Source of the DNA: Methylocapsa sp. S129
Lineage (GTDB): Bacteria; Pseudomonadota; Alphaproteobacteria; Rhizobiales; Beijerinckiaceae
DNA: 64,000 nt
Assembly: GCF_009765995.1 (NCBI RefSeq)
Contig: NZ_LMUI01000019.1
Span: 130,982 to 194,981, forward strand
Direction of reading: 5' to 3'
Shown: positions 1 to 64,000 of the stretch, piece by piece
Numbering within the stretch: the stretch's first letter is position 1
Layout of the letters: the number at the start of each line of letters is the position of its first letter
Made by a program: the position numbers and the translations under genes
The notes under the pieces: generated by a model
What the model saw: only the letters and a program-made list of their open reading frames with translations
The model's database searches: none
What the model was told of the DNA's origin: nothing

Positions 1-2
1 CC

Positions 3-53
3 GCTGAACCGGCTCCGGCCGCGCCAGCGCCGGCGCAAGAGCCGCCGAAATAG
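3..53 (+). CDS. 3' end of an unidentified gene (partial)
   Basis: An open frame enters from the left edge and ends at a TAG at 51-53. The visible tail is Ala/Pro-rich (AEPAPAAPAPAQEPPK), typical of a low-complexity C-terminal extension. Too little is visible to name the protein. It lies 79 bp upstream of the DUF1467 gene on the same strand. Confidence 0.5.
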   Translation, partial: AEPAPAAPAPAQEPPK

Positions 54-132
54 TCTTTCGCCCGTTCGGGCAAGATTGCGTCGGAACGGCGACCCGTCGG
101 CGGCGGGTCGCCGCTGACGACTGGGAGCCATT

Positions 133-366
133 ATGTCGACCCCGATGTCGATTGCGGTTTATTTCACGATGTGGTGGATCGTCCTGTTTGCGATCCTGCC
201 ATTCGGCGTGAAATCGCAATTTGAGGCAGGCGCCACGGATCTGCCGCCCGGCGCTGATGCTGGGGCGCCCGTCGCGCCGATGCTGGTGCGCAAGGCGCTG
301 TGGACGACCTTTGTTTCGGCGCTGCTTTTCGCGGCGCTAGACGCCTATATGTTCTGGGCTGGCTGA
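133..366 (+). CDS. DUF1467 family small membrane protein
   Basis: This 77-residue protein matches the alphaproteobacterial DUF1467 family in length and layout. A first membrane segment covers about residues 7-27 and includes the pattern MWWIVLFAILPFGV. A short polar loop follows, then a second membrane segment at about 55-74. The function of the family is unknown and the protein is presumably in the inner membrane. It is co-directional with coq10, 57 bp downstream. The family call rests on the N-terminal MWW...LPFGV pattern. Confidence 0.8.
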   Translation: MSTPMSIAVYFTMWWIVLFAILPFGVKSQFEAGATDLPPGADAGAPVAPMLVRKALWTTFVSALLFAALDAYMFWAG

Positions 367-423
367 CCTCTCGTTTTTCCGCCGCCGCGCCGATATTGGG
401 GGCGCGAGATTTTCAGGTCGCTT

Positions 424-888
424 ATGCCTTTCTTCAAAACAACGCGTCGGGTGCGCCATTCGGCTGGCGACATGTTCGATCTCGTCGCCGATGTCGAGAA
501 GTATCCTGAATTTGTGCCGCTCTGTCAGACGCTGCGCGTGCGCCGCAAGACAAGCGGCGAAAATGGAGTCGAAGTGCTTCTCTGCGACATGGCGGTGGGT
601 TATCGCGCCATTCGGGAAAAGTTCACCAGCCGCGTCACGCTTGATCGCCCCCAGCTCAAAGTGCTGGTCGAATATGTCGAAGGGCCGTTCAGCTATCTCG
701 AAAATACCTGGAATTTTCGCGATGAGGCGGAAAAGCCGGATTCAAGGATTGAGTTTTTCATATCCTACGAGTTTCGCAGCCGCATCCTCGCCGCCCTGAT
801 GGGCTCGATGTTCGATGTCGCCTTCCGCAAATTCGCGCAGGCCTTTGAGGCGAGGGCTGACACGGTTTATGGGCGCAAGCCGGCCTGA
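424..888 (+). CDS. coq10: COQ10/RatA-like ubiquinone-binding START-domain protein
   Basis: This 154-residue single-domain protein is of the polyketide cyclase/START type. It opens with a beta-strand (PFFKTTRRVRHSA) and then the family pattern FDLVADVEKYPEFVPLC at about residues 18-34. The C-terminal helix (MFDVAFRKFAQAFEARA) closes the hydrophobic cavity. Eukaryotic COQ10 binds ubiquinone and supports electron transfer; the E. coli relative RatA was described as a toxin, so names vary. An AGG lies just upstream of the ATG. Its 3' end overlaps the convergent cinA gene by 22 bp. Confidence 0.85.
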   Translation: MPFFKTTRRVRHSAGDMFDLVADVEKYPEFVPLCQTLRVRRKTSGENGVEVLLCDMAVGYRAIREKFTSRVTLDRPQLKVLVEYVEGPFSYLENTWNFRDEAEKPDSRIEFFISYEFRSRILAALMGSMFDVAFRKFAQAFEARADTVYGRKPA

Positions 889-1391
889 TCGACTGCGCCG
901 CGTCGGGCCGCCTGTTCGAACAGATCGAGCGCTGCGCCGACCGACGCCAATCTTATCGCCGTCCTGCTCAGCGCGCCGTAGCGCTTTTCCAGCGCAACGA
1001 CGCTTCCATCGGCGCCGGCGCAGGCGAAATGGACGAGACCGACGGGCTTTTCGAGCGTGCCGCCGTCGGGTCCGGCGACGCCGGTGATGGCGACCGCGAA
1101 ATCGGCGTGCGAATGGGCGATGGCGCCCTGCGCCATGGCGCGGGCGGTCTCCTGGCTGACAGCGCCAAAGGCGGCGAGCGTTTGCGCCGGCACGTCTAGA
1201 AGCTCCTGCTTGGCCTGATTGGAATAGACGACAAAGCCCCGCTCGACCGCCGCGGAGGAGCCCGGAATCTCCGTCAGCAGCCCAGCGACAAGGCCGCCGG
1301 TGCAAGATTCGGCGGTCGCCACTTTGACGCCGCGCGCGCGGCAAAGCGCGATGAGGGCCGCGGCGCGTTCAAGGAGTTCAGGCGTGAACAT
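867..1391 (-). CDS. CinA C-terminal domain protein, nicotinamide-nucleotide amidohydrolase (PncC-like)
   Basis: This 174-residue stand-alone CinA_C domain hydrolyses NMN to nicotinate mononucleotide in characterised PncC proteins, as part of pyridine nucleotide salvage. The conserved ESCTGG motif is at residues 28-33, followed by the PGSSA segment, and AITGVAGPDGGT lies near residue 100. The MoCF-like N-terminal domain of full-length CinA is absent, which is usual for this short form. It follows ispDF by 24 bp on the same strand, suggesting a pyrF-ispDF-cinA transcription unit. Confidence 0.85.
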   Translation of the reverse strand: MFTPELLERAAALIALCRARGVKVATAESCTGGLVAGLLTEIPGSSAAVERGFVVYSNQAKQELLDVPAQTLAAFGAVSQETARAMAQGAIAHSHADFAVAITGVAGPDGGTLEKPVGLVHFACAGADGSVVALEKRYGALSRTAIRLASVGAALDLFEQAARRGAVDQAGLRP

Positions 1392-1415
1392 GGTCCAACT
1401 CCTGCAAACGCCAGT

Positions 1416-2669
1416 TCAGGCCTCGCCGCGCCACGGCAGCCGCACCGTCGCGCTCGCCATGCAGGCGATGCCTTCGCCGCGGCCGGTGAAACCCAGGCGC
1501 TCCGATGTCGTGGCTTTCACGCCGACCCGGCTGACGTCGATGCCCACGATTTCAGCGATGCGCGTCCGCATCGCTTCGCGAAATGGCCCGATCTTGGGCG
1601 CCTCGCAGACGAGCGTCGCATCGATATGCGCGACTATTCCGTTCAGCGCCCGCACCCGCCGGATCGCGTCTTCGAGAAAGACCCTGGAATCCGCGCCCTT
1701 CCACTGGGGATCGCTGGGAGGAAAATGCGCGCCGATATCGCCGTCGCCGATCGCGCCGAGCAAGGCGTCGGTAATGGCGTGCAGCGCCACGTCGGCGTCG
1801 GAATGCCCTGATAAAGCCTGCGAATGGGGAATTCTCACGCCGCCCAGCCAGACACGATCGCCCGCGACGAAGGCATGGACGTCGAAGCCTTGGCCGACGC
1901 GGACATCGGCGGCTTGATTGAAAAGTCGCGCTTCGGCGCGAATGAGATCTTGCAAAGTGGTGACTTTCACATTGTCAGGATCGCCATCGAATATATGGGA
2001 TCGGCGACCCGCCCATTCGGCGACGGCCGCATCGTCGGTAAGGCCTTCGACGTTTTCCAGCGCGGCGCGCCGATGCGCCGCCAGGATCAGATCGAAACGA
2101 AAACTCTGCGGGGTTTGCACGGCGCGCAAAGCCGCGCGGGACGGGGTGGCGACAACGAGATCGGCGTCGTCGACCTCCTTGATTGTATCGCTGAGCCGCA
2201 CGCCGGGCGCGGCCGCGCCGTAATGCGCGGCGGCGGCGATGGCGCGCTCGACCAGCGGTTTTGACGGGAAAGCGCGCGCGCCGTCGTGGATCAGCACCAG
2301 ATCGGGCGCCTGCGCCGCCTGCGCCTCGAGGCCGGCCAGAACGCTGGCCTGACGCGTCGCCCCGCCGAGCGCCGGCGGCCCTAATGACGCGGCGCAGGCA
2401 GGGGAAAGGGCGGCGAGGACTTTGTCATAACGCGCGCGATCATCGGAATGAATCACAATCGTCGTCGCGCAAAAATCATGCGCCGCCGCGAGCGCCTCCA
2501 GCGTGTGGCAGAGCAGGGGGCGCCCGGCGCAGAGCCTGTATTGCTTGGGCTCATCGCCGCCAAGGCGCGCGCCGCGCCCCGCGGCGACGACGATCAGAGA
2601 GACTTTGGGCGGCTGCGGCAAAGGGCGGCTCCAGGAGACCGGTGCTCTGTCGCGTTTTGGTCGCCCCAC
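1416..2669 (-). CDS. ispDF: Bifunctional IspD/IspF: MEP cytidylyltransferase / MEcPP synthase
   Basis: This 417-residue fusion carries two steps of the non-mevalonate isoprenoid pathway. The IspD half (about 24-245) has the nucleotide-binding VVAAGRGARLGG loop at 27-38 and PKQY at 41-44. It converts MEP plus CTP to CDP-ME. The IspF half (about 257-415) starts at VRVGQGFDVHAF, whose Asp263 and His265 are the expected metal ligands, and makes MEcPP. The fusion of the two non-consecutive enzymes is common in alphaproteobacteria. The start is a GTG at 2669; no better ATG precedes the first beta strand. Confidence 0.95.
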   Translation of the reverse strand: MGRPKRDRAPVSWSRPLPQPPKVSLIVVAAGRGARLGGDEPKQYRLCAGRPLLCHTLEALAAAHDFCATTIVIHSDDRARYDKVLAALSPACAASLGPPALGGATRQASVLAGLEAQAAQAPDLVLIHDGARAFPSKPLVERAIAAAAHYGAAAPGVRLSDTIKEVDDADLVVATPSRAALRAVQTPQSFRFDLILAAHRRAALENVEGLTDDAAVAEWAGRRSHIFDGDPDNVKVTTLQDLIRAEARLFNQAADVRVGQGFDVHAFVAGDRVWLGGVRIPHSQALSGHSDADVALHAITDALLGAIGDGDIGAHFPPSDPQWKGADSRVFLEDAIRRVRALNGIVAHIDATLVCEAPKIGPFREAMRTRIAEIVGIDVSRVGVKATTSERLGFTGRGEGIACMASATVRLPWRGEA

Positions 2670-2735
2670 GTCAACTGCAACTTCCGATCAGAGTGGAGCG
2701 CGGGCTCGATCTCGTCGCAATGATTTGCGGCGGCG

Positions 2736-3649
2736 TTACCCCCGGGCGCGCGCGCGATTCCCGCCGCGATCGTCATAGGCGACAGCCGTTTTGAAGCCGG
2801 CGATTCTGTCGATGATGAGCTGGCGATAGTTGTCCGCGGAAATGCTGCGATCCTCGATGCGCGTCAGGCCGCGCGAGACCGGAATCAGGAGATCGCCGGG
2901 AATGTCGCCGCGCAAGGAATGGATGGCCGCGGGATCTCCGCCCTGGGCGCCCAGACCCGGCGCCAGAATGATGGAATGAGGCAGCAATTGCCGCAGCCGC
3001 CGTCCTTCATGGGGCGCTGTCGCGCCGCCGACCGCGCCGATCGGCCTCAGACGAGAGGACGGGTCGGGTCTGCCGGCCAGGCTTCCAATCAGGTCCGCCA
3101 CACGATCTGAAACGAGACGGTTGCCGGTCATCTTGTCCTGCAGCCAGCCAGCGCCAGGATTTGACGTGCGGCACAATACGAAGAGGCCCTTGCCGAAGCG
3201 AGTGGCGCATTCGACGAAAGGTTCGAGCGTGTCGGGTCCCATCAAAGGGTTCACGGTCAGGCAATCGGCCTCGAAATCGCCGCTGCCGCCCGCCGAGGCC
3301 GGGGTCAGGTAAGCGCGGGCGTAGGCCGCGGCGGTGGCGCCGATATCGCCGCGTTTGCCGTCGAGAATGACGCCAATGCCCGCCGCCCTGGCCCTTTTGA
3401 TCCCGGAGGCGAGCGCCCCAGACCCGCCAGACCACAGGCTTCGAAATAGGCCGATTGGAATTTTACGAAACCGATGCGCCCCTCGATCGTATCGATGACA
3501 AAGTCGGCAAACCGTCCGATCCAGGCGCCATCGTCATTCGAATCGAAGAATGCGGGAAGATCGGGCAGATGCGGATCGATTCCGGCAACCAGGTCGCCGA
3601 ACCTCTCGACATTGCTTTCCACCAATTCGCACCAGGAGGGTCCGCTCAT
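2736..3649 (-). pseudogene. pyrF: Orotidine 5'-phosphate decarboxylase, frameshifted (pyrF)
   Basis: PyrF makes UMP from OMP. The sequence reads as a type-2 PyrF interrupted by one frameshift. The upstream part (from MSGPSWCELV, with AAAGG 5' of the ATG at 3649) contains GIDPHLPDLP and FQSAYFEACGLAGLG. The rest continues in another frame, with the catalytic DGKRGDIG motif, then NPLMGPDTLEPF and VLCRTSNPGAG, to a stop at 2736. Reading one extra G in the G4 run (C run at 3416-3419 on the plus strand) restores GLAGLGALASGIK. Loss of PyrF would make the cell need uracil, so a sequencing error is a serious alternative to true decay. An in-frame ATG at 3685 is a weaker start. Confidence 0.85.
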
Positions 3650-4185
3650 GACGCGCCTTTTCGGAGGGGTGGAGGGGCGATCCATCTTATTGTTGCGGGC
3701 GTTCCGATCAAGGCGAAACTTGCGCGGCTGATTTCTACGCCGCTGCGGATCAGGAACCTTCGCAGCGCGATTTCTTTCTGAAATTCAAAATCCATGTTAT
3801 TCTTGGTGGAACGGACGCCGCCAGCGCCCCGTCACAGGAGATCGCCATGATGGAATCCGGTCCGAACCCGAAACCCAGCCTTCGTGCTTGCGCAAAGGTC
3901 GGTCCTCGTTTCGGCGCGGTCCGGACGACAGAGGAATGAAAAAATCGGTTTGGAAGGAAAACACGCATTAAGACCTTGATATTTCATGTTTCGCGGATGC
4001 TTTTGCGTTTCCCGGCATGCAAAATATCAAGGACTTAGCCCGGATTCGGCGCGGCGTTTGGAAGCTTTTTTCGGTCGCTTGACCGGTTTTGAGCGTCTTT
4101 GGAACATCGGCGCGACGCTTTATGTGTGCGACCGCTATCATTGCAGACTTGCCGTCGCGGCGGATTTGATTAGAATGTGGGCATA
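3650..4185. other. Intergenic region between pyrF and dusB
   Basis: About 535 bp between two divergently transcribed genes. The open frames here have no recognisable family features. The region presumably holds the promoters of pyrF (leftward) and of the dusB-ntrBC operon (rightward). The clearest structure is an 11-bp inverted repeat at 3974-4032, listed separately. A small 5-bp stem with a GCTT loop sits at 4072-4085. Confidence 0.5.
3974..4032. repeat. 11-bp perfect inverted repeat upstream of dusB
   Basis: CCTTGATATTT at 3974-3984 is repeated in inverse orientation as AAATATCAAGG at 4022-4032, with 37 bp between. A CATG flanks each arm on the inner side (3985-3988 and 4016-4019), slightly out of register. 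The arms are AT-rich in a GC-rich genome. This could be a dyad operator or an RNA stem in the leader of the dusB-ntrBC transcript. No known binding-site consensus is recognised. Confidence 0.5.
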
Positions 4186-5205
4186 ATGGAAATCGCACAA
4201 AAATTAGGCAAAGATAAAGGCGCCCCTTTGCGCGTCGGTCCCTTGCTTCTCGACGGCCGCGTGATGCTGGCGCCGATGTCCGGCGTCACGGATGTGGGAA
4301 TGCGGCGGATCGCGCGGCGTTTTGGCGCGACCCTTGTCGTCACCGAAATGGTCGCTTGCGAGACCTATCTGTCCGGTGAAAGCGAAAGCACGATCCGAGC
4401 CGAGGGGGAAGGGGTCGCGCCCCATGTCGTCCAGATCGTCGGACGCGATCCAAAAGCGATGGGCCTTGCAGCGCGGCGGGCCGAGCATGCCGGCGCCGAC
4501 ATCATCGACATCAATATGGGTTGCCCGGCCAAACGCGTGGCGGGCGGCCTTGCCGGCAGCGCGCTGATGCGCGATCTCGATCACGCTTTGCGCATCGTCG
4601 AGATGGTCGTCGGCGCGGTCGCCGTCCCCGTCACATTGAAAATGCGCCTCGGCTGGGACGAGAACAGCTTGAACGCCGCCGAACTCGCGCGGCGGGCCGA
4701 GGCGGCGGGCGTCGCCCTCGTCAGCGTGCATGGGCGCACGCGCTGCCAGTTCTATCAGGGACGGGCCGATTGGGCGGCGGTGCGCGTGGTGGTCGAAGCC
4801 GTCGCCATACCCGTCGTCGTCAACGGCGATTGCGCTGATGTCAGCGACGCGCGAGCCATGCTGGCGCTTTCCGGCGCAAAAGCCCTGATGGTCGGCCGCG
4901 CGGCGATCGGCGCGCCCTGGCTGGCGGGAGAAATCTCCCGCGCCATTGAGGCGGAGGGGCCGCTTGGACAGCCGGCGCTGCAAGCGCGCCAGGAAGCCGC
5001 TCTGGAGCATTTCGATACGCTGCTTGGCTTGTTTGGCGCGCATGCCGGCCTGCGCCATGCGCGCAAGCATCTTTCGGCCTATGCCGAAAAGGCTGGCGCT
5101 TCGCCAGCCCATCGGCTGGCGCTGGTCACCTGCGACGAAGCCGGCGCGGCCCGCCAATTGTTGGCCAGGGCGTTCCTTGAATCCGAGCCCAGGGTGGCGG
5201 CGTGA
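4186..5205 (+). CDS. dusB: tRNA-dihydrouridine synthase B (NifR3-type)
   Basis: This FMN-dependent enzyme reduces uridine to dihydrouridine in tRNA. Counting from the ATG at 4186 it has 339 residues: a TIM barrel with the [10 protein letters not shown] entry motif at about 27-36 and the catalytic Cys113 in NMGCPAKR. The HGRTR substrate/FMN segment and an [13 protein letters not shown] phosphate-binding strand follow. A GTG at 4177 gives a three-residue longer form. It is the first gene of the classical alphaproteobacterial nifR3-ntrB-ntrC operon, and its stop overlaps the ntrB start. Confidence 0.93.
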
Positions 5206-6341
5206 ACTCGCGTCCGGAAGTTCAGCAGACCCATCAAGAGGCCTATGCCGACGCCGTCCGGCTGCTCAACGCCTTGTCCCAACCGATTCTCGCGCTCGAC
5301 TCCGCCGGACACATCCGCGACGTGAACAACGCCGCCGAACATTTCTTCGATATGGGGCGGGCCATGCTGCAGCGCTCCCGCCTCGACGATATCATGCCGT
5401 TTGGCTCGCCCGTGCTCGATCTTGTCGAGGAAGCGATCGCCGCGCAAGCGCCGATCAGCGGCTACAAACTCGACATCAGCACGCCTCGCACGGGACTGGG
5501 GCGACTGGTCGACGCTTTCGTCTCGCCTTTGCCTGAAAGCGACGGCGGCGTGGTGCTTCTGCTTCAAGAACGATCAATTGCTGAAAAAATGGACAGGCAG
5601 ATGATCCATCGCGGGGCGGCGCGATCGGTCACGGCGCTCGGCGCCATGCTCGCCCATGAGATCAAAAACCCGCTTTCGGGCATCCGCGGGGCGGCTCAAT
5701 TGCTCGAAAGCTCGGTCGGCGATGAGGATCGCGCGCTCACGCAGCTCATTTGCGAGGAGACCGACCGGATCGTCAAACTGGTCGATCGCATGGAATCCTT
5801 TTCCGACGAGCGTCCGGTTCAACGTGAAAGTCTGAACATCCATGCCGTGCTCGATCATGTTAAGCGCCTGGCGCTTGCCGGCTTTGCGCGTCACATCCGA
5901 TTCCGGGAAGTCTATGATCCCTCCTTGCCTCACGTTCTGGCCTCGCGCGACCAATTGATTCAAGTGTTCCTGAATCTCGTTAAGAACGCGGCGGAAGCTA
6001 TTGGCAATGAAGGATTTGATGGAGAAATCATTCTGTCGACGGCCTATCGTCCGGGCGTCAGGTTGCGGATTTCCGGCTCTGTCGAACCGGTCGGCTTGCC
6101 GCTCGAGATCTGCATTCGCGACAACGGCCCCGGCGTGCCGACCGACATTGCCGGGAATCTGTTCGACCCGTTTGTAACGACCAAGTCTTCCGGCTCTGGC
6201 CTCGGTCTTGCACTTGTCGCCAAAGTAATAGGCGAACACGGCGGTATCATCGAATTCGAGTCCCATCCGCGCCTCACGACTTTTCGGGTGCTGATGCCCC
6301 TGGATTCGCCCCGCCTGGCTCGCCTGAGTGCGCCGGCATAG
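5202..6341 (+). CDS. ntrB: Nitrogen regulation sensor histidine kinase NtrB
   Basis: This 379-residue cytoplasmic kinase/phosphatase sets the phosphorylation of NtrC in response to PII signalling. A PAS domain occupies about residues 15-125. The HisKA phosphoacceptor is His152 in [12 protein letters not shown]. The ATPase domain has the N box ([12 protein letters not shown]), DNGPGVP and GSGLGLALV. No membrane segment is present, as expected for NtrB. The start is a GTG in a GTGA overlap with the dusB stop, implying translational coupling. Confidence 0.95.
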
Positions 6342-6415
6342 GCGATTGTCGAGAGGAGCCGTGGGAGCGTCCCGACGAGGGGCGTCGTGAGATCAATGTG
6401 TTTGCGCATTTTCGA

Positions 6416-6436
6416 GCCAAGCGGGCGCCGCTTGGC
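6416..6436 (+). other. Strong hairpin in the ntrB-ntrC gap
   Basis: GCCAAGCGG (6416-6424) and CCGCTTGGC (6428-6436) form a perfect 9-bp stem with a GCG loop, inside the 174-bp gap between ntrB and ntrC. No T-run follows, so it is not a classical intrinsic terminator. It could mark RNA processing, partial termination, or stabilisation of the dusB-ntrB message. Confidence 0.55.
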
Positions 6437-6515
6437 GTGAAGAGGATGCGGCAAAACCAAAATGGGAGCTTCGATCCGGTCATCTCGTGCGGATCTGGCT
6501 AGTGGAGCACAATTA

Positions 6516-8006
<1,491 letters not shown>

Positions 8007-8053
8007 TCCGGCGGATCAAATTCTGTTCTTTGTCCGGCCTGCCGCCAATTTGT

Positions 8054-8084
8054 CGCAATTCTGCAACATCGTTGCAGAGTTGCA
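8054..8084. repeat. 14-bp inverted repeat just upstream of ntrY
   Basis: CGCAATTCTGCAAC (8054-8067) and GTTGCAGAGTTGCA (8071-8084) are complementary at 12 of 14 positions around a 3-bp ATC spacer; the inner 8 bp are perfect. It lies 48-78 bp after the ntrC stop and just before the likely ntrY start codons. As DNA it resembles a dimer operator, and as RNA it would make a tight hairpin. No T-run follows, so a terminator is unlikely. Confidence 0.65.
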
Positions 8085-8136
8085 ACTTTGCGCGTCTATG
8101 ACGCCGCCTTGTCCTGACAAAGGAATATCCCAGCAC

Positions 8137-10401
8137 GTGAACGGCCGAGGCCTCCGAGAAAACGCAGAAAGCGCGCGTCGCTTTGAAGAAGGTGAAACAG
8201 CGGGCCGTTTCGGCCCCGTGGCTGTCGCCGCCGCGTTGCTTCTCGCTGTCGCGACCTTTGTGGTCTTCGCCGGGTTTACGCCCGTCATCCCGACGCCGTT
8301 CGTCGTGCTGTGCATATTTTGCGGCAACGCGCTCATCATCTTTATCCTGCTGGTGCTGATTGGACTTGAGGCGCGCAATCTGATCGCGGCGGGACGCGCG
8401 GGGCGCGCCGGCGCGAGACTCCACATCAGAGTGGTGGCGCTGTTTTCGCTCGTCGCCGCGATTCCGGCCTTGCTGACGGCCGTCGTCGCAACGGTTTCCC
8501 TCGAGCGGACTTTGAACCCTGTATTTATGAAGGATATCAAAACCTTCATCAACGAGACGACGGAGGCCAGCCATCTCTATCGCGAGTCCCAATGCCGCTC
8601 TTTGTTGCGCGACACCGCCCTGACCGCTTCCGATCTCGCGCAAAGCGCGCGGCTTCTCCAGTCCGATCGGGGATTGCTGCATGATTATCTGACGTCGCGC
8701 GCCCAGGTGCTCGGACTCAGCGTGGCGCTCATCATGAAGGGCGACGGGTCGATCGACGATCGCGCGACCGGCTCCGATCCGGCCCAGGTCGCGACTCCTG
8801 AGGCCGCTGATTTCAGCGACGCCAAAAAGGACGAGCCGCTGTGTCTGCTGCTTGCCGACGGCAAGGTCTTTGTGGCGCTGCGCCCCATTCAGGGTCTCGA
8901 CGACAGGTTTGTTTACGCCGGCCGGCCGATCGACCCTTTCTCCGAGCGCTTCTCGCGCGACGCCGCTGATGTCGGGACGACCTATGTCGCGTTTGAAGGC
9001 GCCCGCCGCAACATCGAGATTGGCTTTGGCGTGATGTTCGTCCTGCTTGCGCTGACGATGGTCTTCTCCGCCGTCTGGCTCGGCCTGACTTTCGCCAATC
9101 AATTGGTCGCGCCCATTCGTCGGCTTATCCGGGCGACCGATGAAGTCGCCTCGGGCAATCTTTATGTCCAGGTGCCGACGCGCCGTTCCGAAGGCGATCT
9201 GGGACATCTGGGCGACACCTTCAACAAGATGACGCTCGAACTGAGCCAGCAGCAGAATCGGCTGGTCGCCGCCAACACGCTCAACGACGAGCGGCGCGCG
9301 TTCACCGAGGCGGTCTTGTCAGGCGTTCCAGCAGGCGTCATCGGCGTCGATACGCAGGGAATCGTGACCGTCAGCAACACCGCCGCCGAACGGCTGCTCG
9401 GCCCTGGCGAATCCGGGCAGGGCCTTGTCGGCGCGCCGATCGAAAGCGTCTTGCCGGGACTGGCGACCATCTTGCAAGAAGCGCGCTCGGCGCGGCTTCG
9501 GCTTCATCAGGGCCAGGCAAAATTGCAACGCGACGGGCGAGAGCGCATCCTCAATGTGCGGGTGACCAGCAATCCGCAGCGCGCTGACCAGGGCAGCGTG
9601 ATCACGCTCGACGACATCAGCGATCTGGTCACCGCCCAGCGCACCGCGGCATGGGCCGATGTGGCCCGCCGCATCGCCCACGAAATCAAGAACCCGTTGA
9701 CGCCGATCCAGCTCTCCGCCGAACGCCTCAAGCGCCGCTATGGGAAACTGATCGTCGAGGGGCGGGACGTCTTCGATCAATGCACCGACACGATTATCCG
9801 TCAGGTCGACGACATCAAGCGGATGGTCGACGAGTTCTCTTCTTTTGCGCGCATGCCCAAGGCAAGGCCGGCGCGCGACGATCTCGTCGATTGCGTGCGC
9901 CAGGTGCTGTTTCTGATGCGCGTCGGGCGCGCCGACATCACGATCGAAGACAAGCTGCCCGCCGAGCCTTTATTCGCCAAATTCGATCGGCGGCTGATTT
10001 CGCAAGCCCTCACCAATGTCGTCAAGAACGCCTCCGAGGGAATAGACGCGCTTGAGGGGGGCGGCAAAGGGAAGGGGCGCATCCTTGTCGAGATGGAGAT
10101 CGGCCGCGACTCCATTCTCAGCATCTCGGTCAGCGACAACGGCAAGGGCTTTCCCAGCGAAGATCGCGATAAGCTCACTGAGCCTTACGTGACGACGCGC
10201 GCCGAAGGCACCGGACTTGGTCTGCCGATCGTCATCAAAATCCTTGAAGATCACGGCGGCGGCGTCGAATTGCTCGATGGATTGCTGCGCGACGATGGCG
10301 GTCGCGGCGCTCAGGTCCGGTTGAGACTGCCGATCGTCGGGGATGCGGCGCCATCCCAATCTTCCCCTGCGCCAGGTGCGAACGAGCGAGAGCTGCTGTA
10401 G
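8137..10401 (+). CDS. ntrY: Membrane sensor histidine kinase NtrY
   Basis: NtrY is the membrane partner of NtrX, involved in nitrogen and redox control in alphaproteobacteria. From the GTG at 8137 it has 754 residues: several N-terminal membrane helices, a periplasmic-type region, then another helix (FGVMFVLLALTMVFSAVWLGL) leading into a HAMP domain. PAS, HisKA (His515 in [13 protein letters not shown]) and HATPase domains follow, with DNGKGFPSED and GTGLGLPIV. The start is uncertain. GTG 8137 has AAAGGA about 12 bp upstream, while ATG 8098 and TTG 8050 lack a Shine-Dalgarno; TTG 8050 also precedes the inverted repeat at 8054-8084. Confidence 0.92.
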   Translation: MNGRGLRENAESARRFEEGETAGRFGPVAVAAALLLAVATFVVFAGFTPVIPTPFVVLCIFCGNALIIFILLVLIGLEARNLIAAGRAGRAGARLHIRVVALFSLVAAIPALLTAVVATVSLERTLNPVFMKDIKTFINETTEASHLYRESQCRSLLRDTALTASDLAQSARLLQSDRGLLHDYLTSRAQVLGLSVALIMKGDGSIDDRATGSDPAQVATPEAADFSDAKKDEPLCLLLADGKVFVALRPIQGLDDRFVYAGRPIDPFSERFSRDAADVGTTYVAFEGARRNIEIGFGVMFVLLALTMVFSAVWLGLTFANQLVAPIRRLIRATDEVASGNLYVQVPTRRSEGDLGHLGDTFNKMTLELSQQQNRLVAANTLNDERRAFTEAVLSGVPAGVIGVDTQGIVTVSNTAAERLLGPGESGQGLVGAPIESVLPGLATILQEARSARLRLHQGQAKLQRDGRERILNVRVTSNPQRADQGSVITLDDISDLVTAQRTAAWADVARRIAHEIKNPLTPIQLSAERLKRRYGKLIVEGRDVFDQCTDTIIRQVDDIKRMVDEFSSFARMPKARPARDDLVDCVRQVLFLMRVGRADITIEDKLPAEPLFAKFDRRLISQALTNVVKNASEGIDALEGGGKGKGRILVEMEIGRDSILSISVSDNGKGFPSEDRDKLTEPYVTTRAEGTGLGLPIVIKILEDHGGGVELLDGLLRDDGGRGAQVRLRLPIVGDAAPSQSSPAPGANERELL

Positions 10402-10403
10402 AA

Positions 10404-11771
10404 ATGGCCACTGACATTCTTATCGTTGACGATGAAGACGACATTCGCGAGATCGTGTCGGGGATTCTCTCGGACGAGGGCCACGGAACCCGTCTGGCGC
10501 GCAATTCCGACGAAGCGCTTGGCGCCATAGAGGCGCGGCGTCCGCAACTGGTTCTGCTCGACATATGGCTTCAGGGGTCGCGTCTGGACGGCCTGCAATT
10601 GCTCGAGATCATTAAGCAGCAACATCCCAACGTTCCCGTCGTGATGATTTCCGGTCATGGCAACATCGAGACGGCGGTATCGGCGATCAAGCTGGGCGCC
10701 TATGATTTCATTGAAAAGCCGTTCAAAGCCGACCGGCTTATTCTGATCGCCGATCGGGCGCTTGAAACCTCGCGTCTCAAACGCGAGGTCAGCGATCTGC
10801 GCGTCCGTTCGGGGGCGATCAATCGGCTGGTCGGCTCCTCCGCCGCAATCAATAATCTTCGGCGCGTCATCGAGCGGGTCGGCCCGGCCAATTCGCGGAT
10901 TCTCATTTCCGGGCCGGCGGGCGCCGGCAAGGAATTGACGGCCAGACTCATTCACGAACATTCAGGCCGCGCGGACGGGCCATTCCTCGTTATCAATGCG
11001 CCGACGATGACGCCCGATCGGATGGAAAGCGAATTGTTCGGCGTCGAAGCGGGGCCCGATCGGGCTCGGCAAGTCGGAGCGCTTGAGGAAGCCCATGGCG
11101 GGACGCTCTATCTCGACGAAGTGGCCGACATGCCGTTGGAGACCCAGGCCAAGATCCTGCGCGTCCTGGTCGATCAGAATTTTCAGCGGGTGGGCGGTTC
11201 GGCGCGCGTCCATGTCGACGTTCGCATTATTTCCTCGACCAGCCGCGATTTGGCCGAAGCCATCACGGATGGCGGTTTTCGTGAAGATCTGTTCCATCGC
11301 CTTTCAGTCGTGCCGATCCGCGCGCCCTCGCTGTCAGAGCGGCGTGAAGACATTCCCGAACTCATCGAGTTCTTCATGGACCAGGTTTCGACAACCATGG
11401 GCATTGCGCGCCGCCGCATTGGCGCCGATGCGATGGCGGTTCTGCAATCGCATGATTGGCCGGGCAATATCCGGCAGCTACGCAATAACGTCGAGCGGTT
11501 GATGATTCTGGCGGCGGGCGATTCAGAAGCCGAAATCACCGCCGCGATGCTGCCCTCGGAAGTCGGCGCCCTGGTCCCCTCGATCCCGACCGGGGTCGGC
11601 GGCGAGAAGCTGATGAGCCTGCCGTTGCGCGAGGCGCGCGAAGTGTTCGAGCGGGAATATCTTGTCGCGCAGATCAGCCGGTTCGGCGGCAACATATCGC
11701 GCACAGCCGAATTCATCGGCATGGAGCGTTCGGCGCTGCATCGCAAGTTGAAGTCGCTTAACGTCGACTGA
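10404..11771 (+). CDS. ntrX: NtrX-type response regulator
   Basis: This 455-residue partner of NtrY starts 2 bp after the ntrY stop. The receiver carries Asp53 (LLDIW). The AAA+ domain has a modified Walker A (GPAGAGKE) and Walker B LYLDEVAD. The GAFTGA loop is replaced by GVEAGPDRAR, so contact with sigma-54 in the usual way is not expected. Loss of GAFTGA is known for alphaproteobacterial NtrX proteins, which act at other promoters. The C-terminal Fis HTH is intact (ISRTAEFIGMERSALHRKL). Confidence 0.93.
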   Translation: MATDILIVDDEDDIREIVSGILSDEGHGTRLARNSDEALGAIEARRPQLVLLDIWLQGSRLDGLQLLEIIKQQHPNVPVVMISGHGNIETAVSAIKLGAYDFIEKPFKADRLILIADRALETSRLKREVSDLRVRSGAINRLVGSSAAINNLRRVIERVGPANSRILISGPAGAGKELTARLIHEHSGRADGPFLVINAPTMTPDRMESELFGVEAGPDRARQVGALEEAHGGTLYLDEVADMPLETQAKILRVLVDQNFQRVGGSARVHVDVRIISSTSRDLAEAITDGGFREDLFHRLSVVPIRAPSLSERREDIPELIEFFMDQVSTTMGIARRRIGADAMAVLQSHDWPGNIRQLRNNVERLMILAAGDSEAEITAAMLPSEVGALVPSIPTGVGGEKLMSLPLREAREVFEREYLVAQISRFGGNISRTAEFIGMERSALHRKLKSLNVD

Positions 11772-11798
11772 CAATCAAGCCAAACCGCCGAGCCGAGA

Positions 11799-12662
11799 AT
11801 GAGCCGCATCGCCTATGTCAATGGTCGCTATCTCCCTTATGCGGAGGCTGGCGTTCACATTGACGATCGCGGCTATCAATTTGGCGATGGCGTCTACGAG
11901 GTTTGCGAAATCCGCGACGGCGCGCTGATCGACGAGACCCGGCATCTGGCCAGACTGGAACGCTCGCTCGCCGCCCTGGAAATAAAGGCGCCAAGGTCCC
12001 TCACGGCCTTGCGGTTCATCATGCGCGAGGTGGCGGCGCGAAATCGTGTCCGCGACGGCATGGTCTATATTCAAGCGACGCGCGGCGTCGCCCGCCGCGA
12101 TCATGGATTCCCCGATCCTGGAACGACGCCCGGGCTCGTCGTCACGGCCAAGGCGATCGACCGGCGCATCGGCGATGCGCGCGCGGCTATGGGCGTGCGG
12201 GTGATCGTGACGAAAGATTTGCGATGGGCGCGGCCCGACATAAAGAGCCTGCAACTCCTGCCCAATGTCCTCGCCAAGCAGGCCGCGCGCGAGCGCGGCG
12301 CTTATGAGGCGTGGCTGTTGGATGCGAATGGCGATATCACAGAGGGGGCTTCGACCAACGCGTGGATCCTTACCGCGGCCGGCGTGCTGGTGACGCGCCA
12401 GGCGGATCAAGCGATCCTGCGCGGCGTTACGCGGACTACCTTGCTCGCCCTGTTAGCCGGCGAAGGGCTACGTTTTGAAGAACGCGCCTTCTCGCTTGAC
12501 GAAGCCTATGGGGCCCGCGAAGCTTTCCTGACAAGCGCCGTCAATATCGTCATGCCGGTCGTGGCGATCGACGATAAATTGATCGGGGATGGCCGGCCGG
12601 GACCTCTCGCTCTGTCTTTGCGCGGCAAGTTCCACGGCTTCGCCGAGGTCTCCAGCGCCTGA
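11799..12662 (+). CDS. D-amino-acid aminotransferase
   Basis: This 287-residue fold-type IV PLP aminotransferase resembles D-alanine aminotransferase. It begins YVNGRYLPYAEAGVHIDDRG, as usual for the family. The predicted Schiff-base lysine is Lys149 in PDIKSLQLLPN, and ITEGASTNAWIL forms the phosphate-binding region. It would interconvert D-alanine and D-glutamate with 2-oxoacids. A branched-chain or aminodeoxychorismate lyase activity cannot be fully excluded. It lies between ntrX and hfq, a common place in this group. Confidence 0.85.
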   Translation: MSRIAYVNGRYLPYAEAGVHIDDRGYQFGDGVYEVCEIRDGALIDETRHLARLERSLAALEIKAPRSLTALRFIMREVAARNRVRDGMVYIQATRGVARRDHGFPDPGTTPGLVVTAKAIDRRIGDARAAMGVRVIVTKDLRWARPDIKSLQLLPNVLAKQAARERGAYEAWLLDANGDITEGASTNAWILTAAGVLVTRQADQAILRGVTRTTLLALLAGEGLRFEERAFSLDEAYGAREAFLTSAVNIVMPVVAIDDKLIGDGRPGPLALSLRGKFHGFAEVSSA

Positions 12663-12862
12663 CGCGATCAAAATACGGGCGAACGCTATCCACTGCGACA
12701 CGTGTGAAATTTGCATCAGGCTCTAAACTTTGCCTTGCGCCTGTGGCAAGACTGCTTCTAACTGCTAAATATAAGCAAGCGGCGCGATGCAACGAGGGGC
12801 GCCGGCGAAACCAGATGATGTTACGGCCGTCCTCGGCGGCCCAAAACCAATAGGATAAGCTC

Positions 12863-13123
12863 ATGGCGGGCGAAAAAGCACAAAACCTTCAAGACACGTT
12901 CCTGAATCACGTCCGCAAGACGAAGACCTCGGTGACCATCTTCTTGGTCAATGGCGTCAAGTTGCAGGGGTTTGTGACCTGGTTCGATAATTTTTGCTTA
13001 CTCCTGCGCCGCGACGGCCATTCGCAACTGGTCTACAAACACGCGATCTCGACGATTATGCCCGCCAGCCCGATCCAGATGTTTGAGGCCGGCGAAGAGG
13101 GCGCGGTCGCGGACAAGAGTTAG
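12863..13123 (+). CDS. hfq: RNA chaperone Hfq
   Basis: This 86-residue Sm-like protein promotes sRNA-mRNA pairing as a homohexamer. The Sm1 region ([22 protein letters not shown]) is complete and the Sm2 region carries the hallmark YKHAIST. The C-terminal tail is short, as in other alphaproteobacteria. AUG at 12863 follows AGGATAAGCTC. About 200 bp of non-coding DNA upstream likely holds its own promoter. hflX follows, as in E. coli. Confidence 0.97.
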
Positions 13124-13152
13124 ATGCGTCAAAACAGAGACATAGCGCCTCA

Positions 13153-14514
13153 TTGAGCAAACTTACCCTGAATGATCGCCTGCGCGAGCCGGAACTGTCG
13201 GCGGCGCTTGATACGCGTACGCTGGTTGTCGGCCCTTATCCGTCAATTCATCGCCCCGGCGCCGATCGCGCGGCTTCCGCCCGATCGCCCGAGGCGCGTT
13301 TTGAGGAAGCGTGCGGTCTTGCCCGGGCGATCGATCTCAACCTCGTCGCGTCCGAACGCGTCACTTTGAACGTTATCCGGCCGGCGACCTATCTGGGCAA
13401 GGGCAAGGTCGAAGAGATCGCGGAACTGGTCAAGGCGGATGAAATCGCCCTTGTGGTGATGGATTGCGCACTTTCGCCGGTGCAGCAACGCAATCTTGAA
13501 AAGGCGTTCAAGGCCAAGGTCATCGATCGTACTGGCTTGATTCTCGAGATTTTCGGGCGCCGGGCCCGCACCAGCGAGGGCGTGCTGCAAGTCGAGCTCG
13601 CCCATCTGGCCTACCAGAAATCGCGCCTTGTCCGTTCCTGGACCCATCTTGAACGTCAACGCGGCGGCTTCGGCTTTCTCGGCGGCCCCGGCGAAACCCA
13701 GATCGAGACCGATCGGCGCCTCATTCAGGAGCGGATGATCCGCATCGAACGCGACCTCGAAGGCGTCAAGAAGACACGGGCGCTGCACCGCGCCAGCCGC
13801 AGCGATGTTCCCTATCCAATCGTCGCGCTGGTGGGCTACACCAATGCCGGCAAGTCGACCTTGTTCAATCGGCTGACGAAGGCCGAAGTCGTCGCCGCGG
13901 ATATGTTGTTTGCGACGCTTGATCCAACCATGCGGCTATTGAAGCTGCCCCATGGCGGCGCCGCCATTCTGTCCGATACTGTCGGCTTCATCTCCGATTT
14001 GCCCACCATGCTGATTTCGGCTTTTCGCGCGACTTTGGAAGAAGTTCTCGCAGCGGATGTCATTTTGCACGTGCGCGATATTTCGCATGAGGATAGCGAC
14101 GCCCAGAGCAAAGACGTCGAGGCGATTCTTGGGGAGCTTGGCGTGGCGGTCGGCGCCGAGCGCGTGATCGAAGTCTGGAACAAGCTCGACAAGCTCGACC
14201 CCGAACAGCGGATGGCGATGCTGGATGGGGGCGAGGCCGATGAAGCCCAGCCGCTGGCTGTGTCCGCATTGACCGGGGAGGGGACCGAGCGGCTTCTCGA
14301 CGCCATCGAGGTCCGGCTCGCTCAAGGGCGCAGCCTTCTCGAAATTGAATTAGAGGGCGCCGACGGGCAGGGCCTTCACTGGCTCTACGAAAACACCGAA
14401 GTGATGGGCCGTGAGACTTCGGACGACGGCCGCGTCCAGCTAAAAGTCCGCGTCGCGCCGGATAAGCTCGCGCGTGTGACGCGGCGTTTTGGCGGGGTGA
14501 CGGCGGCGCAATAG
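13153..14514 (+). CDS. hflX: GTPase HflX
   Basis: This 453-residue ribosome-associated GTPase splits or rescues stalled ribosomes in characterised relatives. The N-terminal nucleotide-binding subdomain includes the GTP-binding GFLGGPGETQIETDRR region. The G domain has G1 GYTNAGKST near residues 228-236, G3 DTVGF and G4 NKLD. A TTG at 13153 is the only sensible start ahead of the conserved N-terminus, 29 bp after hfq; the ATG in hfq's wake runs into a stop. Confidence 0.93.
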   Translation: MSKLTLNDRLREPELSAALDTRTLVVGPYPSIHRPGADRAASARSPEARFEEACGLARAIDLNLVASERVTLNVIRPATYLGKGKVEEIAELVKADEIALVVMDCALSPVQQRNLEKAFKAKVIDRTGLILEIFGRRARTSEGVLQVELAHLAYQKSRLVRSWTHLERQRGGFGFLGGPGETQIETDRRLIQERMIRIERDLEGVKKTRALHRASRSDVPYPIVALVGYTNAGKSTLFNRLTKAEVVAADMLFATLDPTMRLLKLPHGGAAILSDTVGFISDLPTMLISAFRATLEEVLAADVILHVRDISHEDSDAQSKDVEAILGELGVAVGAERVIEVWNKLDKLDPEQRMAMLDGGEADEAQPLAVSALTGEGTERLLDAIEVRLAQGRSLLEIELEGADGQGLHWLYENTEVMGRETSDDGRVQLKVRVAPDKLARVTRRFGGVTAAQ

Positions 14515-14557
14515 GGAGAGCACGGCGCCAAACGTCAAAAATCGTTCGCGTAGGCTT

Positions 14558-15238
14558 CTATTGCGCCAATGGTGAGCCAATGCCGCTGAGGATCAGATCG
14601 ATTCCCGCGAGAAAATCCGCACGGTCGTCGTGCGCGCGCAACTGTCCGGCTACGCTGCGGGTGAACGGGTATTCATCCGGATCGAGCTGAGACCAGGCGG
14701 TCGACACCGATTCCAGGAAGTTGGATCTGTCGAGGTCGTGCGCCCGTGCGAACTGCGCGTTGGCCGCGTTCTGCCCGCTGACGCCAAGGATGTAATTCAA
14801 CAACGCGGACGCCGCGGCCCATTGTGCGTCGCCCGGTACGCCAAGAGCGCGAACCTGCTGACCTATGCCTTCGAGAATGCGCACCATGGGCGCCTGCCCC
14901 GGAGCGCGTGTGAGCGCCGAGCCGACCCATGGATGCGCGTCGATCGCGTCGAACATGCCCAGCGCGAGGGTGCGAATGGCCGCCTTCGGCGTCGCGCCGA
15001 CCTGGGGCGCCTCCAGCGTGCGGGCGACGATCGCGTCGCAGGCGGCGGTCGTGAGATCGCTCTTATTGACGATGTGCCAATAAAGCGCGCCAGGACCGGT
15101 GGCGAGCCGTTCGGACAGCGTGCGAAATGTCAGACCGCTTTCTCCGCTGTGGTCCAGGAGCGCGATCGACGCCTCAATGATGCGATCCCGCGAGAGCGCT
15201 TCTTCCCGTCTCTGGCTGCTGCGTGTTTTTTTGACCAT
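14558..15238 (-). CDS. TetR-family repressor
   Basis: From MVKKTRSSQRR at 15238 this is a 226-residue TetR protein. The HTH covers about residues 18-60 (RDRIIEASIALLDHSG then LSERLATGPGALYWHI, with the characteristic Tyr-Trp-His). A helical ligand-binding domain follows. It is divergent from a TetX-like monooxygenase, and two copies of TGGAA-N5-TTCCA lie in the shared promoter, so it very probably controls both genes. An ATG at 15253 gives a five-residue longer form. Confidence 0.88.
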   Translation of the reverse strand: MVKKTRSSQRREEALSRDRIIEASIALLDHSGESGLTFRTLSERLATGPGALYWHIVNKSDLTTAACDAIVARTLEAPQVGATPKAAIRTLALGMFDAIDAHPWVGSALTRAPGQAPMVRILEGIGQQVRALGVPGDAQWAAASALLNYILGVSGQNAANAQFARAHDLDRSNFLESVSTAWSQLDPDEYPFTRSVAGQLRAHDDRADFLAGIDLILSGIGSPLAQ

Positions 15239-15254
15239 GCCCCATCTTGACATA

Positions 15255-15290
15255 TGGAATGTCGTTCCACAATTATGGAATAACGTTCCA
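15255..15290. promoter_or_regulatory. Tandem TetR operators TGGAA-N5-TTCCA
   Basis: Two 15-bp dyads lie between the divergent genes: TGGAATGTCGTTCCA at 15255-15269 and TGGAATAACGTTCCA at 15276-15290. They are 21 bp centre to centre, two helical turns. Nine to eleven bases of flanking sequence are also shared (ATGGAAT...CGTTCCA). Position, symmetry and duplication make them the likely binding sites of the adjacent TetR protein. Confidence 0.8.
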
Positions 15291-15337
15291 TAGCCGTCCG
15301 CCGTTCCCCGGCGGCGGCCTAAAATCACGAAAGAATT

Positions 15338-16474
15338 ATGATGAATACTCCAGTTGCGATCATCGGCGCCGGGCTCGGCGGCCTGATGCTTGCCCGCGTC
15401 CTTCACGTGCACGGTATCGCCGCGACGGTCTACGAAGCGGAAGCCTCAGCAGACGCACGGGCGCAGGGGGGCATGCTCGATATCCACGAAAACAATGGAC
15501 AGCTCGCACTCAAGGCGGCGGGGCTCTTCGAAGAGTTTCTCGCGATCATCCACGCCGGGGGGCAGGCGACGCGGGTGCTCGACAAGAAAGGCGCAGTCCT
15601 GCTTGATGAACCCGACGACAGCGCAGGCGGTCGACCTGAGGCGCCCCGAGGCGAGCTTCGGCGGATTCTGCTGGGCTCGCTTCCCGCCGGCACAGTCCGC
15701 TGGGGACACAAACTCACAGCGGCGGCTCCGCTCAGCGGCGGGCGGCACGTATTGACCTTTGCCGACGGCTCGACGGCGACGACCGACCTCCTCGTGGGCG
15801 CCGACGGCGCCTGGTCGAAAGTTCGTCCGCTTCTTTCCCCAGCGAAACCAACCTATGTCGGCGCCTCATTCATCGAGACGTACTTGTTTGACGGCGACAC
15901 CCGTCATAAGGCGAGCGCGGAAGCGGTTGGCGGGGGCGCGCTGTTTGCGCTGGCGCCGGGAAAAGCCATTATGGCGCACCGCGAGCCCAATGGCGTGCTG
16001 CACACCTATGTGGCGTTGAATAAGCCGGAGGACTGGATCGCCCGCATCGACTTTTCCGACCCGGCGACGGCCTTGGCCGGCGTCGCCGAGGAATTCGACG
16101 GCTGGGCTCCGGCGCTGACGGCGCTCATCACCGACGGTGAAACGGACCCTGTGCCGCGTCCCATTCATGCGCTTCCGGTCGAGCACAGATGGGACCGCGT
16201 ACGCGGGGTGACGCTGCTCGGCGATGCGGCGCACCTGATGGTGCCATCTGGCGAAGGCGCCAATCTCGCCATGTTCGACGGCGCGGAGCTCGGCAAGGCC
16301 ATCGCCGCCAACCCGGGTGACGTTGAAACCGCGTTGATCGCGTATGAAAAGGACCTCTTTCCCCGTAGCGCGTCCGAGGCGGCGGCGGCGGAAGAGATCC
16401 TCAAATTATGTCTCGGCCCCAACGCGCCTCAAAGCTTGGTTGACTTCTTCGCCCATAACCAGCCCGACAAGTAG
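15338..16474 (+). CDS. TetX-like FAD-dependent monooxygenase
   Basis: This 378-residue group A flavin monooxygenase carries the three family motifs. They are the Rossmann GAGLGGLML at about residues 10-18, the DG motif GADGAWSKVR, and the FAD-ribityl GDAAHLMVPSGEGANLAMFDGAELG region. GGMLDIHENNGQLALKAAG is strongly reminiscent of TetX, which hydroxylates and inactivates tetracyclines. The divergent TetR supports a drug-inducible role. The actual substrate could be another aromatic or polyketide. GAAAG lies upstream of the ATG; an ATG at 15341 is an alternative. Confidence 0.85.
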   Translation: MMNTPVAIIGAGLGGLMLARVLHVHGIAATVYEAEASADARAQGGMLDIHENNGQLALKAAGLFEEFLAIIHAGGQATRVLDKKGAVLLDEPDDSAGGRPEAPRGELRRILLGSLPAGTVRWGHKLTAAAPLSGGRHVLTFADGSTATTDLLVGADGAWSKVRPLLSPAKPTYVGASFIETYLFDGDTRHKASAEAVGGGALFALAPGKAIMAHREPNGVLHTYVALNKPEDWIARIDFSDPATALAGVAEEFDGWAPALTALITDGETDPVPRPIHALPVEHRWDRVRGVTLLGDAAHLMVPSGEGANLAMFDGAELGKAIAANPGDVETALIAYEKDLFPRSASEAAAAEEILKLCLGPNAPQSLVDFFAHNQPDK

Positions 16475-16494
16475 CCGCCCAGCACGCCAGATCT

Positions 16495-17307
16495 TCAATC
16501 AACCAATGGGCCGAGCGCCTCGATGCATTCCAGCCGATAGCTGGGATCGACCCCATCGTCCATGTCCCAGCTCGCGGAAAGCCCCGCATGGGCCAGCGAA
16601 AACTCAAGCACCCGCGAGACGTCCAGAGAAAGCCGCGCTGAATAAAGCCGCGCCAAGCGCTTCATCCGGCCGGTGTCGTGAACAATCTCGGCGTGAGGCC
16701 ACGGATTGGCCAATAGGTTGGCGGTTTCATAGGTACGCTCCCCGATGAGCGCTTTGGGATCTATGGCAAGCCAGCCGCGCGCCCCGCCGTCGAGCACATT
16801 GGAATGATGCAAATCGCCATGCAATGGAACGATGTCGCGTTGGCTGGCGAGCAGACGGCGGGCGATTGCGGCGCAGCGGGATAGTAGCGGCTGATCTTCC
16901 GCTCGCCCGAATAGCGAGGCGAATTGATGTTCGAGCGGCGTCAGGCTGGTCGGGACCGGCCGCGGCCGCGGCGCGTGAAGTCTCAAGACCGTGTCAGCAA
17001 GGATTTCGGCTGCTTGGATGTCCGCGCCGGAAGTCGCCATATTGACGAGCGACAACGGGCCGTTCACACGCTCCATCAGGATCGCATCATTGTCCGCCTC
17101 GATGATGCGAACGGCGGCCTCGCCATCAAGATATCTGAGTAGGTCCGTTCCATCTCGCTCGTCGCTTGCCGGCTTGAATATCTTGAGCATCGCCAAAATG
17201 GCGCCCTGCCGCACCGGCATGAGCCAGCTCGACCGCGTCTCCATCAGGTCGCCATCCGGGACCAGGCTCCAGTTGGCGAGACGACCGGCGAGTTCTGGAT
17301 TGGTCAT
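16495..17307 (-). CDS. APH(6)-like aminoglycoside/hydroxyurea kinase
   Basis: From the ATG at 17307 (AAGG seven bp upstream) the protein has 270 residues. It shows the hallmark catalytic loop LHGDLHHSNVLDGGARGW followed by LAIDPKALIGERTYETANLL, close to the streptomycin 6-phosphotransferase/hydroxyurea resistance kinase family. Such enzymes inactivate streptomycin by O-phosphorylation. The ATG at 17355 would add 16 residues. It is convergent with the tetX-like gene, 20 bp apart. Chromosomal relatives of this family do not always confer resistance. Confidence 0.85.
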   Translation of the reverse strand: MTNPELAGRLANWSLVPDGDLMETRSSWLMPVRQGAILAMLKIFKPASDERDGTDLLRYLDGEAAVRIIEADNDAILMERVNGPLSLVNMATSGADIQAAEILADTVLRLHAPRPRPVPTSLTPLEHQFASLFGRAEDQPLLSRCAAIARRLLASQRDIVPLHGDLHHSNVLDGGARGWLAIDPKALIGERTYETANLLANPWPHAEIVHDTGRMKRLARLYSARLSLDVSRVLEFSLAHAGLSASWDMDDGVDPSYRLECIEALGPLVD

Positions 17308-17428
17308 TCCCTGCCTTAGACGCGAGGCGGCGTTTCGGGAATTGATGGGGCGCAAGCCTATCGGAGAGGCTGCGCATCAATTCATTGAAACGACCGTGAT
17401 GTCCAACCTGGGCATTCCGGCGGCCGGT

Positions 17429-17998
17429 TCAACTTTCCGTCGCTTCACAAAGCCGGAGCATCGTGCGCCAATTTCGCGACGTCCCAATCGTTTGCAGCAT
17501 TTTGTCAAAATAGGCGTTCGTCAATTTGCTGCGCGCGACGCCATTGGGCAAGCGCAGGTAGACTTCCCTGTCGCGCACGATGAATTCATCCGGCGAGGAG
17601 CGATGCGGGTCGAGCGCGGTGATAAGGTCCGCGCTCGGCCGGGCGGCCAAGCACATCACATGAAGCATGGCTGGATCGGCGCCAGCGCGAAGGAAAGGAT
17701 TGCCGTTGACGATCGCGCGCAATTCGGCGCTGCTCCTGAGAATGACCGGCGCGTCGATTCCAACACGCCGGCGAATTTGGGCGGCGACAATGGGCGCCAG
17801 GCCGCTCGCGACCGCCGCCGGCGCCGCAAACACAACATTGCCGCTCTGAATGATTGTTTGAACCTGCGAACAGCCGGCGCTCTCAAAAATCGTCTTGAGA
17901 TCGCTCATCGCCAGCTTGTTGGCGCCCCCGACATTGACGCCGCGCAGAAGGGCGACATGGACATCCGCTCTTTTCGTCCGCGCGGGATCGGCGGTCAT
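17429..17998 (-). CDS. DUF1697 family protein
   Basis: From the ATG at 17998 this is a 189-residue DUF1697 protein. It begins with the family signature VALLRGVNVGGANKLAM and continues with TIIQSGNVVF and the C-terminal RNWRTMLRL. No biochemical role is established. Its start overlaps the mazG stop in an ATGA arrangement, so it is translationally coupled to mazG. The upstream ATG at 18034 would lie inside mazG and is less likely. Confidence 0.85.
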   Translation of the reverse strand: MTADPARTKRADVHVALLRGVNVGGANKLAMSDLKTIFESAGCSQVQTIIQSGNVVFAAPAAVASGLAPIVAAQIRRRVGIDAPVILRSSAELRAIVNGNPFLRAGADPAMLHVMCLAARPSADLITALDPHRSSPDEFIVRDREVYLRLPNGVARSKLTNAYFDKMLQTIGTSRNWRTMLRLCEATES

Positions 17999-18828
17999 GC
18001 CTGCTCGCGCTCGCCGAGCTTGGCTTCGTCCCAAAGCGCGTCCATTTCTTCAAGGCTCGCTTCGCTGGGATGACGGCCCTGCTGGCCGAGCCGAGCCTCG
18101 ATATGCGCGAATCTTCGCTCGAATTTCGCATTGGCTCCCCGCAGGGCGGCCTCCGGGTCGACGCTCAGGTGGCGCGCGAGATTGGCGACGACAAAGAGAA
18201 GATCGCCAACTTCGCCCTTTACCCCCTCGGAATCGCCCGCCGCCAGCGCTCCTTCAATCTCCGCTGTTTCCTCGCGCAATTTGGCGAGGACCGCACGGGG
18301 ATCATTCCAATCGAAACCGACCTTGCTCGCCTTCTCTTGCAGCTTCACCGCGCGCGTCAGGGCGGGCAGGGCGAGCGGCGCTCCAGCAAGAGCGCCGACC
18401 GGCGGCTCTTCTGGTGCGCCGGCCTCGCGCCGCGCCTGCGCGCGATCGAGCTTCTCCTGCGCCTTGATCCGCCCCCAAAGCGCTTTGACCTCCGCGGGCG
18501 ACAAGTCGCGCGCGTTAGTGAAGACATGGGGATGCCGGCGGATCAGCTTCGTCGTGATCGCCTCGACCACGCCGCCAAAGTCGAAATGTCCGGCTTCCTG
18601 CGCCATGCGCGCATGGAAGGCAACCTGGAGCAACAGGTCGCCGAGTTCGTCGCGCAAGTCGGCGATATCGCCGCGTTCGATGGCGTCGACAACTTCATAC
18701 GCCTCCTCGAGCGTATAAGGCGCGATGGTCGAGAAGCTCTGCTCGAGATCCCAGGGACAGCCGGTGACCGGCGTACGCAAGGCCGCCATAATATCCAGCA
18801 GCGAAGCGATATCGCGCGAAGGCTTCAT
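17995..18828 (-). CDS. mazG: Nucleoside triphosphate pyrophosphohydrolase MazG
   Basis: This all-alpha NTP pyrophosphatase cleaves (d)NTPs to monophosphates and PPi. From MKPSRDIASL at 18828 it has 277 residues. The first MazG domain has CPWDLEQSF, then EEAYEVVDAIE and ELGDLLLQVAFHA with the metal-binding acidic residues. The second domain has WNDPRAVLAKLREETAEIE and VGDLLFVVANLARH. An ATG at 18894 would add 22 residues and would begin inside the csp terminator, so the internal start is preferred. Confidence 0.92.
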   Translation of the reverse strand: MKPSRDIASLLDIMAALRTPVTGCPWDLEQSFSTIAPYTLEEAYEVVDAIERGDIADLRDELGDLLLQVAFHARMAQEAGHFDFGGVVEAITTKLIRRHPHVFTNARDLSPAEVKALWGRIKAQEKLDRAQARREAGAPEEPPVGALAGAPLALPALTRAVKLQEKASKVGFDWNDPRAVLAKLREETAEIEGALAAGDSEGVKGEVGDLLFVVANLARHLSVDPEAALRGANAKFERRFAHIEARLGQQGRHPSEASLEEMDALWDEAKLGEREQA

Positions 18829-18873
18829 GGGCGGCGTTCCTGCTGCTGGCCGATTCCTGGCGTGCCTTCGATC

Positions 18874-18903
18874 AAAAAAAACGCGGCCGCTCATGCGGCC
18901 GCG
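18874..18903 (-). terminator. Intrinsic terminator of the cold-shock gene
   Basis: On the minus strand a perfect 9-bp CGCGGCCGC/GCGGCCGCG stem (18903-18895 with 18890-18882) encloses a 4-base loop and is followed by eight Ts (18881-18874). It lies about 55 bp after the cold-shock gene stop and upstream of mazG. It separates the two genes transcriptionally. Confidence 0.9.
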
Positions 18904-18955
18904 CGCTCACTCTTCGAGACAGGGTCTCCAAGACCTCCGCCAAAGCGCTACGCTT

Positions 18956-19633
18956 CTATATAGAGAGCGAGACCGCTTCACGACCCTTGGGCGTATCGAC
19001 CACGCGCATGTTGACGCTCTGGCCTTCGGCCAGATGCGTAACGCCAGCGGGCCCAAGGATCGAGATATGGACGAAGACGTCCTTGCCGCCGTCGTCGCTC
19101 GCCACAAAACCGAAGCCCTTGGCGTCGTCGAACCATTTGACCTTGCCCGCGACGCTGACCGCGGTCGACGGATCTGGCGCAGCCCGTCGCGGCGGGCGGG
19201 GCGCGTCCCCGAACGACCGCTGCGGGGCGCGCTCCACCGCGCCGGCGGTATCGACCTCCAGCACGCGCGTCACCTGCGCGCCCTTCGCGCCGGCGCCCAC
19301 CTGAACGCGCAACTTCGCGCCCGGCGGCACCGAATCGTGCCCCGAAGCGTGCAGTGCGTTCACATGCAGAAACGCGTCGCCCTGACCGTTCGCTAGTTCG
19401 ACAAAGCCGTAGCCTTTATCCGCCTTGAACCATTTGACGACCGCGTCCACCGTCGGCCCGGTCGCGGGCGACGAAGGCGCTCCTGGGGCGGCCCCGCCCG
19501 GGGCGCTGCTGGCGAATCCGCCCGCGCCGCTATCGAAGCTGCGCGAGGTGCGGGGGCGCGATTCATAGGGCATCGGCCCATCATCGTCGAAACCACGCTT
19601 CCTTGGCGCCCGAAAATCCTTACCCTTGCTCAT
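18956..19633 (-). CDS. Double cold-shock-domain protein (CspA family)
   Basis: This 225-residue protein contains two CSDs. The first is at about residues 61-125 (VVKWFKADKGYGFVEL, then DAFLHVNAL). The second is at about 158-225 (GKVKWFDDAKGFGFVASDD, then DVFVHISIL). Both keep the KGFGF/VFVH RNA-binding residues, with KGYGF/AFLH in the first. The N-terminal 55 residues are basic, Gly/Ala/Ser-rich and likely disordered. The start at 19633 has AGGGA five bp upstream. It likely binds RNA or single-stranded DNA as an antiterminator or chaperone. Confidence 0.9.
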   Translation of the reverse strand: MSKGKDFRAPRKRGFDDDGPMPYESRPRTSRSFDSGAGGFASSAPGGAAPGAPSSPATGPTVDAVVKWFKADKGYGFVELANGQGDAFLHVNALHASGHDSVPPGAKLRVQVGAGAKGAQVTRVLEVDTAGAVERAPQRSFGDAPRPPRRAAPDPSTAVSVAGKVKWFDDAKGFGFVASDDGGKDVFVHISILGPAGVTHLAEGQSVNMRVVDTPKGREAVSLSI

Positions 19634-20045
19634 GATATCCCTAAGTCTCCGCCGTTTTCCAAAATTAGGAGCCGCTTTCACATCCCAGAAACGACTCCAG
19701 CCCGCCCCGCCGCACAAGCAGCGAAACCCGTTCGAAGCGCATTCGTTGCGCTCGATAGTCCCGAAAACTGTCCTGCCGATTGATCATTTGCTCGCCGCAA
19801 CCCCAGTCACAGGGCCGATCCGCTGATGAATGAAGCGAACCCGTGAAAAGGCGAGCATGCGCGAGCCGCATCCGACGCCGCCGCGCGCGGGCGCGAAGCT
19901 GGGGACGGAACAAGAGGAAATGACCGCATCTCTAGCCTGCTTTGCCGCCCAGCGAAAATCAAACCGGCCGACCGAACTCCTAAGATAACGTATTTTTTAA
20001 GGCAGGGCCAGATGATTCGCACAAATCGAATCAGAGCAATTTACT
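19634..20045. other. Intergenic region upstream of the cold-shock gene
   Basis: About 410 bp between the cold-shock start and the DMT transporter stop, both on the minus strand. No credible coding sequence is seen. Long structured 5' leaders are typical of cold-shock mRNAs, so part of this is probably leader and promoter. An AT-rich stretch near 19981-20000 (CCTAAGATAAC...TTAAGG) could pair as a weak stem. Confidence 0.4.
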
Positions 20046-20954
20046 TCACTTTGGGCGCGCTAAAAACACCGCCGCCAATATCACGGCGCCGCCGGCCATT
20101 TGCAGCGGAATCATCGTTTCGCCAAGGACCAGCCACGCCAGCAGGGCCGAAAAAGGCGGCTGCGCGAGAATCACTAGCGCGACCAATCCAACCGGCACCC
20201 GGCCGATCGCGACCGAGGTCAATCCTTGCCCCATCGCATGCGAAACCACGCCAAGCAAGACCACGATCGTCCAGCCGAGCGCGCTGTGGGGCCATAAGAT
20301 TTCGCCGCGCAGCACGGCCGCGATGGCGAGCGCAATCGCCGATACGGCGGCCGACCAGAGCGTCGCGGTCGGCCCGTCGAGCGTGGTGCGTACGCGCTTG
20401 ATGACCAGCAAGTAGGCGGCGTAGGAAAAGGCCGCGCATAAAGCGAAAATATCGCCATAGCCGAGCTTTGAAGGCGCGGCCATGCCCGCCATCACCCAGG
20501 AGCCGCAAAGCGCAAGCGCCAGGGCGAACCAGACGCGCGGCGGCGGGTGCTCCGTAAAAAACAGAGCGCCGCCCGCCACCGTCAGGATCGGCGCCAAATT
20601 GCCGATGAATGAGGCGTTGGCGACTTTTGTTCCGGTCAGCGCGATGTGGAAGAAGCCGACATCGGCGGCGAAGGCCAGGCCGGCCAGCACAAGGGGAAAA
20701 GCAAAGGCGACAGGCTCCGCCAAACCAACGCGGCGTCCCGAAACCAACCTCGCCCAGAGTGCGAGCGCGGGGACCGCCAATCCCATTCGCCAAGCCGCGC
20801 CGGCCAATGGTCCCACATCGAGAAAGCGCACCAGAACGCCCGACCAAGCGATGATCGCCGTTCCCACAAGGATGGCGATCAAGCCGATTTTATCGACGGG
20901 CGGCGATTTGGCAGAGATTGGAAGCGTCACTCGGACTTTTGACGCCCGGTGCAT
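20046..20954 (-). CDS. EamA/DMT-family transporter
   Basis: This 302-residue inner-membrane protein has ten predicted helices in two EamA repeats. The first repeat runs from IGLIAILVGTAIIAWSG to the helix ending SWVMAGMA. The second runs from GYGDIFALCAAFSYAAYLLVI to AGGAVILAAVFLA. Members of the family export metabolites or amino acids; the substrate here is unknown. The ATG at 20954 overlaps the upstream small gene by 28 bp, so the two are probably co-transcribed. A GTG a few codons in is an alternative start. Confidence 0.88.
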   Translation of the reverse strand: MHRASKVRVTLPISAKSPPVDKIGLIAILVGTAIIAWSGVLVRFLDVGPLAGAAWRMGLAVPALALWARLVSGRRVGLAEPVAFAFPLVLAGLAFAADVGFFHIALTGTKVANASFIGNLAPILTVAGGALFFTEHPPPRVWFALALALCGSWVMAGMAAPSKLGYGDIFALCAAFSYAAYLLVIKRVRTTLDGPTATLWSAAVSAIALAIAAVLRGEILWPHSALGWTIVVLLGVVSHAMGQGLTSVAIGRVPVGLVALVILAQPPFSALLAWLVLGETMIPLQMAGGAVILAAVFLARPK

Positions 20955-21208
20955 GGATCGAGCACGATCTTTTGTCCGTTGACTGAGCCGGTCGCCGAAT
21001 AATCGATCGAGTTAAAACTCGGCGCTTTGGATTTCTTAGCGACATATTGGTCGGGGCTGAGGAAAGCGATCGTCGGCAGGTCGCCTTCGCTCGCCAACTG
21101 TTGCGCGGAATATCCGACAAACAACGCCCCGGCGGCGACAAGCGCGGCGCCGACGGCGAAATATTCGACGGATGAACCCGTCCTGTGTTTCCAAAAGCTT
21201 GGCGTCAT
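20927..21208 (-). CDS. Small single-span membrane protein, unknown
   Basis: From the ATG at 21208 (GGGGA seven bp upstream) the protein has 93 residues. A basic N-terminus (TPSFWKHRTGSS) is followed by one membrane helix at about residues 17-35 (YFAVGAALVAAGALFVGYS). A polar outer region contains a single Cys near the C-terminus. No family is recognised. The gene overlaps the DMT transporter start. The earlier ATG at 21238 lacks a ribosome-binding site. Confidence 0.65.
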   Translation of the reverse strand: MTPSFWKHRTGSSVEYFAVGAALVAAGALFVGYSAQQLASEGDLPTIAFLSPDQYVAKKSKAPSFNSIDYSATGSVNGQKIVLDPCTGRQKSE

Positions 21209-21291
21209 CGCCGATCCCCGCTTGCTGGCGGATATCATTAGGCGAATATGGTAAACGAAGCCTTGCCAAGTCGCGCAAACGACTGCGACGG

Positions 21292-23319
21292 CTAGATATC
21301 GACGAGTTCGCCTGCGCGCGGCGCCCGTTCCTGGATGAAGGCGAAGCGCGCCTCCGGCTTCACGCCCATCAGCCGCTCGACCGCGTCGGCTGTCGCCTCG
21401 CGCTCGGCGTCGACCACCGCGACGCGCAACAGCGCGCGCTTGGCCGGGTCCATCGTCGTATCGCGCAGATCCCGCATCGGCATTTCGCCAAGGCCTTTGA
21501 ATCGACTGATCTCAATCGCTCCACGCCCGGAAAACCCATCTTTCATCAATCGATCCTTGTCGGCGTCGTCGCGCGCGTATATCGATTTGGCGCCCTGCGT
21601 CAGCCGATAGAGGGGGGGGACGGCGAGATAGAGATGGCCTTCCTCGATCAATTTGGGCGTCTGGCGGTAAAAGAAGGTGATGAGAAGCGAAGCGATATGG
21701 GCGCCGTCGACATCGGCGTCGGTCATGATGATGATTTTGTCATAACGCAGATCGGCGGAACGATAGCTCGATCCGGAACCTGAGCCGAGCGCCTGCATCA
21801 GATCGGCAAGTTGCTGGTTCTGGGCGAGTTTGTCGCGGGTCGCGGAGGCGACGTTCAAGATTTTTCCGCGCAATGGCAGGATCGCCTGCGAGGCGCGATC
21901 TCGCGCCTGCTTGGCCGAGCCGCCGGCTGAATCGCCTTCAACGATAAAAAGTTCAGAACCTTGCGCCGAAGTGTTCGTGCAGTCTGCGAGCTTTCCTGGT
22001 AGCCGCAATTTGCGCACCGCGGATTTACGCGCGATGTCTTTTTCGGCCCTGCGGCGAAGCCGCTCCTCGGCCCGCTCGACCGACCAGTCGAGCAGCTTGG
22101 TCGCCTGGCTTGGCGAAGCGGCGAGCCAGTGATCGAACGCGTCGCGGATAGTGTTTTCGACGATCCTGGCGGCTTCGACGGTTTGCAGCCGCCCCTTGTT
22201 CTGGCCCTGGAATTCGGGCTCGCGAATGAACACCGAGATCAGCGCGGCGCAGGTCGCCATCACATCGTCGGTGGTGAGGGCGCTCGCCCGCTTGGTCTGG
22301 CCGATACGCTCGGCATGGTCTTTCAACGCGCGCAGCAGCGCCGTGCGCAGCCCGGTCTCGTGGGTTCCCCCGTCGGGCGTCGGGATCGTATTGCAATAGG
22401 AATGGACGAAACCATCCTCGCCCGCCATCCAGGCGATCGCCCATTCGAGCGAGCCATGGCCGCCGGGCTTGCTCACTTTGCCGAAGAACGGCTGGTCGAT
22501 GACAAGTTCCTGTCCTTCGATGTCGCCGGCCAGATAATCCTTCAGGCCGCCCGGGAAACGGAAGGTCGCTTCGGCCGGAATCTTGGAATCAACGAAGGCG
22601 GCGGCGCAGCGCCAGCGGATTTCGACGCCGCCGAACAAATAGGCTTTGGCGCGCGCCATTTTGAAGATACGGGCGGGGTCGAAGCCCACTCCTTTGCCGA
22701 ATATCTGCTCGTCAGGCAGGAAACGCACCTTGGTGCCGCGCCGGTTGGGCGCCTTGCCGACGGTCTCAAGCTTGGTGACAGGATGCCCGCGCTCGAAAAC
22801 CTGGCGGTAGAGGGTCTGACCGCGCGCAACTTCCACTTCGAGACGCGACGACAAGGCGTTGACGACGGAAACGCCGACGCCATGCAGGCCGCCTGAAGTC
22901 TGATAGGCGCCGCTATCGAATTTGCCGCCCGCATGCAGCATCGTCATGATGACTTCGAGCGCCGACTTCTTGGGGAATTTGGGATGGGCGTCGACAGGCA
23001 TGCCGCGTCCGTTATCGGTCACGCTGACCCAGCCGCCGTCCTCGAACCATACTTCGATGAAGGTTGCGTGGCCGGCCACCGCCTCATCCATCGCATTGTC
23101 GATCACCTCGGCGAAGAGGTGGTGCAGGGCGTTGGCGTCGGTGCCGCCGATATACATGCCGGGACGCCGGCGCACGGGCTCCAGGCCTTCCAGCACTTCG
23201 ATCGAAGCGGCGTTATAGTCGACCTCTCCCGGCGTCGCGGCGCGAGGCGCTGATATCTTTGGCTTTGCCGCAGCCTTCAAACGGGCGCCGCCCGAGGCGC
23301 CGAACAGATCATCGTCCAT
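21292..23319 (-). CDS. parE: DNA topoisomerase IV subunit B (ParE)
   Basis: This 675-residue type IIA topoisomerase ATPase subunit decatenates daughter chromosomes with ParC. The GHKL ATPase motifs are present: EVIDNAMDEA, VTDNGRGMPV and GGLHGVGVSVVNALS. The TOPRIM domain has IVEGDSAGGS and MTDADVDGAHI. The C-terminus carries RFKGLGEM, as in GyrB/ParE. The N-terminus has a short unconserved Lys/Ala-rich tail before GEVDYNAASIEVLEGLEPVR. Length and lack of a GyrB-type insertion favour ParE over GyrB. Confidence 0.95.
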   Translation of the reverse strand: MDDDLFGASGGARLKAAAKPKISAPRAATPGEVDYNAASIEVLEGLEPVRRRPGMYIGGTDANALHHLFAEVIDNAMDEAVAGHATFIEVWFEDGGWVSVTDNGRGMPVDAHPKFPKKSALEVIMTMLHAGGKFDSGAYQTSGGLHGVGVSVVNALSSRLEVEVARGQTLYRQVFERGHPVTKLETVGKAPNRRGTKVRFLPDEQIFGKGVGFDPARIFKMARAKAYLFGGVEIRWRCAAAFVDSKIPAEATFRFPGGLKDYLAGDIEGQELVIDQPFFGKVSKPGGHGSLEWAIAWMAGEDGFVHSYCNTIPTPDGGTHETGLRTALLRALKDHAERIGQTKRASALTTDDVMATCAALISVFIREPEFQGQNKGRLQTVEAARIVENTIRDAFDHWLAASPSQATKLLDWSVERAEERLRRRAEKDIARKSAVRKLRLPGKLADCTNTSAQGSELFIVEGDSAGGSAKQARDRASQAILPLRGKILNVASATRDKLAQNQQLADLMQALGSGSGSSYRSADLRYDKIIIMTDADVDGAHIASLLITFFYRQTPKLIEEGHLYLAVPPLYRLTQGAKSIYARDDADKDRLMKDGFSGRGAIEISRFKGLGEMPMRDLRDTTMDPAKRALLRVAVVDAEREATADAVERLMGVKPEARFAFIQERAPRAGELVDI

Positions 23320-24096
23320 AAGGTTTTTGCTTTCGAATCAGTCGACGGAGGGTAGCATACCGAATGAGAACAAACGAGAAACACGTGAAGCCTAAACCCA
23401 AGCAAAGGGCTTTCGGCCGCGATGTCGCCGATCAGGGGAATCGGGTAAAAACTCTTGCGGCAATGGGGCTGACGAAAATTCCATAAGTTAGGCGCGCCCA
23501 TGGCGGGCGCTAAAAATCGGGCCTGCGATTGTCGTGATTGGGCGGCTTCATGCGCCCGAACAGGCCAACAGGAATCCGCGCTGTCCCTCCTCATACCAGC
23601 CAGAGAAGCCGGCGGCAAAGCCGAACGCCGCCTCCGATGGCGCACCAGATCGAATATGTCGAAATCGATATGGCGACAATGCGAGACGTCGCGGGAGGAA
23701 TCGAATTCAACTTGTCCCAGCAACGAACGCGCAAGCAATTCTCGCTAGGTCTGGCGTGTTGACCCGCAGCGCGAAGCAGATCGCAAGCGACGATTCTTGC
23801 GCCCGCAAAACCGCTCGGCGGCGTCAAAGGCCGTATCTGGGAGCAGACCGCGATGGCGCCGCTCCTCTGCGGCAGCCAAATCGTTACGCTTCGCGGTCGG
23901 TGGGCTCGTCCACGCGGCGAAATTCGCTTGGGAAGATGTCGCTGAACGCTACATCAGATTGTTCGAGGAGGTCGAAAGCGAAATGGCTGGCCGCAGCGGC
24001 TGGCCCGCCCAATCGCCGCTCCGCGAAGGCTTTGACGCGGCCGCGCGCTTGCGTCATCGTCCATCTCGCAAAAATGATCGGAGCAGGGGAGTCGCT
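23320..24096. other. 777-bp region without a confident gene
   Basis: This stretch lies between the divergent parE and galM genes. Several overlapping open frames exist, but none has a recognisable motif, a good start or consistent codon bias. The least unlikely is a 57-codon minus-strand frame at 23884-24057 (MTQARGRVKAFAERRLGG start). Its acidic C-terminal half reads like a soluble peptide, but it has only a poor ribosome-binding site. The promoters of parE and galM must lie here. Confidence 0.4.
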
Positions 24097-25104
24097 ATGA
24101 ATATTCGCGTGTTCGGCGAGGTCGATGGCGTTCCCGTCGTCGAGGCGACGATCGCCTCGAACGCAGGCGCTGTTGCAAAAATCCTGAGCTGGGGCGCCGT
24201 ATTGCGCGATCTCGTCGTCCCGACCCCGAAAGGACCGCAACGCGTTGTGCTCGGCCTCAATTCAATCGCGGATTATTTGGCCCATTCGCCAAGCTTTGGC
24301 GCCGTGCCGGGACGTTTCGCCAACCGCATCGCCGAAGGGCGCTTCACGCTGGATGGGACCGTCCACATCCTCGATGTGAAACCCGGCGAAAAACATACGC
24401 TGCACGGCGGTCCGCATGGCTATGGCAAGCGCGTATGGCAATTGGGCGAACACACGTCTTCATCCGTGACCCTGACGCTGCATTCCCCCGATGGCGATGC
24501 GGGCTTTCCCGGCGCGCTCACGGCGACCTGCGTCTACCGGATGATCGAACCCGCGACTTTGCGCGTCGAACTCTCGGCGGTGTGCGACCAGCCGACGGTC
24601 GTCAATTTGACGCAGCATGCCTATTTCAACCTGGATGGCTCGGCCGACATTCTCGACCACGAGTTGATGCTGAATTGCGATTTTTTCACGCCAACCGATT
24701 CTTTGTTGATCCCCACAGGGGAAATTCGCGCCGTCGCGGGCACGCCCTATGATTTCCGCAAGGCGCGAACCGTGCGCAATGATTCAGGCGTGACGTACGA
24801 TACGAATTTCGTTGCGGTTGACCAGCCCGGCGAGGACGGCATGGCGCATATGGCGACCTTGCGCTCCCCCAAAAACGGCCTGCAGTTGGAATTGCATACG
24901 AGCGAACCCGGGGTGCAATTTTATGACGCGGCCAAACTGAATTGTCCCGTGCCGGGCCTCGACGGCGCTCATTACGGCGCTCATGCTGGGCTTTGCCTGG
25001 AGCCGCAGGTTTTTCCCGACTCCCCCAATCGTCGCCATTTCTCGCCCTGCGTCCTGCGGCCTGACGAGGAATATCGTCACGTCAGCGAATTTCGCTTTAT
25101 GTGA
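24097..25104 (+). CDS. galM: Aldose 1-epimerase (galactose mutarotase)
   Basis: This 335-residue enzyme interconverts alpha and beta anomers of aldoses. Characteristic segments include GAVLRDLVVP, the PGRFANRIAEGRF loop, LHGGPHGYGKRVW with the catalytic-type His, NLTQHAYFNL with a second active-site His, and a C-terminal EPQVFPDSPN carrying the conserved catalytic Glu region. The start is fixed by GGGGAG six bp upstream of the ATG; a much longer upstream frame is spurious. It is convergent with the glycosyltransferase gene, 11 bp apart. Confidence 0.92.
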   Translation: MNIRVFGEVDGVPVVEATIASNAGAVAKILSWGAVLRDLVVPTPKGPQRVVLGLNSIADYLAHSPSFGAVPGRFANRIAEGRFTLDGTVHILDVKPGEKHTLHGGPHGYGKRVWQLGEHTSSSVTLTLHSPDGDAGFPGALTATCVYRMIEPATLRVELSAVCDQPTVVNLTQHAYFNLDGSADILDHELMLNCDFFTPTDSLLIPTGEIRAVAGTPYDFRKARTVRNDSGVTYDTNFVAVDQPGEDGMAHMATLRSPKNGLQLELHTSEPGVQFYDAAKLNCPVPGLDGAHYGAHAGLCLEPQVFPDSPNRRHFSPCVLRPDEEYRHVSEFRFM

Positions 25105-25115
25105 CCGGCGCTGGA

Positions 25116-26561
25116 TCATCGGGAAATCGGATCGGAGGTTTTCAAACCGCGGTCCTCGACGGCGCGGCTATTGGCGCCCCAGCTTTGGTGACGCGTCAGG
25201 AAGGACAGCCAGGCCCACGCGGCGCCGGTATGGCGCAGCAATTGGAAGCTGAACGGTTCGATGAAGACGGCAAGAACGGCGTAGCCGATGCTGGAGCCGG
25301 AGCGATCGCCGGTCCAGCGCCTGTAGAGATGGATTGTCCAGAGGTGGGCGATGAGATCAATCGCAATCTTCACGCCAATCACCGCCAACGCCAAACCGGC
25401 AAGCGTCGCCTTGCCGCTGGCGGCGAAGACCAGCAAAAGACCGAACGCCGTCAATCCGTAGATCGGCTGCATCGTGTCGAACGCCTTGATCGGCAACATC
25501 AGCGTCCCCAACAGACCATAGCGGCTGGAGCCGACCATATCCCGGTTCCAATATTGCGTTTGCAGAAAGCCGCCGAACCAGCGCCTGCGCTGGTTGAGAA
25601 AGCTGCCCACTGCGCCAGGGGCGTCCGTGGTGGCGCGCGCCGATCCAACCACCCGCACGCGCCAGCGGAGATTGTGGTCGATGGAAGTGCGGTGCAGCCG
25701 GTGGATCAGCTCGTAATCCTCCACGAGGCATTCCGGATCAAACCCGCCAACCGCAAGCAGGGCGTCGCGCCGAAAGCCAGCAAAAGCGCCCGAGACCAAC
25801 AGGAGACTGTCAGCGCGCATATAGGCGTAGCGCGACACGAAGCTTCTTATATATTCGTAAGTCTGAAACCACTGAAAAAACCGGGCCGCTCGGCCGGAGC
25901 GGCACGTCGGGATCAAAATACCCGTCGCGCCCACGAGTTCCGGCTCCGCGCCGAACGCGCTTCGCATGGCGCCGATCGCGTCGGGCGCGAGCAAGGTGTC
26001 GGCGTCCACGGTCAGAACAATCTCGGTGTCGAGCCGCACAATCGCGGCGTTCAGCGCCCGTGCTTTGCCGCCATGCGGGAGCCGCAGCCAACGCAAGCCG
26101 GGATGACCAGGCGAGGGCGCGCTGACTTCGCCTGACGGGGGCGTGGCTAATCGAAACGCGTTCGTCAGAACCTGCCCGGTGTCGTCGCTTGAGCCGTCGT
26201 CGGCTATCAGAATTTCGTCGGGCGGATCCGATTGGGCGAGCAAAGCGGCAAGGGTGACGGGCAGGGACCGGGCCTCATTATGGGCGGCGATGACGACGCC
26301 GAGCGTCGGGCGCCGCGCGGCGGCGTCAATCGCTCGGGACGGCCGGATCAGGGGTAGGGTCTGCCACGCTACGAAAGCTAGAAGAAAGGTGTCGTAACCA
26401 GCGTAGGCGATGCCGATCGACCAGGCGAACAATCCGTCGAACGCGAAAGCCCGGGTAAACAGCGCGACCCAAAGCACGATGACGAAGCCATGAATCAACA
26501 GGCTGGCGACAGGCATCGGGCGCGGCGATGCGACGGAAAAAGCTGTCGTCAGGGAAGACAT
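25116..26561 (-). CDS. Membrane glycosyltransferase, family 2
   Basis: This 481-residue GT-A enzyme has two N-terminal membrane helices, a cytosolic catalytic domain and about three C-terminal helices. Motifs are VVIAAHNEARSLP, ADDGSSDDTG, the VDADTL DxD sugar-nucleotide site, VEDYEL and the acceptor-side RRRWFGGF. The layout is that of processive or N-acetylglucosaminyl-type synthases that make surface polysaccharide. The product is unknown. GAGGAAAG precedes the ATG at 26561. The cytochrome b561 gene is upstream on the same strand. Confidence 0.85.
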   Translation of the reverse strand: MSSLTTAFSVASPRPMPVASLLIHGFVIVLWVALFTRAFAFDGLFAWSIGIAYAGYDTFLLAFVAWQTLPLIRPSRAIDAAARRPTLGVVIAAHNEARSLPVTLAALLAQSDPPDEILIADDGSSDDTGQVLTNAFRLATPPSGEVSAPSPGHPGLRWLRLPHGGKARALNAAIVRLDTEIVLTVDADTLLAPDAIGAMRSAFGAEPELVGATGILIPTCRSGRAARFFQWFQTYEYIRSFVSRYAYMRADSLLLVSGAFAGFRRDALLAVGGFDPECLVEDYELIHRLHRTSIDHNLRWRVRVVGSARATTDAPGAVGSFLNQRRRWFGGFLQTQYWNRDMVGSSRYGLLGTLMLPIKAFDTMQPIYGLTAFGLLLVFAASGKATLAGLALAVIGVKIAIDLIAHLWTIHLYRRWTGDRSGSSIGYAVLAVFIEPFSFQLLRHTGAAWAWLSFLTRHQSWGANSRAVEDRGLKTSDPISR

Positions 26562-26654
26562 TGCGCAGCTTTCCTCAATTTCATCAGGCAAAAACCGCGC
26601 CCGCGGCTGCGGAGCGGCGTTCGGCGCGCGACTTTTGCGGCCGACGTTGCGCTG

Positions 26655-27269
26655 CTATTTCGTCTCTTTCGTGGTCAACGCGCCCCATGGAACCATGCGT
26701 TGCAGTTCCGGCTCGCGATCCCAGAATTGATGCTTCATCGCGCCGATGACATGCAGGGCGAACAGGCCGAAAAGCCCATAGCCAAGCCAGCGGTGAGCCG
26801 CGCCGAACAGGTTGTGCAGGAATTCTTTTGTTTGCGGCTCGACATTGGCGATCAGGCTTATCCGCGGCCACGAAACCAGGCCAAACAGCCGCATCGGATA
26901 AAGAGCCGCGTCCTTGAAGGCGGAATCGTGCATCCAGCCGGATATCGGAATGGCGAAGATTAGAACATAGAGCACGATATGCACGGCGCTTGCGCTGATC
27001 CGCTCCCAAGGACGATAGGACGCCGGCAGGGGCGGCGGACGATGCGCATATCGCCACAACAGGCGCAGAATCGCCAAGCCAAGAACGGTAATGCCGATCG
27101 ACTTATGCGTGTCGATGACGGGACGAACATAATCGTCGGGCAAGTGATCGACGATATAGACGAGTATTATGTTCGCGAGGATCAACACGGCTATGATCCA
27201 GTGAAGGATCATAGCCGTTCGCGAATAACGCCGCAGCGGTTCGGCGCCAGGCGCCGCCTTCAGTTCCAT
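26655..27269 (-). CDS. Cytochrome b561
   Basis: This 204-residue four-helix di-haem membrane protein likely passes electrons between quinone and a partner. Candidate haem-ligand histidines are in LHWIIA (His23), DTHKSIG (His54), HRWLGYG (His159) and ALHVIGAMKH (His173). The true start is the ATG at 27269 before MELKAAPG. A longer frame reaching 27671 overlaps rplI and is not real. The ribosomal gene rplI ends 118 bp upstream. Confidence 0.88.
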   Translation of the reverse strand: MELKAAPGAEPLRRYSRTAMILHWIIAVLILANIILVYIVDHLPDDYVRPVIDTHKSIGITVLGLAILRLLWRYAHRPPPLPASYRPWERISASAVHIVLYVLIFAIPISGWMHDSAFKDAALYPMRLFGLVSWPRISLIANVEPQTKEFLHNLFGAAHRWLGYGLFGLFALHVIGAMKHQFWDREPELQRMVPWGALTTKETK

Positions 27270-27351
27270 CGCTTCGCTGTGCGAGGGTTGGAGACGGCAT
27301 GCAACAAGTTCCGCGCCGATCGTTCGCAGCTCACCGCAAATTGATCGCCGA

Positions 27352-27383
27352 ATAAAGGGCCGGCCGTCAAAGCCGTCAGCCCT
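27352..27383 (-). terminator. Possible terminator of rplI
   Basis: On the minus strand, AGGGC (27383-27379) can pair with GCCCT (27360-27356), enclosing a partly paired GGC/GCC inner stem. TTTATT follows. It lies just after the rplI stop. The stem is bulged, so this is only a moderate prediction. Confidence 0.4.
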
Positions 27384-27387
27384 GGCT

Positions 27388-27963
27388 TCACTCTCTCCCG
27401 AGGCTCTCGCCAGGGCCCGCCTCGGCCAGCGCCTGCCCGACTTCGAGCCCCAGATCGTCCATCGACGTCTCTTCGCGCACCGAAAGATCCTCGCCCTTTG
27501 ACTGGCGCTCCGCCTGTTCCTGCGACCGGGCGACGTTGATGGTGACAGTGGCCAACACTTCGGGATGCAGATGCACGGGTGTCTTATGAAGGCCCAGCGT
27601 CTTGATCGGATGGAGCAGGGTGACTTGATTGCGGTGGACCGAGACGCCGGCGGCAGTAATCGCCTCGGCAATGTCTCGGGCCGACACCGATCCGTAAAGC
27701 TGGCCGGTTTCGCCCGCCTGACGGATGATGATGAAGCTCTGGCCGTCGAGCTTCTCGGAGACCACAGCCGCTTCGTTCTTCAGTTCGAGATTGCGCGCTT
27801 CAAGCTGGTGGCGCTGGCCCTCGAACTTTTTCTTGTTGCCTTCCGTGGCGCGTAAGGCTTTGCCGCGCGGCAGAAGGAAATTACGGGCGAACCCGTCCTT
27901 GACGCGCACCGTCTCACCCATTTGACCAAGCTTGGCGACGCGTTCGAGCAGAATGACTTCCAT
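27388..27963 (-). CDS. rplI: 50S ribosomal protein L9
   Basis: This 191-residue L9 starts [21 protein letters not shown] and has the signature [17 protein letters not shown] in the N-terminal rRNA-binding domain. A long connecting helix and the C-terminal domain follow. The acidic tail after about residue 150 makes it longer than E. coli L9 (149 residues), as is common in Hyphomicrobiales. AAGGAGAG lies five bp upstream of the ATG. It is the last gene of rpsF-rpsR-DUF2232-rplI. Confidence 0.96.
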
Positions 27964-27987
27964 TTTTCTCTCCTTTTGATTTCGTGT

Positions 27988-28971
27988 TCAGGGTTTGGCG
28001 TTGGCCGCCGCGGCGCGCCTAGCGCGCAACGACAGCAAGCTTTCGACGAGGCCGACGAGCGCGAGCGCGGGCAAGGACCAGCGCGCTGTGACCATGCAGC
28101 CGAGATAAAGAGCGATCAGCGCAGGGATTCGAACGGGCAGGCCGCGCGAAAGCGAATGAACGACGGCGAGCCCTTGCATGACATAAGCGCAACCCAGAGC
28201 GCCAACGCCGATCCAGGCGACATATTCGCCAGAGCCGCGCAGCGACAGAGCAAGCCCGGCGCATGCGATCAAACCGATCCCCAAAAACTGCGGCAGAACC
28301 AGTCCCTCGGGCAAGTTCGGCCACGGGCGCTTCAATCGATGCGACAATTGCACGGCGCGGGCGCCTGCGTAGAAATTGGCGCAAAACATCAGGCAGGTCG
28401 ACGCCGCCAGCACAGCCGGAAAAAGGCGTACGATCGTCGCGGCGAAATCCTCGATGGTGATGTCGCTTGGCAATGTCATCACGTCATCGAACGCATCCCT
28501 GAGACGGGGGATCAATTTGGCCGCCATCGCATCGACGCCATTTTGGTAGCCGCCATAGTCCAATATCATCGACGCCAGCATGCCAGCGCCGACAAGGGCG
28601 CCCATCAATGCCGCGATGGCGACGATTCCGCCAACAGGAAACCACGTCTTCTCGCCATTGGCGGCGGCGGCGCGCGGATAAAGTTTTTGCCGCGGCAGCA
28701 AAGCCGCGGCGCTCAGAAGCCAAGGGGGAAGGGCGATCGAAGCGGCGAACACGCCGCCCGAGAGCGGATCGATCAAGGCCGCGGCGACCACGCTGGCGAT
28801 CGCCGCCGCCAGCGCGCCCATATCCAGGCCCCAGCCGAGCGAGGCGATCACGATTGGCAACGGCGAGAGATAGGCGAGCAGTATAGCCAGCAACGTGCCT
28901 TTCGCCGTGACGACGAAAAGTAGGGCGGCGGCCAGACCCGCACCAATGGCGATACCAATGCGTTGCATCAT
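27988..28971 (-). CDS. DUF2232 family membrane protein
   Basis: This 327-residue protein has about eight membrane helices and matches the DUF2232 family in size and in its place between rpsR and rplI. Hydrophobic runs include IAIGAGLAAALLFVVTA at the N-terminus and LGIGLIACAGLALSL near residue 220. The function is unknown. A role in membrane or cell-surface biology has been suggested for related YybS proteins, but this is not shown here. Confidence 0.8.
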   Translation of the reverse strand: MMQRIGIAIGAGLAAALLFVVTAKGTLLAILLAYLSPLPIVIASLGWGLDMGALAAAIASVVAAALIDPLSGGVFAASIALPPWLLSAAALLPRQKLYPRAAAANGEKTWFPVGGIVAIAALMGALVGAGMLASMILDYGGYQNGVDAMAAKLIPRLRDAFDDVMTLPSDITIEDFAATIVRLFPAVLAASTCLMFCANFYAGARAVQLSHRLKRPWPNLPEGLVLPQFLGIGLIACAGLALSLRGSGEYVAWIGVGALGCAYVMQGLAVVHSLSRGLPVRIPALIALYLGCMVTARWSLPALALVGLVESLLSLRARRAAAANAKP

Positions 28972-29111
28972 CGTCGAGCTGTCCCGCGCCTTATGGCGGT
29001 TAGGAAAAGGTCGGCTCGCCGCCGCCTCTCCCAGCCAAACCGCGCCGGTCTATCCGGCGCGATCGACTTGATCGTTCATCGTTTGGGGACGCACGCGCCC
29101 CGACCCGAATT

Positions 29112-29348
29112 TTACCGGATCACGTAAGGCAGCAGGCCAAGGAAGCGCGCGCGCTTGATCGCCTGGGCGAGTTCGCGCTGCTTTTTGGCTGAGACCGCGG
29201 TGATGCGCGAGGGCACGATCTTGCCGCGCTCGGAAATATAACGAGAGAGCAGGCGCGTGTCCTTGTAGTCGATCTTGGGCGCGTTGGGACCCGAGAAAGG
29301 GCAGGTCTTGCGGCGACGGAAGAAGGGGCGGCGAGGGGCGGTTGCCAT
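29112..29348 (-). CDS. rpsR: 30S ribosomal protein S18
   Basis: This 78-residue basic protein has the S18 pattern: [10 protein letters not shown] at the N-terminus, then [19 protein letters not shown] and [13 protein letters not shown]. It binds S6 on the 30S platform. Its ATG overlaps the rpsF stop by one base, so the two partners are translationally coupled. Confidence 0.97.
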
Positions 29349-29800
29349 CAGAAAGCTCCTGCGGCTGAATCGTCACGGGGACGGCGGGGACGATCCGGGC
29401 GGTCGCCGCGATCGGGCCGATCGCCGCGATCGAAGCGGGCGCCGCGGCGCTCGCCGCGATCGTCGCGGTCGGCGTCGTCGCGCTTGCGCAACATCGCCGA
29501 CTGACCTTCTTCGTGTTCATCGACGCGCAACGTCAGATGCCGGATCACATCTTCGTTCAGGCCAAGCTGACGCTCCATTTCGACGACAGCCGCCGAGGGC
29601 GCGTCAATGTTGAGCAGGGAGAAATGGGCCTTGCGGTTTTTCTTGACGCGGAAGGCGAGAGATTTCACGCCCCAATATTCGACCTTGGTCACCGAACCGC
29701 CGTGGGCGGCCAGAATGCCCTTGAGCTGTTCGGTCAAAGCTTCGACTTGCTGGGTGGTCACGTCCTGACGCGCCATATAGACATGCTCGTATAGAGCCAT
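29348..29800 (-). CDS. rpsF: 30S ribosomal protein S6
   Basis: This 150-residue S6 begins [15 protein letters not shown] and keeps [21 protein letters not shown]. The last 45 residues are an Asp/Arg-rich tail with repeated GDRPDR units, a low-complexity extension common in this group. A strong AAGGAAAGAAAGG leader precedes the ATG. It is the first gene of the rpsF-rpsR-DUF2232-rplI operon; the 248 bp upstream (to 30048) should hold the promoter. Confidence 0.96.
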
Positions 29801-30048
29801 GATGAGCCTTTCTTTCCTTTTGCGTTATGCGACCCACGCTGAGCCCTTCGAGCCCCGTGGAAAGGCTCGACCGGATCTGATCGAAGGCGGGAACACGGGA
29901 AGTCGGGCTCTCAAGCCCCCATGAATTGGCGAAAAACGCCAGCGCATGTCTTCCGTTCAGCCCCCAGCGGGACGCATCGACTGGCGCGCTTATAGGGCAG
30001 GCTGGCGTCAGCGCAAGCAAAATCGACGAGAAATTCGATATAATCGTC

Positions 30049-30804
30049 CTATTCCGGTCCCCGAAACGACAGGACCTTGTCCTGGGGGAAGTCATAGAGC
30101 GTGCCGGTCTCCTGCCATTCAGGCGAACACATTTCGACTATTTTCGGCGCGAGCTCTTCCGGCGCGCGCAGGCTCAGCGGATCCTCGCCCGGCATGGCGG
30201 CAGCGCGCATCCTGGTGCGGAGCGGGCCTGGATTGACCAGCATGACGCGAATCCGCGACGTATTGACGGTTTCGGCCGCATAGGTGCGGGCCAGGGCGTC
30301 GAGGGCGGCTTTCGAAATGGCATAGGGTCCCCAATAGGCGCGCAATTGGCTGCGATGAGCGGTGCCGGAGGAAATGAAAACGACGCGACCGGCGCTCGAA
30401 GCTCGCAGCAAAGGATCGAGCGCGCGGATGAGCCGCCAATTCGCGGTCACATTGACAGCCAGAACATCATCCCATGGCTTGGGGTCGACGTGATGAAGAG
30501 GCGAAAGGGGGCCGAGCAGGCCGGCATTGCCAACGAACGCGTCAAGACGACCCCAGCGTTTGAAAATCGCCTCGCCGAGCCGGTCGATGGCGGCATGATC
30601 GCGCAAATCGCAAGGAACAAGCGTCGCAGGACTTTGTTCGGCCGGGCGCAGCGCGCGAATTTCGTCGTCGAGCTCCTCGAGCGCGCCCTGCGTGCGCGCC
30701 AAAGCGATGATATGCGCGCCTGATCGGGCGAGGGCGATGGCGACCGCGCGGCCAATGCCGCGCGAAGCGCCGGTGACGAGGGCGACCCGACTTTCATCAT
30801 TCAT
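30049..30804 (-). CDS. Short-chain dehydrogenase/reductase
   Basis: This 251-residue classical SDR has the cofactor loop TGASRGIGRA at residues 11-20, NAGLLG, the active-site Ser in FISSGTAHRS, and Tyr-x-x-x-Lys in YAISKAALDA. The segment after the glycine motif (LARTQ) suggests NADP(H). The substrate is unknown. It is divergent from ihfA across 242 bp that contain an inverted repeat. Confidence 0.88.
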   Translation of the reverse strand: MNDESRVALVTGASRGIGRAVAIALARSGAHIIALARTQGALEELDDEIRALRPAEQSPATLVPCDLRDHAAIDRLGEAIFKRWGRLDAFVGNAGLLGPLSPLHHVDPKPWDDVLAVNVTANWRLIRALDPLLRASSAGRVVFISSGTAHRSQLRAYWGPYAISKAALDALARTYAAETVNTSRIRVMLVNPGPLRTRMRAAAMPGEDPLSLRAPEELAPKIVEMCSPEWQETGTLYDFPQDKVLSFRGPE

Positions 30805-30854
30805 GTCTTAGATGCCTGTCCAGTTTTTCCAGGGAGCCAATTGACCTTAACGGC

Positions 30855-30879
30855 AACGTCGTTTCATCGAAACGGCGTT
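30855..30879. repeat. 11-bp inverted repeat between the SDR gene and ihfA
   Basis: AACGTCGTTTC (30855-30865) and GAAACGGCGTT (30869-30879) match inversely at 10 of 11 positions around an ATC spacer. It lies 51 bp upstream of the SDR start and 168 bp upstream of ihfA. The compact dyad looks like a dimer operator. The binding protein is unknown. Confidence 0.5.
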
Positions 30880-31046
30880 CGCTTTATAGAAATTTTGGTT
30901 GCAAGCCTATCGAGCCGGTTTCAATTCCGTCTCGTTATGCTCTAAGGTATTGCCCACACATCGTTTGCCGTCGCCAAATTGATGGGCGAAACGGCAAGAT
31001 GGCGCAAGGCTAGGCTCTTCGGGCTGAAATTGAGTTGGGGATTAGC

Positions 31047-31388
31047 ATGTCCGAGCAGAAGATTGGCCGCCATTCCGCGCGCACCATAACGCGCGCGGAT
31101 TTGTCGGAAGCGGTTTATCAGCGCGTAGGGCTTTCGCGCACCGAGTCTTCCGATCTGGTGCAGACGGTCCTCGACGAAATATGCGATGCGGCGGCGCGCG
31201 GAGAAACGGTGAAGTTGTCTTCATTCGGTTCCTTTGTGGTGCGCTCGAAGGGTCAGCGCATCGGTCGCAATCCCAAGACGGGGGTTGAAGTGCCGATTCT
31301 TCCGCGGCGGGTGATGGTCTTCAAGCCGTCGAACGTTCTGAAATCACGGATCAATGGCGGCGCCGCCAATGGTTCCGACAAGGATTGA
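31047..31388 (+). CDS. ihfA: Integration host factor subunit alpha
   Basis: This 113-residue HU/IHF-family protein bends DNA as a heterodimer with IhfB. The alpha subunit is recognised by [17 protein letters not shown], the beta-arm region with [17 protein letters not shown], and [13 protein letters not shown]. The ATG at 31047 has GGGGA seven bp upstream; an in-frame start at 31035 is less likely. IHF assists sigma-54 promoters, which fits a genome with the ntr genes. A MerR gene follows 41 bp later. Confidence 0.95.
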
Positions 31389-31429
31389 TCCGCCGTGCGG
31401 TTCTGACGTCCGCGTCAATGTGAGGAGCC

Positions 31430-31912
31430 ATGGACAAGAGTCCTGACGCATTCCGCACCATCAGCGAAGCGGCCGACGATCTGGATTTGCCGCAACACGT
31501 GCTGCGCTTCTGGGAAACGCGATTCCCGCAAATCAAGCCGCTCAAACGTGGAGGCGGGCGCCGATATTATCGCCCCGACGATGTCGAGCTTTTGCGCGCG
31601 ATCAAGCAGCTCCTCTATGGACAGGGATATACGATCAAAGGCGTCCAAAAGCTGTTCAAAGAGCAGGGCGCGCGCGCTGTCGCCTCAGCGAGACTGCCCC
31701 AGGCTTCGGACGACGCCGCCTTCGGGGCCGCCGCTGAGCGCTCGCATCCCGAACAGCACGATCCCGTTGTCCGATCGCCAGAGACTGAAGCGCCGACGGC
31801 GGTCGACGGGAAGGCGGCGTCGATGAGATTCTCCCTGGATGATTTACAGGCGCTGCGGGCCGCACTTGCCGATATCAGCGAGGGTGAGCGCATTCTCGCG
31901 CTCGCGCGCTAG
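31430..31912 (+). CDS. MerR-family transcriptional regulator
   Basis: This 160-residue protein has an N-terminal MerR winged HTH ([25 protein letters not shown], then [23 protein letters not shown]). The C-terminal half is short and lacks a cysteine metal site or a recognisable drug-binding domain. The ihfA-merR order is standard in alphaproteobacteria. The target genes are unknown. Confidence 0.9.
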
Positions 31913-31940
31913 CAAGAGGGTCGGCCAAGCCGCAGAAAAA

Positions 31941-32018
31941 TGGTCGGAGTGGCGGGATTCGAACCCACGACCCCTTGTCCCCCAGACAAGTGCGCTAACC
32001 GGGCTGCGCTACACTCCG
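31941..32018 (-). tRNA. tRNA-Pro (anticodon GGG)
   Basis: The minus strand folds as a cloverleaf. The acceptor CGGAGTG (5' end at 32018) pairs with CACTCCG (31951-31945), then discriminator A and encoded CCA (31943-31941). The anticodon stem CTTGT/ACAAG encloses CTGGGGG, giving GGG. The T-arm has GGTTCGAAT. It sits between the MerR gene and the GGDEF gene. Confidence 0.97.
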
Positions 32019-32147
32019 ACGGCCGCCCTTATAGGGGAGCCAATCAGCACATGCAATCCGCATGACGGGCGCGCGATGTAGGTTAGGAAAATACGATTGT
32101 CGTTAAGTCGGCCTTACGATGTTTAAGCCCATAAACGCCATTGGATC

Positions 32148-33000
32148 GTGGAAACCTTCGGGCGGCACGTTATGGCTTTGCGGCCGAATTTCATCATGCG
32201 CATATTTCGCGCTTCGATTACGAACAAGCGCGAACTCTTCAATTATGTCGGTTGCATCACCGGCGTCTGCGTCGCGGTCGCTCTGGCGGTCGACGTCACC
32301 AACCAGTTGGCTTTCTTTGTCGACTGGGCGACGTGCCTGCGCTCCTGGGCGATCACGGTCATATTGGTTTTGGCCCTCGCGATTCCGATCTCCCGCACGA
32401 TCGGCAACGCTCATCTCGAACTCTATCGGGCCCAAATTATTGGCCGAAAAGCTTAGTCGCACGGACCAACTCACCGGGCTTCCCAATCGCCGCGCGCTGA
32501 TGGAGGTCGTCTATACCGCAAAGTTGAAAACGCTGGCCCTGGTGATTATCGATATCGATCGGTTCAAGCGCGTCAACGATACGCACGGCCATCTTGCTGG
32601 CGATGCCGTCATACGATCGGTAGGCCAAATGATGGCGGCGGACTTTAGCGAAATCGGCCATGTCGCGCGGGTCGGCGGCGAAGAATTCGCGCTGCTATCA
32701 TCGGGCGTCTCGGCTGAATCTCTGACCGCCAAGCTGATGGCGTTTTGCGAAAGGGTGGGCTCGACGCCGGTCCTTATTAATGGCCTGGCGGTCCGTGTGA
32801 CGATTTCAGCCGGGATCGCGCTGCGCCGGAAGAGTGAGACATTCGATCAGCTCTACTCGGCAGCCGACCGCGCCCTTTACGCGGCAAAGGCCTCCGGTCG
32901 AAATCGCGTCCGATTGTCTGACGGGGTTGATGCGCTTCGCGACGGGGACGACGTTGAACGGTTTGAATCGAGCCCGGATCAGTTTTCACTGAGCGCTTGA
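32148..33000 (+). pseudogene. Membrane-anchored diguanylate cyclase, frameshifted
   Basis: The N-terminal part (ATG 32148, or 32172) encodes two membrane helices (YVGCITGVCVAVALAV and ITVILVLALAIPIS) and reaches HLELYRA. From there the continuation KLLAEKLSRTDQLTGLPNRR lies one frame over. Removing one C from CCC at 32431-32433 joins them. The GGDEF domain is complete, with IDIDRFKRVNDTHGH and the active-site RVGGEEF; the upstream RxxD inhibitory site is absent. The product of an intact gene would make cyclic di-GMP. It may be real decay or a sequencing error. Confidence 0.8.
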
Positions 33001-33190
33001 ATCCAACCGGCGGCCAGGGCGATAAGAAACCATCCGCGATTCGCATAATGTATATTATGGAACCTGATGGCACATCAGAACGAGCTGGGCGCAGCATCTG
33101 ACAAACGATCATAGATATTCATGTTCAGTCGCTTGTCGACTTATTCTCACACGTCCTATCAGCCAAGCTGCGAATGCGGGCCCCGCGATT

Positions 33191-34426
33191 TCAGTCAGCG
33201 CCAAGCATCTCGGCCAACGTCAAAGCGACGATTTCGGTCGCCTTGTAGAGATCGGCCAACGGCAGACGCTCGTCGGCGCGATGTGCGTTGGCTTCTTCGA
33301 TCGTGCGCGGCCCAGCGCCATAAAGGACGATGGGCACGCCGGCCTTGGCGTAGTGACGCGCGTCCGTGTAGAGCGGCACGCCGCCGGCCTTGATTTCTTC
33401 GCCTATGATTTCGCTGGCGAAGACGCATAGAGTCCGGGTCAGTTTTTCGCCGGCTGGCGTCGGCATCAGCGGCTCGGCAAGCAGAATGCGCCGCACGTCG
33501 ACTTTCGCTTCAGGATAGGCTTTGGCGGCATGAGCAATGACTTCGCGCAGTTCCGCCTCAACCTCGACGGGATTTTCTTCAGGGATCATGCGACGGTCGA
33601 GGCGAAAGACCACGCGATCGGGCACGACATTGGTGTTGATGCCGCCCGAAATCAGCCCGACGGTCATTTGCGGAGAGCCGATGCCGGGAACGGCTGAGAC
33701 TTTGGCCGCGAGGCCGCGGCGCCAAAGATAGAGCGCGCTCAGAACAGCGTTCGCCGCCTCCAGCGCATCGACCCCGGTGAAAGGCTTGGCCGCATGGGCC
33801 GAGCGACCGAGTACCTCCACCTCAAGGTGGAGCGCGCCATTGTGGGCTGTCACTACGCCATAGGAAAAGCCGGCGCCCAGTGCGAGATCGGGGTGCGAAA
33901 GGCCGCTCTCCAGCAGCAGGCGCGGCCCGATTTCGCCGCCCGCCTCCTCGTCATAGGTGATGTGCAGTTCGATCGCGCCGCTGAGCTTGGCGCCGCTCTT
34001 TTCAAGCGCCAGCAAGGCGAACGCATAAGTCGCGATATCGGATTTCGACACCGCGACGCCGCGTCCATACATCCACCCGTCGACGATCTCAGCGCCATAT
34101 GGATCCTTCGTCCAGCCTGCGCCTGGCGGCACGACATCGCCATGTGCGTTCAGCGCGATCGTCGGCCCCGCGCCGAACCGCCGGCGCACGATCAGGTTGG
34201 AAGCCGAGATCATGCCGTTGGCGCGCACGAGATCGGTGGAAACCTTATGGCTCTCGACGGTGAAGCCGAGGCCTTCGAGAAGCTTGGCGGTCAGCGCCGC
34301 CGCCGGATCGCAATCGCCGGGCGGATTATCGGAGGGAACTTTGACGATTTGCGCGAGAAAACGTGTCTCGGCGTCGCGGTTCGCCTCGATGAAGGCGTGA
34401 ATAGCGTTGCGAATGGCGGGTTTCAT
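33191..34426 (-). CDS. M20-family peptidase/deacylase (ArgE/DapE type)
   Basis: This 411-residue co-catalytic metallohydrolase has the metal-binding ALNAHGDVVPPG (His-x-Asp) and the catalytic YDEEAGGEIG Glu pair. A lid/dimerisation domain contains HLEVEVLGRSAHAAKP, and the C-terminus has ARHYAKAGVPIVLYG. It would remove an acyl or peptide group from an amino acid derivative. The ArgE, DapE and carboxypeptidase members cannot be told apart here. Confidence 0.85.
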   Translation of the reverse strand: MKPAIRNAIHAFIEANRDAETRFLAQIVKVPSDNPPGDCDPAAALTAKLLEGLGFTVESHKVSTDLVRANGMISASNLIVRRRFGAGPTIALNAHGDVVPPGAGWTKDPYGAEIVDGWMYGRGVAVSKSDIATYAFALLALEKSGAKLSGAIELHITYDEEAGGEIGPRLLLESGLSHPDLALGAGFSYGVVTAHNGALHLEVEVLGRSAHAAKPFTGVDALEAANAVLSALYLWRRGLAAKVSAVPGIGSPQMTVGLISGGINTNVVPDRVVFRLDRRMIPEENPVEVEAELREVIAHAAKAYPEAKVDVRRILLAEPLMPTPAGEKLTRTLCVFASEIIGEEIKAGGVPLYTDARHYAKAGVPIVLYGAGPRTIEEANAHRADERLPLADLYKATEIVALTLAEMLGAD

Positions 34427-34525
34427 GAGCGATATCTCGTTTCAGACGCATTCTTGTCGAGCTTGACCCATAGCCGCGTCAAGCCCGAACGAAACGCAAA
34501 GACTTTCGCAAATTTCAAGCGTCGC

Positions 34526-35338
34526 TCAGATATCCGGCACGTCGATCCGCATGCCGTCATAGGCCGGCGTGACTTTCTCCGGCAAGCGCCGCTTGAGTTC
34601 TTCATAGTCGAGGTCGGTGTGAAGATTGGTGATGATGGCGCGGCGCGGCTGCATTTTTTCGATCCAGGCGAGCGCTTCGTCGACCGACAGATGGGTTGGA
34701 TGCGGCTTATAGCGCAAGCCGTCGATGATCCACGTATCGAGCCCTTCGAGGAAGGGTAGACTTGCCGCGGGAATGCCGTTGAGGTCCGGCGTATAGGCGA
34801 GGGCGCCAAATCGGAGGCCTAGGGCGGGGATTTCCCCATGTTCGAGCAGGAAGGGCAGCGCTTCGATCGGGCCGCCCTGCCCCTCGATCCGAACCGCCTG
34901 CCCGTTTACGAGGCGCTTTTCATTGGCGAGCGGGGGATAAAGGCTCCCCGCCGGCGATTCGAAGAGATAGTCGAAGGCCTGCAGGACCGCGCGCGACGTC
35001 GCCTCGTCCATATGGATGTCGATCCGCTTGCGCATCGCGATCACGAGCGGGCGCAGGTCATCCATGCCATGCGTATGATCGGCGTGCGAATGGGTCATGA
35101 GCACGCCGTCGAGACGCTCTACCGCGGCGCTCAGCAATTGCTCGCGCAGATCGGGCGATGTATCGACAAGCACGCTCGTCTTACCGCTGCTTCCGGCGCC
35201 CCCGCTGCGTTCCAGCAGGACCGAACAGCGCCGTCGTCGATTGCGCGGATTGTTGGGATCGCAATCGCCCCAGCCTTGCGCGACGCGCGGCACGCCTCCG
35301 GACGAGCCGCATCCCAAAATGGTCAGCGCGACGCTCAA
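34526..35338 (-). CDS. MBL-fold metal-dependent hydrolase (PhnP-like)
   Basis: This 270-residue metallo-beta-lactamase-fold protein has the THSHADHTHGMDD metal motif (HxHxDH), GCGSSGGVPRV near the N-terminus, and a conserved C-terminal NLHTDLDYEEL. PhnP-like members are phosphodiesterases acting on cyclic phosphates or nucleotides. The start overlaps the tatD stop by 4 bp. It is the last gene of the operon that begins with rlpA or dacA. Confidence 0.87.
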   Translation of the reverse strand: MSVALTILGCGSSGGVPRVAQGWGDCDPNNPRNRRRRCSVLLERSGGAGSSGKTSVLVDTSPDLREQLLSAAVERLDGVLMTHSHADHTHGMDDLRPLVIAMRKRIDIHMDEATSRAVLQAFDYLFESPAGSLYPPLANEKRLVNGQAVRIEGQGGPIEALPFLLEHGEIPALGLRFGALAYTPDLNGIPAASLPFLEGLDTWIIDGLRYKPHPTHLSVDEALAWIEKMQPRRAIITNLHTDLDYEELKRRLPEKVTPAYDGMRIDVPDI

Positions 35339-36129
35339 GCGGCTTCATCCATCGGCGGCATTTTGGAAAACAGCCGCAGCGTATTGGCGCGCGTTGCAGC
35401 GGCGATCGCCTCCTCGTCAACGCCTTTGACCTGCGCCAGCATACGCGCGGTTTCGGTCACAAAAGACGGTTCGTTGCGTTTGCCCCGATAGGGAGCGGGC
35501 GCCAGAAATGGCGCGTCGGTTTCGACTAGTACTCGATCGATGGGCACATCGCGCGCGATGTCGCGCAGATCCTGCGAATTCTTGAAAGTCAGCACGCCCG
35601 AGAAGGACACGTAGAGGCCGAGCGCAAGCCCGGTTTGCGCCAGGGCGCGCGAGGACGTGAAGCAATGCAAAACCGCCTTGAAGGCGCCCTTCCCCATTTC
35701 CTCCGCAAGAATCGCGGCGACATCGTCGTCGGCGTCTCGCGCATGGATGACGAGCGGCAAATCAAGCGCGCGAGCAAGGCCGATTTGCGCGCGGAACACC
35801 TTGGCCGCGACATCGCGCGGCGCATAATCATAGTGATAATCGAGCCCCGCCTCCCCGATCCCCACGCATTTGGGATGAGCGGCGAACGCCCTTATCGCGG
35901 CGGCGTCGGTTTCCGCCTCCTCGCTCGCCTGATGCGGGTGGGTGCCGATAGTGAAATAGATCTGGGCGAACCGCTCGGCGAGCGCGACGAGCCGCGCGCC
36001 ATGCGCGACGCGCGTCGAGATCGTGACGAGCCTCTCGACGCCCGCCGCGCCGGCGCGCGCGACGACGGCCTCGATCTCCTCCGCGAAGTCGGGAAAATCG
36101 AGATGGCAATGGCTGTCGATGAGCCTCAT
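35335..36129 (-). CDS. TatD-family deoxyribonuclease
   Basis: This 264-residue metal-dependent hydrolase TIM barrel starts with the metal-binding [11 protein letters not shown] and has [19 protein letters not shown] and the C-terminal [20 protein letters not shown]. Family members have 3'-5' exonuclease activity and aid DNA repair or quality control. It is coupled to metG by an ATGA overlap at 36126-36129. Confidence 0.93.
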
Positions 36130-37718
36130 GGCGCCTCGACCCCGGGTTCGACGTAGCGCGGAAAAATGGGGGCGGGCGCAGGCAGGGGCGCCCCCGATTT
36201 GAGCCGGTGGCTCGCCTCCAGGCGCCCAGCTCCGCGCTCGTCAACGAGCGCCGCAAAATCGCGCGCCTCCATTGGAACCGCCAGAAGATCGAGCAGCTTG
36301 CCCATCGCGCCCGGAAGCACCGGCTGCAGCAGAATTGCCGCGATGCGCAACGTCTCGATCGTCACGTAAAGCACCATCCGCATCCGGGCGGGATCGGTTT
36401 TGGCGAGCTTCCAGGGTTCGTTATTGGCGAAATAGCGGTTCGCCTTGGCGACGACATCGAATATCGCGCCGAGATATTGGTGGATCGCGTAACTCTTCAT
36501 ATGGTCGCGGGCGGTCGCCAGCAGGGCGTCGGCCTCGGCGAGTAATTCGAGGTCGTCGCTTGTTGGCGCGCTTTCGCGCCAATCGGGCGCGGCGCTCGCG
36601 CAATTCTTGGCGATCATCGACAGCGAGCGTTGCGCGAGATTGCCAAGATCATTGGCGAGATCGGCGTTGATGCGCTGAACGATCGCCTCATGCGAATAAT
36701 TGCCGTCCTGCCCAAACGGCACTTCGCGCAGGAAGAAATAGCGCAATTGGTCGAGGCCGTAGTCGGCGACAAGGGTCGCGGGGCTGATCACATTGCCCGT
36801 CGACTTCGACATTTTCTCGCCGCGGTTGAAGAGAAACCCATGCACCACGACCTGTCGGGGCAACGGCAATTTCGCCGACATCAGGAACGCCGGCCAGTAG
36901 ATCGCATGAAAGCGAGAAATGTCCTTGCCGATGACATGCGCGTCCGCCGGCCAGAATTTCGCGCGCGGGCCGTCGTCGGGAAAGCCGGTCGCGGTGATGT
37001 AGTTCGTCAGCGCGTCCACCCAAACATACATCACATGCTTGGGATCGCCGGGGACCGGCACGCCCCAATCGAAAGCAGTGCGGCTGATCGAAAGGTCTTT
37101 GAGGCCGCGCTTCACAAAAGCGACGATCTCGTTGCGGTATTTTTCCGGCGTGACGAAGTCCGGGTTCGCTTCGTAATGCGCAAGCAGTCTGTCGCGAAAG
37201 TCTGAGAGGCGGAAGAAATAATTCTCCTCCCCCTCCACCCATTGCGCCGGCGCCCCGCTCGGCGCGAGTTTGGCGCCGTTGGGTCCATCGATGAGTTCGC
37301 TTTCGTCGACATAGGCTTCGTCGCGCACCGAATACCAGCCTGCGTATTTCGACAGATAGACGTCGCCGTTGGCCTTCATCCGCTCCCAGATCGCCTGGCT
37401 CGCGCGCCTGTGACGATCCTGCGTCGTGCGCACGATGTCGTCGGCGCGCGCATTGAGCGCCTCGCCCATCGCCTCGAACTCAGCGGCGACGCTGTCGACG
37501 AATTCCTGCGGCGTCAGGCCTTCGCGGGCCGCCGTTTGCTGCACTTTGAGGCCATGTTCGTCCATGCCGGTGACGAACAGGACGTCGCGTCCATCCAACC
37601 GCATGAATCGGGCGATTGCGTCCGTCGCGATGCGCTCATAGGCATGGCCGATATGAGGCGCCCCGTTGGCGTAGGGAATCGCGGTGGTGATATAGAAACG
37701 TTGGCGCTGGGTCATCAA
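36126..37718 (-). CDS. metG: Methionyl-tRNA synthetase
   Basis: This 530-residue class I synthetase has the HIGH signature in [14 protein letters not shown] and KMSKS in [23 protein letters not shown]-type residues and a C-terminal anticodon-binding helical domain follow. The CXXC zinc knuckles of the E. coli type and the C-terminal EMAP-like dimerisation domain are absent, matching the shorter alphaproteobacterial form. holB lies upstream in the same operon, 52 bp away. Confidence 0.96.
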
Positions 37719-37770
37719 TGATGGTCCTAGAGTTTCCCGTATCTCGAAAATGCTCTAGGAGCTTCGACTT

Positions 37771-38838
37771 TTACAGGCGGCGCGCGACGGCGGAAAGTTC
37801 GGCGAAAACCGACAGGACATGCAATTTCTTGTCGAGATTATAGCTCTCGGTCTCACGCGTCGCGGCGCGAATCTTGTCCCATACCTCGGCAATTGACGCA
37901 AGACGCGCTCCCTGTTCGCCGCTCTTTGCGCGCGCGGCGAGCCAATCATAGAGCGCGTTCATCAACCCGTCGAAGGCGTCGCCCGCGCCGCGCGCGCTGA
38001 CGGCGTCCGCGAGTTTATGGATTTCGCGAAAGTCAGCGTCCGGCAATCGCGCGATCGCCGCCTCGATCAGGGCGCCGACCTCGCCGGCGGCCGGATCGAG
38101 GCGCTTGAGAGCCTCGCGCACCGACCCGTTGGCGCGCGCCGCGGCGCGGTTTGCTTCCGCTTGCGGGATCGCCGCCCAGGGTTCGCCAAGTCCCCCGATT
38201 ATTTGCGTGATGTCGGAAGGCGCAAGGCCGTCCAGAGTGAGGCGCCGGCAGCGCGATCGGATCGTGGCGAGAACTTGGCCCGGCCTATGGGCGACAATCA
38301 GGAACAGGGAGCGCGGCGGCGGCTCCTCGATCATCTTGAGCAGCGCGTTGGCGCCGGCGCGATTGAGGTCCTCGGCGCTGTCGACGATGCAAATGCGCCA
38401 ACCGCCGGCGCCCGCCGACTTCTGAAACAATTGCAGGGCGTTGCGCACGTCCTCGACGCGAATTTCCGAATAGAAATTCTTCGATTGCGCATTCCAGTTT
38501 CGGCGCAATGCGGCGAGGTCGGGGTGGGCCAGCGCCAGGACTTGCCGCACGGCCGGCGCTTCCAAATCGACGCTCATGTCCTGGGCGGCGCGCACCTGCG
38601 CGCTGGTCGGATCGGGCTGGGCGAGAACGAAACGCGCAAAGCGCCAGGCGAGCGTCGCCTTGCCGACGCCCTCCGGGCCGCCGATCAGCCAGGCATGGGC
38701 GAGCTTCTCCGAACGATAGGCGTTGAGCAGCTCGCTCTCGCCGACAGCATGGCCGACCAATGTCTTCGTAAAGCGCGGATGCGGCGCGCCGGCGTAAAGG
38801 TCGCTTTCCTGCGTGGCGCTTTCGGGAGCTCGGCTCAT
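37771..38838 (-). CDS. holB: DNA polymerase III subunit delta'
   Basis: This 355-residue clamp-loader AAA+ subunit has a P-loop GGPEGVGKATLAWRFA, CIVDSAEDLNRAGANALLKMIEEPP around the Walker B region, and LFLIVAHRPGQVLATIRSRCRRL with the SRC motif. The C-terminal part is helical. Its start overlaps the tmk stop by 4 bp; tmk-holB is a widespread pair. Confidence 0.94.
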   Translation of the reverse strand: MSRAPESATQESDLYAGAPHPRFTKTLVGHAVGESELLNAYRSEKLAHAWLIGGPEGVGKATLAWRFARFVLAQPDPTSAQVRAAQDMSVDLEAPAVRQVLALAHPDLAALRRNWNAQSKNFYSEIRVEDVRNALQLFQKSAGAGGWRICIVDSAEDLNRAGANALLKMIEEPPPRSLFLIVAHRPGQVLATIRSRCRRLTLDGLAPSDITQIIGGLGEPWAAIPQAEANRAAARANGSVREALKRLDPAAGEVGALIEAAIARLPDADFREIHKLADAVSARGAGDAFDGLMNALYDWLAARAKSGEQGARLASIAEVWDKIRAATRETESYNLDKKLHVLSVFAELSAVARRL

Positions 38839-39509
38839 GGGGGGGCGCTTTCCGTCTGGAGGGCGCTCGCTAGCCGGTCGCGCACGCAGGCCCAGATCGC
38901 CTCTGCGACTTCTTGCGGCGACTTGTCGGCGTCGATGACGGCGCAGCGTTCCGGCTCGCTCCGCGCAATATCCAGAAACGCCTGGCGCAGGGTTTCATGG
39001 AAAGCGGCGTCCTCGCGCTCGAACCGGTCCGCCATTTCCTTTTTGCCGCGTCTGGCCGCCGCGCGTGCGAGCCCTGTTTCGGTCGGCAGATCGAGGATGA
39101 GCGTCAGGTCGGGTCTGACATCGCCGACGGCGACGCGTTCAAGGCTGGCGATCAAGGCCGGATCGAGTTTGCCGGCCGCGCCCTGATAGGCCCTGGTCGA
39201 ATCGGCGAAACGGTCTGAGATCACCCAGGCGCCGCGATGGAGGGCGGGCGCAATCGTGTGATCGATGTGATCGATGCGCGCGGCGCTGAACAGAATGGCC
39301 TCGCCGGCGGGGCCAAACGGCGCGGCCTTTCCCGACAGAATGACATCGCGCAACGCCTCGGCGCCCGGCGACCCGCCGGGCTCACGGGTGACGACGACGG
39401 AAATCCCCATGGGTTCGAGCCTTTGCGCCAATAATTGAGCCTGGGTCGACTTCCCCGCCCCCTCCCCGCCTTCCAGCGTGATAAACCGGCCTTTGGCTGG
39501 CGCGCTCAT
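38835..39509 (-). CDS. tmk: Thymidylate kinase
   Basis: This 224-residue kinase phosphorylates dTMP to dTDP. The P-loop is EGGEGAGKST, the DRF motif is SDRFADSTRAYQGA, and the lid region (ARRGKKEMADRFE) is Arg/Lys-rich. It begins two bp after the dacA-like gene ends and overlaps holB. Confidence 0.96.
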   Translation of the reverse strand: MSAPAKGRFITLEGGEGAGKSTQAQLLAQRLEPMGISVVVTREPGGSPGAEALRDVILSGKAAPFGPAGEAILFSAARIDHIDHTIAPALHRGAWVISDRFADSTRAYQGAAGKLDPALIASLERVAVGDVRPDLTLILDLPTETGLARAAARRGKKEMADRFEREDAAFHETLRQAFLDIARSEPERCAVIDADKSPQEVAEAIWACVRDRLASALQTESAPP

Positions 39510-39511
39510 CG

Positions 39512-40693
39512 TCAGTTCTTCGCAAAAGTCTTGCGCAAGAATCCGCCGGCTAATTCAAGCCCAGCGTCAAGCGCGCGTTGCGTCAGCGTTCCCGTCGCGA
39601 CCGATCCGCCGGTTCTGATCGGAATTTCGAGCACCTGCGTCTGGCCGCGCCATATTTTGAGCTGGCCGACCTCAACGCCTTCCGCCACCGGCGCGATGAG
39701 CGGGCCTTGATAGACGATCTTCGCCGAAAGCCTCTCTCCCGATCCATGCGCGGCGAAAACTTTGACCGGCTTTTCGGCCACCAACGCCACCTCCCCCTGC
39801 GCGCCGCCGTATACTTCAGCCTGGCCGACAACATCGCCCGGCTGGAACAGCGTCCTGGCGTCGAAAGATCGAAAGCCCCAGTCCAGGAGCTTGCGCGATT
39901 CCTCGGCCCGCTCGGCCGCCGTCTTCAGGCCGTTGACGACGACGATCAATCGTTGCCCGTTTTGGACGGCCGATCCAACCAGGCCAAAACCGCTCTCGGC
40001 GATATCGCCGGTCTTCAGGCCGTCCGCGCCCAGATCCATCGTCAGCAAGGGATTGCGGTTGAGCTGGCGGATCTTGTTCCAGGTGAACTCGCGCTCGCCG
40101 AAATAGTGATAAAAATCGGGATAGTCCGTAATGATATGAGCGGCCAATTGCGCCATTTCGCGCGGCGTCACCCGTTCGTGCGGATCGCCCTTGCCCCAGA
40201 CATTGGCGAATGTGGAATGCGTCATGCCGAGCGCGGCGGCGCGCTTGTTCATGAGGGCGACGAAATTCTCTTCGGTGCCGGAGACGCCCTCGGCCAGCGT
40301 AATCGCCGCGTCATTGCCGGATTCGATCAGCAGGCCGCGCAGGAGATCTTCGATCCGCGCCCTGCTATGGACGGACAAGAACATCGCTGAACCATGGGAG
40401 GGCGCTCCTCCCGTCCGCCACGCATTTTCCGAGACTTCAAATTCATCGTCAAGTTTGAGGCGGCCTTCTTTGATTTCGTGGAACACGATCTCGGCCGTCA
40501 TCAGCTTTGACGTTGACGCCGGCGACATCAGCTCGTCGGCGTTCTTTTCGAACAGAACCGCGCCGCTCTCATAATCCATGAGCAAGGCGAATGGCGCGTT
40601 GGTTTGAAAGCTCTGCGCCTGAGCCTGGACGAGACTCCATCCGGCGGCGATAGCCACGACAACCGGAACCATGGTCGCGCGCAAACTCAACAA
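39512..40693 (-). CDS. D-alanyl-D-alanine carboxypeptidase (S11)
   Basis: This penicillin-binding DD-carboxypeptidase trims peptidoglycan pentapeptides in the periplasm. The three active-site motifs are STSK in MSPASTSKLM, SGN in IESGNDAAI, and KTG in DGLKTGDIAESG. The C-terminal domain is of the PBP5 type. I place the start at the TTG at 40693: GAGGGG lies five bp upstream and the reading then gives a normal signal peptide (LLSLRATMVPVVVAIAAG, then cleavage near AQAQS). An ATG at 40672 and a distal ATG at 40750 are alternatives. Confidence 0.92.
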   Translation of the reverse strand: MLSLRATMVPVVVAIAAGWSLVQAQAQSFQTNAPFALLMDYESGAVLFEKNADELMSPASTSKLMTAEIVFHEIKEGRLKLDDEFEVSENAWRTGGAPSHGSAMFLSVHSRARIEDLLRGLLIESGNDAAITLAEGVSGTEENFVALMNKRAAALGMTHSTFANVWGKGDPHERVTPREMAQLAAHIITDYPDFYHYFGEREFTWNKIRQLNRNPLLTMDLGADGLKTGDIAESGFGLVGSAVQNGQRLIVVVNGLKTAAERAEESRKLLDWGFRSFDARTLFQPGDVVGQAEVYGGAQGEVALVAEKPVKVFAAHGSGERLSAKIVYQGPLIAPVAEGVEVGQLKIWRGQTQVLEIPIRTGGSVATGTLTQRALDAGLELAGGFLRKTFAKN

Positions 40694-40799
40694 GGGCGCC
40701 CCTCGAGCTGCGCGGACGACATCGCCAGCGCGGTTCCCTCCTATTTGCATTGCAAAGCCGGCAAATCAACGGCCGAGATAGCGCGCCGTCCCGGAGTGT

Positions 40800-41867
40800 T
40801 TAGGGCTGTTTGCTCAACGGAACGAAGCCCTGCGCCTTAAGCCGATCGAACGGCCCCCCGTGTCGCATGAACATTCGCACACTGGCGCTGTCGGCGAAAT
40901 AGAGAGCGTTGTCGGTCGCGGCCGTCTGCAGTTTGGGACGAGGAGGCGGCGTCATTTCCGATGACCTGACGGCCGTCACGGGGACCGCCGCGTCCGGGAT
41001 CGTGCCGAGATCGAAGGGGCGCGCGGGCGGGGTCGGCGCGTGGATCGGCAACGGTTTCGCCGGCTCCGCGAGAGCTTCCATCGGGGCGGCGGGCGCGGGT
41101 TCGGGCGCCGGAGGCGCCGGAGGTTGTGGACGCGCCGGAGCGGGGGTCAGAGCTTTCGCCAGACTCGCGACCGGATTGCTGTTGCTGGCCATCATCACCG
41201 GGCTGCCGTCCGGCGCGCCATCCAGCGTCGCCGGGGCGCCGTCAAGACGCAGCGTCGCCAAAAGCTTTGAATCGTCGGAGCCTTCAAGCGCGGCGCGGCC
41301 GATATATTCGACTTTGACGTGAGCCGTGCCGGCGCCCTTGAAGTCGAGCGCGTCGGCGACGCGCGAAGAAACGTCCATGACGCGCCCGCCGTGGTAAGGA
41401 CCGCGATCGTTGACGCGCACGATGATCGAATGGCCGTTGCCCAGATTGGTGACCCTGGCGTAGCTCGGCAAGGGCATGGTCGGATGGGCCGCGGAAATGG
41501 ATTCCTTGTCGTAGATTTCGCCATTGGCCGTACGACGTCCCTGGAAGGCGTCGCCGTACCAAGACGCCATGCCGACGGCCGTATAGGATTCATTTTCCGA
41601 GGGATAATAGGTATGGCCGGCGATCGTATAGGCGTGTCCGACGAGATATTGGCCGCCGCCGTGCGGAACGGCTTGTCCGTCGCCAATCACGCGCGGACTG
41701 GCGTGGCCGTATTTTGCCTGTGAGAAATACTCTCGCCCATTGGACGAGTGCCTGACTTGCGGCGGTTGCGCGCAGCCCGTGACGCCTGCCGCGATCGTCA
41801 GCACCGCAATTTGCGCTACCTGCCGTCTTGAAATTGCGTCCACGAACAGGCGGGAGACGTTAATCAT
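40800..41867 (-). CDS. rlpA: RlpA-like septal ring lipoprotein
   Basis: This 355-residue lipoprotein has a signal ending at AAGVTGC (lipid-bearing Cys32). The double-psi beta-barrel domain has GMASWYGDAFQGRRTANGE and IVRVNDRGPYHGGRVMDVS. Pseudomonas RlpA is a lytic transglycosylase for denuded glycan at division sites. A Pro/Ala-rich linker leads to a C-terminal segment with no clear SPOR domain. The start is the ATG at 41867. Confidence 0.88.
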   Translation of the reverse strand: MINVSRLFVDAISRRQVAQIAVLTIAAGVTGCAQPPQVRHSSNGREYFSQAKYGHASPRVIGDGQAVPHGGGQYLVGHAYTIAGHTYYPSENESYTAVGMASWYGDAFQGRRTANGEIYDKESISAAHPTMPLPSYARVTNLGNGHSIIVRVNDRGPYHGGRVMDVSSRVADALDFKGAGTAHVKVEYIGRAALEGSDDSKLLATLRLDGAPATLDGAPDGSPVMMASNSNPVASLAKALTPAPARPQPPAPPAPEPAPAAPMEALAEPAKPLPIHAPTPPARPFDLGTIPDAAVPVTAVRSSEMTPPPRPKLQTAATDNALYFADSASVRMFMRHGGPFDRLKAQGFVPLSKQP

Positions 41868-42158
41868 GGATACGAACTCGGGACGGCGACGCGACGGCGT
41901 CAACGCAAGAACAATCGGATAAGCGGAAGCCCGGCGGGCGACGACCGCATGACAACTTCATTCCAACGGTCACTTTTGCCCCCGCTTCCTTTCCAAAGCC
42001 CTAACGTATCCTGTGGGCCATGGCGAAACTAATATGACAAATTAGCAGCACCGCGCGCGCGCGGCAACTCGGTCGGGATTTCCGCGCAAAGTTCGTCGGA
42101 AATCCATGCGGCAGCCGACGACCGAATCGCGACAGGGTCTGCTCGCTCCCGAGGGCCT

Positions 42159-42686
42159 TCATGTATAGTTTTTCAGTTGGGCGACAGTGTAGGTTGGATT
42201 CAGATAGGGCCCGAGAATTGGCGCCATCAAACTATTGAAAAAATCCAAAGTATGGGCGTAGGACGCGGTGACGATGACGCCTGTCTGGCCGGAAGAGAAA
42301 TTGGCTTGCGCCACGGTTGTCTGCGCCGCCGTCATCGTCGCGCTGGCGGGATAGGAATAGACGACGGTCGGCGTCGTCCCTGACATTGTGACTTCGAACA
42401 TGGTCAGCGTCAGCGGTGGGCTGGTCGTGGTGAGCTGCGGCGCGATATTGGCGATCGTGTAGGAGGATGAATATTCGTTAAGTTCCGTCTGGCAGGCCGT
42501 CGCGCAATCCGCCCAGGCGATCGCAAATTGCGTCGCCAAACGGTTGGTCGCGACATAGACTTGAAAAATGCGCCCGAATTCGACGATCGCGGCGAACATG
42601 AAGAGAATGATAGGCAGGACAAGGGCAAACTCCGACGCTGCGGCCGCTCGCTTCGACGTCCAGAATTTGCTTGGCGCATGTGGCAT
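42159..42686 (-). CDS. TadE-like pseudopilin
   Basis: This 175-residue protein has a basic N-terminus and the TadE-type segment AAAASEFALVLPIILFMFAAIVEFGRIF, which has the Glu five residues into the hydrophobic stretch typical of prepilin-like proteins. The remainder is a Thr/Ser/Ala-rich extracytoplasmic domain. It is the last of three co-directional Tad-type genes. No secretion ATPase or prepilin peptidase lies near. Confidence 0.82.
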   Translation of the reverse strand: MPHAPSKFWTSKRAAAASEFALVLPIILFMFAAIVEFGRIFQVYVATNRLATQFAIAWADCATACQTELNEYSSSYTIANIAPQLTTTSPPLTLTMFEVTMSGTTPTVVYSYPASATMTAAQTTVAQANFSSGQTGVIVTASYAHTLDFFNSLMAPILGPYLNPTYTVAQLKNYT

Positions 42687-42689
42687 GGC

Positions 42690-43193
42690 TTACGTGCCTT
42701 GACGACGGACGAGCGCGGCCGATTGGACCTTCGCAAGCGAACTGAATCCTGGCGCGAAAATTAGCACGCTCGCCTGCGCCCGCAACACAAGAACGCTCGT
42801 GGTCGAGCCATAATCGTTCGTGCCGTCCACGATGGGCACAGCCGCGCTGTCGAGCAAGATCAATTCCCTGATCTCGACCGCGGAGGTCGAGTCATTATTG
42901 ATGAGTCCGCCGGCGCTCGCCACGACAGCAGCCTTCAGGGCAGCGGCGTTCGGCAACGTCGGCGTCGCGCCTGTTGTGAAATTGTTGCGGAGCGTTTCCG
43001 CTGTGCGCAATACGCCGCTGTCGAGAGCGGATTGCGCCATGAAATAGAGGCACATCTGCAGGAGCGCGACCAGGAGCAAAATGAAGGGCGAGGACACGAT
43101 CGCAAATTCGATGGCGGCGGCGCCCCGCCCGTCGTGCAGAAACGGCGAAAGCCCTCTTTGCGCCGGCCGGCGCTGACGCGCGGCGCAGCTCAC
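42690..43193 (-). CDS. TadE/TadG-like pseudopilin
   Basis: This 167-residue protein has a Tad-type N-terminus (GRGAAAIEFAIVSSPFILLLVALLQMC) with the conserved Glu, then a Ser/Ala-rich domain of about 130 residues. It overlaps the upstream TadG-like gene by 4 bp (ATGA at 43190-43193) and sits 3 bp before the next TadE-like gene. The three are surely one operon. Confidence 0.83.
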   Translation of the reverse strand: MSCAARQRRPAQRGLSPFLHDGRGAAAIEFAIVSSPFILLLVALLQMCLYFMAQSALDSGVLRTAETLRNNFTTGATPTLPNAAALKAAVVASAGGLINNDSTSAVEIRELILLDSAAVPIVDGTNDYGSTTSVLVLRAQASVLIFAPGFSSLAKVQSAALVRRQGT

Positions 43194-45391
43194 TGTTCCG
43201 CTGCCGGAGGGGTCATGGGGTCCGCGACGATCGAGAAGCCGGTATAGCTGGTCAGCGTGTCATGCGTCGGGCTTGGCGCGGGGATCGTCACATAGCTCGC
43301 TGGCGGCGAAGTCATATAGGGGCTGCCGAGCGCGGTCAGCTTCACATCGTCGATGGTCCCGCCATAAGTCGCCGCCGGCGCGCCAAGCGCGGAGGCCGTC
43401 AGCCAGTAATAGGCCGGCTTGGTGATCAGGATGCTGGCCGTGCGGGCTTGCCAGGTTGTTGCATAACCGCAGATGTCGAGGAGCGGATTGACCTGCGATG
43501 AATTATAGCTGGTGAGGCTGATGCCGTTGGGCGCGACGGTCGGAGTCGTCGACGTGGTGCCGTCCGGATTGGTGTAGGAGGTCGTGGAGTTGAGCGCTCC
43601 TCCGCCGATCGGCGTGCTCGCCTCCAACGCATGCGACATGAAGAGGCCGACGATGTTGCTGTTGAGATTCTCGGTGGCCGAAACGCCGGTCGGCCGCGAT
43701 TTGGCGGTGGCGGTCCCTGTCAGCGACGCGACATTGGCCGCCGAAGGCGTCGCCCCGCAATAGACGCCCGACAAGGACGAGAATTGCCCATCGGAGATGT
43801 AATCGTAGCTTACCTGATAATATCCCGGGTCGAGCAGGAAACCGCGGCTGATCAGGCGATTGGAGGTGGTCATCGAACCCGACTTGGTTCCGTCGACCTC
43901 AACCGCCTGCGAGCCTTGAGCCGCGCTTTTCATGACGTAGTCGATTTGGTTGTAAGGCGCCGCCGCCCAGCCGCTCGCCGCCAGATTCGGCCAGCCGTCG
44001 TTCGACGCGCCGCTGGTCCCGACGCTATTGTTCATATTGCCGTTGGCGTTGACATAAGCGCTCGAACCGGTCGTTGAATAGGAATAGGTCGGGCTCTCGA
44101 ACGTGTCCTCGAACAGGTTCGTCGAGGTCAGCCATGCGGACGGGAAATTGTCCTGCACCGTATTCACGCATGTGCCGGCGCAGAGGCGAAGGTCGGCGAT
44201 CGACCCGCCATAGGAATCGTTTTGGCCATCCGCCGCGAAGCTCAGCCAATACCAGCCGGCCGTCGTAATATCGATGCGGATGCTCCGCTCGATCCAATTC
44301 TGATTGGCTGTATAGACGCACATGTCGACCAAATTGGAGCCGCCGAGCGACTGGGTTCCATCGATTGTCTTATGCGTGGGCGGCACGCCGGTTGTATTGA
44401 GATCGAGATAGACGTTGATTTGATTGTCTCTCAGGGCGCCGGGGACCGGCCCGCCGGATGAGTTCGTATCATTCGCCCAGGAAAGATCGCTCGCCGCGGA
44501 GCCGCAAATATAAGCCGGATTATAGTCGGGATAGTTGACGCGCGAATTGTAAAACCAGCGCACTTCATAATTGCCGGCCGGCAGATATTGCTCAGTCGAG
44601 ATCGACGAATTGCCAGCCGTGCCAGAGCCGTTTTCGCAGTCGAGTTCGGCGCTATGCGTGCCGACCGGCACCGTCGGCCAGAGAATGCCCACGGTGTCAA
44701 TCTCGACGCAATAGCCCATGACGACCCATTGCGTGCCCGTCGTGCCGGTATAGCCGATCGTCGAGGTCGGGGTCGAATTGGGAGTCGTGAGCGTCTTTCC
44801 GTTTCCCGTGTTGGTTGTGGACCCGGGCGCCGGGTAGTACCACCAACAAGCGCCGGTGCATCCGGAGGTTCCAAATGTCTCCTGAACGAGATAGGAGCCC
44901 GAAGTGGCGCTCGCCGTGACGCTCGAGGGCGTGTCGTAGCAATGCACCGACGCCGAGACCGGCATTTGCGTGATCTGGGCGATCTGCATGAATGTTGTCG
45001 GAACATTCGCCGTCAAACTTACATTCGCCGGCCCGTTTTGCGTCGATGTGAAGGGCGTCGCGGTCGTCTGGGTGTATTGGAAATTCTGGCTTTGCAGGTT
45101 CGTCGTGATGAAGCTGGCGACTTTCGATGCGTAGGTATTTGAGCCGGTGTAGCTCGTGGCATCGGTCGCAAGAAGGGCGTTGCGGCTGGCGTATTGACAG
45201 GCGAGCGTCGCGACTGCGTTGAGCTTCTGTTGGGCATTATAGGCGCGCCCCAAATCCACGGCGCCGCCGGCCGCGATCGTGATCGCCACAATGGAAAACG
45301 CAAAGACAGTCGCAATATTGCCGCGCGCATCCTCTTTGAAACGCGCGAACGGCAACGCTCTTTTGAGTCCGGCGATAAGGCGGGAAAGCAT
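43190..45391 (-). CDS. TadG-like pilus protein with duplicated beta-rich modules
   Basis: This 733-residue protein begins with a TadG-type N-terminus: ARGNIATVFAFSIVAITIAAGGAVDLGRAY, followed by a QKLNAVATLACQYAS helix. After about residue 165 there are two related blocks. Each has an ETF/DTF opening, a W...VEID or NQIDYV strand, a HSAELD or QAVEVDG strand, PAGNYEVRWFY or DPGYYQVSYDY, and an ICG or YCG cysteine. Each ends in AGWYWLSFAAD..YGGSIADLRL or PAYYWLTASA..YGGTIDDVKL. The modules look like jelly-roll ligand-binding domains. First gene of the three-gene operon. Confidence 0.82.
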   Translation of the reverse strand: MLSRLIAGLKRALPFARFKEDARGNIATVFAFSIVAITIAAGGAVDLGRAYNAQQKLNAVATLACQYASRNALLATDATSYTGSNTYASKVASFITTNLQSQNFQYTQTTATPFTSTQNGPANVSLTANVPTTFMQIAQITQMPVSASVHCYDTPSSVTASATSGSYLVQETFGTSGCTGACWWYYPAPGSTTNTGNGKTLTTPNSTPTSTIGYTGTTGTQWVVMGYCVEIDTVGILWPTVPVGTHSAELDCENGSGTAGNSSISTEQYLPAGNYEVRWFYNSRVNYPDYNPAYICGSAASDLSWANDTNSSGGPVPGALRDNQINVYLDLNTTGVPPTHKTIDGTQSLGGSNLVDMCVYTANQNWIERSIRIDITTAGWYWLSFAADGQNDSYGGSIADLRLCAGTCVNTVQDNFPSAWLTSTNLFEDTFESPTYSYSTTGSSAYVNANGNMNNSVGTSGASNDGWPNLAASGWAAAPYNQIDYVMKSAAQGSQAVEVDGTKSGSMTTSNRLISRGFLLDPGYYQVSYDYISDGQFSSLSGVYCGATPSAANVASLTGTATAKSRPTGVSATENLNSNIVGLFMSHALEASTPIGGGALNSTTSYTNPDGTTSTTPTVAPNGISLTSYNSSQVNPLLDICGYATTWQARTASILITKPAYYWLTASALGAPAATYGGTIDDVKLTALGSPYMTSPPASYVTIPAPSPTHDTLTSYTGFSIVADPMTPPAAEQ

Positions 45392-46095
45392 CTGCGGACC
45401 TTTGGTCGAATTTGGCCGAATAGACTGGCAAAGGGTTTAGGCTTTGCTAAAGCGGCGCTCTGTCAGGAGTGAATCCGCGTTCCGCGCCCGTTAATTAGAA
45501 AAAACCCCGCGGGTATGGATTACAAATTCTCTCAGTCGGCGAATAATTTCGATGAATGGATTGGCGGCCCGCGCCGACGCGGCTTGGCCGACGGAAAATG
45601 CGCTTTGCGCTTCGTCTCGCGCCGCACGCGAGGGCGACAGGAACCGCAGATGGAAGCGCTCCGGAATAGCCGGAGCGCCCGAATGGTCCGATAGGGTCCG
45701 TCAAAACGCTCGCTAAGTCCTTGATTCTCGCCCGCCCGGAAGGGCGCGAGCTTCCGCGCAATGAGCAATATCAATGACTTGACCCCCTTCGACCTTCCAC
45801 ATCGAAATTTCGGGACGCAAAATGGCGCCTGCGCGCCTTGCGGTTGACGGCGAAGCGGGCGGGCTGGCCGGGCGTCTTGACTCAATCGATTGGGCTTTCG
45901 GGCGCAGAGAGCGGGCGCGTTCAAGGCGGTTTCCCTCGGGATGTTCTTTTTGGAAAAAGGGCCATAAGACTATCATAAATTTGTATTTTCAGAAAGAACA
46001 TTCTGCGCCGCCGCCCTTTTGGCAGAGGCTCAAGGCCTCAGCCAAAGGGGCGGCGCTATTGTCGCCCCGCCCCGGCTACGCGCCGGCCGAAAAAA
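45392..46095. other. 700-bp non-coding region upstream of the Tad-type operon
   Basis: No credible gene is seen between the TadG-like start and the small lipoprotein gene. It holds a perfect 9-bp hairpin at 45656-45678 and a 9-bp inverted repeat (ATGTTCTTT at 45941-45949, AAAGAACAT at 45993-46001). A short ACCC-GCG-GGGT stem followed by six Ts on the minus strand (about 45498-45515) could be a weak terminator. The operon promoter should lie close to 45391. Confidence 0.45.
45656..45678. repeat. Perfect 9-bp hairpin
   Basis: GCGCTCCGG (45656-45664) and CCGGAGCGC (45670-45678) form a perfect stem with a 5-base AATAG loop. No strong T-run follows on either strand. It may end transcripts from the lipoprotein gene or belong to an unseen small RNA. 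Confidence 0.5.
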
Positions 46096-46290
46096 TCATT
46101 GATTCAGCACACACCAATATCCATTGGCCGAAACGGCTGACGTCTGCGAATGCAGACCCGGCGGGCATATCCGGCGCTCGGACAGATATTGGGCCTGATA
46201 CGGGTTCGACGGTCCGGCGGGCATGCATCCGCCGAGCGGCGCCGACAGCGCGATGATCAAAGCGCAAGATTTGAGAAGGCGGTTTTTCAT
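46096..46290 (-). CDS. Small putative lipoprotein
   Basis: This 64-residue protein has a lipoprotein signal (MKNRLLKSCALIIALSA, then lipobox LGGC at about residues 19-22). A short mature region with two further cysteines (RRICPPG and GYWCVLNQ) follows. GGGG lies seven bp upstream of the ATG. No family is recognised. It is the last chromosomal-looking gene before the tRNA remnant at the island edge. Confidence 0.7.
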   Translation of the reverse strand: MKNRLLKSCALIIALSAPLGGCMPAGPSNPYQAQYLSERRICPPGLHSQTSAVSANGYWCVLNQ

Positions 46291-46472
46291 AACAGACCCC
46301 GGTCGTTGTCCGTAGTCTATACGCTGCTGTCTCGCCTTAGTTTCCGTTGAACGGACGGCGCGGTCGGCTCAGCACGCGGCGATATTCATTTGTGGACCCG
46401 GCTGACAGTCCGCGCGTGTCGGCCCGACGGGCGTTCCCAGCAATGAGGCTTCACTTGAAGCCCGGATATCAT

Positions 46473-46517
46473 TGGTGAGCGCGGTGGGACTCGAACCCAC
46501 GACCCTCTGATTAAAAG
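46473..46517 (-). mobile_element. tRNA-Lys(UUU) 3' remnant: probable attachment site
   Basis: On the minus strand this 45-bp segment reads from the anticodon loop CTTTTAA (46517-46511, anticodon TTT). It runs through the anticodon 3' stem, variable region, a perfect T-arm (GTGGG-TTCGAGT-CCCAC) and the 3' acceptor strand CGCGCTC, to discriminator A and CCA (46475-46473). The 5' half that should follow at higher coordinates is missing: there is no GAGCGCG partner. A tRNA 3' end with an integrase gene 180 bp away on the broken side is the usual mark of an integrated element. Confidence 0.8.
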
Positions 46518-46696
46518 TTCGAAACGGGCTCCTCGCTGTCGTTTCTAATTGCACGCTACACCCCGACGTCGGCAAAAAGCTCTTTTGATCATAGCGGCTT
46601 ATCGCGTAGCGTCGCGGTCTGTCGAGCCGAAACCCTCAAACCTCCCGGTTCGACAAAACCGTTTGAAAACCGTTTTAGCTCGCCTGGGCTTCAAAT

Positions 46697-48058
46697 ATGG
46701 CTGACGTCCGAATTCTGCTGACGGATAAAACGATCGCTCAGTTATCCGCGCCAGACGATGGTTGGTATTTGGCTCGCGACACCGAGTTGAAGGGCTTCTT
46801 CGTCGTCGTCGGAAAACGTAAGCGGACGTTCACGATCCAAGGCGACCTCAGAAAAGGTGGCAAGCGGGTGTCGTCGATCCGGGTCTCGATTGGCGACACG
46901 AGTGAAATCTCGACGCGAACCGCCCGCGCCACCGCAAAGGAATATTTGGCTCAGATCAGTCGAGGGCAGCACCCGAAGCCAGTGAAAAACGGGCTCAGCG
47001 GTTCAAGTGGGGGCACTGATAACAAGGCGCCATCAGCAGACGTCACGCTCAGGCAAGCGTGGCAGCGGTATTTGGAAGCCCATCTGGTTCGGAAAAACCG
47101 CAGCGAGAAGATCATCGCCGGCTATCGCGATCATGTGGAGCGCATTTTCGCGGAATGGCTTGACACCCCTTTGCACGAGCTTGGCGCCGATCCGGCTCGC
47201 GTGGCGAAAAAGCACGACGATGTCACGAAGGAGAACGGACCCTATCTCGCGAACGGGGCGATGCGCACCTTGCGGGCGATTTACAATCATGCGCGGAAGA
47301 CGAACAAAAAGCTTCCCTCCGACAATCCCGCGGACGCGGTCGATTGGAACGAGGAGAAGCGCCGCGACACCGGAATGGGCGCGCGTGACCTGAAAGGATG
47401 GTTCTCGGAGTTGGCGTTGCTGGAGAACCCAGTGCGTCGTGAATTTCATCTATTCATGTTGTTGTCCGGTTCGCGGCCGACCGCTCTGCAGGGGATCAAG
47501 CCTGATCACATAGACTTCCGAAGGCGCACATTGCACGTGGCCAAGCCTAAGGGCGGCAGCAAGCGCGCATTTGATATCCCGTTGTCGCGCGAGATGATTC
47601 TGTGTCTCGCGCGGGCCATTCGGTTCGGCAGGGAAATGTACCCATTGCAGGCGAGAGAATGGGTATTCCCAGCCGACAGCGAATCAGGGCATCTCGCCGA
47701 AACAAAAGAAGATCGAAGTGAGCTCTCCAAGTGGGGCAATGATCTTCGGCAAACCTTCAGAACCATCGCGACGGCTGCAGGTGTTTCGGAGATCGACGCC
47801 AAGCTCCTGATGAACCACTCCATTCCTGGCGTGAACGCCGGCTACATCACTCGGCATAAGCTTCTCGAAGATCATCTGCGCCGCCAGCAGCAAGCGATCA
47901 GCAGCACGGCGCTTGCGGCGCAAGGTTCCACACTTGCCGAAAATCGAGCCCTTGATGGTTGGCTGGGTCGGGGCGCGGCCCGGCGAGCGGTTTTCGATAC
48001 CGAGAGCCAGGGCTCTACTTCCGGCAGAGAGCGGCCACCTATTCTTCGAGCCGCCTAG
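46697..48058 (+). CDS. Tyrosine-type recombinase/integrase
   Basis: This 453-residue integrase has an N-terminal arm-binding region (about 1-95), a SAM-like core-binding domain (about 115-210) and a C-terminal catalytic domain. The first catalytic Arg is in LSGSRPTALQG. Box II reads NDLRQTFRTIA, with Asn where His is usual. NHSIPGVNAGYI supplies the His and the nucleophilic Tyr. It lies just inside the tRNA-Lys remnant, reading away from it, and is the likely integrase of the island. The C-terminal 60 residues are unconserved. Confidence 0.92.
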   Translation: MADVRILLTDKTIAQLSAPDDGWYLARDTELKGFFVVVGKRKRTFTIQGDLRKGGKRVSSIRVSIGDTSEISTRTARATAKEYLAQISRGQHPKPVKNGLSGSSGGTDNKAPSADVTLRQAWQRYLEAHLVRKNRSEKIIAGYRDHVERIFAEWLDTPLHELGADPARVAKKHDDVTKENGPYLANGAMRTLRAIYNHARKTNKKLPSDNPADAVDWNEEKRRDTGMGARDLKGWFSELALLENPVRREFHLFMLLSGSRPTALQGIKPDHIDFRRRTLHVAKPKGGSKRAFDIPLSREMILCLARAIRFGREMYPLQAREWVFPADSESGHLAETKEDRSELSKWGNDLRQTFRTIATAAGVSEIDAKLLMNHSIPGVNAGYITRHKLLEDHLRRQQQAISSTALAAQGSTLAENRALDGWLGRGAARRAVFDTESQGSTSGRERPPILRAA

Positions 48059-48138
48059 GGTCTGGACGCAACCGCTCGAACGGCGGAGGTGCACTTGCGG
48101 CTCTGCGATCTAGTGGCGTGATGGTCGCGGCGACTCCC

Positions 48139-48976
48139 TCAGGATGCGACCGCGAAGTCCGTCGAAGCACTGAGGTCGCTCCATTTGCGGTCGGCCTCGG
48201 CCTTTCGGGCGTCGGCGCTCCCGACGATCCTGAGCGCATCGCTGCCGAGCAGTAGACGGAGCGGCGGATCGTCCATGCCGACGACCTTGAGGATCGCCTG
48301 GGCCGCCCTGGCTGGGTCGCCGGGTTGCTTGCCGTCGTAGTCACGCTGGAACCGCGCCGCTTGGCCCACGGTGGCGTCGTATTACGGGCGGATCATGTGG
48401 ATTGTCTGGGACGAGCCAGCGAAGTCGGTACGAAAACCGCCGGGCTCGAAGATGGTCACCTTGACGCCCAGCGGCGCCAACTCGGTCACCATCGCTTCCG
48501 AAAACCCCTCGACCCCAAACTTCGCGGCCGAATAGGGGGCCCGGCCCGTCGACCCGATCCGTCCTCCGACAGACGAGAAGTTCAGGATGTGGCCTGAGCC
48601 CTGGGCGCGCATGATCGGGATCGCGGCCTTCGACAAGTGAATCGGCCCGAAAAGATTGGTGTCGGTCTGCGCGCGGAAGTCCTCGATGCTGGTGTCTTCG
48701 ATTGGGCCGAGGTTCCCGTAGCCGGCCACATTCGCCACCACGTCCAGCCGGCCGAAGCGTTCGACCGCGGCGTCCACCGCGGCTTGCGCCGCGCCAAAGT
48801 CGGTCACATCGAGTGGCCGCAGGATCACCTGGGCGGTGTACCGATCGGACAGGTCCTCAAGGCCGTGGGTGTTTCGGGCTGTGGCGACGAGATTGTCGCC
48901 GGCGTCGAGCACCCGCTTCGGCGAGTGCGCGGCCGAGGCCGCGCGAACTTCCGGTTATGAGCCATGTCCTGGACAT
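48139..48976 (-). pseudogene. SDR-family oxidoreductase, degraded
   Basis: The gene can be followed through three segments. MSRTWLITGSSRGLGRALAEA starts at 48976. A +1 shift at CCC 48912-48914 (two Cs expected) then leads into VLDAGDNLVATARN, the NVAGYG motif and YSAAKFGVEGF. A TAA at 48384-48382 interrupts ...HMIRP, and the same frame resumes as YDATVGQAARF to the stop at 48139. Two independent lesions make this a true pseudogene. It is divergent from a LysR gene, a common regulatory pairing. Confidence 0.85.
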
Positions 48977-49101
48977 TCGTGCCTCCATTGGGTTGGTGCG
49001 GCAGATGTGACACGGCAGCACTGATCTGATAAGTCGATCAAAATGACGCAAGCTGATGTAAAAAATCGCGCAATGAGGCGAGCCAACTTGAGCTCGAAGC
49101 C

Positions 49102-50067
49102 GTGGTGGCTGTCGCCCGGCACGGCGGCTTCCGGATTGCGGCGCGCGAACTCGATATGTCGTCCTCGGCGCTCAGCCACGCGGTGGCGGCGCTGGAGGCG
49201 CGCCTGGGCGTTCGCCTATTCAACCGCACCACGCGCAGCGTCGCCTTGTCCGCCGAAGGCGAGCGGTTCGTCGCGGAAGTCGCCCCGGCTTTGGCTGCGA
49301 TCCGCACTGCCATGGAACACATCGATGAATATCGCGCCGAACCGGCAGGCGTCTTGCGTCTGAATCTGCCGCTCGGCGCAGGGCGGATGATCCTCGCGCC
49401 GCTGGTGTTCGAGTACATGCGCCACTATCCGCGGGTGGCGGTGGACATGGTGACCGAAGGGGCGATGGTGGACATCGTGAGGCACGGCTTCGACGTCGGC
49501 GTGCGGCTCGAAGAGTTTGTCCCGCCCGACATGATCGCCGTACCGATCACCCGTCCGATACGCTCTATCGTCGTCGGCTCCCCCGCCTATTTTTCGGCGC
49601 GCAGGAGGCCAAAGACTCCGGCTGAGCTGGCGCAGCACCGCTGCATTCGCCGACGCACGGGGAACGGGACGATCTATCGCTGGGAATTTGAAAAACGCGG
49701 TGAAGCCGTCGCGGTAGACGTCCAGGGCCAGTTGATCCTCGACGACGGCGACCTAATGCTGCAGGCCGCCCTGGCTGGGGAGGGTCTGGCCTATCTCTCT
49801 GACATCGCGACCGCGGCGTCGATCGAACCCGGCCTCTTGTTGCCGGTGCTCGAAGACTGGTCGCCAGAATTCCCGGGTCTTTGTCTCTACTATCCGAGCC
49901 GCCGCAACATTCCCGCCCGGTTGCGCGCCTTCATCGATCTGGCCCGCCGGCAGGCGAGGTACGCTTCACGCTTCCAGGGTGAGGCTCGGCTCCTAGGTCC
50001 CCGTGGGACTTCGACGCCCGCCGACTGTAGAGTTCATACAGTTCATCGACGACCCGCTGCGTCGTAG
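49102..50067 (+). CDS. LysR-family regulator, N-terminus probably damaged
   Basis: From GTG 49102 the protein has 321 residues, with most of the LysR HTH (FRIAARELDMSSSALSHAVAALE) and a full substrate-binding domain (PAGVLRLNLPLGAG to LRAFIDLARRQ). The first helix is cut. The frame before 49102 has no start. An ATG frame from 49043 encodes a LysR-like start (MRRANLS) but runs into another frame. Restoring four bases (GAGC doubled) near 49092 would give ANLSELEAVVAVARHGG. It may be inactive, in keeping with its broken SDR neighbour. Its 3' end overlaps glcF. Confidence 0.75.
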   Translation: MVAVARHGGFRIAARELDMSSSALSHAVAALEARLGVRLFNRTTRSVALSAEGERFVAEVAPALAAIRTAMEHIDEYRAEPAGVLRLNLPLGAGRMILAPLVFEYMRHYPRVAVDMVTEGAMVDIVRHGFDVGVRLEEFVPPDMIAVPITRPIRSIVVGSPAYFSARRRPKTPAELAQHRCIRRRTGNGTIYRWEFEKRGEAVAVDVQGQLILDDGDLMLQAALAGEGLAYLSDIATAASIEPGLLLPVLEDWSPEFPGLCLYYPSRRNIPARLRAFIDLARRQARYASRFQGEARLLGPRGTSTPADCRVHTVHRRPAAS

Positions 50068-51434
50068 GCGTGACCGGTTCGCGACCCAGTACTAGTCAAA
50101 ACCTTTGAGGTTTTTGCGCGCCGCGGCTCCGGGGTGCCTTGCGGGGTGGGGCCGCCGCAAGCCCAATCAAGAAGCTCTGCAGTGTGAACGATCGGGATCG
50201 ACGTTCCAGCGGCAATTTGTGTGATACAGCCAATATTGCCGGTGGCGATTAAATCCGGCTTCACACGTTCAATATTGGCGACTTTCCGGTCTCGTAAGCG
50301 CCCAGCGATTTCCGGCTGCAGGATGTTGTATGTGCCCGCGGAGCCACAGCAGATATGGCCTTCGGGCACGTCGCGCACGACGAAGCCCGCGCGACGCAAC
50401 AGCGCTTTCGGCTTGGTCGTGATTTTCTGACCATGCTGCATCGAGCAGGCTGAGTGATATGCTACGACGAGCCCGCTAGGATCGCCGAAGGGCAGATCGA
50501 GCCCGTTAAGATATTCCGTCACGTCTTTGGCCAGCGCGGAAACGCGGGCCGCCTTCTCCGCATAGCGCGGATCGTCGCGCAACATGAAGCCATAGTCCTT
50601 GATCGTCGTGCCGCAGCCCGACGCCGTCACGAGGATTGCCTCCAGGCCGCCGTCGTCGATCTCGCGCATCCAGACGTCGATATTGGCGCGCGCTTGCACG
50701 AGCGCACGCTCCTCGAGCCCCATATGATGGACCAGCGAGCCGCAGCAGCCTTCGCCGGTCGGCAACACGATGTCGACGCCAGCGCGGTTCAGCAGCCGGA
50801 TCGTGGCAGCGTTGATTTGCGGCGCCAGCACCGCCTGGGCGCAGCCGGTGAGCAGAGCGACGCGCTGGCGTCTATCCACGCCGTTGGCCGCATTGAAGGC
50901 GCCCGGTCCTTCGGTCGAAACGCGGGCGGGCAATTGCGCAGGCGCGAGCGTCATCATCGCGGTGAGCCTGGCGCCGACCCTAGGGATGCGTGCGAGGACG
51001 GGAGCCAGCGGCCGGCCGACCCTCGCAAACAGGAGCGCGGCGCGAAACAGATTGCGCGAGGGCAGCACGCGCGCCAGCAGCATACGCAACAGCCTGTCGC
51101 CGAGCGGGCGCCTGTAGGTCGCCTGGATATAGGCGCGGGCGTGATCGACTAAGTGCATGTAGTGCACGCCCGACGGACAGGTCGTCATGCAGGCGAGGCA
51201 CGAAAGACAGCGATCGACGTGTTTGACAACGTCCTTCGACGCCGCCCGGTTGTTCTCCAGCATGTCCTTGATGAGGTAGATGCGCCCGCGCGGACTATCG
51301 AGTTCGTCGCCGAGCAACAGATAGGTCGGGCACGTCGCCGTGCAGAAGCCACAATGAACGCAGGAGCGTATGACTTTCTCCGACGCCTGCATATGCGGAT
51401 CGGCGAGAAGAGTGGTGGAGAAATTCGTTCGCAC
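50043..51434 (-). CDS. glcF: Glycolate oxidase iron-sulfur subunit GlcF
   Basis: This 463-residue protein has two 4Fe-4S motifs (CVHCGFCTATCP near residue 25 and CLSCLACMTTCP near residue 77). Two CCG domains follow (GEGCCGSLVHH and GHICCGSAGTYN). GlcF passes electrons from the GlcD/GlcE flavoproteins to the quinone pool during glycolate oxidation. The start is a GTG at 51434, 6 bp after glcE. The last 25 residues overlap the convergent LysR gene and look unconserved. Confidence 0.92.
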   Translation of the reverse strand: MRTNFSTTLLADPHMQASEKVIRSCVHCGFCTATCPTYLLLGDELDSPRGRIYLIKDMLENNRAASKDVVKHVDRCLSCLACMTTCPSGVHYMHLVDHARAYIQATYRRPLGDRLLRMLLARVLPSRNLFRAALLFARVGRPLAPVLARIPRVGARLTAMMTLAPAQLPARVSTEGPGAFNAANGVDRRQRVALLTGCAQAVLAPQINAATIRLLNRAGVDIVLPTGEGCCGSLVHHMGLEERALVQARANIDVWMREIDDGGLEAILVTASGCGTTIKDYGFMLRDDPRYAEKAARVSALAKDVTEYLNGLDLPFGDPSGLVVAYHSACSMQHGQKITTKPKALLRRAGFVVRDVPEGHICCGSAGTYNILQPEIAGRLRDRKVANIERVKPDLIATGNIGCITQIAAGTSIPIVHTAELLDWACGGPTPQGTPEPRRAKTSKVLTSTGSRTGHAYDAAGRR

Positions 51435-51440
51435 AGAATC

Positions 51441-52697
51441 TCATATTCCCTGGTGCATGCGACCCGTATTGAACACGCCGTCGGGGTCGAAACTCGCTTT
51501 GACACCTCTGGTGATCTGCGCTAGCGGCGCCGACAGCGGTTCGAAAACATCGACGGCCTCGCGCAGTTCGTCGGGCGCGCGAACAAGCGTCGCGTGTCCG
51601 CCAAACGGCGCCAACGTGACGCGTATCGCGGCGGCGGAGCCCTGCGAAGCCTCGCTGCTCAGCCAGACGAGACCGCCGCCCCAATCGTAGAAACGCGCAT
51701 GTGCGCGGTTCCCGACCTTCGCGACGAATTCGGCGGCTTTGGAGGGGGCGAGGCTGACGCGCCAGACGGCTTGTTGGCGCGGCTCTGCGAGGAAGGCCGC
51801 ATCGCCGATAGCGCGCCATATCCGCTCGGAATATTTGTTTTCTAGCACATGTTTGGCGCCGAACGGCGCGAGCACCGCCAGTAGTGAGGCGATGCGATAG
51901 TCGACCGAGGCGCGAAAGCCCTCGATACGCAGGAACGTTTTCGGAAATTCGCAGCCCATGCCGGCCGAAATATGCGCCGCGCCGCTCACGCCGAACGGCG
52001 AACCCAAGGCGATTGACAAGGCTTCGATCGCGCGCTTGTCGTCGAGCCGCCGGATTACGATGCTGGATTCGCATTCGGGTTTCGGCAGTAGCTTGAAAGT
52101 CGCCTCGATCAGGAATCCAAGCGTTCCATGCGCGCCGCAATTAAGCTTGACGAGATCGAGGCCGGTGACGTTCTTCATGACGCGGCCGCCGCTCTTGATG
52201 ATTTCGCCGCGTCCGTTGATAAGACGCAGGCCAATCAGCGCATCGCGCGCCGCGCCAGCGCTGATCCGGCGCGGGCCAGAAATATTCGCCGCCGCCAAGC
52301 CGCCGATCGTCGGCTCGCCGGTGCTCGCATAGAGGCCGCGATGGTCCATCGGCTCGAAGGGCAGGGTCTGGCCGTGTTGCGCGATCAGCGCCTCGACTTC
52401 GCGGATGCTCGTTCCGGCTTTGGCGCAGATGACCATCTCGGCGGGTTCGTAGAAAACCACGCCCGACATTTGCGCCGAGCTCAGCGCGGCGTCGCCGCGC
52501 GCCGGACGCCCGAGGCCCTGGCGCGTGCCGCCACCGACGATATCAAGCTTTTGCCCCCTGCCGCGCGCTTCCGACACCCATTGCGCCGACTCGCTCTCCG
52601 AGGCCGGCGTCAACAATCGTCCCGCATAAGATTTCAAACCGCCGCCCTCCCCCACTGAACCCGCAAAGCTGATCGCCCCGATGCTGGCGCGGTTCAT
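51441..52697 (-). CDS. glcE: Glycolate oxidase FAD-binding subunit GlcE
   Basis: This 418-residue FAD-binding oxidoreductase is of the GlcE type. A PCMH-type FAD domain covers about residues 35-210 (VGGGTRQGLG, GLYASTGEPTIGGLAAANISGPRR, GGRVMKNVTGLDLVKL). The C-terminus has DPDGVFNTGRMH. It forms part of glycolate dehydrogenase with GlcD and GlcF. GlcD is not found in this window; the gene upstream encodes a different flavoprotein, 412 bp away. Confidence 0.9.
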   Translation of the reverse strand: MNRASIGAISFAGSVGEGGGLKSYAGRLLTPASESESAQWVSEARGRGQKLDIVGGGTRQGLGRPARGDAALSSAQMSGVVFYEPAEMVICAKAGTSIREVEALIAQHGQTLPFEPMDHRGLYASTGEPTIGGLAAANISGPRRISAGAARDALIGLRLINGRGEIIKSGGRVMKNVTGLDLVKLNCGAHGTLGFLIEATFKLLPKPECESSIVIRRLDDKRAIEALSIALGSPFGVSGAAHISAGMGCEFPKTFLRIEGFRASVDYRIASLLAVLAPFGAKHVLENKYSERIWRAIGDAAFLAEPRQQAVWRVSLAPSKAAEFVAKVGNRAHARFYDWGGGLVWLSSEASQGSAAAIRVTLAPFGGHATLVRAPDELREAVDVFEPLSAPLAQITRGVKASFDPDGVFNTGRMHQGI

Positions 52698-53109
52698 GGC
52701 GACGGATCGGACATTCGCGAAGATGCGGCGCGCGAATCAAGCGCCAATGGCGGGCAAACCGAGGACAAAAGTCTGGTGTGTCACAATGTCAGCGGGTGTT
52801 ACCTCTCAAATGAATTCACTTCGAACCCCACGTCTGGAGACGCGGAGGGAGTAGCGCGCGACTCCCTCCGCGGCCCCCGCGCATGCGAGCTTCGGGGAGG
52901 ACGGAAATCTCGCATTGGCGTACGGGCTAACCATGGAACGATCGATTCAGTTTGAGGATCAGGCCTCGAGATTGCTCTTCAGGATCTCCAACGCACCAAT
53001 AAGAGATCAGTCAAATATGAGCTTCCACATCCGGTAGGACCTCGCCTTTGGCACGCGTCGGAATTACTCCAGCGAAAAAATCGCCCGTTTACCTCTGAGT
53101 AACAAGTCA
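52698..53109. other. 412-bp gap between glcE and the KstD-like gene
   Basis: No gene and no glcD remnant could be read here. The gap contains the paired hairpins at 52831-52872. The part nearest 52697 should include the glcE promoter. The rest shows nothing recognisable. Confidence 0.45.
52831..52872 (-). terminator. Two adjacent hairpins after the KstD-like gene (possible terminator)
   Basis: CGCGGAGGGAGT (52841-52852) and ACTCCCTCCGCG (52861-52872) form a perfect 12-bp stem with an 8-base loop. The flanking CGTCT-GG-AGACG (52831-52842) is a second small palindrome that shares two bases with it. Both lie 240-280 bp downstream of the KstD-like stop. No T-run follows, so a Rho-assisted or processing role is more likely than a simple intrinsic terminator. 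Confidence 0.5.
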
Positions 53110-54873
53110 TTATGCTCGGACGGGTATGGCAACATGCCTAACCGCTCTGAATGCGAATACGATGGCGGGGCCAAGGGCGATGCCGGGACCGGGGTAGTAG
53201 CCTCGCATGGGCGACGCCAGATCGCTGCCGCAGGCATAGAGGCCCGGAATGGGGTTATCTATGTCGTCAAGTACCCGAGCGTCACGGTCGGTTTTCAGGC
53301 CGCAGGCCGTACCGAGCGTAGATGGGATGATCCGGAGTGCGTAAAACGGCGCCTTCTCGATCGGCCCAAGATTGGGATTCGGCTTCACCGCGGCATCGCC
53401 GAGAAGGCGATTGTAGTAATTCTTCCCTCGGTTGAATTCCGGATCGACTCCTGTTTTGGAGTTTTCGTTGTGCAATCGCACGGTCTGAGCCAGAGCCTCT
53501 GGATCGATGCCAATCCGAAGCGCCAACTCCTGGATGGTCTTGCCCTCGTAGATGTATTCCCGCTTGACGTAGCGGGTGAGGTTTCGGGTCCATGGGTAGG
53601 GCAGCAGCATGCCGAGGCCGCGCTTGCGCATGAACGCGCCATCGCAGATGAAAAAGAAGCGATTGTCGCTGCCGCCGCCGCTGTCGAACATCGCCGCGAT
53701 AATGTCGTGATAGGAGTTCGACTCGTTCACGAACCTCTTGCCGTGGGAATTGACGGCGATAAGGCCGGGTCGCCCACGATCGAGCCAGCCATACGGGTTC
53801 AGTTTCTCGGCGCCATCCGCGCGCGTGTAGATAGACGCAGGCGCCCAAAGCCCCGGGCTCGCCAAATCAGTATCGATCGCCGCCCCGATGGCCATGGCGG
53901 CCGTGAGGCCGTCCCCCGTGTTCGATTCGTAGACCAGCGAGTGAGAGTGCGGATAGTTCGCTGACAGGCGATGCCGCAGTTCGGGGCTGTGCGCGAAGCC
54001 GCCGGTCGCGAGCACGACGCCTTTGCGGGCCCGCACGCGAACAGCCTTGCCATGCCGTTTGATGACGGCCCCGAGCACACAACCCTCCTCGCGAATGAGT
54101 TCGGTCAGAGATGCTTCGATCCAGATGTCCGCGTTGGTCTGCTTCAGACTGTACACCAAGCGGCCCACAAGTGCGTTGCCGTTGCCGAGTTCGGTTCCGC
54201 GCGGAAAGCGCAGCCGATCCTTGGCGTAGCGCGCGAGGCGGCGGAGGACGTGCTTGAAATTAGCCTTCGACGAAAACGGCTTGAGGAAGGCTTGGATTTC
54301 GCTCGACGAGATCATCATGCCGCCCAACACCAACATACGCGGGAGCGGTGGGCAGACGAGGCCCAAGTCGGAGCCGAGTCGACGTCCGTCGAAGGGTCGG
54401 ATATTGAGCGCGCGCCCTTTGTCGAGTCCGCCGACCTGATCAGGATGATAGTCCGGCGCCGACGCGAGATCGAATTTTACCTCCGTTCCGTCTTCAAGCG
54501 TCGCCAACGCTTCCGCGCCGCTTGTGAGTAAAGCATCGACAAGATCGGCCCGATAATGGTTTCCAAGTTCATGACGCAGATATTGGCGGGCGCGATCGAT
54601 CGAATCCTCAATTCCGGCCTTCTGCGCTTGTTGGCTGCAAGGGATCCAGACCATACCGGCGGAGCGCGCCGTGGTTCCCCCCAACGTCGCCGACTTTTCA
54701 CACAGCAGCACGCTGAGGCCCTCTTTGGCGCCATAGAGGCTCGCGGCGAGGCCGCCGGCCCCGCTTCCAAGCACAAGGAGATCGGTTTCGAAGTCCCATG
54801 GGGCCGAGCCAGAGCCGAGTTGTTCCGGCCGCGGCTGAAGTGTGCTCTTGGGATGCGCCGAGACGTCGGTCAT
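53110..54873 (-). CDS. FAD-dependent oxidoreductase, 3-ketosteroid dehydrogenase/fumarate reductase type
   Basis: From the ATG at 54873 (GGAAAG five bp upstream) the protein has 587 residues. The N-terminal FAD loop is LVLGSGAGGLAASLYGAKEG, followed by LLCEKSATLGGTTARSAGM. ATGGFAHSPELR and the C-terminal RGYYPGPGIALGPAIVFAF complete the FAD site. The layout matches KstD and related flavoprotein desaturases, which introduce a C=C bond next to a ketone. Its context with TIM-barrel and sugar genes, not steroid genes, argues for another substrate. Confidence 0.82.
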   Translation of the reverse strand: MTDVSAHPKSTLQPRPEQLGSGSAPWDFETDLLVLGSGAGGLAASLYGAKEGLSVLLCEKSATLGGTTARSAGMVWIPCSQQAQKAGIEDSIDRARQYLRHELGNHYRADLVDALLTSGAEALATLEDGTEVKFDLASAPDYHPDQVGGLDKGRALNIRPFDGRRLGSDLGLVCPPLPRMLVLGGMMISSSEIQAFLKPFSSKANFKHVLRRLARYAKDRLRFPRGTELGNGNALVGRLVYSLKQTNADIWIEASLTELIREEGCVLGAVIKRHGKAVRVRARKGVVLATGGFAHSPELRHRLSANYPHSHSLVYESNTGDGLTAAMAIGAAIDTDLASPGLWAPASIYTRADGAEKLNPYGWLDRGRPGLIAVNSHGKRFVNESNSYHDIIAAMFDSGGGSDNRFFFICDGAFMRKRGLGMLLPYPWTRNLTRYVKREYIYEGKTIQELALRIGIDPEALAQTVRLHNENSKTGVDPEFNRGKNYYNRLLGDAAVKPNPNLGPIEKAPFYALRIIPSTLGTACGLKTDRDARVLDDIDNPIPGLYACGSDLASPMRGYYPGPGIALGPAIVFAFRAVRHVAIPVRA

Positions 54874-54931
54874 GGTTCTTTCCAAGCTTTACGTTTGCGA
54901 TGTTTCGATCGGGCGGTTCGGTCGCGCGCGC

Positions 54932-55759
54932 TCAGCCCATTCGAGCAGCCTTGAAGGCCTTGGCGGCGGCCAGCACCGCACGCTCGATCGGGATGCGCTC
55001 GATGCTCGATGCGGCCACGAAGCCGACGCAGTCGGTGTCTCGGTAGACGTTTTCAGTATCCTCGGGCTCGGAGATCGCTCCTCCATGCGCGAGGTAGATC
55101 GCTTCGCTTCCAACGGCGCGTGCGCCGGCGACTATGGCCTTGACCATCTCCAGGTCGGCTTTGCCGGTCTGCGCGGCGTCGTGACCCACCAGGCCGCCGC
55201 GCGTCGCCCCGACATGCGGCACAATGCAGTCGGCCCCGGCTTCCGCCATGGCCCGGGCGTCCTCGGGCGTCGCCACATAGGCCATGGAGAAGATCGAGGC
55301 GGCGTTGGCGCGGCGAACAAGCTCCACCTCGCGCTCGAAGCCGAGCCCGACACGTCCGCGCCGTTCGCGCCAGGTTTTGCCCATGGTCGAAATGGTCGGA
55401 TAGTTGATGATTCCTGAGAACCCCGCGGTCTGAAAGTCTTCGAGGAGGTCGTCGAGATCGAGGCGGGTCGGGTCCCAGGCCTCGATTCCTCCGATGATGG
55501 GGACATCGGCGACGACGTTTCGGATTTCGGCCGCGATCGCGATCGTAGCGGCGTTGGAATCGCCGATACGACTCGTCGGCAGCCCCATCAATCGGGATCG
55601 CCCGGTGCTATACACGACGAGCAGATCGGCACCTCCCATGGCTGCGCATTTTGCCACGAGGCCGCAACTACTGCCTGCCGCGAGAATCGGAGCGCTAGCC
55701 GCGATCTGGGCGCGAAGGCGGGCGAGGATTTCGTGCCGCTTAAAGAACTTCTTGGCCAT
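54932..55759 (-). CDS. PEP-hydrolase-like TIM-barrel protein (C-terminal half of Tm-1 type)
   Basis: This 275-residue protein starts MAKKFFKRHEILARLRAQ and has the family features. They are GSSCGLVAKCAAMGGADLLVVYS, FSGIINYPTIS, GFEREVELVRRA, ATPEDARAMAEAGADCIVPHVG and HGGAISEPEDT. It belongs to the TIM-barrel signal-transduction/PEP-hydrolase family (Pfam PF09370 by my recollection). In tomato Tm-1 this domain follows the UPF0261 domain in one chain. Here its start overlaps the end of the UPF0261 gene by 20 bp. The enzymatic activity is unproven. Confidence 0.85.
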   Translation of the reverse strand: MAKKFFKRHEILARLRAQIAASAPILAAGSSCGLVAKCAAMGGADLLVVYSTGRSRLMGLPTSRIGDSNAATIAIAAEIRNVVADVPIIGGIEAWDPTRLDLDDLLEDFQTAGFSGIINYPTISTMGKTWRERRGRVGLGFEREVELVRRANAASIFSMAYVATPEDARAMAEAGADCIVPHVGATRGGLVGHDAAQTGKADLEMVKAIVAGARAVGSEAIYLAHGGAISEPEDTENVYRDTDCVGFVAASSIERIPIERAVLAAAKAFKAARMG

Positions 55760-57002
55760 CGACGGCTTTCTCGGAAATGGACAGCGTTGCAAGGATCCAA
55801 TCGACCGCCGCCCGTGCGAAGTGTGGGTCGTTGATGTGGCAGTCGACAACGCGCAGGTCGGCGCGCTTCGGCAGTGTTGCGCGCAAGCCGTCGAGGAAGG
55901 CCTGGTCCGCGGCCGGGTCGAAGAACGGCTGTCCTGGCCGGTCGTAGTCCGAGAACCCGCCCGATGGAAAGAGCACTGTTAGTTTGCCGCGCCCCATCGC
56001 AAGTTGCCGGCCCGCCATCATCCCGATCCGCCGGTTCTCGTCGACATCAGTGCGCACCAAAGTTGTGTGGGGCGTGTGCTGATAGAATAGTCGTCCTTCG
56101 AACTTCTGTGGGACTTGAGTCCGCGGTCCGAAGTTGATCATGTCGACGGCCCCTGGAGCCACCAGATGCGGGACGCCTGTCATGCCCGCCGCCGTCAGCC
56201 GATCCGGACCCGCTGACGCGCTCCCGCCGGCAATCTCGTCGGCGAGTTCGGTGATCGTGAGATCAAGCACCGCATCGATCTCGCCGGCCAGCACCAGGCG
56301 CTCCATCAATCGGCCGCCGGCGCCATTCGCCGGAAACGCGATGGGTTCGACGCCTGCGGCCTTAAGCAAGGCAACGCATTGACTGACGGCCGCCGTCGTG
56401 ACCCCGAACGCCGTGACGCCGACCACCTTCCGGCGATGGTCGGGCGGCTTTCGCCATTCCATCGCCGCGACCGCCGCACCAGCATTTCGCAGCACACGCT
56501 CGGTGAAATCGTTGACACCGAAAAGATCGACCAGCGTTGGAAACAGTGCGATGTCCGTCGTCTCCGCGAAACTTGCAAGCAGCTGCGGACGTGCGCTCGA
56601 CACCAACACCTTGGGAAATCCGAAGGGGAGGTCCGCGACAGCTTCCTTGAAAAGGGCGCTCCCTTTGCCGCCCGCGATACCTATCACAGCCCGGATTCGG
56701 CCTTCCGCCTGCAATCTTGTGGCGACCGCTTTCGCGCCCGCCGCCATCACGGTCAGGGCCGCAGCGGGCCCGCCGGACCTCGTGAACGCAGCTTCCCCGC
56801 CGCCCTGCTTCTCGACTTCTGCTCTCGTTACGTCCCCAGAAATCCCGGGGGCGTCGGACGTCCCGACATCGATCACCAGCACAGGTCGTCCGATTTGCAG
56901 CAGAAGATCTCGTACGAAGGAGACTTCCGGCCCTTTGGTGTCGAGGGTCGCGACAATTGCAATGCTGGCGGCCGAAGGGCATAAAGAGCGCGCGTCAGCC
57001 AC
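55740..57002 (-). CDS. Tm-1-like ATP-binding protein (UPF0261)
   Basis: This 420-residue UPF0261 protein begins IAIVATLDTKGPEVSFVRDLL, with VIDVGTSDAPGISGDV. It also has GIAGGKGSALFKEAV, FPKVLVSSARPQLLASF, TDIALFPTLVDLFGVN and GVTAFGVTTAAV, all typical. The N-terminal half of tomato Tm-1, which binds ATP and blocks tobamovirus replicase, is the known eukaryotic relative. The bacterial role is unknown. The start is GTG 57002. It heads the unit UPF0261-TIM barrel-KstD-like, and a dyad lies in its promoter. Confidence 0.88.
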   Translation of the reverse strand: MADARSLCPSAASIAIVATLDTKGPEVSFVRDLLLQIGRPVLVIDVGTSDAPGISGDVTRAEVEKQGGGEAAFTRSGGPAAALTVMAAGAKAVATRLQAEGRIRAVIGIAGGKGSALFKEAVADLPFGFPKVLVSSARPQLLASFAETTDIALFPTLVDLFGVNDFTERVLRNAGAAVAAMEWRKPPDHRRKVVGVTAFGVTTAAVSQCVALLKAAGVEPIAFPANGAGGRLMERLVLAGEIDAVLDLTITELADEIAGGSASAGPDRLTAAGMTGVPHLVAPGAVDMINFGPRTQVPQKFEGRLFYQHTPHTTLVRTDVDENRRIGMMAGRQLAMGRGKLTVLFPSGGFSDYDRPGQPFFDPAADQAFLDGLRATLPKRADLRVVDCHINDPHFARAAVDWILATLSISEKAVDGQEVL

Positions 57003-57060
57003 GACATGCCGCCCCGACCGTGAACCGCGGTGTAGAAGACGTCGGCTTAGTCATCAGTCT

Positions 57061-57116
57061 ACTCCTCCCAACGCCGCGCGGCTCAGGGCGCGTCGCATTG
57101 TCGTTGGGAAGGGAGT
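57061..57116. promoter_or_regulatory. Inverted repeat between the UPF0261 gene and its divergent neighbour
   Basis: TCCCAACG (57066-57073) is repeated inversely as CGTTGGGA (57102-57109), and the outer ACTCC (57061-57065) as GGAGT (57112-57116). The two half-sites are 28 bp apart in a 174-bp divergent promoter region. It is a fair candidate operator for the nearby TIM-AAA-Fis regulator. Confidence 0.5.
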
Positions 57117-57176
57117 AAGGCTTATGTCGGCTTTGCGTCAGGTGGAATACTGCCGATGACGGGTAAGATTGGGTAA

Positions 57177-57899
57177 TTGATCGGGTCATCCTTGCGCGTG
57201 CTTCTTCGCAGTTCCTTATCGCTTGCAACCGACAGCCCCGTGCTCTACGCGCCTTCGCTGCGTCAGCTCGCTCCTGACGCGACCCTCGTTATGGCGACCT
57301 TGCCGATCCTCGATTGGAACGCCGCGCTTCTGGCTGATCTGGCAGCGGTTGATGTCGGACCCGCGCCGCGTGTCTATGCCGCTGTGCTCGCGACCGACCC
57401 ATTCGCCTGTTGGGAAGATATCGCCGACGCCTTGAGGGGCGCCGGCGTCAGTGGTGTGTCGAACTTCCCGAGTTTGGCTTTGGTAGACCGGTCAGCGCTG
57501 GCCGACCTCGATGCCGCCAACCTCGGCTACGCACGCGAACTCGATCGCCTCGCCTGGTTCGCCGGCGATGGCTTTCACGTGCTGGGGATAGCCGCTACGC
57601 CCGATCAGGTCGTCGAAGCGCGAAACCGACTTGGCTCGTCGCTCGACGCCTTGTGCCTGACTGAGGCCGGCGACCTTCACCGCTCGCTCAATACCGGTCT
57701 CGCTTTGGTTCGCGCATTCGAATGTGCGGCCGGGGAAGACCCCGCGCCGGGCGCGCCGATACTGCGGATCGCCGAGGAGAACGCGCCCACGAAAAAAAGC
57801 AAGACGACCCGCGTCTCGACCCGCACGCCGACGGCGCGAGCGGAGCCACAAGTCGATCGAGCGCCTAGGCGGCGCTCTTCCGTTAATCGAGGATCTTGA
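57177..57899 (+). CDS. Short divergent TIM-barrel paralog, function unknown
   Basis: The 240-residue product has the central block of the neighbouring TIM-barrel family. This is GAGVSGVSNFPSLALVDRSA at about residues 88-107, then NLGYARELDRLAWFA and GIAATPDQVVEARNRLG, aligning with GFSGVTNFPSVIHL and GYDREVSLLL of the regulator. The first barrel strands are reduced and the last strands (HGGG-type) are missing. The C-terminal 45 residues are basic and low-complexity. It may be a degenerate enzyme or a partner subunit. The start is uncertain (TTG 57177 or TTG 57192). Its end overlaps the regulator gene. Confidence 0.65.
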   Translation: MIGSSLRVLLRSSLSLATDSPVLYAPSLRQLAPDATLVMATLPILDWNAALLADLAAVDVGPAPRVYAAVLATDPFACWEDIADALRGAGVSGVSNFPSLALVDRSALADLDAANLGYARELDRLAWFAGDGFHVLGIAATPDQVVEARNRLGSSLDALCLTEAGDLHRSLNTGLALVRAFECAAGEDPAPGAPILRIAEENAPTKKSKTTRVSTRTPTARAEPQVDRAPRRRSSVNRGS

Positions 57900-59751
57900 G
57901 CGCCTTGATCTTGTTATAGAGGGTCTTGCGGGAAATGCCGAGGAACCGGGCGGTGCGGCTGCGGCTAAGCTTGTTGCGGCGCAGGCCGTCGATGATCCAG
58001 TCTCGCTCCGACAGGTCTTTGGTCTTGTTGCTCGAAATACGTGTGTCTAGCAGCGACGCGAGCCGTTCGGCAGTGACGCGGCTGCCCGGCGCGAGCGTCG
58101 AGAGCCGTTCGACGACGTGCCGCAATTGTCGGACGTTGCCCAGCCAATCAAGGTCGGCGAGCGCGCGGAACGCGGAGTTCTCGAGAATGACCGAGCGCGA
58201 TCCGCCTTCGCCTTTGAACTCGACTAGAAAGTGCTGGATCAGAAGTGGTAGATCCTCAAGCCGGTCGCGGAGCGGCGGAAGAACAACTTCGAACCCAGAG
58301 AGCGCTTCCGCTAGGCTCGGCGCAACGGCTCCCGCCGCGACGAGGCGGCCCAGATCCGCCGACGCGGTCGCAATGATCTTCGCTTCGGACCAGACGAGAG
58401 CCGATCCGCCAACAGGAGTGAAGCTTCCTCTTTCGAGGTAGTCGGCCAGTCTTTCCTGACAGCCCAGCGCCAAATGATCGAGATGAACAATCAGCACCGA
58501 CGAGTCGCTCGCCGATTCCAGAATTGAGATCCGCCGTTTCGTGCCGCCATGCCCCTCGACGCCGAACAAGGCCTCAGCCTGTTCGGTGGCCGCCCCGGCG
58601 TGGCAGGTGAAGACCGTGGATTGCCGCCCCTTCCGCGGGCTGACAGCATGGATCAACTCCCCCATGGTCCGCTTGCCGGTCCCCGGCTCCCCGACGATCA
58701 GCGCCGGGTTCGAACCCGAGGCCAGGCGCTTGGCGGTTTCAAGCGCCTGATTCATGGCAGCCGATTGAGCGACGACGCCGTGCTGATAGCCGCTCAAGCG
58801 CAATTGCCGCTCGAGGGCGTCTACTTTGTTTCGAAGAACGTTGATCGTCTTAAAGCCCGCCGTGATTTCGAGCACTGAAGTTTGCAGCGGGACGCGGTCG
58901 AGGCTCGAGCCGCCGATGAACCCCTGAGCGCCGGTTTCTCGGCAAACATCGAGCAACTCGTCCGGTTTCGTGATGGGGCCGCCGCCCAGCAGGCAGACCA
59001 CTTTGCGATCGATCGCGTGAACGCAGCGCGCCATGTCGCGGGTGCGCGCCGCCATCTCGGTCAAACCGATCGCCGGCGACGCTGCGTCCGGTCGGCCGGA
59101 ATTCAAATTGAAATTAATGCAGATTGCGCGCACGCCCGCCTCGGCCATGCGCCGTGCGTCGCTTTGGGTCCGGGTGTAGCCCAAAGCGGCAAGACCAACT
59201 CGCTGAGCGCCCAGGAGCAGCGAGACTTCGCGATCGTAGCCCAGCCCAAGACCTTCCAGCGCAGCTCGGCGTCCTTCGTCCAGATGAATCACCGAGGGAA
59301 AGTTCGTGACGCCGCTGAACCCCCAGCGCGCCAACTTGTCGAGGAAGGCGTTGATCTCCAGCCGAGGATCAAACGTGCACGCCCCGAAGAATACGGGCAG
59401 TTTAGTGTTCGGCAGGATCTCGGTCCGGGCGAAGCCGGCCACGAACGTGTTGTTGTCGCGGATGGGGAGGACCGAGGCCGGAGAGGAGCCCCCCATAGTG
59501 CGAAAACGCCCGGCGGAAAGCGCCAGAAGGAAATCGGCTCCCGCCCGTTCTGCCGCCTGGGCGGTCATGCCGGAGCCGATCGCAGCGCCCAAAATGAACG
59601 CACGCGGGTCGCGCAAGTCCTTCTGCAGCCAGAAAGACTTCCGGCTCGCCGGCGTCAGCGCACCAGCGTCGGAGTCGGCCGCGGTGCTCAGGCCGGTGCC
59701 TCCTCTGCCCGAACGCGCCCGATCAATTCCATCGTTCCGAAACTCCTTCAC
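57883..59751 (-). CDS. TIM-barrel/AAA+/Fis fusion transcription regulator
   Basis: This 622-residue protein has a PEP-hydrolase-like TIM barrel at about 40-300, with WGFSGVTNFPSVIHLDEG at 143-160 and GGGPITKPDE near 260. A short coiled coil (301-320) and an NtrC-type AAA+ domain (325-550) follow, with Walker A GEPGTGKR at 354-361. The Fis HTH is at 583-620. GAFTGA is missing, replaced by GVEGHGGTKRRI, and the Walker B acidic pair is LDH (residues 424-426, VHLDHL). It is therefore unlikely to activate sigma-54 by the standard route. It probably senses a metabolite through the barrel and controls this cluster. Confidence 0.87.
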   Translation of the reverse strand: MKEFRNDGIDRARSGRGGTGLSTAADSDAGALTPASRKSFWLQKDLRDPRAFILGAAIGSGMTAQAAERAGADFLLALSAGRFRTMGGSSPASVLPIRDNNTFVAGFARTEILPNTKLPVFFGACTFDPRLEINAFLDKLARWGFSGVTNFPSVIHLDEGRRAALEGLGLGYDREVSLLLGAQRVGLAALGYTRTQSDARRMAEAGVRAICINFNLNSGRPDAASPAIGLTEMAARTRDMARCVHAIDRKVVCLLGGGPITKPDELLDVCRETGAQGFIGGSSLDRVPLQTSVLEITAGFKTINVLRNKVDALERQLRLSGYQHGVVAQSAAMNQALETAKRLASGSNPALIVGEPGTGKRTMGELIHAVSPRKGRQSTVFTCHAGAATEQAEALFGVEGHGGTKRRISILESASDSSVLIVHLDHLALGCQERLADYLERGSFTPVGGSALVWSEAKIIATASADLGRLVAAGAVAPSLAEALSGFEVVLPPLRDRLEDLPLLIQHFLVEFKGEGGSRSVILENSAFRALADLDWLGNVRQLRHVVERLSTLAPGSRVTAERLASLLDTRISSNKTKDLSERDWIIDGLRRNKLSRSRTARFLGISRKTLYNKIKALKILD

Positions 59752-60835
59752 GCCGAAACGCGACGCCGTCCTTCGAAAACAGGTAACAATCCCGCGGCGC
59801 TACCGCAATGCTTGCGCTAGCCTCCTTGCCTCGCACCTGGTTGCTCGGGGACACGGCCACGATCGCGTCGCTGCCGACGGCGCCGTAGAGATAGGTGACG
59901 CTCCCGAGATGCTCGACAACGTCGACGACGATATCGAGCGACAATTCGTCCCGATTCGCGCCGGGCGGGACGAAGTCGTCCGGTCGAATACCAAGTACAA
60001 GGGGACTGCCCGACGGGAGGTCGATTGCGCCGACTGGCAACGTCACGCCGCGGCCATCTGACAATGTGATCCTCGCGCCTTCTCTCGTCGCCTCGACAAG
60101 GCGGCAGTCGAGGAAATTCATCTTGGGCGAGCCGATGAAACCCGCCACGAACTGAGACGCGGGATGATGGTAGAGGTCATAGGGCGCGCCTACCTGTTCG
60201 ATGCGGCCGGCCCGAAGCACGACGATCTTGTCGGCCATCGTCATGGCCTCGACCTGATCGTGCGTGACGTAGATCATCGTGTTCCCGAGCTGACGATGCA
60301 GCTTGGCGATCTGGATACGCATCTGCACACGGAGTTCGGCGTCGAGATTTGACAATGGCTCATCGAACAAAAAGACTTTCGGCTCGCGCACGATGGCGCG
60401 CCCGATCGCGACACGCTGGCGCTGACCGCCGGACAATTGCCGCGGCTTGCGATCGAGCAGATGTTCGATCTGCAGTAGCTTCGCGGTCTCGCCCACCCGG
60501 GCTTGTATTTTGGATTTCGTCGCCTTCGCCATCTCCAGCGGGAAGGCCATGTTCTGACCGACGGTCATGTGCGGGTAAAGCGCGTAGTTCTGAAACACCA
60601 TGCTGAGATTGCGGTCCGCGGCATCCACGTCGTTGACAGTGCGACCGTCAACGCACAGGCGCCCGCTCGTGATGCGTTCCAGGCCTCCTATCATGCGCAA
60701 GAGCGTCGATTTCCCCGAACCAGACGGTCCGACGAACACGACGAACTCCCCATGAGAGATTTCGAGGTTGATGTCGCGCAGAATTTCGACGCTGCCGTAA
60801 GCCTTGTTGATTCTCTCCAGCTTGACATCGGCCAT
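59723..60835 (-). CDS. ABC transporter ATPase, sugar type (UgpC/MalK-like)
   Basis: From MADVKLERIN at 60835 the protein has 370 residues. Walker A is GPSGSGKST, the signature is LSGGQRQRVAIGRAI, Walker B is VFLFDEPLSNLD, and the switch His is in YVTHDQVEAM. A C-terminal TOBE/OB regulatory domain is present (LGIRPDDFVPP). Such ATPases serve CUT1 carbohydrate importers. The matching permease is at 63384; the other permease and the binding protein must be beyond the right edge. The 3' end overlaps the regulator start by 29 bp. Confidence 0.92.
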   Translation of the reverse strand: MADVKLERINKAYGSVEILRDINLEISHGEFVVFVGPSGSGKSTLLRMIGGLERITSGRLCVDGRTVNDVDAADRNLSMVFQNYALYPHMTVGQNMAFPLEMAKATKSKIQARVGETAKLLQIEHLLDRKPRQLSGGQRQRVAIGRAIVREPKVFLFDEPLSNLDAELRVQMRIQIAKLHRQLGNTMIYVTHDQVEAMTMADKIVVLRAGRIEQVGAPYDLYHHPASQFVAGFIGSPKMNFLDCRLVEATREGARITLSDGRGVTLPVGAIDLPSGSPLVLGIRPDDFVPPGANRDELSLDIVVDVVEHLGSVTYLYGAVGSDAIVAVSPSNQVRGKEASASIAVAPRDCYLFSKDGVAFRREGVSERWN

Positions 60836-60885
60836 CGGTAACTCCCTCACTACATCTGTTATTGACCAGGCTCTGCACCGCACCG

Positions 60886-61677
60886 TCAGGTCGGAATTTC
60901 GGATAAGCTCTCGATTACAATGTCGGGGGGTGACAGACCTGGCTCCTCCGGTTCGGCCACGCCTGTGGTGACCAACACAGAGTAAAGACCGGCGCGCTTG
61001 CCAGCCTGGATATCGGTCGCAACCTGGTCTCCGATCATCAGCGTCGATTCTCTCGGCGTGCCCAGCCGTTGCAAGGCGGTCTCGATCATATGCGGTTCCG
61101 GCTTGCCGAGGACGATGGGTCGAACTCGCGTGGCTGCGGAAACAGCAGTCAGCATCGCACCGGCGCCCAGCTCGAAGCCATTCGCGGTCGGAAGCAAAAG
61201 ATCCGGATTGGTACCGATGAGCGTCGCTCCGGCGAGCAGCGCGTCCACCGCGACGCAGAGCTTTCGGTGACTGATGTTGCGGTCCAGACCCATGACGATC
61301 ACTTCCGGCGATCGGTCAGTGATTTCGAATCCGGCCGCGGCGATGGCGTTGTATAACGCCGGCGCGCCGATCACGAAGACAGGCGTCCTCGGTGGCCAGC
61401 GCTCCTTCATCATCTGCGCCGCTACGAGGCTCGAGGTGACAATACGTTCCGGAGTAACGGTAACTCCGAAGAACCTTAGCTTCTCGGCGACATCCTCGGG
61501 TGAGCGCGTCGAATTGTTGGTGACGAACGCATAAGGAATGCCGGTCCGCTCCCAATTGTTGAAAGCCTGAATCGCATCGCGAATCCCCACTTCGCCACGG
61601 TAGACGACCCCGTCGAGATCGGAAATGATCCCCTTGACCGCAGGCCAGCCCAAGAGATTTCCGTTGCGCTCAACCAT
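60886..61677 (-). CDS. HAD-IIA phosphatase (NagD-like)
   Basis: This 263-residue HAD hydrolase has motif I SDLDGVVYRG (nucleophile Asp), motif II FVTNNSTRS, a C2 cap, GKPEPHMIE with motif III Lys, and motif IV MIGDQVATDIQAGKRAGL. NagD-like enzymes remove phosphate from small sugar phosphates or nucleotides. It overlaps the SDR gene by 8 bp, so it is co-translated with the kinase and dehydrogenase genes. Confidence 0.88.
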   Translation of the reverse strand: MVERNGNLLGWPAVKGIISDLDGVVYRGEVGIRDAIQAFNNWERTGIPYAFVTNNSTRSPEDVAEKLRFFGVTVTPERIVTSSLVAAQMMKERWPPRTPVFVIGAPALYNAIAAAGFEITDRSPEVIVMGLDRNISHRKLCVAVDALLAGATLIGTNPDLLLPTANGFELGAGAMLTAVSAATRVRPIVLGKPEPHMIETALQRLGTPRESTLMIGDQVATDIQAGKRAGLYSVLVTTGVAEPEEPGLSPPDIVIESLSEIPT

Positions 61678-62443
61678 TCATCAACATCCCGCCATTTACG
61701 TGTATCATCTGGCCGGTGATGTAATCCGCGGCAGGGCTCGCGAGGAAAACGGCGAGACCAACAAGATCCTCGGGGTTTCCGACCCGCCCCAGGGGAATTC
61801 TGCCGTGGTGCCGGGCCTCGGTCTCCTCACGTGGCCGGCCATGCATGGGCGTATCGATTATACCGGGAGCGATGCCGTTCACGGTGATCCGATGCTGGGC
61901 GCATTCGTAGGCGAGCAGCTTCGTAATATCGTGCACGACCGCCTTGGATAGGCAATAGTCCGCTCCGCCGGCCTGATAGTTGAACACGGCGCCCTGCGAT
62001 GACAATGACGAGCCTATGTTGATAATGCGACCGGCGCCGTTCTTGATGAAACGCCGCACCGCGAGACGGGAGCAGAGCAGAACCGCATCGGTATTGATCT
62101 TCATGGTGCGTTCGATTTTTCCCCTGTTGCCAGTGAGCAGAGATTCGCTCGACTTAATTCCGGCGTTGTTAATCAGGATGTCGAGGCGACCGAACCGTTG
62201 CGTCACCGTGTCGAGCACCGCGGAAATCTGCTCCTCTTCGGTCACGTCCATCGCAAGGGCCAGCACGCTACCATTGTCTCCGTGATCCGCGAGTGCGCGG
62301 GTGAGCGCCTCGCGGTTGGTGTCGGTCGCCACCACATTGGCTCCCGCCTCGCAAAACGCCACCACGAGCGCGCTGCCGATTCCGCCCGCTGCGCCGGTGA
62401 TAAGGACGGTGTGTCCGCTGAGGGAAAACGATAGATCTGTCAT
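61670..62443 (-). CDS. SDR-family sugar/polyol-type dehydrogenase
   Basis: From MTDLSFSLSG at 62443 the protein has 257 residues. It has the TGAAGGIGSA loop, an acidic residue after beta-2 (ATDTNRE, favouring NAD), NNAGI, the Ser in IGSSLSS, YCLSK as the catalytic Tyr-Lys, and the C-terminal GQMIHVNGGM typical of FabG-like SDRs. Context suggests it oxidises a sugar, polyol or sugar acid. It overlaps the kinase gene by 4 bp. Confidence 0.88.
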   Translation of the reverse strand: MTDLSFSLSGHTVLITGAAGGIGSALVVAFCEAGANVVATDTNREALTRALADHGDNGSVLALAMDVTEEEQISAVLDTVTQRFGRLDILINNAGIKSSESLLTGNRGKIERTMKINTDAVLLCSRLAVRRFIKNGAGRIINIGSSLSSQGAVFNYQAGGADYCLSKAVVHDITKLLAYECAQHRITVNGIAPGIIDTPMHGRPREETEARHHGRIPLGRVGNPEDLVGLAVFLASPAADYITGQMIHVNGGMLMNG

Positions 62444-63387
62444 AAGGGCTCCACAAGCGATCGGCTGGCTAGAAAAGCGTCCACGGTCTCGACCGAGGGC
62501 ATGGCGGATTGCGCGCCTGCGCGAGTGACGCACAGCGCGGCGACCGCCATGGCATAGCGGATGGCGCGCTCAATAGGCGCCGAGCGGGCGAGCGCCGCGG
62601 CCAATCCCCCGGTGAAGGCGTCTCCCGCGGCGGTGGTGTCGAGGGCTTTCACCGGGAAGGCCGGAACATGAAAGCGGCGTTGGTCGTCCGCGTAGAACGC
62701 GCCCTGCGCGCCCAGTGTGACGATGACAGCCCGTACGCCGAGATCGAGAAGTCCTTCGGCGGCGCGCTCGGCCGAGACGAGATCGACGACCTCGATCCCA
62801 GTGAGATCAAACGCCTCCGTCTCATTGGGCGTCGCGTAGTCGACTTGCCGCCATGCCGCCTTCGTCAAACCCTTCCGCACCGGCGCCGGATTGAAGATCA
62901 GCTCGAACCCGTAATCGGGTTTCAGCGCAAACAGACGCTCCAGAGCCGCGTTGGGCAGCCCCATTTCGGCAACCACGAGGGCCCCTGCCCCGATAAGACT
63001 CGCAACCCGCTCGATGTCGCGTTCCGACATCGACTGATTTGCCCCCGATTCAATGCCGATGATGTTGCCGCCGTCGCCGTCGACTATGATCAGCGCTGTT
63101 CCGGAGTTGGCGCCGCGCACAGTCTCTATTGCGTCAGTCTGGACGCCCGCATCGAGAAGTGCGCGTTTCAAAATCGCGCCCGCCTCGTCGTCGCCAAGCT
63201 TGGTGAAGAGCCGCGGCGCGAGACCGAGCCGAGCCGCTGCGACGGCCTGGTTCGCACCCTTGCCGCCGGGATACCGGATGAGATCGCCCATCACCGATTG
63301 TCCCCGCGTGGGAAGACGATCGACCGAGAGGCAGAAATCGAGGTTGCAGGTTCCAAAGAAGATGAGAGGTTTCGGCGCGCCGGTCAC
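62440..63387 (-). CDS. Ribokinase-like PfkB carbohydrate kinase
   Basis: This 315-residue PfkB-family kinase has the N-terminal GGKGANQAVAAARLG substrate motif and the C-terminal DTTAAGDAFTGGLAAA motif with the catalytic Asp in GDAF. TVNGAQG-like ATP contacts are in VTLGAQGAFY. It most resembles ribokinase, but the sugar cannot be assigned. The start is a GTG in a GTGA overlap with the permease stop. Confidence 0.9.
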   Translation of the reverse strand: MTGAPKPLIFFGTCNLDFCLSVDRLPTRGQSVMGDLIRYPGGKGANQAVAAARLGLAPRLFTKLGDDEAGAILKRALLDAGVQTDAIETVRGANSGTALIIVDGDGGNIIGIESGANQSMSERDIERVASLIGAGALVVAEMGLPNAALERLFALKPDYGFELIFNPAPVRKGLTKAAWRQVDYATPNETEAFDLTGIEVVDLVSAERAAEGLLDLGVRAVIVTLGAQGAFYADDQRRFHVPAFPVKALDTTAAGDAFTGGLAAALARSAPIERAIRYAMAVAALCVTRAGAQSAMPSVETVDAFLASRSLVEPL

Positions 63388-64000
63388 TTGACCGCCCCGA
63401 AGGTGAGACCGCGTTCGAGGTGCCGCTGCCCGAGCAGGATAAGGACTACGGGAACCGCCATGGTGACGACGAGACCCGCAGCCATGACAGGATAAAACTG
63501 CACACCGGGGTTCAACAGCTTCAGAAGCGCGACTGTAACCGGGGCTTTGGCGGAGCTCAACATCAAGCCGAGCGCAAAATTGTGCCAGGCGAGCAGGAAC
63601 ACGAGCAGCGACGCGCCGATCAGGCCTGGTTTCAACAGCGGCAGGACCACGCGCCAGACGATCTGGATCGAACTGGCGCCGTCCATCGCGGCGGCGTCCT
63701 CAAGCTCCCGCGGGATGTCCTCGATATAGGACCTACTGAGCCACACGATCATCGGTAAGGTGACGACCTGATACACCCAGATCATGCCGACGTAAGTGTC
63801 GTAGAGGCCGATCGCTTGAAAGACGCTGAAGAGCGGGATGACGACGAGCAGGACTGGCGCGAAGCGGAATCCCAAGATAAAGAACGCGATATCTTCCTTG
63901 TAGGGGATATCCCGCCGAGCCAGCACATAGCCGACCGGGACGCCGACGATGACTGACACGATAACAGATCCGACCGCGATGATAACGCTGTTCTCGATGG
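63384..64000 (-). CDS. ABC sugar transporter permease (partial, CUT1 MalG type)
   Basis: The frame is open to the right edge and the N-terminus is not seen; IENSVIIAVGSVIVSVIVG continues upstream of an internal GTG at 63959. Five membrane helices are visible. The cytoplasmic EAA loop is present as ELEDAAAMDGASSIQIVWRVVLPLLKPG. The short C-terminal tail (QRHLERGLTFGAVK) is typical of MalG-like permeases. It is coupled to the kinase gene by overlap. Confidence 0.9.
   Translation of the reverse strand, partial: IENSVIIAVGSVIVSVIVGVPVGYVLARRDIPYKEDIAFFILGFRFAPVLLVVIPLFSVFQAIGLYDTYVGMIWVYQVVTLPMIVWLSRSYIEDIPRELEDAAAMDGASSIQIVWRVVLPLLKPGLIGASLLVFLLAWHNFALGLMLSSAKAPVTVALLKLLNPGVQFYPVMAAGLVVTMAVPVVLILLGQRHLERGLTFGAVK

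Follow-up and report, generated by a model that had tools for sequence, protein, structure and literature searches.

The window analysed here, a stretch of 64,000 nucleotides from Methylocapsa sp. S129, encodes a regulator in which a PEP_hydrolase barrel is fused to a sigma-54-type AAA+ domain and a Fis-type HTH. Judged by sequence comparison, this protein is probably a one-component, ligand-responsive regulator of the sigma-70 type, with a dead enzyme as its sensor, that runs two operons from the direct repeat TACCCANNNTTACCCA.

The reading frame of the regulator is open and intact at 57883-59751 on the minus strand and starts with GTG (Table 1). Pfam assigned PEP_hydrolase to residues 50-303 (E 2.7e-74), Sigma54_activat to 327-483, AAA_lid_14 to 495-577 and HTH_8 to 582-617, confirming the fusion of TIM barrel, sigma-54-type AAA+ domain and Fis HTH proposed in the original prediction; the PF09370 match on which this proposal depended reached 250.2 bits, compared with a curated cut-off of 33.8. 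A receiver match was absent among the 17 Pfam families listed. Mean column identity was 80% in 33 regulator sequences. Alignment A1 comprised 32 of 34 relatives (without L009 and L030) and alignment A2 26 of 29 (without L009, L025 and L030). AlphaFold models of the regulator (33 rows, pLDDT 55.0) and of the short barrel protein (27 rows, pLDDT 59.4) were of low confidence. Databases name the regulator family phosphoenolpyruvate hydrolase or sigma-54-dependent regulator. PADLOC matches to RtcR, none of which starts before residue 304, were rejected as AAA+ cross-matches.

Table 1. Features of the regulator locus, in window coordinates
Feature	Position	Strand	Remarks
FAD_binding_2 oxidoreductase	53110..54885	-	after PEP_hydrolase gene; same position in close relatives
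Stand-alone PEP_hydrolase with both invariant His (H212, H255)	54932..55849	-	profile match and alignment
UPF0261 (Tm-1-like ATP-binding) gene, first of putative target operon	55740..57002	-	profile match
Putative sigma-70-like promoter of UPF0261 operon	57112..57140	-	family-wide phasing; weak match alone
Operator-like direct repeat TACCCAATCTTACCCG	57160..57175	-	immediately upstream of short barrel gene's ORF
Short truncated PF09370-like gene	57177..57899	+	convergent with regulator; TTG start of ORF is mechanical
Fusion regulator (barrel, AAA+, Fis HTH)	57883..59751	-	622 aa; counterparts in 34 loci
Fis-type HTH (HTH_8), residues 582-617	57901..58008	-	Pfam; SRKTLYNK nearly invariant
AAA+ core and lid, residues 327-577	58021..58773	-	Pfam and alignment
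PEP_hydrolase (PF09370) barrel, residues 50-303	58843..59604	-	Pfam; Foldseek best match 2p10
UgpC/MalK-type ABC ATPase	59723..60883	-	just upstream of regulator, same strand; ORFs overlap
HAD-IIA family hydrolase, ABC operon	60886..61677	-	
SDR dehydrogenase, ABC operon	61670..62533	-	
PfkB-type sugar kinase, ABC operon	62440..63387	-	
ABC permease	63384..63959	-	191 aa as listed in window; 286-aa ORF in L155

The AAA+ domain has retained Walker A (GEPGTGK, with K360), as predicted. GAFTGA is replaced, and the loop LFGV---EGHGGTKRRI is three residues shorter in the alignment than that of the relative L128; the Walker B Asp-Glu columns are occupied by V422-H423. Walker B had correctly been called altered, but the LDH named as its replacement falls just after these columns. 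Both candidate arginine-finger columns, located by what we take to be the finger residues and numbering of NtrC1, contain Ala (A477 and A483), a replacement that had not been noticed in the original prediction. GAFTGA and the Walker B DE pair are absent from all 35 proteins (the window regulator and 34 relatives), and the GK of Walker A is present in each of them. Because the losses are common to all 34 relatives, a sequencing or frame error is argued against; the alignment revealed neither an intact GAFTGA nor an intact Walker B, in agreement with the original prediction. Wider sampling identified six family members that retain GAFTGA, and Walker A too is lost in some lineages of the family. 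As read from its sequence, the regulator is a sigma-54-type AAA+ protein with an HTH and without GAFTGA, and on this feature it fits the GAFTGA-less sigma-70 bEBP group. Caulobacter NtrC, which has no GAFTGA, is reported still to need Walker A and B residues (PMC10274813); loss of GAFTGA alone is therefore no proof of a dead motor. Having lost its contact loop for sigma-54 and the residues for hydrolysis, the AAA+ domain of the regulator probably acts as an ATP-binding or oligomerisation scaffold.

Comparison of the fusion barrel with the neighbouring stand-alone enzyme revealed that H212 and H255 of the latter correspond to N213 and G256. Each of the two His was found in 119 of 120 stand-alone rows, but in 0 of 62 fusion rows; these rows, like the 77 regulator loci analyzed below, include near-duplicates (e.g. 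L065/L137, L037/L124, L010/L072). Other core residues are kept in the fusion rows, namely R84, P152, E175 and S282 in 62/62, N150 in 61/62 and D128 in 52/62. From their conservation, we infer a catalytic role of the two invariant His, and the fusion barrel looks like a pseudoenzyme sensor, a dead copy of the adjacent enzyme. The earlier idea of an enzyme fold serving as sensor is thus supported, although not proved, by the loss of both His throughout the fusion rows. The barrel is homologous to Mll9387 (PF09370 PEP_hydrolase, PDB 2p10; E 1.4e-31, Foldseek E 1.2e-18), from which it differs by the replacement of both His and by its fusion to a regulator. A further homologue is the C-terminal domain of plant Tm-1-like proteins; the other half of these proteins is reported to be UPF0261 (PMC5028733), and a UPF0261 gene adjoins the system here. 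Among the matches listed from the open-access literature, those bearing on the function of the UPF0261/PEP_hydrolase pair were a paper on Tm-1-like evolution, Tm-1 papers and incidental mentions.

The consensus TACCCANNNTTACCCA was found at 89 sites with ≤1 mismatch in the 77 regulator loci (1.11 Mb), compared with 1, 0, 0 and 0 sites in four dinucleotide shuffles of these loci; four of the 77 loci had no repeat at ≤2 mismatches. The genome of the strain itself (6.87 Mb) contains three sites, and two of them lie upstream of the two operons of this system. The second of these is located about 118 bp upstream of the ATG of a solute-binding protein, to which the ABC operon continues beyond the end of the window. 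A backwards control pattern matched five times in this genome as compared to three forward matches, so that the site count does not exceed chance expectation and only the placement of the sites is telling. At loci of stand-alone PEP_hydrolase genes, which span 2.4-3.8 kb and only just cover the operon promoter, the repeat occurred with ≤1 mismatch in 3 of 74 (L100, L103, L107), all three from fusion-bearing loci; at ≤2 mismatches, nine matches were found in five of the 74, including L061 from a genome in which no fusion was seen. Sequences read backwards gave 45 matches versus 89 at ≤2 mismatches; this control was discounted, since a direct repeat read in reverse coincides partly with the true motif in a shifted register. 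With ten permuted patterns, the number of matches ranged from 1 to 29.

Promoter elements beside the repeat differ between the two kinds of loci. In 6/6 GAFTGA loci the repeat is followed at 20-200 bp by a near-consensus -24/-12 match (≤1 mismatch), as compared to 1 of 67 GAFTGA-less loci with a repeat, where the match is located within coding sequence. These numbers support, without proving, the original prediction that regulation occurs without classical sigma-54 activation. Locus L155, which covers both operons, had no such match upstream of either operon, and at ≤2 mismatches the single match in window positions 50001-64000 is at 62338, inside the SDR gene. In GAFTGA-less loci, 48 non-redundant sites were compared: T was found in 73% at +35 and in 67% at +36 from the repeat, and a TA started within +57 to +60 in 30 of the 48 (mean of 5.2 in other windows of positions). 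Apparently, a sigma-70-like promoter follows the repeat at fixed spacing in GAFTGA-less loci, and this spacing places the repeat near -62. For the UPF0261 operon the putative elements are TGACGC (-35, 57135-57140) and TACTCC (-10, 57112-57117), both weak matches in the window. GAFTGA-less NtrC proteins acting at sigma-70 promoters provide a reported precedent (PMC10274813).

A counterpart of the short barrel gene was present in 72 of the 77 regulator loci, and its protein matched 2p10 in Foldseek over 96-114 columns. The centre of the repeat lies ≤35 bp from the approximate start of this gene in 53 of the 66 GAFTGA-less loci that have it. The truncated barrel protein is possibly a partner of the regulator, and binding of the regulator at the repeat would repress the short gene, whose start the repeat abuts. 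This gene, the operator-like repeat and the canonical relatives had not been seen in the original prediction.

Because all six GAFTGA loci group into a single clade, the correlation of GAFTGA with -24/-12 elements is close to one evolutionary contrast. In an AAA+ tree, calculated without 26 near-duplicate loci and including nine other activators (three of them themselves without the exact string GAFTGA), the GAFTGA clade is placed beside these activators as sister to the rest of the family, so that one loss is sufficient. In a barrel tree without 22 Bradyrhizobium loci, L067 and L073, the GAFTGA clade is nested inside the family, which implies several losses if GAFTGA was never regained. The family forms one clade (support 97/85); with the nine activators sampled, nothing points to a recent exchange of the AAA+ domain. 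In one genome, G468, the fusion is broken by one TGA and one TAG in the frame; its loci L141 and L142 were thus not counted as fusion loci. A broader scenario, which we consider possible but do not favor, would be a single orthologous regulon on both sides of a switch from sigma-54 to sigma-70, in which regulator, operator and promoter changed together and intermediate AAA+ domains survive elsewhere. Sensing would then involve two dead enzyme copies, the fused full barrel and the truncated barrel encoded beside the operator, the latter binding the ligand or the sensor and tuning it.

According to the preferred reading, the ligand of the fused barrel would be a metabolite, presumably an intermediate, from the neighbouring UPF0261/PEP_hydrolase pathway, and the regulator would bind the repeat TACCCANNNTTACCCA. 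From operators near -62 of sigma-70-type promoters it would activate, rather than repress, one operon of UPF0261, PEP_hydrolase and FAD oxidoreductase genes and a second one comprising sugar ABC transporter, kinase, SDR, HAD, UgpC and regulator genes. A pure repressor or anti-activator that is released from the same repeat by ligand, without activating RNA polymerase, is unlikely, yet it deserves the most attention among the alternatives: binding near the start of the short gene would block transcription, and relatives such as TyrR can repress, its paralogue PhhR being reported to replace it as repressor (PMC3162934). However, the repeat precedes the phased -35/-10-like elements of the operons and does not cover them, which is the usual arrangement for an activator, and the GAFTGA sister clade presumably activates the orthologous operon. 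We regard it as rather improbable that the repeat is the site of another, co-occurring regulator and that the fusion protein does something else. Fis-type HTH dimers do not typically use direct repeats with a 10-bp period, and a few regulator loci have no site, but the site tracks the fusion gene, with even the stand-alone loci carrying it at ≤1 mismatch being fusion-bearing.

The remaining explanations are still less probable. The barrel has retained many of its core residues, as would be expected of a bifunctional trigger enzyme with an active barrel; both enzyme-invariant His are nevertheless replaced in every fusion row and a stand-alone copy having both adjoins, so that we give this reading little credit. 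Activation of sigma-54 through an unusual L1 loop would agree with the presence of rpoN in the genome and with the sigma-54-dependent annotation of some relatives, but appears very improbable given that GAFTGA, the Walker B acid pair and the candidate arginine fingers are all missing and that L155 shows no -24/-12 match at ≤1 mismatch. Hardly any weight falls on a decaying AAA+ domain in a gene heading to a pseudogene: the broken fusion in G468 and the lineages without Walker A are opposed by the open frame, the nearly invariant HTH, the column identity and the conserved gene neighbourhood and repeat.

Like the regulator, the GAFTGA-less bEBPs (NtrC of Rhodobacter capsulatus and Caulobacter, TyrR, DhaR, VpsR) combine AAA+ domain and HTH without GAFTGA. 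Their sensors are of other kinds, whereas that of the regulator is a barrel resembling a dead enzyme; furthermore, its Walker B and arginine-finger positions are also lost, and its family includes canonical members with an orthologous operon. Sigma-70-type targets have been reported or proposed for these bEBPs (PMC10274813, PMC3162934). NtrX was the best NCBIfam match of the AAA+/HTH part (145.1 bits), far below the cut-off of 600, and Brucella NtrX (5m7n-5m7p) was among the best structure matches; unlike NtrC/NtrX response regulators, the regulator has no receiver domain. Another activator in the genome of the strain itself, L163, adjoins an NtrC-like gene; it also has no GAFTGA but keeps a Walker B DE, and by its position we infer that it is NtrX-like. 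DmpR/CapR likewise have a ligand-binding domain before AAA+ domain and HTH, and the DmpR-phenol complex 6iy8 was among the matches; both are sigma-54 activators with a different sensor fold. FleQ of Pseudomonas aeruginosa, an AAA+ regulator reported to act at both sigma-54 and sigma-70 promoters (PMC10723142), has the GAFTGA loop and ATPase residues and performs both modes itself, whereas in the regulator family the two modes appear split between lineages. No title on a barrel-AAA+-HTH fusion was found among the matches listed from the open-access literature on GAFTGA-less regulators or barrel/pseudoenzyme sensors.

The abandonment of sigma-54 by AAA+ activators is usually studied protein by protein. 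Here, canonical and eroded members occur in related clusters with the same repeat, which makes the order of motor losses and promoter change testable, and the relatives with their apparent DNA sites suggest how a regulator moves between promoter types. A pseudoenzyme barrel would join the known sensor types, and a family that still carries the database names given above obtains a predicted operator and regulon. The system also offers a handle on the chemistry of UPF0261 and PEP_hydrolase, which are fused in plants as the virus-resistance protein Tm-1.

Domain matches to PF09370, a sigma-54-type AAA+ module and a Fis HTH (see table) bore out the original prediction that the regulator is a fusion of these three parts. 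An alignment agreed with its further claim that Walker A is kept and GAFTGA altered: the GAFTGA motif was absent, and the loop at this position was shorter by three residues. Walker B was altered as proposed, except that the LDH named in its place was slightly misplaced; the DE columns were occupied by V422-H423. Both candidate arginine-finger columns contained alanine (A477 and A483). All 34 relatives from the GTDB collection likewise lacked GAFTGA and DE and possessed the GK of Walker A.

Regulator, its domains, the neighboring short gene and repeat sites in the genome of Methylocapsa sp. S129
Feature	Position	Strand	Remark
Fusion regulator, 622 aa	57883-59751	-	ORF
PF09370	residues 50-303 of regulator		Pfam match
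Sigma-54-type AAA+ and lid	residues 327-577 of regulator		Pfam match
Fis HTH	residues 582-617 of regulator		Pfam match
Short truncated PF09370-like gene, diverged	57177-57899	+	counterpart in 72/77 regulator loci
Repeat site 1	57160-57175 of window		
Repeat site 2	~118 bp upstream of solute-binding-protein start, ABC operon		
Repeat site 3	C56:180126-180141, another contig		1 mismatch

Stand-alone barrels retained H212 and H255 each in 119 of 120 rows, a conservation which points to a catalytic role of both residues. Neither was retained in any of 62 fusion rows, where H212 was replaced by N (57), G (2), V (2) or D (1) and H255 by G (39), E (21), A (1) or V (1); R84, G123, P152, E175 and S282 (window numbering) were present in all 62. 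As judged from these alignments, the fused barrel shows the pattern of a binding domain stripped of its original chemistry. In a barrel tree, 38 fusion barrels formed a single clade separate from 36 stand-alone barrels (100/100).

GAFTGA, DE and the arginine-finger residues were all kept in only four of the 62 aligned fusions (L128, L131, L132, L133); two further GAFTGA members, L156 and L157, were found later. Partly eroded AAA+ domains were seen in L070, with DE and no GAFTGA, and in L137, with EE and RDLYYRL; L138-L140 had lost Walker A as well. The HTH was nearly unchanged across these 62 fusions. An AAA+ tree with nine other activators as outgroup resolved the family as a single clade (97/85), the GAFTGA members (100/96) being sister to all others. 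In a barrel tree with a distant outgroup, the four GAFTGA members then known were nested within the family (97/92).

Upstream regions contained an operator-like direct repeat, TACCCANNNTTACCCA, with a period of 10 bp. In 77 regulator loci, including the window copy, 89 sites were found at ≤1 mismatch (four shuffles: 1, 0, 0, 0) and 108 at ≤2 mismatches (7, 3, 8, 5); at the latter threshold 73 loci had at least one site. No site at ≤2 mismatches occurred in L141 or L142, which are not counted among the 77. The regulator of L141 (G468:C144) is broken by one TGA and one TAG in frame, with a stand-alone PEP_hydrolase gene close by. Among 74 stand-alone PEP_hydrolase loci, which span 2.4-3.8 kb and thus only just cover the operon promoter as a control, the repeat occurred in three at ≤1 mismatch (L100, L103, L107; all from fusion-bearing loci) and in five at ≤2 mismatches, only L061 being from a genome in which no fusion was seen. 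The own genome contained three sites and five matches to a backwards control pattern; therefore, the positions of the sites and not their number count as evidence. In the six GAFTGA loci the repeat is larger, with two to three same-strand direct copies and at least one inverted copy, and eroded members have a pair. L066 and L067, which lack GAFTGA, and L131, which has it, share a TTGATTTGC element downstream of the repeat.

The stretch 20-200 bp downstream of the repeat contained a sigma-54-type -24/-12 match with ≤1 mismatch in 6/6 GAFTGA loci versus 1/67 GAFTGA-less loci with a repeat (71 GAFTGA-less loci in total). The match lay immediately upstream of UPF0261 in L131, L132, L133, L156 and L157; in L128 it lay beside the short gene, pointing toward UPF0261 about 5 kb further on. 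The lone GAFTGA-less match (L071) fell inside the solute-binding-protein gene. Anywhere in the loci, 27 matches occurred in 1.03 Mb of GAFTGA-less and seven in 74 kb of GAFTGA sequence. The Fisher P-value of 4e-8 treats related loci as independent and the six GAFTGA loci are one clade, so that the correlation of GAFTGA with sigma-54 promoter matches is close to one evolutionary contrast. At 48 non-redundant GAFTGA-less sites, T followed the repeat at +35 in 73% and at +36 in 67%, and a TA started within +57 to +60 in 30 sites; other four-base windows had a mean of 5.2 and a maximum of 19, which probably falls around +36, another place with many TA steps. Several sites had no TA at +57 to +60, and some lineages do not fit. 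With +58 as the -10 of a sigma-70-like promoter, the repeat would be centered near -62, the position of a class I activator. Promoter-like elements of the UPF0261 operon in the window were weak (TGACGC and TACTCC).

The short gene was absent from L017, L020, L021, L029 and L031; of the 72 loci possessing it, 69 carry it on the opposite strand, and in 64 it converges with the regulator gene. Among the 66 GAFTGA-less loci having the short gene, the repeat was centered ≤35 bp from the approximate gene start in 53, and not in 13. Core residues were largely kept over 72 rows (N 72, P 72, E 68, D 65, P 69), and alignment was poor across the C-terminal third. Predicted structures were of low confidence, including that of the short protein, whose structural matches at E ≤ 0.001 were the six chains of 2p10 only. 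Plasmid records label the gene hypothetical or PEP hydrolase, and no described role was found in the open-access literature searched; its product may be a partner, ligand buffer or anti-regulator.

PF09370 matched in 27/289 genomes of the class sample, 27/398 of the phylum sample and 96/297 of the order sample, chiefly as stand-alone proteins. These samples yielded 18 fusion loci (L123-L140), confirmed by a regulator profile; in the phylum sample, three genomes with a match fell outside the class (G318, G489, G596), and these had short stand-alone frames only. Full-length relatives (limit E 1e-60) occurred in 36 plasmid records, including pNGR234a and pMLa, all from alphaproteobacterial genera. 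A second layout, with cupin and Gfo/Idh/MocA oxidoreductase genes ahead of the regulator, was seen in L066, L067, L070 and L071. Twelve genomes of the same family, listed without a match (11 plus G639), all lack PF09370, which suggests horizontal acquisition. About 5 kb from the cluster lies a gene for an integrase-like protein (Arm-DNA-bind_3; 46697-48058, +), and G+C is lower at 44001-48000; this may be the edge of an island, but no tRNA was found other than tRNA-Pro at 31941-32018. Adjoining the cluster, 50043-52697 (-) encodes proteins of glycolate-oxidase type: a GlcE-like FAD protein and an iron-sulphur protein that contains cysteine-rich domains.

GAFTGA-less NtrC proteins with sigma-70 targets are described for R. 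capsulatus and Caulobacter in PMC10274813; the former needs ATP binding and not hydrolysis, whereas the latter depends on residues of Walker A as well as of Walker B. PMC3162934 names DhaR, VpsR and YplP as wrongly classed sigma-54 activators and mentions sigma-70 dependency for DhaR and TyrR. Given these relatives, we would place the window protein, by mode of action, with the GAFTGA-less sigma-70 group and not with the sigma-54 activators. As a whole, a ligand-responsive sigma-70-type regulator acting on the UPF0261/PEP_hydrolase and sugar ABC operons via the repeat appears a reasonably probable explanation; its probability is slightly lowered by the stand-alone control, which barely covers the promoter, and by the 13/66 loci with no repeat beside the short gene. 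Most likely, the regulator would induce the transport and breakdown of a sugar-like compound, which would be handled by the products of the kinase, SDR, HAD, UPF0261, PEP_hydrolase and FAD oxidoreductase genes.
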